From IMG/VR virus record IMGVR_UViG_3300022937_000141, positions 1 through 24,800 of that record: a stretch of 24,800 nt of DNA; one strand, written 5' to 3'. Numbering within the stretch: the first letter of the stretch is position 1; each line of letters opens with the position of its first letter. A program made the position numbers and the translations under genes. Positions 1-24,800 of this stretch are shown in pieces. The notes under the pieces were generated by a model. It saw nothing but the letters and a program-made list of their open reading frames with translations. It was not told where the DNA came from and searched no databases. Source of the DNA: a virus.

Positions 1-207
1 GTCAAAGATATTGTCATCAGAGTTATCAAGAAAGTGACTTAACTTTCCATTTTGTGGGTTATGTACATGAGTGTATTCTCCTCTGTTTTCTTTTACCTTA
101 CTGGCAATAGATTGAAGGATTTCAAACTTATCATCAGGTAGACGATAGAATACAACAGGACGCGGAAATAGTTCTACAATGTTTCCTCTGTTCACGTCAA
201 TGGTCAT
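1..207 (-). CDS. Partial minus-strand gene, possibly a 2OG-Fe(II) oxygenase-like protein (N-terminal 69 residues)
   Basis: Reading the minus strand from the ATG at 207 gives 69 codons with no stop before the window edge, so this is the N-terminal part of a longer gene. Residues 12-20 read VELFPRPVV, followed by FYRLP. An 'LFP-x-PV' stretch close to the N-terminus is common in phage 2OG-Fe(II) oxygenases of the cyanophage type, but the iron-binding residues would lie outside the window, so the assignment is a weak inference. A GTG four codons upstream (GTG ATT GAG TTA ATG) is an alternative start; an in-frame TAG lies just beyond it. A near-consensus sigma70 promoter lies about 30 bases upstream on the same strand. 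The gene is divergent from the plus-strand genes and is probably expressed early by host RNA polymerase. Confidence 0.6.
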   Translation of the reverse strand, partial: MTIDVNRGNIVELFPRPVVFYRLPDDKFEILQSIASKVKENRGEYTHVHNPQNGKLSHFLDNSDDNIFD

Positions 208-237
208 TAACTCAATCACCGCAATACTTTTCTATCT

Positions 238-266
238 ATTGTATCATAAACTCTCTGTTCTGTCAA
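238..266 (-). promoter_or_regulatory. Sigma70-type promoter for the minus-strand gene
   Basis: On the minus strand the -35 box is TTGACA (266-261), followed by a 17-base spacer and TACAAT (243-238). This is one mismatch from full consensus with ideal spacing. The start codon at 207 lies about 30 bases from the -10 box. It resembles the host-polymerase early promoters of T4-like phages. The TTTTCCACA repeats sit immediately upstream of the -35 box. Confidence 0.75.
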
Positions 267-271
267 GTATA

Positions 272-317
272 GTTTTCCACAGGTTTTTCCACAGGTATTG
301 TGTAAATTGTGGAAAAC
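272..317. repeat. Cluster of three TTTTCCACA boxes (DnaA-box-like)
   Basis: TTTTCCACA occurs at 273-281 and 285-293 (12-base period), and its inverted copy TGTGGAAAA at 308-316. The outer copies extend to a perfect 10-base inverted repeat (GTTTTCCACA at 272-281, TGTGGAAAAC at 308-317). TTTTCCACA is the nonamer described as the cyanobacterial DnaA box. The repeats lie between divergent promoters, so they could be an operator, a DnaA-responsive switch or part of an origin; the sequence does not decide between these. Confidence 0.55.
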
Positions 318-367
318 GCGGAATAATTAGGAAATATGGAAAAAAACATGGGTTTGTGTTCTTTTCC

Positions 368-376
368 TGGTATAAT
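368..376 (+). promoter_or_regulatory. Possible extended -10 promoter
   Basis: TGGTATAAT fits the extended -10 pattern TGnTATAAT. No convincing -35 box lies 16-18 bases upstream. The same nonamer recurs at 6189-6197 ahead of another gene. Any transcript would run into the stronger promoter region at 460-488 and the gene at 516. Confidence 0.35.
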
Positions 377-459
377 AGCGATAGTTCAGAAGTCTTAGCG
401 TACGACCTATCGAGTTGTCAACCCCAGAAAGATTAGCAATTCTGATAGACTCGAACGAC

Positions 460-488
460 TTGACAGACTGACACTTTCTTGCTAAAAT
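460..488 (+). promoter_or_regulatory. Sigma70-type promoter upstream of the 516 gene
   Basis: TTGACA (460-465), a 17-base spacer and TAAAAT (483-488) form a near-consensus sigma70 promoter. The predicted start near 495 gives a leader of about 20 bases carrying AAAGGA (505-510) five bases before the ATG at 516. It probably drives the run 516-916 and perhaps 972-1319. Confidence 0.75.
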
Positions 489-515
489 GACTCTGTAAGG
501 GTTCAAAGGAAACGA

Positions 516-710
516 ATGATTACAGGTCCTCAGAAATACCAACTGTTCTGGACTAAATGGAAACAAGGACTCCTTACAGTTGATGATGGTTTGGACTTGT
601 TTCAGTTTCTATTAGATACTGAGCAATGCTGGGATGATACTGATGCCAGCAATCTAGCAGGGTATTTGTTAGCGGAAGGATTCCTCTATTACGTATACTC
701 AGGAGACTAA
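516..710 (+). CDS. Small acidic hypothetical protein, 64 aa
   Basis: I do not recognise this protein. The ATG at 516 is preceded by AAAGGA with a five-base gap and by a strong promoter at 460-488, so the start is well supported. The product is rich in aromatic residues and leucine, with an acidic middle (DDGLDLFQFLLDTEQCWDD), no obvious signal peptide and no membrane segment; it reads as a small, mostly helical soluble protein. It is first in a run of short co-directional genes, the next starting three bases after its stop. That layout is typical of the early accessory genes of T4-like phages, many of which modify host functions, but no specific role can be given. Confidence 0.7.
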   Translation: MITGPQKYQLFWTKWKQGLLTVDDGLDLFQFLLDTEQCWDDTDASNLAGYLLAEGFLYYVYSGD

Positions 711-712
711 TT

Positions 713-916
713 TTGCTGTTCATTCTCTACAACGAAGACAACACCGAAGATTGTTCTTTCACGTCGATTAATGCCCTAGAAACGTATGTAGATTCCCTCA
801 GAGAATTGCGAGGGGAAAGATACCCTAAGACTGAGAGAATGTCGCCCTTCGATTACATCAAATATATCGGTTGGCGTATGGAAATTGTGCCACTCAGAGA
901 AGTGGCACATGGCTAG
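713..916 (+). CDS. Small hypothetical protein, 67 aa, with a TTG start
   Basis: The product is not recognised. The frame opens with TTG at 713, seven bases after a strong Shine-Dalgarno AGGAG (701-705) that overlaps the end of the preceding gene. The only in-frame ATG (839) would leave just 25 residues, so TTG is the likely start. The N-terminus (LFILYNEDN) looks like a beta strand, followed by a helix (ALETYVDSLRELRGERYPK) and a tryptophan-containing tail. The gene overlaps a perfect 9-bp hairpin at its 3' end. It is probably co-transcribed with the 516 gene from the 460-488 promoter. A role in early host takeover is possible but unsupported. Confidence 0.6.
   Translation: MLFILYNEDNTEDCSFTSINALETYVDSLRELRGERYPKTERMSPFDYIKYIGWRMEIVPLREVAHG
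886..909 (+). promoter_or_regulatory. Perfect hairpin at the 3' end of the 713-916 gene
   Basis: TGTGCCACT (886-894) and AGTGGCACA (901-909) form a 9-bp perfect stem with the six-base loop CAGAGA, inside the last codons of the upstream gene. No U-tract follows, so it is not a standard intrinsic terminator. An RNA processing or stabilising hairpin, or a pause site, is more likely. Confidence 0.45.
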
Positions 917-945
917 GGCACAGGGGGCGGTTTCCGTGTATATTA

Positions 946-970
946 AGAGGGTCAAAGGAATCGCCCCTCT
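946..970 (+). promoter_or_regulatory. Possible leader hairpin presenting the Shine-Dalgarno of the 972 gene
   Basis: AGAGGG (946-951) can pair with CCCTCT (965-970), leaving a 13-base loop that contains AAAGGA (954-959). Unfolded, AAAGGA is about 12 bases from the ATG at 972, which is too far for a good site; folding would shorten the effective distance. This is a suggestion from the bases only. Confidence 0.3.
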
Positions 971-971
971 C

Positions 972-1319
972 ATGCGTAAAATCGAACAGCAAATGAACAA
1001 CGCCATTTCTAACAACCTGAACTGGCAATCTGCAAACACTCGTGTAGAGTTCATTGCTGAAACTAACGAGAGCAAAGTGTATCTCCACGGCAACCACATT
1101 GCCACCGTTGGTGAGGACTTCGTTCAAATCTTCGATGGCGGTTGGCAGTCTAACACCACCAAATCTCGCCTCAATGCTATTCTCTCTGAGCATGCAATCA
1201 AGGGTGAGTGTGTATATCAAAAGAACTTCCAATGGTTCGTCGATAAGTTCATCGGACAGGCAGGAACTTCCCCCGTTTACAACACTTACGAGTTTGAGGA
1301 TGGTTTCATGTTCGCTTGA
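972..1319 (+). CDS. Conserved-looking hypothetical phage protein, 115 aa
   Basis: Starting at the ATG at 972 gives a 115-residue protein with a helical N-terminus (MRKIEQQMNNAIS), a beta-rich middle (RVEFIAE, SKVYLHGNHIATVG, FVQIFDGGW) and a C-terminal half with KNFQWFVDKFIG. The 'YLHGNHIATVGEDFVQIFDG' stretch reads like a small all-beta sheet and resembles hypothetical proteins I recall from T4-like cyanophages; I cannot name a function. In-frame starts at 909 (ATG) and 885 exist, but they overlap the upstream gene and the 886-909 hairpin and would add a low-complexity basic extension, so 972 is preferred. It is probably transcribed from the 460-488 promoter. Its stop codon overlaps the -35 box of the next promoter. 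Confidence 0.65.
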   Translation: MRKIEQQMNNAISNNLNWQSANTRVEFIAETNESKVYLHGNHIATVGEDFVQIFDGGWQSNTTKSRLNAILSEHAIKGECVYQKNFQWFVDKFIGQAGTSPVYNTYEFEDGFMFA

Positions 1320-1344
1320 CAATCTGCCCCTTTTCGATTATACT
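1316..1344 (+). promoter_or_regulatory. Sigma70-type promoter for the 1358 gene
   Basis: TTGACA (1316-1321), a 17-base spacer and TATACT (1339-1344) form a near-consensus promoter. The -35 box overlaps the stop codon of the preceding gene (1317-1319). The predicted start near 1351 leaves only about seven bases before the ATG at 1358, so the message would be nearly leaderless. Confidence 0.75.
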
Positions 1345-1357
1345 AACTGAGACAAAC

Positions 1358-1498
1358 ATGTACAAGGATTCTATCAACGTCACTGACGAACTTCTGTCTG
1401 AAGCATACACTGAGCAACTGCCTGAAGATGATTGGGTGAGTGCTATTCTTGGGGATGTGGATGACACTTTGGAGCAAATGTGGGGCGATAAAATGTAA
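1358..1498 (+). CDS. Very small acidic hypothetical protein, 46 aa
   Basis: The product (MYKDSINVTDELLSEAYTEQ at its start) is highly acidic and probably helical; I do not recognise it. The frame is open from 1316, but the upstream part overlaps the promoter, so the ATG at 1358 is the sensible start. No Shine-Dalgarno is visible (the leader reads GAGACAAAC), and the near-consensus promoter at 1316-1344 puts the transcript start only about seven bases away. A dedicated strong promoter for a 46-residue acidic protein fits an early gene acting on a host protein or as a nucleic-acid mimic, but that is speculation. A 7-bp inverted repeat (GGGCGAT at 1483-1489, ATCGCCC at 1504-1510) flanks its stop codon. 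Confidence 0.6.
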   Translation: MYKDSINVTDELLSEAYTEQLPEDDWVSAILGDVDDTLEQMWGDKM

Positions 1499-1536
1499 CG
1501 CCCATCGCCCAAATCGCAGTCATACCAACGGGTTTC

Positions 1537-1550
1537 GGCGGGCGGGGCGG
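1537..1550 (+). other. Candidate G-quadruplex
   Basis: The 14 bases GGCGGGCGGGGCGG contain four runs of at least two G separated by single C bases, a pattern compatible with a two-tetrad quadruplex on the plus strand or its transcript. Longer runs at 1530-1532, 1540-1542, 1544-1547 and 1556-1561 give an alternative three-tetrad arrangement with loops of 7, 1 and 8 bases. The composition differs sharply from the flanking moderate-GC sequence. Confidence 0.35.
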
Positions 1551-1688
1551 CCCTCGGGGGGCGTCATATTAAAATCGACTACTTCCCTAACCTACAAAGG
1601 TTCCCAAGAGCGAGTGTGATATTCTGCTAATAAAAAAAATTTTCTCCGAGAGTCCCTGCTATATAAGGTGTTTCACGGATTACTTCGT

Positions 1689-1696
1689 TATAAAAA
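1689..1696 (+). promoter_or_regulatory. Possible T4-type late promoter of the structural operon
   Basis: TATAAAAA differs by one base from the T4 late -10 octamer TATAAATA and lies 21 bases before the ATG at 1717. It stands at the head of a run of structural genes, where a late promoter would be expected. An alternative AT-rich candidate is TATATAAG at 1660-1667. Neither has a usable -35 box, which T4 late promoters do not need. Confidence 0.35.
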
Positions 1697-1716
1697 AATT
1701 CCCCCCAGAAAAAATT

Positions 1717-1929
1717 ATGGACTGGAAGATTCGCCAAGACCGTCAAGATGACCGTACGTGGGCGCTGGAGACTCTGATACGTCACGAGGGACACCTAGAC
1801 AATCGGATGTATGCCTGTGCCGACTACCTGTGCTCTGCGGGTCTGACAAGGGACGCTAATGACGTTCTCTCTGCGTGGGAGGAGTGGAAAGAAGTAAATC
1901 CGTCAACGATGCCGATAACCCCATTGTAG
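1717..1929 (+). CDS. Small hypothetical protein, 70 aa
   Basis: I do not recognise this protein. It is highly charged and probably helical: an N-terminal Asp/Arg-rich stretch (KIRQDRQDDR), then likely helices around WALETLIRHEG, YACADYLCSAG and ANDVLSAWEEWKEV, ending in a short proline-containing tail. The segment 'YLCSAGLTRDANDVLSAWEEW' has the look of a single helical hairpin, but one hairpin is not enough to assign a repeat family. No canonical Shine-Dalgarno precedes the ATG (the upstream bases are C- then A-rich). It is the first gene after the 218-base gap and its stop is four bases from the next ATG, so it is probably the first cistron of the operon running to 6185. Confidence 0.6.
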   Translation: MDWKIRQDRQDDRTWALETLIRHEGHLDNRMYACADYLCSAGLTRDANDVLSAWEEWKEVNPSTMPITPL

Positions 1930-1933
1930 CAAT

Positions 1934-2101
1934 ATGTCAAAAAGATTTACCATAACTATCGAAGAGGACGAGCACGGCGATTTGTTTCTGCCAATACCTG
2001 AGGAACTTCTCGAAGAACTTCGGTGGGAGGTTGGAGACGAGCTCGACCATGAAATAGACGAAGATGGCGTCTGGATTTTAACAAAGCGACTAACAGAATG
2101 A
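1934..2101 (+). CDS. AbrB/SpoVT-like swapped-hairpin protein, 55 aa
   Basis: The 55-residue product has the order expected of the AbrB/MazE swapped-hairpin DNA-binding fold: a first strand (RFTITIEED), the 'IP-x-E-L-x-E-x-L' turn (LPIPEELLEELRWE), a 'VGDEL' turn and a final strand (GVWILTKR). Members are antitoxins or transition-state transcription regulators and work as dimers that bind DNA with the N-terminal strands. This one is unusually acidic for a DNA-binding protein (basic residues only near the ends), so it may instead be a protein-binding relic of the fold. No toxin gene is adjacent. Its stop overlaps the next start as ATGA (2098-2101), so expression of the oxygenase-like gene is probably coupled to it. 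The fold is well supported by pattern; the function is open. Confidence 0.6.
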   Translation: MSKRFTITIEEDEHGDLFLPIPEELLEELRWEVGDELDHEIDEDGVWILTKRLTE

Positions 2102-2793
2102 AGTACATTGACCGCGAAACCCTAGAGTACGTCCAAGAGATTAACCCACGTATGGAAATCTCGGAGGAGATTGTCGAAGGAGTACGTTTCATACACTTTG
2201 ACAACTTTCTCTTACGTCCTGATGAATTTACCCAATTCTTACAGGAATCTTTCCCAGTCGGCTCGTCAGCAGAATGGGATATCGACCAAGCTCCTGGGAA
2301 GCGTCAATGGATTCCTTCAGTGTGGTTGCTACCCATTGAGAGAGAATATAAGAAGTATGTGCCCAACGGGTTTTTTAACTACGGGACTAACATATACAAT
2401 GGGGACATGGCAGCTCGTAGACAGAACTATCTGCCACACACCGATGAGTGTCAGAACGTCTTTAGCATGTGGCTAACGAAAGAGTGTCATGGGGGCACTG
2501 CTTTTTATAGGTCACCGCGCTTCGGAAACGACCCATCGGCGCGTACCGCCTACGGCGGTGGATATGATTTCTTTAGGGAGTTCTTAGAGCGTCCCAGGAC
2601 CGTTGAACCCTGGCAATGCTTTAAGGGCGATGATAACTGGGAAATGTGGCATGTAATGGAGATGAAGTATAATCGTGTGTCCTGGTATGATGGTTGGCTA
2701 TGGCATGCAGCATACATAGAACCAGAATGGTACAAGACTGGTGAAATGGACCGCTACGCCCTCATGTGTGTAGACTTGAACAACTATGACTGA
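2098..2793 (+). CDS. 2OG-Fe(II) oxygenase-like protein, 231 aa
   Basis: The protein has the layout of a double-stranded beta-helix 2-oxoglutarate/Fe(II) oxygenase. A metal-binding H-x-D pair sits in LPHTDE (His114, Asp116), a distal histidine in WLWHAAY (His203), and an arginine in MDRYALM (Arg219) is placed to bind the 2-oxoglutarate carboxylate. The GGTAFYRS stretch (132-139) lies between them where a core strand is expected. Such enzymes hydroxylate protein side chains or nucleobases; cyanomyoviruses often carry several, and the substrate here is unknown. The ATG overlaps the stop of the AbrB-like gene, and the end overlaps the next gene by eight bases. Being inside the structural operon suggests late expression and perhaps modification of virion proteins. 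The length fits the small phage members of the family. Confidence 0.7.
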   Translation: MKYIDRETLEYVQEINPRMEISEEIVEGVRFIHFDNFLLRPDEFTQFLQESFPVGSSAEWDIDQAPGKRQWIPSVWLLPIEREYKKYVPNGFFNYGTNIYNGDMAARRQNYLPHTDECQNVFSMWLTKECHGGTAFYRSPRFGNDPSARTAYGGGYDFFREFLERPRTVEPWQCFKGDDNWEMWHVMEMKYNRVSWYDGWLWHAAYIEPEWYKTGEMDRYALMCVDLNNYD

Positions 2794-3193
2794 ACAGCAA
2801 AAAGACCCCGATAATCCGTTTGGATACCACAATCCTGAACTTCAGGACCCAATGCATCAGGGTGACTGGTCTGGTGAAAAGTTTCAGAGTATTGAACAAG
2901 CATATTCAGAGTATGAGAAGTTACAGGACCCTGATAAACGGTATCCGATACCCGAATGGATGGTTCCATTTGCCAAAGAGTATGAAGAACTGAAGTATAA
3001 TGTCACTGTACAGGCAGAAGTTATTAACAAAGTGCTTCAGATGCACAATGAGGCAATCGAAACCCTGCAGAACAGACTGAAAGAGATACCCAATTTTCAC
3101 GATATTAAGTATAAACCGCCAGGTACAGATGAGTATCTGTCAATTAAAGAAGTTTTTGATGATATCTACAAGAGACTGGAGGACTTAAAGTAA
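2786..3193 (+). CDS. Small helical hypothetical protein, 135 aa
   Basis: Not recognised. The first ~60 residues are polar, Pro/Gln/Asp-rich and probably disordered (NPFGYHNPELQDP, KLQDPDKRYPIPEW). Residues ~64-101 form a likely coiled-coil helix (spacing of hydrophobic residues around YNVTVQAEVINKVLQMHNEA), and residues ~115-135 a second short helix. The gene starts inside the end of the oxygenase-like gene (8-base overlap), and its TAA shares an A with the next ATG (TAATG). Its place directly before a large structural protein fits an assembly factor, chaperone or minor baseplate part. That role is inferred from position only. Confidence 0.65.
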   Translation: MTEQQKDPDNPFGYHNPELQDPMHQGDWSGEKFQSIEQAYSEYEKLQDPDKRYPIPEWMVPFAKEYEELKYNVTVQAEVINKVLQMHNEAIETLQNRLKEIPNFHDIKYKPPGTDEYLSIKEVFDDIYKRLEDLK

Positions 3194-5493
3194 TGGCATG
3201 CTGCACTACAGACGGTTCTATTTCTGGTAGCACCTTTGGATACCCTAATACCAGTCATTGTGATGTTTGGACACCTCCCTCAGGGGGTGCTACGATGGAG
3301 TTTGGGCATCAATTTGCTGGGCAATCTCAAAACAGTGCAGTTTATGAGCACCCTGCTACATGGCCGATTGAAGAAGATAATTGGTGTCGGGATAGAATTC
3401 TGTATAGAGGCACTATTATTGAAGAAAAATCCGATAAAGGAACTGCTGGAGACGTAATTAGCTCCGAAGATATTGGTACTAGAGTAGGAGTTCCTCTCTC
3501 TTCTAGTGGTTTTGCGAGTTATACTGCTGCATTAAACTTTTTTCCTACAGATATTTCGTTTGAACCCATCACTTCAGACGAGTGGTTCTATTATTTGTTT
3601 GATACATCGGACCATAAAGTCGGTGTTCCTTGCTGGTTGTTGAAAACTGTGACCGAAACACAGACTTCTACGACTCCTGAATCGGGGACTGTAGGTCAAC
3701 CAGACTATCTTCCTGAAGGTACAGACGAAACAACAACCACAACTACAACGTATATACCAATTGACTGTCCATGTGATGTAGAAACTACCTATATTTCATA
3801 TACGACACCTGATGATACTTCGCAGGGAAATGCCAGAGATGGTTATCCTTTGCTGTGGACAGCGCATACTACCAGTATGTCCATCATGTTTGAGTACACA
3901 AATCCGCCAACTGGTCCTGGAGCAAAGTCAATTAACGGAATTCGCGTCGGTGATACCATTAATGGGTGGACAGTTGCGGAAATTAAGCACTCATCTCTGT
4001 ATTATAACAAGTATCATCTCATTAATTTGGAGGGAAGCGGAGAAGATTTCACTTATGACGGCACATATACCGCAACTGCTGGTCCATTTTGGGCAGGAGC
4101 AGGCACTCAAGGGCAACAGCAGCACGTAATTCGCGTAAAAGCGGGTCAAGGAATCAAAGATAAAGCGGGATTGTTCGGAAGATATGAGTTTAGAGAGAAA
4201 GAAATCCAATATATGATTGGAAAAATCCGCTCCGACTTCAAAACTGGGTGGAATTATGAGATTAGAGAGCCCGTTTTGACACCAACAATCACTTCTGGAA
4301 GGTTAACTGACGTTACAATTGAGTTTGGTGGCTCTGGTTATGATGATTTTTACCCCAAACCCAATCTTTATGTGCTACCACCAGCGGATTATTCTACAGA
4401 TAGAGTTAAATATCGCCCTGCTGAGATTGAAGGCGTTTGGTCTGGCGGTACTTTAGTTGATGTTAACATCAAATATGCGGGAAGAGGGTATGAAGGAGGT
4501 GCTAATGCACCCAAATTAGGCGTACATACCGCAGATAGAATTGATGTCAAGACAATTTGGCCCGAAACTAAGCACGAAGACAATCCAAATACGCAACATT
4601 GGGAAAAAATCTCCGAAGCAATGGACAAAGAATCTCGTAATATCATCTTTGGAGACTTCAAAACGAGCGAACTTACCAGTTTGATTGACTGGCAAAACGA
4701 AAAACGCACTGTAGATGTGTCAACTGATGCATTTATTGACTTTGTGTATGATACAAATCGGAATAAGCGCGAACATTACCTCGAAAAACAGAAGGGTAGT
4801 GCAGAAGTTCTTGAACCGATTGCATATAATTTCATGCAACCGTACATTTCACAGCATTTTTTGAATAATCCCGACACAGTTGACGATTCAAGTCTGGTAA
4901 AACTCGGAAATCAGTACAAACAAATTGAAGATACGTTCAATAACAACGAATTTGACCACTCAGTACAGTCAATTACGGAAGAAAAGATTGCTAGATACAA
5001 CGTTCAGAAGAAATATACAGTCATTGGAAGTTTTTTTGACCTTCCTTGCGCTACTGCCCATGAAAAATACATCATCAAGCAGTTCAAAAATGACATGAGG
5101 GACAAAATTACCGCAAATATCACTCTTGGGGTCACGATTGGTGATTGTGGTGGGTGTCCTGAGGTAAGTGGGCAGACTGGATTTGAGTGGGAATGTCCTT
5201 GTGAGGGTGGTTCTGGTTCTTATGCAGAGGCACCTACGGGTCTTCCCACCCCTGGAGACGATGGAGAACACCCAGATGGTACTACTTACACTACTTCTAG
5301 GTCATATACCATTACAGGACCTCATGGACCAGGATGTAGTGGGTGGGAACTATCCTCAGACCTTACAATTTACAATAATTTGACCGCAACTGTGGATACT
5401 TATGGTTATGCACTTAAGGCATTTGGCAATCCATATGATTTTATGTGTCCGCAAATAAATACTCCTACTGTATCTGTACCCTCTTTACAATAA
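3193..5493 (+). CDS. Large virion structural protein, probably baseplate or spike-associated, 766 aa
   Basis: No family is recognised over the full length. It starts MACCTTDGS, has a Thr-rich linker around residues 150-190 (TETQTSTTPESGT and a run of seven Thr), and carries two copies of a beta-rich 'G-x-x-x-D-V-x-I-x-x-x-G-x-G-Y' repeat near residues 369-445. This is the same repeat found in the giant protein at 8909. A charged, probably helical segment (about 465-650) follows, and then a Cys/Gly-rich tail (CGGCPEV, WECPCEGGSG, HGPGCSG). Cysteines at both ends could bind metal or form disulfides. The ATG overlaps the previous stop, and the next gene, a PAAR-type tip, is coupled by TAATG; spike bodies and PAAR tips are often neighbours. 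A central or peripheral spike part is the best inference. No lysozyme or OB-fold hub domain of T4 gp5 was seen. Confidence 0.7.
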   Translation: MACCTTDGSISGSTFGYPNTSHCDVWTPPSGGATMEFGHQFAGQSQNSAVYEHPATWPIEEDNWCRDRILYRGTIIEEKSDKGTAGDVISSEDIGTRVGVPLSSSGFASYTAALNFFPTDISFEPITSDEWFYYLFDTSDHKVGVPCWLLKTVTETQTSTTPESGTVGQPDYLPEGTDETTTTTTTYIPIDCPCDVETTYISYTTPDDTSQGNARDGYPLLWTAHTTSMSIMFEYTNPPTGPGAKSINGIRVGDTINGWTVAEIKHSSLYYNKYHLINLEGSGEDFTYDGTYTATAGPFWAGAGTQGQQQHVIRVKAGQGIKDKAGLFGRYEFREKEIQYMIGKIRSDFKTGWNYEIREPVLTPTITSGRLTDVTIEFGGSGYDDFYPKPNLYVLPPADYSTDRVKYRPAEIEGVWSGGTLVDVNIKYAGRGYEGGANAPKLGVHTADRIDVKTIWPETKHEDNPNTQHWEKISEAMDKESRNIIFGDFKTSELTSLIDWQNEKRTVDVSTDAFIDFVYDTNRNKREHYLEKQKGSAEVLEPIAYNFMQPYISQHFLNNPDTVDDSSLVKLGNQYKQIEDTFNNNEFDHSVQSITEEKIARYNVQKKYTVIGSFFDLPCATAHEKYIIKQFKNDMRDKITANITLGVTIGDCGGCPEVSGQTGFEWECPCEGGSGSYAEAPTGLPTPGDDGEHPDGTTYTTSRSYTITGPHGPGCSGWELSSDLTIYNNLTATVDTYGYALKAFGNPYDFMCPQINTPTVSVPSLQ
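4298..4530 (+). repeat. Two G-x-G-Y beta repeats within the 766-aa protein
   Basis: Two adjacent copies read GRLTDVTIEFGGSGYDDF and GTLVDVNIKYAGRGYEGG, each followed by a proline-containing strand. They match the repeat arrays at 9830, 12317 and 17943 in the giant gene, linking the two proteins by common building blocks. Confidence 0.7.
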
Positions 5494-6185
5494 TGACAGG
5501 TAAAAAACCCGCAGCAATTTATCAGGGTACTTGCACTGGTCATGGGAGACCAATTGAAGGTCATGTTCACAATAAAGCAGTTGACCCATGTGGTGTAACA
5601 CCAGCTACTGCTATTGTAAAACCTCTGGCAACAAAAGATGCAACTTGTCTGTGGATTGGATTTCCTATTGCACCTCTTGGAACACTTCCACTGAGAAATG
5701 TATTCATTAACAGCATCGTCCCTGTGCTCGATGGAGACGTTTTAACGAACCATACGTCTGCAACTATGCATACGGTCATCTCGAACTGCTGTAGTCCCAC
5801 AGGATGCGCTCCTACAGTCATTACAGCACCTTGTAGTATGCTAACTGCTGAAGACCAGAAAGGTGTTGGTCACCCTAGAGTAGTAATTGCCACATGTAAG
5901 AATGTATTGGTCAATGGTCGCCCTCTGGCACGGGTTGGAGACCCTCTAGGTCCGCCTTGCCTCAGTAAAATTGCTGCAGGTTCTGCAAATGTCATTGTTG
6001 GTGGTGGAGATGATGGAGCAGATGCAGAAAATGCTGCTGGCGATGCCGCAGCAGATGTAGGTACACAGTCAGCAGACGCAGCAGCAGGTGCTGGTGCCAA
6101 CGCAGGCAGCATTACACCTTCTCCAGCAGGTCAGCAATGGTCAGCAAGACTAAATGCTTCAGACCAGGCTGCCATGATGGCGTAA
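5493..6185 (+). CDS. PAAR-type spike tip protein, 230 aa
   Basis: The core carries two half-repeats typical of PAAR/PAAR-like proteins: NVFINSIVPVLDGDVLTNH (residues 69-87) and NVLVNGRPLARVGDPLGPP (137-155). His and Cys residues (H17, H24, H26, C99, C100, C105, H127, C135, C156) could hold the metal at the apex. Such proteins form the sharp cone capping the membrane-piercing spike of contractile tails; the T4 counterpart is gp5.4. The core ends near residue 171 and is followed by a ~60-residue Ala/Gly/Asp-rich low-complexity tail, unusual for a tip. The frame is open from 5445, but the ATG at 5493 shares bases with the previous stop (TAATG) and gives a sensible N-terminus. It is the last gene of the overlapping operon. 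Confidence 0.8.
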   Translation: MTGKKPAAIYQGTCTGHGRPIEGHVHNKAVDPCGVTPATAIVKPLATKDATCLWIGFPIAPLGTLPLRNVFINSIVPVLDGDVLTNHTSATMHTVISNCCSPTGCAPTVITAPCSMLTAEDQKGVGHPRVVIATCKNVLVNGRPLARVGDPLGPPCLSKIAAGSANVIVGGGDDGADAENAAGDAAADVGTQSADAAAGAGANAGSITPSPAGQQWSARLNASDQAAMMA

Positions 6186-6188
6186 ATG

Positions 6189-6197
6189 TGGTATAAT
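6189..6197 (+). promoter_or_regulatory. Extended -10 promoter ahead of the 48-aa gene
   Basis: TGGTATAAT matches the extended -10 pattern and lies four bases after the previous stop, giving a start near 6204 and a leader of about 17 bases. No -35 box is visible. GTAAATG (6182-6188) and CATTTAC (6213-6219) form a perfect 7-bp inverted repeat around it. Confidence 0.45.
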
Positions 6198-6220
6198 TAC
6201 TAGGTACTCGCTCATTTACA

Positions 6221-6367
6221 ATGGCAAAAGCAAAAGTTGGTCTTTCTGGTAAGAAAATTATTCAATCGAACCCGAAGTGTACTCGTCAGGGTAACAGCAA
6301 GAATACAAAATATGCTGCTACCTCCCGTAATAAAGCACGTAAACCATATCGTGGTCAAGGAAAGTAA
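6221..6367 (+). CDS. Very basic 48-aa phage protein
   Basis: The 48-residue product has 14 Lys/Arg, no Asp or Glu, and a Gly/Asn/Ser-rich composition (MAKAKVGLSGKKIIQSNPK at the start, KPYRGQGK at the end). From memory, a very similar small basic protein lies next to gene 25 in many marine T4-like cyanophages; its function is unknown to me. The composition suggests nucleic-acid binding or an unfolded peptide that orders on a partner. It has its own likely promoter (6189-6197), no clear Shine-Dalgarno, and sits alone between the spike operon and the wedge genes, followed by a candidate late promoter. Although short, the frame is convincing: the codon use resembles its neighbours and the stop falls just before a regulatory spacer. 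Confidence 0.75.
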   Translation: MAKAKVGLSGKKIIQSNPKCTRQGNSKNTKYAATSRNKARKPYRGQGK

Positions 6368-6389
6368 ATAAACGTCTCGGTTTTCAGTG

Positions 6390-6402
6390 CTAAATACATA
6401 TT
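6390..6402 (+). promoter_or_regulatory. Candidate T4-type late promoter for gene 25
   Basis: CTAAATACATATT resembles the T4 late promoter TATAAATACTATT in its core (TAAATAC) and its downstream TATT. It lies about 22 bases before the ATG of gene 25. Late genes 25, 6 and the giant gene would be read from it. Confidence 0.45.
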
Positions 6403-6424
6403 AGGAAAAACTCCTGTAGGTGGG

Positions 6425-6844
6425 ATGGCACTAAAACCGATTAATACGAGTAAATCTCAATTTAGCAAGTCTTTTTTAGATATTGCAGTCAGTTTTGCGC
6501 GTAATCCCTTAACAAATGATTGTGGTAAGGTTCTCAATGAGAATGCCATCAAGCAATCACTTAAAAATTTAATTTTGACTCGTAAGGGGGAGCGTCCTTT
6601 TGCTCCCAACCTGGGTTCTGATGTATATGCGGCTTTGTTTGAACAGTTAGACGCATTTACACTCAACTCTATCGAAGATGAGATTCGTCAGACCATTAGA
6701 AACTTTGAGAGTCGAATTATCGTGACAAATTTGGACCTCATTCCTAATTATGAGGAAAACAGCATCCAAGTAAACTTGGAGTACCAAATTGTTGGGGAAA
6801 ACATTAGTTATGAAATTGATTTCATTCTAGCAAGAGACTTCTAA
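6425..6844 (+). CDS. 25: Baseplate wedge subunit gp25 (GPW/gp25 family)
   Basis: The 139-residue protein has the GPW/gp25 layout: a variable N-terminus (SKSFLDIAVSFARNPLTNDC), the helix AIKQSLKNLILT, the hallmark R-x-G-E-R-P-F motif (residues 53-59, in RKGERPFAPNLGSDVYA) and a C-terminal alpha/beta part (IEDEIRQTIRNFESR, then two strands). In T4, gp25 joins gp6 and gp53 in the wedge and contacts the first sheath ring, so it helps start sheath polymerisation. The length is close to that of T4 gp25 (132). The next gene, gp6, starts one base after its stop. The only Shine-Dalgarno-like bases (AGGTGG, 6418-6423) are too close to the ATG to be ideal. Confidence 0.93.
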   Translation: MALKPINTSKSQFSKSFLDIAVSFARNPLTNDCGKVLNENAIKQSLKNLILTRKGERPFAPNLGSDVYAALFEQLDAFTLNSIEDEIRQTIRNFESRIIVTNLDLIPNYEENSIQVNLEYQIVGENISYEIDFILARDF

Positions 6845-6845
6845 A

Positions 6846-8882
6846 ATGCTGCCAACCAATCTAACAGCAATAACCTTTGATGAGATTAAAGCATCCATCA
6901 AATCATACATGCGGACTCGTCCTGAGTTCACAGATTATGATTTTGAAGGTAGTACATTGTCGTACTTGGTTGATGTACTAGCATATAATACTTACTATAA
7001 CTCGTTCAACGCTAATATGGCATTGAACGAGATTTTCATTAACAGCGCATCGTCAAGAGACAACGTTGTTAATATTGCAAAGCTTCTAAACTACGTTCCT
7101 CGGTCATTTAGAGCAGCTCAAGCGTGTGTTGACATCGCAGTGAGCGTAAATATTGAAAATGGTGTATATCCAGAGACAGTGACCCTTAAAAAGGGCATTG
7201 TAGCAGCAGGTGGCAAATATTCGTTTGTACGTCAATCTGACAGAACCGCCACGGTTGATACGAGTGGTAAGGCACATTTCCATGATTGCCTTTTGTATGA
7301 GGGTTCGATTATTACGTACAAATACACGGTTAATAATTATCAGAAGCAGAGATATATCATTCCTGCCGACCAAATTGACACTACAACTCTTGTAGTCAAG
7401 ATTAGACCCAATGCACAGTCCCAACAGGTTGATGCTTACAATCTTGTAGAGAACATTGTTGACCTCAACTCAGAATCTAGAGTCTATTTCTTGAATGAAG
7501 TTGAAGATTCGAGATATGAACTAAAATTTGGCGATGGTACTATTGGTAGAGCACTTGTAGACGGTGAAGTAATTGAAATTGAATATATTCGCTGTAATGG
7601 AACCGATGCGAACGATATTAACAATCTAACTTTCTCTGGTGAGATTGTTACTAGCGGAAATCGGAATATCGGTGCTGCCGATATTGATTTGACCCTCAAA
7701 GAAAGAACTCGCTACGGCGATGGCGCAGAATCTCTGGCAAGTATTAAGTACAATGCCCCGAGATATTATTCCACTCAGTATAGAGCAGTTACTGCCGAGG
7801 ATTATTCGACAATCACCAAACAAATCTACACCAATGCTGATAGTGTAATTGCTTTTGGTGGAGAAGAGATGAATCCGCCCGTTTATGGCAAGGTTTACAT
7901 TGCGATTAAGACAAAGAACAATACTACCCTCAATAATACAACTAAAAAGTCCATCCAGAACAACTTGAAAAAGTATGCGATGGCATCTATCGAACCTGTA
8001 ATCATTGACCCAGATTACATGTATCTGATTACCGATATTTTCGTTCTATACGATAAAAACTCGACAAGTCTGTCTGAATCGGAACTCCAGTCTCTGATTA
8101 GTCAGGGAATTGCTCAATATGCGGGGCAGGAGAATATTAACAACTTTGGTGGTTCTTTCTCCCTGTCAAAACTACAAAAAGCGATTGAACTTGCAGATAA
8201 CTCGATTGACACTTCTTCTGTACAGGCAACATTGCTGAAGTACATCTATCCTTTACAAGGTCAGACCAACACCTACTGTATTGACTTTGGTACAAGTCTT
8301 TATGACTCAAATCCAAGCAATGATGGTTCTGGAAATTGTGTTAAAGAACCCATTCTCCTTTCTGGTTCCTTTAGAACCATTGATAGACCTGATGTTGACC
8401 AATATTTTGAAGATGATGGTTTTGGCAATCTGATGACCTTCTATAACTCTGGTACTAGCAAAGTCTATACAAATAGAACCGCAGGTACAGTAGATTATTC
8501 CACAGGTAGAGTTTGTTTCGGTCCAGTGAATGTTATTACCACAGGAAACCTTAATGCAACTATTAATATTTTTGGTGACCAGACACAGGTTGTGGTTGGT
8601 GATACAACCGTTGTAGTCGGTTCTGGGCAAGGTGGTATTGACCTTCAAATTCCTGTACAAGTTATTCCTGATAACTTTACTACAGTTTATCCTTCTGACA
8701 CTGGAACAATCCTGTCTCTGCCTATTCCCGAGATTACAGTTGCCCCGATTGGCACAACACCTCCTGCGGTTATTCCGATAAATAATTTGACGCCAGAAGT
8801 CTTCTTAAGCATCCCTGAAACAGTGACCCCAATCATTCCTGATACCACAGGCGGATTGTTCGACTTGGCTTCTTGTTTCTGA
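6846..8882 (+). CDS. 6: Baseplate wedge subunit gp6 (baseplate J-like)
   Basis: The 678-residue protein is close in length to T4 gp6 (660) and directly follows gene 25. Family marks include an N-terminal helical region with YLVDVLAYNTYYNSFNAN and AKLLNYVPRSFRAAQA (about residues 38-95), the beta-rich GDGTIGRALVDGEVIEIEY block with RCNGTDAN (about 228-258), and the J-like core with YNAPRYYSTQYRAVTAEDY near residue 300. gp6 dimers build the inner ring of the baseplate and hold gp7, gp25 and gp53. The last ~90 residues are Pro/Ile/Thr-rich and repetitive (IPEITVAPIGTTPP), probably a flexible extension. No Shine-Dalgarno is evident; translation is probably coupled to gene 25. Confidence 0.9.
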   Translation: MLPTNLTAITFDEIKASIKSYMRTRPEFTDYDFEGSTLSYLVDVLAYNTYYNSFNANMALNEIFINSASSRDNVVNIAKLLNYVPRSFRAAQACVDIAVSVNIENGVYPETVTLKKGIVAAGGKYSFVRQSDRTATVDTSGKAHFHDCLLYEGSIITYKYTVNNYQKQRYIIPADQIDTTTLVVKIRPNAQSQQVDAYNLVENIVDLNSESRVYFLNEVEDSRYELKFGDGTIGRALVDGEVIEIEYIRCNGTDANDINNLTFSGEIVTSGNRNIGAADIDLTLKERTRYGDGAESLASIKYNAPRYYSTQYRAVTAEDYSTITKQIYTNADSVIAFGGEEMNPPVYGKVYIAIKTKNNTTLNNTTKKSIQNNLKKYAMASIEPVIIDPDYMYLITDIFVLYDKNSTSLSESELQSLISQGIAQYAGQENINNFGGSFSLSKLQKAIELADNSIDTSSVQATLLKYIYPLQGQTNTYCIDFGTSLYDSNPSNDGSGNCVKEPILLSGSFRTIDRPDVDQYFEDDGFGNLMTFYNSGTSKVYTNRTAGTVDYSTGRVCFGPVNVITTGNLNATINIFGDQTQVVVGDTTVVVGSGQGGIDLQIPVQVIPDNFTTVYPSDTGTILSLPIPEITVAPIGTTPPAVIPINNLTPEVFLSIPETVTPIIPDTTGGLFDLASCF

Positions 8883-8908
8883 TTTAACTAATAGTAGATA
8901 ATACCAGA

Positions 8909-11900
8909 ATGAATACTACGGTTTCCCAGCTTGTTGCGGGGCAAATGCCCCAGTACATCAGAGACGAAAACCCTCATTTCGTCAAGTTTCTTGAGTACTA
9001 CTACAAGTCTCAAGAAAAGACTGGTTTGTCCCAGGACATCCTGTCAAATCTGCTTGACTATGCAAATATCGACAGGTACGATATCAACCTGATTCAGGGA
9101 AGAACGCAACTCCTGAATAGCATCTCTGCTACGGATTCGACAATCATCGTTGAGTCTGTTGAAAACTTCCTGGAACAGAATGGCAGTTTTCTTCTGGAAG
9201 ACGAAATCGTTTATTATGAAAAGGCAACGAGTTCGCCTCAAGTATCTCTGACCCCTGGTATTTCATACGCTGAGTTTAACAATAAACTCCAAATTCTGGT
9301 AAACCCTTATAATTCTTTCGACGGTATTACATCTACTTTCTCTGTAACCACAGAGAGCAATCTGGTTGTCCCCCCTAGTGCTAATCACCTCCTGGTTCGC
9401 GTTTATGGCGAGTATCTGGTGCCTGGTGTTGATTATGTACTGAATACCTCTACAATCACCCTTACAACGCCTCCTAGGTCTCCTCAGCTCAATGATTCGT
9501 CTGAACAGACTAGCATTGTATATCTCAAAGGTTTCTTCCAAGATAACATTCAGGTAATTGACAATCTTGATAGTCAATTTGATGGAACTACGAAAACCTT
9601 CAATATCACTGTAAACGACTTCTCGTACAGTCCTATTTTGACTGAGTATACGATGGTCGTTCTGAATAATGAACTTTTGGAACCCAAGGTTGATTACAAT
9701 ATCAACGGTGACACCATCATCTTTACGAATCCCCCTTCTTTGGGTTCTAGAGCAAACGTTCGTTCTATTGAAGCACCTATCCTTTCCTATGGTAGTGGTG
9801 CATCTGGAGTTGCTCAGATTTCTGATACTGGTGAAATTACAGGCATTAAAGTTACTAATGGTGGTTCTAACTACAAACTTGAGTATCCTCCTCAGGTAAC
9901 TATTGTTTCTGACAATGGAAGCGGTGCTGTTGCATCTGCTCTTGTCAATGGACTACAAAGCATTTCCCTTCTAAGTGGAGGTAAAGGTTTTAGTAACCTT
10001 AATCCTCCTATTGTAAATATTGAACCACCTACAGACGCTGCTGGAGAAGCTGCAACGGCAACGGCAACTGTAAGTGAGGATGGTCAGGTAATTAGTCTGG
10101 AACTCCAGAACTCTGGTTCTAGATATACATTTACTCCTAGAATTACATTTGAAGTTCCTGGTGGTGGCACATTAACCCAACCTAATGTTGATGGTAATGG
10201 CGCAATTATTGCAAGCACCATCAATATCGATAATCCTGGCAAAGGATACTCTGTAGCACCGACTATCTACATTGATGAACCTACTGGTGAAAACCCAATT
10301 AATGCAAATATCACTTGCACCATTAACAGCAAGGGTGAAATTGATAGTGTAACTGTAAATAATGCTGGTAGGGGATATAGTCAGGCAAATCCCCCTAGAG
10401 TTCGTGTAGTTGAGCACAATCAGGCCCAGGTACTTGACGTTACCGTTGATGCTGCAGGTCGTGTTATTGATGTTGAGATGCTGAACGGTGGCATCGGTTT
10501 TGATGACGTTCCTTCGATTTATATTATTGATGACCGTACTGACCCTGTAACTGGTACTCCTATTGGTGGTACTGGTGCTAAGGCAACAGCAACCATTTTT
10601 AATGGTTCTATCACTGATATTAATATTACTGAGTTTGGTACTGGGTATTCTACTGCCAACCCTCCCAAAATCATTATCCAAAGACCTCCCTCAGCAAAAG
10701 CATCTGCTGAAGTTGGTTTTGCTGCAGTTACAGGTTTCAAAGTACTTGAGCAAGGTCAAGAATACACTCAAGCAAAGTTTGAGGGTTGTGTTAGAGGTGT
10801 AAGTGGACTTGTAGAATATGATTCTACTGGTAATGCTATCTTTGAAAATAGCACTACTGCAAAAGCACACACACTCACAGCAACATTCTCCCCTAGAGTT
10901 AGTTCTCTGGACGGTCTCTTCGTTCAGAAAATGATTTCTAAGTTTGCTGAACAGTATCTTCCCAATGTTCCTTACTTTGATTATGAGAAGATTGATGTTA
11001 TTAACATCATCAAGAATATTAGAAAGTTTTATGCATCTAAGGGTACTCAAGATTCGGTTGCATTCCTATTCAAACTGATTTACGGTGAGGATATTGAAAT
11101 TACCTACCCTAAGGAGCAGATTGTTAAACCTTCTGCTGCGACTTGGACTATTGATACAGTTCTTCGTTGTATTCTGATTTCTGGTGACCCAAGAAATATC
11201 ACTGATGGTCTTCTGACCCAAGATGCAGATGCTGTTGACACTAACGTCAAAGCAGCAAGTGCTCTGATTGAAAACTATTTGACTATTCGTACTTCAGATT
11301 ATGAAATCTTTGAACTGATTCTGTCCGAGGAAACAATCGAAGGTTCTTTTGCAATTCCTTACAAGACACGCCTTTGCGAAGGTATTACTGATAAGGATGA
11401 GATTATTATTGTTGACTCTACTGTTGGTTGGCCTGAGAGAAACGGTGTATTTGTAATCAATGGTGAGGAAAAGGTTCGTTATAAGGAAAAGTCCCTAAAC
11501 CAGTTCATTGAGTGTACTCGTGGCATCAACGGAACAACTTCTAGGAAGTGGGATGCTGCAACAGAGGTGCAATCTGACACATATGCATACATCAATAAAG
11601 GAACCGCTCAGGAAGTTGTTGTTCAGATTGTTGGTATCGTTGAAGCAGAACAAACAGTACTGACCGATGATGGTTCTTACTATCTGTCTGGTGATAAACT
11701 GACCGTTTCTAAACTTGGTTCTACTGAAGACATTCCTCAACTGAAATCTTGGATTTACAACGTCAAAAAACTTGTTCAGGTTGAGAGCGTTGAATTTGGT
11801 GGTGTTGGAGACAGAATTGCTACCGTAACATGCACTAACCCCCATGGTCTTCTGGTTGGAGACCAAGTTACGGTTTATGGTGCAAACCCTAACCTGTACA

Positions 11901-14900
11901 ACGGTACATTCCTGGTTCAATCTAGAGAAGATGCTTATATCTTCAAGTATCAACTTCCCCAACCAGCATCTACCACTCCTCAAGGTAATATTTTGATTTC
12001 GGTTGACCTTAACCGTGGTAAATCTGACACTGAGTCCATTCAAAAAATTATTGGTAACTATACCACAAACATCCAAAATACGTTCTTCAATACTGACTAC
12101 GTTTACATCGCAGCATCTGGTATTCCCAACTATAAAGTTGGTCCGTTCAATGAAACTGCTCTGATTCCTGGAAACCAGAGAAAACTGTATAGACTTCCCA
12201 GAAACCCAGAAACAATTTCTACAAAAGACAACATTACTCCTGGTCCTCTCGGTACTTGGGCAAATGGTGTGTCTATTTGGTCATACAAGTCTGAACTGAC
12301 CAAAATCTATGGTTCTCTGACATCTGTTAATATTACTGATGCTGGTGAAGGTTATGATGCATCTTCTCCGCCAGTTCTTAGCATCAGCGGTGGTGGTGGT
12401 ACTGGTGCAGAAGGATATGTCATCGTTAATGGTTCTGTAACCGAAATTGAGGTACTGAACGGTGGTTCTGGATATACATCTTCACCTCTTGTTTCTATCG
12501 TTGGAGGCGGAGGCGAAGGAGCATCTGCAACTGCTATTGTAACTAAAGGTGTTGTTTCTAGAATTCTACTGAACTCTGGTGGCACAGGTTTTACCTCTAG
12601 ACCCGATATTACGATTGTTGGTGGTGGCGGTTCTGGTGCTACAGGTAGAGCACAAGTTCGTGGACCTATTAAGGAGATTGTTGTTAGTGATGGTGGTGTT
12701 TCTTACACCAGCAAACCAAATATCACTCTAAGCTCTGGTACTGGTGCTGCTGCACAAGCAATCGTTAATAATGGTCGTATTATCTCCATTGCTATTGTTG
12801 CTGCAGGTAATGGATACACCACTCCTCCTGAAGTTGCTATTTACGGCGAAGGTTTCGGTGCTGTTGCTCGTGCTGTTATCGATACCGATGGCGAGAATGC
12901 TGGTCGTGTTACTGGCATTGAAATCCTTAACAAAGGTATTGGATACGAATCTGGCACCACAATTGTTACTCTGACATCCGTTGGTAGTGGCGCTGAGTTC
13001 GATTCCCAAGTATTTGAGTGGACTTATAACCTCCAAGCAAACAGTGACTTTGACGAAGCATATGGTGCTGTTTTTGAAGGATATAACACCCAGTATGGTG
13101 GTGAGTATGCTCACATTGCTAACCCTCAGCGTCTGAGATACGTTCTGGGTGACAATATGATTCTTGACTCTAACGGATTGATTAGAGAGCAAGAGGTTGG
13201 TCTTCAGCACTCCCCAATTATTGGTTGGGCATTTGATGGTAACCCTATTTACGGTCCTTATGGTTATGATGACCCAACCGACCAGTCTTCTGCAATCAGG
13301 AGAATGTCATCGTCTTATGCATTAAAAACAAACCTAATTTATCATCCAGATACAAATCCCACCCCTGCTCGTATTGATGGTCCTTCTTTGACCGAGTATG
13401 TACAAGGTTCTTTTGTTGAAGATTATCAGTACAACTTTGGTTCTGGTGACCTTGACCAGTACAACGGTCGTTTTGCTAAGACTCCTGATTTCCCAACAGG
13501 CAGATATTGCTATTTCGTTACCATTGATGCTTCTGAAGCAGGCAATCCAGTCTTCCCCTATGTTCTTGGTCCCTCTTGGAACTCTGTTGTTGATAAGTGG
13601 AACCTCCAGCAGACTGCGGTACAGCAAAATATCCCTGGTGGTGTTGTTAGATTCCGTGACCCTTATGAGAATGTTGATATTGACGTTGAAAGAACTCCTA
13701 ACGCTGAAACTGACACAATCACCTTTGAAGATGGTGACTTTATTCAGTTAGAACCCGAAGACGAGAACAGAGACTCTATTATTGATACCACTGAGGCAGC
13801 TGCGGTCAATCAACTTGAAGAAGAGGACCGTCTTGAGGTATTTGATTACTTCCCGACTGTCAAATTTGATTCTAGAGTCGATATTGAAGTAGAAACGACT
13901 ACTAAGTTTGAAGACGCTAAGGTTGACGGTTTTATTATTGAAAACCCTGGTCAATCCTATCAGGTAAATGACGTACTGGTCTTTGATGATACCGATACTG
14001 ATGGATATGGAATTTCTGCGAGAGTTTCTGAAATTAAGGGTAAGACGATTGATTCTTACACCTTTGAAATGATTAATGACGTTCCTTATGGCGTTATTAC
14101 TTGTGCAGACCCTCATGACCTGAAGATTGCTGACATCATCAATGTTCAATATACACCAATTCAGGCAAATACCAATAAAGAATTTAAGGTATCTGTTGTT
14201 AAGGGTATTGAAGAACTGAATGTTACTCAAGTTGGTACTGGTTATACCTCAGAAGTACCTATCACTGTTGAAATTGATGGCGTTGGACAAGACGCAGTTA
14301 TTGAACCCAAACTAGACACTGCAACTGGTAACGTTGTTGGATTTAATATTATCAATTCTGGTAATGGATTCACAACTGACCCCAGAATCCTGGTATCTCA
14401 CCCCCAAATCTTTAAGAAGGCAGACTACTTCCTCAACACAATCAATGGTACTGGTGAGGAGACCGTTATTCATAATGTCACCACAACTTCTAACAAAGAT
14501 ACCTATGTTGTAGGTAAGACTCAGGATGCTGTTGGTAACTTCTACGGTTTTGTTGCTAAGTACAACTCTACTGGTATCAAAGTTTGGGAAAAGTCGCTCC
14601 GTTCTAACTCTCCCAATATTACTGGAGATTCTTATTGTGAATTGACGGAAATTTATGTCGATGAAGATGACGCTAACACCGTTATCGTCGCAGGACATAC
14701 AAAACCCAGTGGAATCAACCCCGCACATAATCCAGACATCATCGTTGCTAAGTATAACCAAAATAACACTGGTCTTCTTGCAACTCTCGACTGGCAGCGT
14801 GAGTATGCTGGTATTTCTGGTATTTCTCGTGGTGATTACATCACGTCTTTGACAAAACTGACAACAGACCGTTATATCCTTGGTGGATATACAGATACTA

Positions 14901-17900
14901 ACACCAGTTCTGCATATGATGCTTTTATCATCGTTCTTAATGAACTGGGTAACTTTGTTGCTAAGAGAAAATTCACTTCTCTGACTCGTTCTGAGAAACT
15001 GCTTGATATCGTAGTACACCACGAAACTACTGGTCAGGACATCGATAGAATTTACTATTTGATGGAAACTGCCCCTAACTCGACCAGCGATGACAAATCA
15101 TTGGTTATTGGTAAGTGTCAACTGACTCAGTTTGGTATTGTAAGTAACACCCTGCAGCAAGTTTCTAATGCTGGGTTTGCACTTGATAATGCACACATGG
15201 TCATTGACGAATTTAATGAACTGTGGATTAGTGCTGAACTTGTTAATAAGACTAATCTTGAGCGTAAGAATTTCTGGGTAGGTAAGTACAGTCTTGGAGT
15301 TGCTCCTATCTGGAGCTACATCTATGATTGTGGTAATGTCAATATTGACAGCATTAAGATGGTTTCGGGTAATGTTGACCTCTTTAACCACCTTAACGTT
15401 GGTCTTGAAGTTGTTCGAGCAAGTGATAAGAAGGTAATTAACCACTTCCTCAAGATTTCTTATAATGGTAGCGTTCAAACCAATTATAAGGTTGACTATG
15501 AGCGTGGTACTGAGGGTGGTTCCTGGTATGCATCTCACTCTGATGTTTCTGGAGACCATGTTCTTGTTGGTCAGCAGAAGCACAATAGAACTGTTGCACT
15601 ATTTGATTTTGAACTTGATGGTTCTTCCCCAGGGTTTGGAGACACAACTGAAAAGACTACTAACGTAACTTGGACTGGTGATAGTGCAGGTTCTATCGGT
15701 AGAGGTTCTAATACTGCATTGGATGTACAAGGTTATGACATCAATGCTGCAACATATTCCGCAGCATACTTGAATGTACAAAGTGGAGACACCGCAACTC
15801 TGTATGGTCTTGGTGACATGACCAGCAAAGACTTCACGGTCTCTGGTTTCTTCAATGCAAGTTCTCAGTATGTAACTGCTGGTTATACTGGAGCAAATCC
15901 TGCCCTGTTTACATTTGGTGACTGGACTGGACCTGGCATCAGTGTTGTTTGGGATAGAACTGGTTCTTCTGGCAATACTAATGCAATTCTGTTGTATGCT
16001 AATGCTACAGCACTTTATGGTAGCTCTCCGATTGTTTCACCCGCTGGTGTAATTTCGACTGATACTTGGCACTTTGTTTCGCTGACTAAGAGTGGTAATA
16101 CATACACTCTTGCTGTTGATGGTACTATTGCTTGCCAAGCAACTGCTCCTTCTATTAATCTGAATAATAACTTCTTCGTTGCTAACGCTCCTGGATTCAC
16201 CAATACTGCTGGTGCCTATGATGCATCGACTCAGTTCTCTGGTTATATTGATGGTGTTAAGATTAGTGATAGAGTTCTGTCTCAAACTGCACCTTCTGTT
16301 ACTGCAGAATACACTGCGTATTATGGTCGTACCGATTACATTCATACAGATGCAATTCTGCACAAGTTAGATAAGGTAACTGCAAACGAAAGAACTGGTA
16401 GATTCTCTACAACCAATAATGGCATTGTATTTAATAAAACTGATGATACTACAATCACTAGAGGTGCTTCGGTAACAAATAACATTGTTGGTTATGACCT
16501 AGCATCAGAAGGTTATCAGGTTCTTGACTATAATGACGTAGCATCGCTTCTTACTCAGGATATCATGACGGTAAGTCAGATTACTGATGTTTGGGCGACT
16601 AGAACTGCTACAATTCCTGCTCCTGGTTCTAAGAAGGTTCGGGTAACTCCTAAGGCATATGGTAAGTTCTTTATTGCACAATCGACCACAACCAAGGTCA
16701 ACAACGTACAAAGATTGACTACAAATGCTTTCCCTGTGAACTTCACTAAGGGTGCAACACTTCAGGTCTGGAATGCTGGCACTATTGCAGCACAAGCAAA
16801 GATTATTGACGTTGATACAACTGCACATCCGAATACAATTGACATTGCTGATATTGTTGGTGAGTGGGATACTTATATCGATTCTGGAGAACTGAAAACT
16901 AATGTCAATGATATTAACGAAATTAAAGGATATGTCTTTGCTGAAGTAATTAACACTACTCCTGGCGTCTTTGATTTCAACCTTGCACAAGAAGACTTCA
17001 CTCTGATTGACCCATCTGCAACAAATAATCTTGATGAGTTTGCAAGATTCAAACCCCATAGTGACCCAGATTACAGCGTAAGAATCGATGATATCAGTGG
17101 CTCCTCTGAGTTTGTTGTTGGTTCTGTTGTCAGTTTGACCTCTGACCAACTTTCTTTCAACTCCGAATATAGCACTCTGACTATTAGTGGTTTGACTGGT
17201 GTCACCAAAATTACTTTGGTGACTAATCTGACCAAAATTGTTAAGTATAGTGCAATTAATAACACAGATATTGCATATGTAACAACCGCAACTGCACATT
17301 ACCTCAAACCCAATGAAATCATTCACATTACTGGTAACAGTGGTGATGGTACTGCTAATGACTATGACGGTTCATTCTTCGTTAAGGAAGTCTTCACCAG
17401 CAGAGAATTTACATACTCTCTGAGAGGAGTTCCTACAGATAACCCCGCCGAAGCAAATGGTGGTGCAAATAATGTAGTGGTTTCTGCTAAGACACCTGTT
17501 CTTCCGATGTTCTACGGTCACCAGTACGTCTTTGACGTATCTGACCCGTCGATGGTTGGTTATTATCTAACATTCTCTAAAGATAATCTCTATAAACTGG
17601 AATACTCTTTCAATGCTATTGAGCGTTCTGGTACTCCTGGCGTTGTTACTGGTGGTGTCAAACCTTACGTTTCTCTTGCAGTTAACGAAGAAGTTACCAA
17701 TATTTCGTACTACTTCGACCCCTCTAGAACAACTTCCGAACCTCCGATGTCCAACACGGCATATCTGGACGTTCAGAATTCTCCTTATCTGGGAAGATTC
17801 CGTATTGAACAACTTGCTGGTGCAACAATTACCAGCGGTGCAACAATTATGAAGTTCCCCCTAAACATTGAACCTGAAGGTCCTGCTGATAGGGAAACTT

Positions 17901-20900
17901 CTTCCTACTCTACAGAAGCAGAATCTGCAGTTGGTCCTATCGCAAATATCAGAATTGTTAATGGTGGTGGTTTCTATAAGAAACTTCCTGTTGTAGATAG
18001 CATCGTTTCTTCTCGTAAAATTGAAAGAGTTCAAATCACAGACCCTGGTACTGAATATGCTGTAGGCGTTTACTATAATGTCCCCATCCAAGGTGATGGT
18101 GAGGGCGGATTTATCCAAATCACTGTTGAAGATGGTCTTGATGAAGAAGGGCAACTTATTCCTGGTCAAATCAGTCAGGTTGTTGTTACCTCTCCTGGTA
18201 AGAATTACACTACGGCATTTATCGATGTTGAGGCAATTTCTGGCATTCTTGGACCCAGCCTTGCTGGTTCTGGTGCCGAATTGACTGTTGTTATTCCCCC
18301 TGCTGGTAGTGGTGCCTCGGTATTTGTTAAGGGTACTAAGGTTGGTAAGATTAAGAAACTTAAGAATAACAACTTCGGTTTCGACTATCCTCAAGATTAC
18401 ACTCTGCGTCCAGAGATTTCGTTCCCTGTTAACCTGCAACTTATTAACACATCTGTTCTGTCTAGCATTAAGGTCACTGACCCTGGTTCTGGTTACTCTC
18501 AGGCACCTACCGTCATTATCGAAGGTGGTGGTGGAGAAGGTGCAACAGCAGTTGCAAACATCAAGAATGGTCGTATTGAAAGTATTGAAGTTAAGGACCC
18601 TGGTGCAGGTTACTCTTCTGAACCCACAATCTCACTTAACTCGGCATTCTCTTATGTCATTAACCTTGACTTGAATCTCTTCCAGTTCTCTTTCCCACAT
18701 GGTATTCCCAATGGTGCTGAAGTAAAACTGACTGTTGAAGATAATGGCGATGGCGACCCCGCATACGGCATCACCGCATTCGGTCCTTTGGTTCCTGGTC
18801 AAACGTACTATGCAATTACAGGTATTGCAAATGGTCTTGAAGGTGACCAAATGCGTCTTGCACTGACTCCTGACAACGCTGCTATTGGCGACTTCCTTTC
18901 CTTCGTTAACGCTGGTGTTGGAAGACAGATTGTTCTGACCGAATCTTTCGGTGGTGCTGCTCAGGCAATCGTTGCAACTGGTCAGTTCCTCTCTGGTGAA
19001 AGAATTTATCAGGGTGAGAGCCTCGACCAAGCAACTGCCTTTGGTTATATTTCGGAGAATGAAGGTTGGCAGTCTGGACCTAAGATTCTTAAAGTCACTG
19101 GTTACACAGGTACTTTTGAGAAGGGTCAGAAGATTACTGGTACTATTTCCAAGTCTTCTGGTACGATTGATAACCTGAACATGGCAAGAGGTGTTCTTAA
19201 TATCTCCTCTATCACCAAGACTCCTGGTAAATTTACCGATGACGTTGGTAAACCTTCCGAAATTATTCAGAAGATTCAAGACTCCTACTACTATCAGGAC
19301 TTCTCTTATAGTGTTAAGTCTTCCGTATCTATTGATAAGTGGCGTGATATTGTCACTAAGAACGCACACCCAGGTGGATTTAAGATTTTTGGTGAACTTG
19401 GTCTTGCTGAAACTGCAACAATTGAGAACAAAGAGATTGATTTTGAACTTGTTAAGTCGGTAAACCTTGCAGATTCTGCAGTTGTACCAAACATTCAAAA
19501 CTTTACTCTGGTTGAACCGATTTACACCGACTTCAATAATACTGAGGTTCTGTTCCGTCAAAAGAGATTGACCTCTTCGGAGCAAATTCTTACCTCTGTT
19601 GTACAGCGGCTTGATGATATTTCTAACCTGTTTGACGGTGTTAGATTCTCGTTCCCGCTTACAGTTGAGCAAAATCAAGTTGTCTCGACCACAAATCAGT
19701 TGATGGTCGTAATGAATGGTGTTATCCAGACTCCTGGTACTGCATATGAAGTTCAGGGTGACCAGCTTGTATTTGCGGAACCACCCCAACCCCCTGCTAG
19801 CGTCAAGTATGTTGACTTGGGTCTGTCGTTCAAGGAAACCTATCGTCTTTCCCTGAGCACGGTTCTCGGTACTTATCCTCCTGTTGGTTATCAGGTAAGA
19901 GGTGTTCTAACTAACAATACTGCTCTTGTTGTACGTAGTGCCACCAATGAAATAGATATCATCTATCCTGACCAGCAAGAAGGCACTCCTATCAACCCGA
20001 ACATTATGTTCCGTGTTGGTGTTGTTAATACTCTTGGTCCACCGATTACGGCAGGTAATGGTTATACCGATAGTTTTAATGTCCCAACCACAGGTGGTTC
20101 TGGTACAGGTCTCACTGTTGATACCAATACTAATGCTAGTGGTCAGGTTACTTCTATTGTCCTGAATACGGGTGGTAGAGATTATCAGGTTGGTGATATT
20201 ATCACAGTTCTTGCTGGTGACCAGACATGTACGTTTGAAATCCTTGTAATTCAGGGTGAAGAAATTCGCTCTAGTGCTGTTGGTTTCAGTGCATTCGTTG
20301 ATAGTCAAACTCTTCTAGAGAACAATAATCTGTTTGAGTATAAAGAAAATATTACTGACTTCCAAGGTGATATTGCGTCCGTTGAGGCAATTAACCTCGA
20401 CGATAGCACTTCTTCGCCTATTGCAACTTTGAATCTCTCGATTAGTGCTTCTGCAACGTTCATGTACATTGAAACCGAAGATGCTGAAGGAAATGCTCTT
20501 TGGGAAGTTAATAAGCAGTATCAACTAGATTCTGAAATCTTCACTGTACAAGCAATCGATACCGTTAATGACAGGTTGACAATTCTTCGCGGTGAACTGG
20601 GAACGGCTGCAGTATCTCACCAGAATGGTTCTAATGTCTATTCTACGGATATCATTAAGACTAACAATATTCTGGTCAGTAAGACAACTGGTACATATCA
20701 GTCTACTCCTGGTCTCTTTGACATCAACACTGACGAATACATTATCTCGGCTCGTTCTGGAATTGTTGCCCAGGTTGTAAGTTCTGCCCCATACAGAGAC
20801 CCTGTTACTCAGACTGTTGTTCCTCAGGTCAATATTTCTGATGGTTCTAGTTTCTTTGGTCTTCTGTTCAACAGACTGGTTTCTGCAGAAAATCCGAATA

Positions 20901-23900
20901 CTATTCTGGATGATATATCACAATCTCAGATTCAAGTTGTCGATGTTGCAGATAATGAGACTGCGATTAATGATAAGTTCCCTGGCAACGAAGTTGTACG
21001 AAACACTTATCTGACGTACAATCCAGCCAACGTCAATGGGACAGGGTTTACTATTGGTGAAACCCTCAGAAACTACAAGATTCTGTTTGGTGGACAAAGT
21101 GGAAACTTCATCACAGATGAGGAAGTACGGGTTAACAAACTTTCCTTCTTCGATTCTGAAGGTGACCTTGTTACCGCAGGTCAGACTATCTATGCAGAAA
21201 ATGCAACTGCAGAAGTCATTGGTACAAACTATGGTAGAAAGTGGTTCTATCTCGGTAAGCAAGCAAGAGGTGCAGACTACCTACATTCATTTAGTTTCAC
21301 TGGTGATGCCAAGATTTCTGACGTTCAGTCTAAGTTTGGTGGCACCTCACTGTACTTAGATGGTACTGGAGACTACGTTGATGTAGCAACTCATACTGAA
21401 TTTGGTTTTGGTACTGGTGATTGGACGATTGAAGGATGGATTCGTCCTGGTTCTATTGCTGCTGGTTCTAAACTCATCTTTGATATGCGTTCTGCATCTT
21501 CCGATAGAGCAGCAACTCTGACACTGAATGGCGACATTCTTACCTATATCGCTGGTAACAGTGGTATTACAATTACTGGTACAACCAACATTAGCACTAA
21601 CAATTGGTATCATGTTGCAGTTTGCCGCTCTAATAACTCCATCAGAATGTTCCTGAATGGTGTTCAAGAAGGTCCTACACAGTCTGACCCCTCTGATTAT
21701 GGTTCTACAAGACCAATTAGAATTGGTGCAGACTATACAAACGCAAACCTCTTTATTGGTTATATTGATGAGGTCCGTGTTTCTACTAATGCACGTTATG
21801 ATGTAGATTTCACTCCTCGTGCGGGTATCTTCCAAGGTGATACAAACACTGTTCTGCTGACTCACTTTGATGGTGAGAACAATGATACTGACACCACTGA
21901 TTGGTCTGGTGTACCTACTTATGCTTATGGCAATGAGTATGTAAACACCACCATTCCTTTCCGTTACTACGATGCATGTGACCAGATTGATGCTAATGCT
22001 AGCATCATTGCTGATGAGGCAGTTGAATTCTTTAAGAACACTGGTGCTGGTCACCCCAACAACTTCACATTCCCGAATGATGATGGTGGAGCACGTTGTA
22101 AGCAAGACCTCGTTCTTGCTCTCGATGCTCTGACCAAATCTATTAGAAGTGGTGGCAACTCCTATGTTTGGGATGCTGCGGCATACTATCGTGTTGAGGA
22201 CGAGAACAATCCTGCTCTGGCAACTCTAAGTCATGTTGACGGTGAAGTTCCTGAGACCATCTATGTCATGAGAATCGCGGAAGACATCGCGATTGCAACC
22301 ATGAGAAACCAGTTTGGTATTGACAATATTGAGAATAACATTGGTTCTCAGACCTATAATGCATGGAATGCTGTAGATGACATTTACATCGATGCTGCAA
22401 ATGAGATTGAAGCTAATATCAACTACATCGCTGCTGAAGCACTTGATAGAGGTATTGCTCAATTCCCGAGTTCTACTGCAACTCTGACTACAGAGTGCTC
22501 CGACGATATTAAGGATGTACTTCGCTCCGTCGTAACTAACCTGAAGCATGGTGGTAACAACCATGTTTGGGACTCGGCATGGTGGTTCTTGAATGGTGGT
22601 TCTTTCAACCATATCACCACTAACCTGACAGAGACTGTTTGGATTATCAACTCTGCTCGTGACCTGGCAACAGAAATCATGCAGGGTCAACCTTCCACAA
22701 CTGTTGGTTCCCATGGTCTAACACCCACAATCGATTCTACAATTACAATTGACCCAGCATCTCCTCGTTGTGCTGCTGTTGAGTCTGCAATCGATACCTT
22801 GATGCAGATTATTACCGATACTCTGCAAGACCCCAGTGGTTCTGATGCTGTTACATATCCTCTGTCTATCACCACAACTGGTGAAATCAACGGTAGAGTT
22901 CGTCCCTCTAAGTGGCCTGTTGTTTACAGCACCCTGTATACCAATACTGATGTTTCTCGTGATACTACCATCACGATTGACCCGCTGGCCGCTTCTAACA
23001 ACCAACTCTTCTGTGCAAACGTCGAAACTGCAATTGAAGACCACTTCAATATTATTACCCAGACAATCGAACAGGCAAATACTGGTACTAACTACCTGAA
23101 CGGTATTACCAGAGTTCTTCCTGATTACATTTACTCTGGTGGTTCTTTCTCTGGTTACGTTTCGGTTCCCTTTATTGCTGGTACTGTCGATAACGTTAAT
23201 GATTATATTGTTACCTATCAGATTGATGGTGACGACCGTCACAGATTCAAAGATGCTGCAAATCTGATTAGAGATAACATCAATGTTATCGTTGATGAGG
23301 CAATCGGTCGGATGCTTAATGAGTATCCTACACTGACTCAGTTGATGCCAAGAAATAATGGTGGTCTTTCTGATGCAGGTACAACTAGATGCCGTACTGA
23401 CCTCGTTCAGATTGCTAACGCAGTTGCTGATGACCTTGAGGTTGGTGGTAATGAGAAGACTCTGCAAGCAGTTAGGTTCTATCTGGATTCTAATGGTGGT
23501 ATCCTTCACGTAAGACTTCAACTTCTACAGTCACTATTTGCCCATGAGCAAATTAAGGACCTGTGTAAGGATGCTATCGATGGAACCCTTCAAACGGTTT
23601 ACAGCAACAGCATTGTCGTACCTCCGATTGGTATTACGACTGATACTGCTGCAGGTGGACAGGCATCTTACACCCCAACAACAGCAACTTATGATGCTGC
23701 AACTGGTGATTCTGTAATCACTATCGGTGCTCACTCTCTGCCTGTTGGAAGTTCGATTTACCTCGTTCCCAACTCCATGACATTTACATGTGCTATGGAC
23801 GGTGGTAACGCACTGCACACATATCCTCGTACCACTGACCCGAACTACCAGAAGTACTTTACTATTACTGGTGCTACAGCAACTACGATTACGGTTAATG

Positions 23901-24800
23901 CAGGTGCTTCACCTATCGTTAGTTACGACGTAAGCAATGCTTATTACAATGCTGCAACTGGTAACCTGCAACTGACTATCGGTACACATTCGCTGCCTGT
24001 TGGTACAAGCATCAAACTTGCTGCTAACTCTCTGACATTCACATGCTCTTCTGACAACTACGCTAGCACCCACACTTACCCCCGTGCTTCCGACCCTGCA
24101 TATGACACTGCTCTGAAGATTAATAGCGTAGGACCTACCACGATTAACATTAACGTTGGTATTGCAGCATCGTCTTCTCAGTACGAACATAGGTTCGTCT
24201 CTGCTACAGCTGGCGCAGTTGTCTCTGGCGGTAATTATGCACACACATTCTCCAGCGCCCTTCCTAACTCGGTTGTTGCTGTTGGTAAGTGTGCTGATGT
24301 CAAGGCGGCAGTTGATACGATGCTCGACCAAATGAATGCAATTCTTGCTCCTACTGGAGACAGATTTGTCGATGCTGGTAATGCACTTTGGAAGAATCAA
24401 GATTATATCGCTGAAGAAACAGCAGGTGCTCTTGACGCATATTTCACTTACGAAATTAACCAAGTCTCTTACAAGACATTTGAATATCCTGGTGGTAGCA
24501 TTGATGGACGTAATAAGTGCATCAGAGACGTTAAGGAGATGATTAAGGCACTTATCACCGACCTCCTGACTGGTGGTAACTCCAATACTGTAATTGCTCT
24601 GGAGACTTACATTGATGCGAATAAGCAAGTACTTCACGTTGAAGACCAACTTCCCGCTACTCTGTATGCTCTAAACTATGCCAAGATGCTCGCGCACAAG
24701 GCAATCAACCAGTTGCTGCAAACTCAAGGTTCGGTTCAAACTTCTCCCGACCACTATGTTGCGCTGTACACCACTGAAGATGCTTATATTGACACTACGG
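8909..24800 (+). CDS. Giant virion structural protein, baseplate-anchored, multi-domain (partial, at least 5297 aa)
   Basis: One frame stays open from the ATG at 8909 to the window end, 26 bases after gp6. Residues 1-75 (MPQYIRDENPHFVKFLEYYY) and 671-745 (RKFYASKGTQDSVAFLFK, then YGEDIEITYPKEQI) are of a type I recall from large baseplate proteins next to gp6 in T4-like marine phages, the position of T4 gp7. Beyond them lie G-x-G-Y repeats (~308-630, 1137-1367, 3012-3248), a YHYH domain (~1430-1595), a probable beta-propeller (~1845-2230), LamG-like domains (~2233-2470, 4127-4328) and alternating helical and beta modules (from ~4353). Three 'FDG' beta modules (about residues 135, 220 and 3575) resemble tail-fibre elements. 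T4 gp7 has 1032 residues, so this is at least five times larger. The likely job is a wedge anchor plus a long host-contact appendage. The 3' end is missing. No Shine-Dalgarno is obvious. Confidence 0.85.
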   Translation, partial: MNTTVSQLVAGQMPQYIRDENPHFVKFLEYYYKSQEKTGLSQDILSNLLDYANIDRYDINLIQGRTQLLNSISATDSTIIVESVENFLEQNGSFLLEDEIVYYEKATSSPQVSLTPGISYAEFNNKLQILVNPYNSFDGITSTFSVTTESNLVVPPSANHLLVRVYGEYLVPGVDYVLNTSTITLTTPPRSPQLNDSSEQTSIVYLKGFFQDNIQVIDNLDSQFDGTTKTFNITVNDFSYSPILTEYTMVVLNNELLEPKVDYNINGDTIIFTNPPSLGSRANVRSIEAPILSYGSGASGVAQISDTGEITGIKVTNGGSNYKLEYPPQVTIVSDNGSGAVASALVNGLQSISLLSGGKGFSNLNPPIVNIEPPTDAAGEAATATATVSEDGQVISLELQNSGSRYTFTPRITFEVPGGGTLTQPNVDGNGAIIASTINIDNPGKGYSVAPTIYIDEPTGENPINANITCTINSKGEIDSVTVNNAGRGYSQANPPRVRVVEHNQAQVLDVTVDAAGRVIDVEMLNGGIGFDDVPSIYIIDDRTDPVTGTPIGGTGAKATATIFNGSITDINITEFGTGYSTANPPKIIIQRPPSAKASAEVGFAAVTGFKVLEQGQEYTQAKFEGCVRGVSGLVEYDSTGNAIFENSTTAKAHTLTATFSPRVSSLDGLFVQKMISKFAEQYLPNVPYFDYEKIDVINIIKNIRKFYASKGTQDSVAFLFKLIYGEDIEITYPKEQIVKPSAATWTIDTVLRCILISGDPRNITDGLLTQDADAVDTNVKAASALIENYLTIRTSDYEIFELILSEETIEGSFAIPYKTRLCEGITDKDEIIIVDSTVGWPERNGVFVINGEEKVRYKEKSLNQFIECTRGINGTTSRKWDAATEVQSDTYAYINKGTAQEVVVQIVGIVEAEQTVLTDDGSYYLSGDKLTVSKLGSTEDIPQLKSWIYNVKKLVQVESVEFGGVGDRIATVTCTNPHGLLVGDQVTVYGANPNLYNGTFLVQSREDAYIFKYQLPQPASTTPQGNILISVDLNRGKSDTESIQKIIGNYTTNIQNTFFNTDYVYIAASGIPNYKVGPFNETALIPGNQRKLYRLPRNPETISTKDNITPGPLGTWANGVSIWSYKSELTKIYGSLTSVNITDAGEGYDASSPPVLSISGGGGTGAEGYVIVNGSVTEIEVLNGGSGYTSSPLVSIVGGGGEGASATAIVTKGVVSRILLNSGGTGFTSRPDITIVGGGGSGATGRAQVRGPIKEIVVSDGGVSYTSKPNITLSSGTGAAAQAIVNNGRIISIAIVAAGNGYTTPPEVAIYGEGFGAVARAVIDTDGENAGRVTGIEILNKGIGYESGTTIVTLTSVGSGAEFDSQVFEWTYNLQANSDFDEAYGAVFEGYNTQYGGEYAHIANPQRLRYVLGDNMILDSNGLIREQEVGLQHSPIIGWAFDGNPIYGPYGYDDPTDQSSAIRRMSSSYALKTNLIYHPDTNPTPARIDGPSLTEYVQGSFVEDYQYNFGSGDLDQYNGRFAKTPDFPTGRYCYFVTIDASEAGNPVFPYVLGPSWNSVVDKWNLQQTAVQQNIPGGVVRFRDPYENVDIDVERTPNAETDTITFEDGDFIQLEPEDENRDSIIDTTEAAAVNQLEEEDRLEVFDYFPTVKFDSRVDIEVETTTKFEDAKVDGFIIENPGQSYQVNDVLVFDDTDTDGYGISARVSEIKGKTIDSYTFEMINDVPYGVITCADPHDLKIADIINVQYTPIQANTNKEFKVSVVKGIEELNVTQVGTGYTSEVPITVEIDGVGQDAVIEPKLDTATGNVVGFNIINSGNGFTTDPRILVSHPQIFKKADYFLNTINGTGEETVIHNVTTTSNKDTYVVGKTQDAVGNFYGFVAKYNSTGIKVWEKSLRSNSPNITGDSYCELTEIYVDEDDANTVIVAGHTKPSGINPAHNPDIIVAKYNQNNTGLLATLDWQREYAGISGISRGDYITSLTKLTTDRYILGGYTDTNTSSAYDAFIIVLNELGNFVAKRKFTSLTRSEKLLDIVVHHETTGQDIDRIYYLMETAPNSTSDDKSLVIGKCQLTQFGIVSNTLQQVSNAGFALDNAHMVIDEFNELWISAELVNKTNLERKNFWVGKYSLGVAPIWSYIYDCGNVNIDSIKMVSGNVDLFNHLNVGLEVVRASDKKVINHFLKISYNGSVQTNYKVDYERGTEGGSWYASHSDVSGDHVLVGQQKHNRTVALFDFELDGSSPGFGDTTEKTTNVTWTGDSAGSIGRGSNTALDVQGYDINAATYSAAYLNVQSGDTATLYGLGDMTSKDFTVSGFFNASSQYVTAGYTGANPALFTFGDWTGPGISVVWDRTGSSGNTNAILLYANATALYGSSPIVSPAGVISTDTWHFVSLTKSGNTYTLAVDGTIACQATAPSINLNNNFFVANAPGFTNTAGAYDASTQFSGYIDGVKISDRVLSQTAPSVTAEYTAYYGRTDYIHTDAILHKLDKVTANERTGRFSTTNNGIVFNKTDDTTITRGASVTNNIVGYDLASEGYQVLDYNDVASLLTQDIMTVSQITDVWATRTATIPAPGSKKVRVTPKAYGKFFIAQSTTTKVNNVQRLTTNAFPVNFTKGATLQVWNAGTIAAQAKIIDVDTTAHPNTIDIADIVGEWDTYIDSGELKTNVNDINEIKGYVFAEVINTTPGVFDFNLAQEDFTLIDPSATNNLDEFARFKPHSDPDYSVRIDDISGSSEFVVGSVVSLTSDQLSFNSEYSTLTISGLTGVTKITLVTNLTKIVKYSAINNTDIAYVTTATAHYLKPNEIIHITGNSGDGTANDYDGSFFVKEVFTSREFTYSLRGVPTDNPAEANGGANNVVVSAKTPVLPMFYGHQYVFDVSDPSMVGYYLTFSKDNLYKLEYSFNAIERSGTPGVVTGGVKPYVSLAVNEEVTNISYYFDPSRTTSEPPMSNTAYLDVQNSPYLGRFRIEQLAGATITSGATIMKFPLNIEPEGPADRETSSYSTEAESAVGPIANIRIVNGGGFYKKLPVVDSIVSSRKIERVQITDPGTEYAVGVYYNVPIQGDGEGGFIQITVEDGLDEEGQLIPGQISQVVVTSPGKNYTTAFIDVEAISGILGPSLAGSGAELTVVIPPAGSGASVFVKGTKVGKIKKLKNNNFGFDYPQDYTLRPEISFPVNLQLINTSVLSSIKVTDPGSGYSQAPTVIIEGGGGEGATAVANIKNGRIESIEVKDPGAGYSSEPTISLNSAFSYVINLDLNLFQFSFPHGIPNGAEVKLTVEDNGDGDPAYGITAFGPLVPGQTYYAITGIANGLEGDQMRLALTPDNAAIGDFLSFVNAGVGRQIVLTESFGGAAQAIVATGQFLSGERIYQGESLDQATAFGYISENEGWQSGPKILKVTGYTGTFEKGQKITGTISKSSGTIDNLNMARGVLNISSITKTPGKFTDDVGKPSEIIQKIQDSYYYQDFSYSVKSSVSIDKWRDIVTKNAHPGGFKIFGELGLAETATIENKEIDFELVKSVNLADSAVVPNIQNFTLVEPIYTDFNNTEVLFRQKRLTSSEQILTSVVQRLDDISNLFDGVRFSFPLTVEQNQVVSTTNQLMVVMNGVIQTPGTAYEVQGDQLVFAEPPQPPASVKYVDLGLSFKETYRLSLSTVLGTYPPVGYQVRGVLTNNTALVVRSATNEIDIIYPDQQEGTPINPNIMFRVGVVNTLGPPITAGNGYTDSFNVPTTGGSGTGLTVDTNTNASGQVTSIVLNTGGRDYQVGDIITVLAGDQTCTFEILVIQGEEIRSSAVGFSAFVDSQTLLENNNLFEYKENITDFQGDIASVEAINLDDSTSSPIATLNLSISASATFMYIETEDAEGNALWEVNKQYQLDSEIFTVQAIDTVNDRLTILRGELGTAAVSHQNGSNVYSTDIIKTNNILVSKTTGTYQSTPGLFDINTDEYIISARSGIVAQVVSSAPYRDPVTQTVVPQVNISDGSSFFGLLFNRLVSAENPNTILDDISQSQIQVVDVADNETAINDKFPGNEVVRNTYLTYNPANVNGTGFTIGETLRNYKILFGGQSGNFITDEEVRVNKLSFFDSEGDLVTAGQTIYAENATAEVIGTNYGRKWFYLGKQARGADYLHSFSFTGDAKISDVQSKFGGTSLYLDGTGDYVDVATHTEFGFGTGDWTIEGWIRPGSIAAGSKLIFDMRSASSDRAATLTLNGDILTYIAGNSGITITGTTNISTNNWYHVAVCRSNNSIRMFLNGVQEGPTQSDPSDYGSTRPIRIGADYTNANLFIGYIDEVRVSTNARYDVDFTPRAGIFQGDTNTVLLTHFDGENNDTDTTDWSGVPTYAYGNEYVNTTIPFRYYDACDQIDANASIIADEAVEFFKNTGAGHPNNFTFPNDDGGARCKQDLVLALDALTKSIRSGGNSYVWDAAAYYRVEDENNPALATLSHVDGEVPETIYVMRIAEDIAIATMRNQFGIDNIENNIGSQTYNAWNAVDDIYIDAANEIEANINYIAAEALDRGIAQFPSSTATLTTECSDDIKDVLRSVVTNLKHGGNNHVWDSAWWFLNGGSFNHITTNLTETVWIINSARDLATEIMQGQPSTTVGSHGLTPTIDSTITIDPASPRCAAVESAIDTLMQIITDTLQDPSGSDAVTYPLSITTTGEINGRVRPSKWPVVYSTLYTNTDVSRDTTITIDPLAASNNQLFCANVETAIEDHFNIITQTIEQANTGTNYLNGITRVLPDYIYSGGSFSGYVSVPFIAGTVDNVNDYIVTYQIDGDDRHRFKDAANLIRDNINVIVDEAIGRMLNEYPTLTQLMPRNNGGLSDAGTTRCRTDLVQIANAVADDLEVGGNEKTLQAVRFYLDSNGGILHVRLQLLQSLFAHEQIKDLCKDAIDGTLQTVYSNSIVVPPIGITTDTAAGGQASYTPTTATYDAATGDSVITIGAHSLPVGSSIYLVPNSMTFTCAMDGGNALHTYPRTTDPNYQKYFTITGATATTITVNAGASPIVSYDVSNAYYNAATGNLQLTIGTHSLPVGTSIKLAANSLTFTCSSDNYASTHTYPRASDPAYDTALKINSVGPTTININVGIAASSSQYEHRFVSATAGAVVSGGNYAHTFSSALPNSVVAVGKCADVKAAVDTMLDQMNAILAPTGDRFVDAGNALWKNQDYIAEETAGALDAYFTYEINQVSYKTFEYPGGSIDGRNKCIRDVKEMIKALITDLLTGGNSNTVIALETYIDANKQVLHVEDQLPATLYALNYAKMLAHKAINQLLQTQGSVQTSPDHYVALYTTEDAYIDTT
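9830..10800 (+). repeat. G-x-G-Y beta-repeat array 1 in the giant gene
   Basis: About eight ~35-45-residue units follow the pattern 'I-x-x-I-x-V-x-x-x-G-x-G-Y/F-x-x-x-P-x-V-x-I', for example GEITGIKVTNGGSNYKLE, SINSKGEID-type spacers, VTVNNAGRGYSQANPPR and INITEFGTGYSTANPPK. Conservation is at the protein level rather than as exact DNA copies, implying old duplications. The array sits between the N-terminal anchor and the YASKGT core. Confidence 0.75.
10919..11140 (+). other. Conserved core segment of the giant protein (gp7-position motif)
   Basis: Residues 671-745 contain FVQKMISKFAEQYLPNVPYF, IKNIRKFYASKGTQDSVAFL and IYGEDIEITYPKEQIVKP. I recall this 'F-Y-x-x-K-G-T-x-x-S-x-x-F-L-F' helix pair from large baseplate-linked proteins of marine T4-like phages. 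It probably marks the part embedded in the wedge; this is family recall, not a search result. Confidence 0.5.
12317..13000 (+). repeat. G-x-G-Y beta-repeat array 2 in the giant gene
   Basis: Six well-kept units, including LTSVNITDAGEGYDASSPP, VTEIEVLNGGSGYTSSP, ISIAIVAAGNGYTTPP and VTGIEILNKGIGYESG. Most end in a 'GGGG-x-GA' turn, giving a period of about 38 residues. This is the most regular of the three arrays and directly precedes the YHYH domain. Confidence 0.8.
13190..13700 (+). other. YHYH-type domain within the giant protein
   Basis: LQHSPIIGWAFDGNPIYGPY (from residue 1432) is the signature of the YHYH domain, followed by a DLDQYNGRF segment, TGRYCYFVTID and FPYVLGP. The domain is found in secreted bacterial proteins and in large marine phage structural proteins; its ligand is not established. 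It is intact, with no stop or shift. Confidence 0.8.
14440..15600 (+). other. Probable beta-propeller (SBBP-like) region within the giant protein
   Basis: Repeated blades read like beta-propeller repeats: TYVVGKTQDAVGNFYGFVAK with KVWEKSL, TVIVAGHT with PDIIVAKYN and DWQREYAG, and RYILGGYTDTN with AFIIVLNELGNFVAK. Later blades are less clear. The spacing (about 50-60 residues) and the 'G-x-T...D-x-F-I-x-K-x-x-x-x-G' order fit SBBP-type repeats. It may bind surface glycans or proteins. Confidence 0.55.
15605..16320 (+). other. First LamG/concanavalin-like domain of the giant protein
   Basis: Residues ~2233-2470 show the jelly-roll order: DFELDGSS, a KDFTVSGFFNA strand, ISVVWDRTG, then DTWHFVSLTKSGNTYTLAVD and FSGYIDGVKISDRVLS. 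The 'W-H-x-V...T-L-x-V-D-G' and 'G-x-I-D-x-V-x-I' marks are typical of LamG-like domains, which often bind sugars. Confidence 0.75.
17943..18650 (+). repeat. G-x-G-Y beta-repeat array 3 in the giant gene
   Basis: Five or so units, less regular than array 2: ANIRIVNGGGFYKKLP, IERVQITDPGTEYAVG, ISQVVVTSPGKNYTTAF, LSSIKVTDPGSGYSQAP and IESIEVKDPGAGYSSEP. A lone further copy (VTSIVLNTGGRDYQVGD) lies near 20143. The last two units again carry the GGGGEGA turn. Confidence 0.75.
21287..21890 (+). other. Second LamG-like domain of the giant protein
   Basis: Residues ~4127-4328 read SFSFTGDAKISD, KFGGTSLYLDGTGDYVDVA, FGTGDWTIEGWIRPG, NNWYHVAVCRSNNSIRMFLN and FIGYIDEVRVSTNARY. This is a textbook LamG_3-type pattern and better conserved than the first copy, so the two probably have different origins or ages. 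Confidence 0.85.
21963..24720 (+). repeat. C-terminal helical repeat array of the giant protein
   Basis: Four helical units recur: near 21963 (QIDANASIIADEAVEFFK), 22379 (AANEIEANINYIAAEALD), 23246 (AANLIRDNINVIVDEAIG) and 24350 (AGNALWKNQDYIAEETAG). Each is followed after 20-45 residues by a 'C-x-x-D-(I/L/V)...GGN' helix (for example CKQDLVLALDALTKSIRSGG). The bases just before the window end (YTTEDAYIDT) may open a fifth. Units are separated by the beta modules at 23684-24180 and by other linkers. Confidence 0.7.
23684..24180 (+). repeat. Tandem 'HSLPVG...TYPR' beta modules
   Basis: Two consecutive ~80-residue modules share YDAATGDSVITIGAHSLPVG / YYNAATGNLQLTIGTHSLPVG order, then 'S-(M/L)-T-F-T-C', 'H-T-Y-P-R-x-x-D-P' and a final 'T-T-I-x-(V/I)-N' strand. 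They differ at many positions, so they are not a recent copy. A shortened related piece (EHRFVSATAGAVV ... YAHTFSSA) follows before the fourth helical unit. Confidence 0.7.

Follow-up and report, generated by a model that had tools for sequence, protein, structure and literature searches.

A giant, putatively gp7-type baseplate wedge protein of marine T4-like cyanophages and its phycobiliprotein-like repeats

The giant open reading frame that runs off the end of the window (the whole 24,800-nt stretch of viral DNA analysed) probably encodes a gp7-type wedge protein of a marine T4-like cyanophage, which would display lectin-like, YHYH and phycobiliprotein-fold modules, the repeats of the last type likely being host-derived contact and building units. 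The giant protein family itself is already known; the unexpected part is the phycobiliprotein-like repeats, no report of which in such phage proteins was found in a literature search of open-licence PMC papers, and passages of PMC10665884, PMC2984593, PMC10452541 and PMC2327270 likewise make no mention of them.

Results

The giant gene, its locus and its family

The ATG at position 8909 opens a plus-strand frame that an ORF scan finds stop-free to the window end, i.e. over 5297 codons; by simple arithmetic, the chance of so long a stop-free frame with random codons is ~1e-110. The window is an entire IMG/VR record, and the gene is truncated because the 24800-base contig stops within it. Gap-free matches to the final 11135 bases of the window, at 99.88-99.93% identity, are found in three other IMG/VR contigs (L004, L005 and L006), all of which extend beyond the window end to a shared stop at locus position 16195, equivalent to window position 29860. 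Completed from these near-identical contigs, the gene is 20952 bp long and encodes 6983 aa. A further locus on the same contig as L005 (L009) spans the gene start to window position 21599 with no gap. Since all of these contigs agree, the giant frame is not an assembly join; an assembly artefact as its source is ruled out, and the giant ORF is real. Thus, the uninterrupted frame of at least 5297 residues described in a sequence-only reading of the window is confirmed, and the extension past position 24800 that it proposed has supplied the stop. Neither tandem DNA repeats nor tRNAs were found in the 24,800-nt window.

Profile matches give the locus order PAAR, gp25, gp6, giant gene, and so bear out the earlier placing of the giant gene in the gp7 position, after gp6, of a baseplate locus:

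5445..6185, plus strand, PAAR protein gene (phrog_281, E 8.3e-26; PF05488, E 3.6e-7)
6425..6844, plus strand, gp25 baseplate wedge gene (phrog_261, E 3e-56; PF04965, E 8.6e-17)
6846..8882, plus strand, gp6 baseplate wedge gene (phrog_219, E 1.2e-218; Pfam Gp6 domains)
8909..24800, open at the window end, plus strand, giant, putatively gp7-type baseplate wedge / virion structural protein (ORF scan, contig stop, PHROG 701)

In 14 of 15 relatives, the gene preceding the giant gene carries a baseplate wedge annotation (gp6 where a name is given), the exception being P-SSM2, whose entry reads just 'predicted protein'.

The giant protein is a member of PHROG 701, as shown by a near full-length profile match together with its site directly after gp25-gp6: the best stretches of the window translation cover profile columns 5-4907 of 6136 and those of L005 columns 5176-6131, i.e. 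together 5-6131. In a protein search the first 1000 residues match 478 records, nearly all of them cyanophages, with 290 of the 478 covering at least 80% of the query. Annotated lengths of the giant protein were taken from 17 named cyanophages, chosen for spread; P-HM1 was excluded, because its CDS labelled gp7 differs from the matching frame (4448 residues):

S-RSM4, 3515 aa (shortest of the 17)
S-CAM9, 3884 aa
ACG-2014f, 4225 aa
P-HM2, 4454 aa
P-SSM2, 5195 aa
ACG-2014a, 6064 aa
Syn9 (gene product 101), 6076 aa
S-CAM8, 6167 aa
S-SM1 (SSM1_102, i.e. T4-GC 969), 6180 aa
S-RIM14, 6198 aa
S-RIM2, 6378 aa
S-H25, 6384 aa
S-RIM8, 6395 aa
S-TIM4 (ORF_101), 6603 aa
ACG-2014d, 6817 aa
P-SSM7, 7124 aa
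P-TIM40, 7351 aa (longest of the 17)

The protein of 6983 aa ranks third of 18 by length, two of the 17 (range 3515-7351 aa) being longer at the same place. These lengths rule out size as the remarkable feature, and the sequence-only reading does not hold in calling it extreme. In phages pf16 and phiN3, the gene at the equivalent place encodes 523 and 1006 aa, respectively. The database entries for P-HM2 and S-RIM8 already name the giant gene gp7.

According to a passage of PMC3037559, T4-GC969 is one of 41 proteins for which purified S-SM1 virions yielded multiple peptides; as T4-GC 969 is the S-SM1 orthologue, the family is both known and a virion protein. The protein described here is like this giant cyanomyovirus virion structural protein (PHROG 701) in its position after gp6, its length class, its near-full profile match and the repeats in its C-terminal third. 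It differs from other PHROG 701 phages in the number of repeats, five being present here, as compared with 3-16 profile matches per repeat-bearing record elsewhere, some of which lie in other tail genes.

The N-terminal region

T4 gp7 sits in the (gp6)2-gp7 wedge core. A gp7-related core can be recognised at the N terminus of the giant protein, where it is divided in two:

8909..9220, plus strand, gp7 core, first half, residues 1-104 (aligned in 15 cyanophages; hhalign E 2.3e-13)
9221..10768, plus strand, insertion of ~515 residues, made up of G-x-G-Y beta repeats, between the two halves of the gp7 core (15-member alignment)
10781..11608, plus strand, gp7 core, second half, residues 625-900, with an FYxSKGT motif (phmmer E 0.0015; profile E 4.5e-4)

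Residues 1-104 and those from ~625 onwards are common to the 15-member alignment, while the insertion is present in the window and nine of its 14 relatives and missing from the other five. When residues 1-900 were searched against the PDB with phmmer, gp7 (9f4a) was the sole match up to E 1 (over residues 705-735, E 0.0015), and it was again the sole match up to E 1 for a profile of the five insert-free relatives (E 4.5e-4). Comparison of these five relatives by hhalign with T4 gp7 and the after-gp6 proteins of phiN3 and pf16 gave E 2.3e-13 with a probability of 98%, the relation to T4 gp7 spanning about 190 residues. The kinship with T4 gp7 that the protein's position had suggested is thus supported, the N terminus being related by profile. 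An AlphaFold2 model of residues 1-904 (pLDDT 85.5) gave no Foldseek matches at E<=0.001; the T4 baseplate chain 5iv5_BJ is second in the list, as a weak match (E 9.1e-3, prob 0.07). Because the N-terminal model is without a significant structural match, gp7 membership rests on the sequence profiles.

By these profiles, the giant protein is probably a gp7-type baseplate wedge protein in which the gp7 core is split by an insertion. It is similar to T4 gp7 in that its gene follows gp6 and it has a profile-related core with the FYxSKGT motif. By contrast with T4 gp7 (1032 aa) it is about seven times longer, and its core is N-terminal and split, rather than lying at about residues 643-831. A passage of PMC7029224 holds that neither of the phage groups it compares, one of which is the cyanomyophages, has T4 gp7, VrlC taking its place. 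The profile evidence argues against absence, in that a gp7 core appears to be present in cyanomyophages, split and buried in the giant gene.

Lectin-like and YHYH domains

Pfam identifies the following domains in the presumed display region, with a second YHYH domain near the C terminus of the giant protein:

13076..13531, plus strand, YHYH domain 1, residues 1390-1541 (PF14240, E 2.1e-32)
15788..16288, plus strand, laminin-G / concanavalin-like lectin domain 1, residues ~2294-2460 (PF13385, E 2e-8)
21359..21796, plus strand, laminin-G / concanavalin-like lectin domain 2, residues ~4151-4296 (PF13385, E 4.6e-22)

YHYH is predicted, in a passage of PMC7824862, to be a zinc-binding, tail-associated metal-dependent hydrolase. 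The host-recognition role proposed in the sequence-only reading is consistent with the lectin-like and YHYH domains, which fit host contact, and with the detection of the S-SM1 orthologue in virions. The very long appendage that it envisaged finds no support in these results.

The phycobiliprotein-like repeats

The C-terminal third of the protein contains five helical repeats of 113-125 residues each, four of them within the window (21962-24733):

21962..22336, plus strand, repeat 1, Cys at residue 4397 (weakest of the five against the phycobiliprotein profile)
22379..22717, plus strand, repeat 2, Cys at residue 4530 (repeat profiles)
23240..23608, plus strand, repeat 3, Cys at residue 4828 (repeat profiles)
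24359..24733, plus strand, repeat 4, Cys at residue 5204 (repeat profiles; structure predicted)
L005:11438-11791, beyond the window end, repeat 5, Cys at residue 5439 (repeat profiles)

A C-x-x-D motif, which aligns with the bilin-attachment site Cys-84 of phycobiliproteins, is kept in all five; the protein has seven matches to this motif in all, two of which (4961 and 5046) lie outside the repeats. An iterated search, from which 11 loci duplicating the window or its near-identical contigs were left out, gave 49 units in 10 ORFs, with the Cys kept in 38 of 41 and the Asp in 40 of 40. These repeats, the real surprise among the domains, had escaped the sequence-only reading.

With one repeat as query, tblastn (E<=1e-5) retrieved 302 phage records, every one of which bears the name Synechococcus, Prochlorococcus or cyanophage. 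Among 22 phage records, repeats are present in 17 and absent in five, of which two (S-CAM9 and P-SSM2) are cyanophages.

The first Pfam sign of a relation to phycobiliproteins was a faint Phycobilisome match in the C-terminal third; one 700-residue piece with three repeats scored 23.5 bits against a curated cut-off of 22.2 bits (PF00502), with no single stretch passing, so that the matches first looked like noise and repeat profiles and controls were therefore built. A profile of 36 repeats gave 148 matches at E<=10 against 177635 PDB sequences (best E 1.2e-6), the best 60 of the 148 all being phycobiliproteins; in the alignment the repeat C-x-x-D falls on the phycobiliprotein C-x-R-D. A second profile of 57 units, five from the giant gene here and 52 from other IMG/VR contigs, gave 102 PDB matches (best E 4.8e-7), the best 60 of which were again all phycobiliproteins. 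Repeat profiles were also run against 1626 cyanobacterial ORFs, from 80 of 117 cyanobacterial stretches picked by a phycocyanin motif. One had 170 matches at E<=10, 169 of them among the 174 phycobiliproteins and one other at E 7.1; for another, 166 of 170 were phycobiliproteins and the four others had E 2.6 to 8.6. In the reverse direction, a phycobiliprotein profile run against 751 phage ORFs had 188 matches at E<=10 (best E 1.2e-14), including 166 of the 167 repeat-bearing ORFs, together with 22 ORFs without repeats at E 0.29 to 10.

Controls used 336 unique repeats, obtained from 693 matches by keeping the 531 that were near full-length and removing duplicates. At E<=0.01, 123 of the 336 real repeats matched, as compared with none of 336 shuffled and none of 336 reversed sequences; at E<=1 the corresponding numbers were 249, 1 and 5 (336 each). 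Among cluster representatives 17 of 66 matched at E<=0.01, and none of the 15 representatives without any Cys did so.

An AlphaFold2 model of repeat 4, made with the 57 units, has pLDDT 83.6 and pTM 0.68. In Foldseek 48 of the best 50 rows for this model have phycobiliprotein or phycobilisome titles, the other two being 8u0f chains ('Bacterial fluorescent protein'), with TM-scores of 0.31-0.54 by query length and no match reaching E 0.001. With VIA the count is 49 of the best 50 rows, with one 8u0f chain, and Z-scores of up to 12.3, a Z of 12 being below the tool's safe level for helical bundles; 7lj0_B superimposes with an rmsd of 2.2 over 110 residues.

Taken singly, the repeats are harder to place. 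Only 14 of 36 reach PF00502 at E<=1; residues 901-4940, which hold repeats 1-3, retrieved no phycobiliprotein at E<=0.1 when run as a single sequence against the PDB, the one match being weak and unrelated (E 0.068); and Pfam found nothing at E<=0.01 in 500 residues with repeat 5. Taken together, the tests are read as homology rather than chance likeness: the repeats are related to the PF00502 family by profile, and have the globin-like phycobiliprotein fold in the predicted model. Phycobiliproteins pair as alpha and beta subunits into trimers and hexamers. The repeats resemble them (phycocyanin, phycoerythrin and allophycocyanin; PF00502) in a conserved Asn, the Cys-84-type C-x-x-D and the predicted fold; they differ in being repeated inside a giant phage protein, in that the Arg of C-x-R-D is not conserved, and in that the match covers mainly the central helices.

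Discussion

It may be that the gp7 core anchors six copies of the giant protein in the baseplate, and that the remainder of each chain, which comprises the lectin-like, YHYH and phycobiliprotein-like domains, is exposed at the rim of the baseplate and would there meet the host surface. The repeats would then most likely represent a host-derived fold, recruited as a repeated building and contact module.

The conservation of the C-x-x-D motif raises the question of whether the repeats are chromophorylated, with a bilin at the cysteine, such that the virion would bear a light-absorbing or light-sensing array gating adsorption or tail firing; this is unlikely, if conceivable. Over the 336 unique repeats, the first-helix Asn is kept in 324 of 324, the Cys in 281 of 335 and the Asp three residues on in 299 of 321, and among the 66 cluster representatives the Cys is present in 51 and the Asp in 56. 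Against a bilin, 16% of unique repeats have another residue in place of the Cys, and only 111 of 336 have the neighbouring Arg (+2). Thus, the bilin-attachment site is largely, but not strictly, kept.

Adsorption of S-PM2 is reportedly light-dependent, and P-HM2 is said not to adsorb in the dark, whereas P-SSM2 and P-SSP7 are said to do so. Repeat matches number 13 in S-PM2 and six in each of P-HM2 and P-HM1, with none in P-SSM2 or P-SSP7, so that the repeats track the light trait, in favour of a bilin, in four of four phages; with n=4, and one of these a podovirus, this fit is a lead only. Light-dependent adsorption in several cyanomyoviruses (a passage of PMC2984593) and a cyanophage class that shows no dark adsorption (a passage of PMC7238727) are also in keeping with a bilin. 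The repeats might help to explain why some cyanophages attach in the light only, but a host-side cause of light-dependent adsorption is equally possible.

The distribution of bilin-related genes is similarly ambivalent. CpeT lyase matches occur in 13 of the 17 repeat-bearing and none of the five repeat-free records, as would suit a bilin, but this split proves little because only two of the five are cyanophages, 11 of the 13 matches are weak and fragmentary (E 1e-11 to 8e-4) and relatedness confounds the comparison. In S-RIM44 a tail gene with repeats is preceded, at a distance of ~700 bases, by a CpeT gene, and a search with the CpeT protein against genome contigs found no relatives. T-type lyases such as CpeT serve Cys-153, not Cys-84, according to a passage of PMC10452541, which counts against CpeT acting at the repeat site. 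A bilin reductase is found in six of the 22 phage records, five with repeats and one, P-SSM2, without, the last again arguing against a bilin on the repeats. A bolder reading, in which phycobiliprotein domains with a bound bilin, borne on the baseplates and tail fibres of cyanophages, make a pigmented virion that senses light and so gates adsorption, is unlikely. Were it so, it would account for the dependence of S-PM2, P-HM2 and similar phages on light for adsorption, and phage bilin synthesis and lyase genes would gain a purpose in hosts without phycobilisomes; passages of PMC2984593 describe Prochlorococcus as without phycobilisomes and call the purpose of bilin genes in its phages unclear.

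The mosaic of many domains, and the occurrence of repeat-bearing regions as separate genes in other cyanophages, would be compatible with a polyprotein cleaved into smaller virion proteins; this is improbable, the gene being annotated as a single reading frame in all 17 named phages measured. More improbable still is mimicry of phycobilisome subunits, by which the repeats would, in the infected cell, attach to the host antenna or its linkers or interfere with them: homology to host antenna proteins and the restriction to cyanophages of all 302 records found with one repeat speak for it, but the S-SM1 orthologue is a virion part, outside the cell at adsorption, and P-HM1 and P-HM2, both isolated on Prochlorococcus MED4, a host genus without the antenna in question, carry repeats. 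Least probable of all is convergence, in which a helical unit would resemble phycobiliproteins at a few residues by accident, since, despite the low identity (13%, over 63 of 112 columns by hhalign) and the weakness of single repeats, specificity is near-perfect in both directions, shuffled and reversed controls are clean, the N, C and D are in register and phycobiliproteins fill the lists of best 50 structure matches.

The reading preferred here, i.e. of a giant wedge protein displaying host-derived modules, also bears, through its gp7 core, on the statement of gp7 absence in the passage of PMC7029224. With phycobiliprotein relatives in their virion proteins, the viruses of cyanobacteria would have put the main light-harvesting fold of their hosts to a new use. 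The repeats make testable both why the adsorption of some cyanophages is confined to the light, as noted in passages of PMC2984593 and PMC7238727, and what bilin genes do for the phages of Prochlorococcus, the question raised in PMC2984593.

Phycobiliprotein-like repeats are most numerous, among all the records searched, in cyanophage S-RSM4, where 16 matches are spread over three separate giant open reading frames (4495, 3515 and 2924 residues). Several are likewise present in the product of the S-RIM44 tail gene (L115:2270-14243), about 700 bases upstream of which lies a gene for the bilin lyase CpeT (L115:1025-1564). In residues 4434-4850 of the S-TIM4 giant protein, an insertion of about 410 residues appears to split one such repeat.

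Within the window's giant protein, residues ~1850-2230 resemble, as judged by eye from the translation, beta-propeller or delta-60 repeats; a Pfam search of the protein gave no match to this region.

On L005, the near-identical contig stretch that continues past the window end, YHYH domains recur, and cupredoxin-like C..H motifs (read by eye) occur, in the products of later genes.

Genes downstream of the giant gene
L005:16218-17084, YHYH domain
L005:17578-18774, cupredoxin-like C..H motifs
L005:18790-21132, YHYH domain and cupredoxin-like C..H motifs

Besides C-x-x-D, another cysteine motif, approximately C-A-x-V, recurs in the full-length giant protein (residues 4621, 4702, 5128, 5312 and 5534); it sits between the C-x-x-D repeats and may be part of the helix preceding a phycobiliprotein-like repeat.
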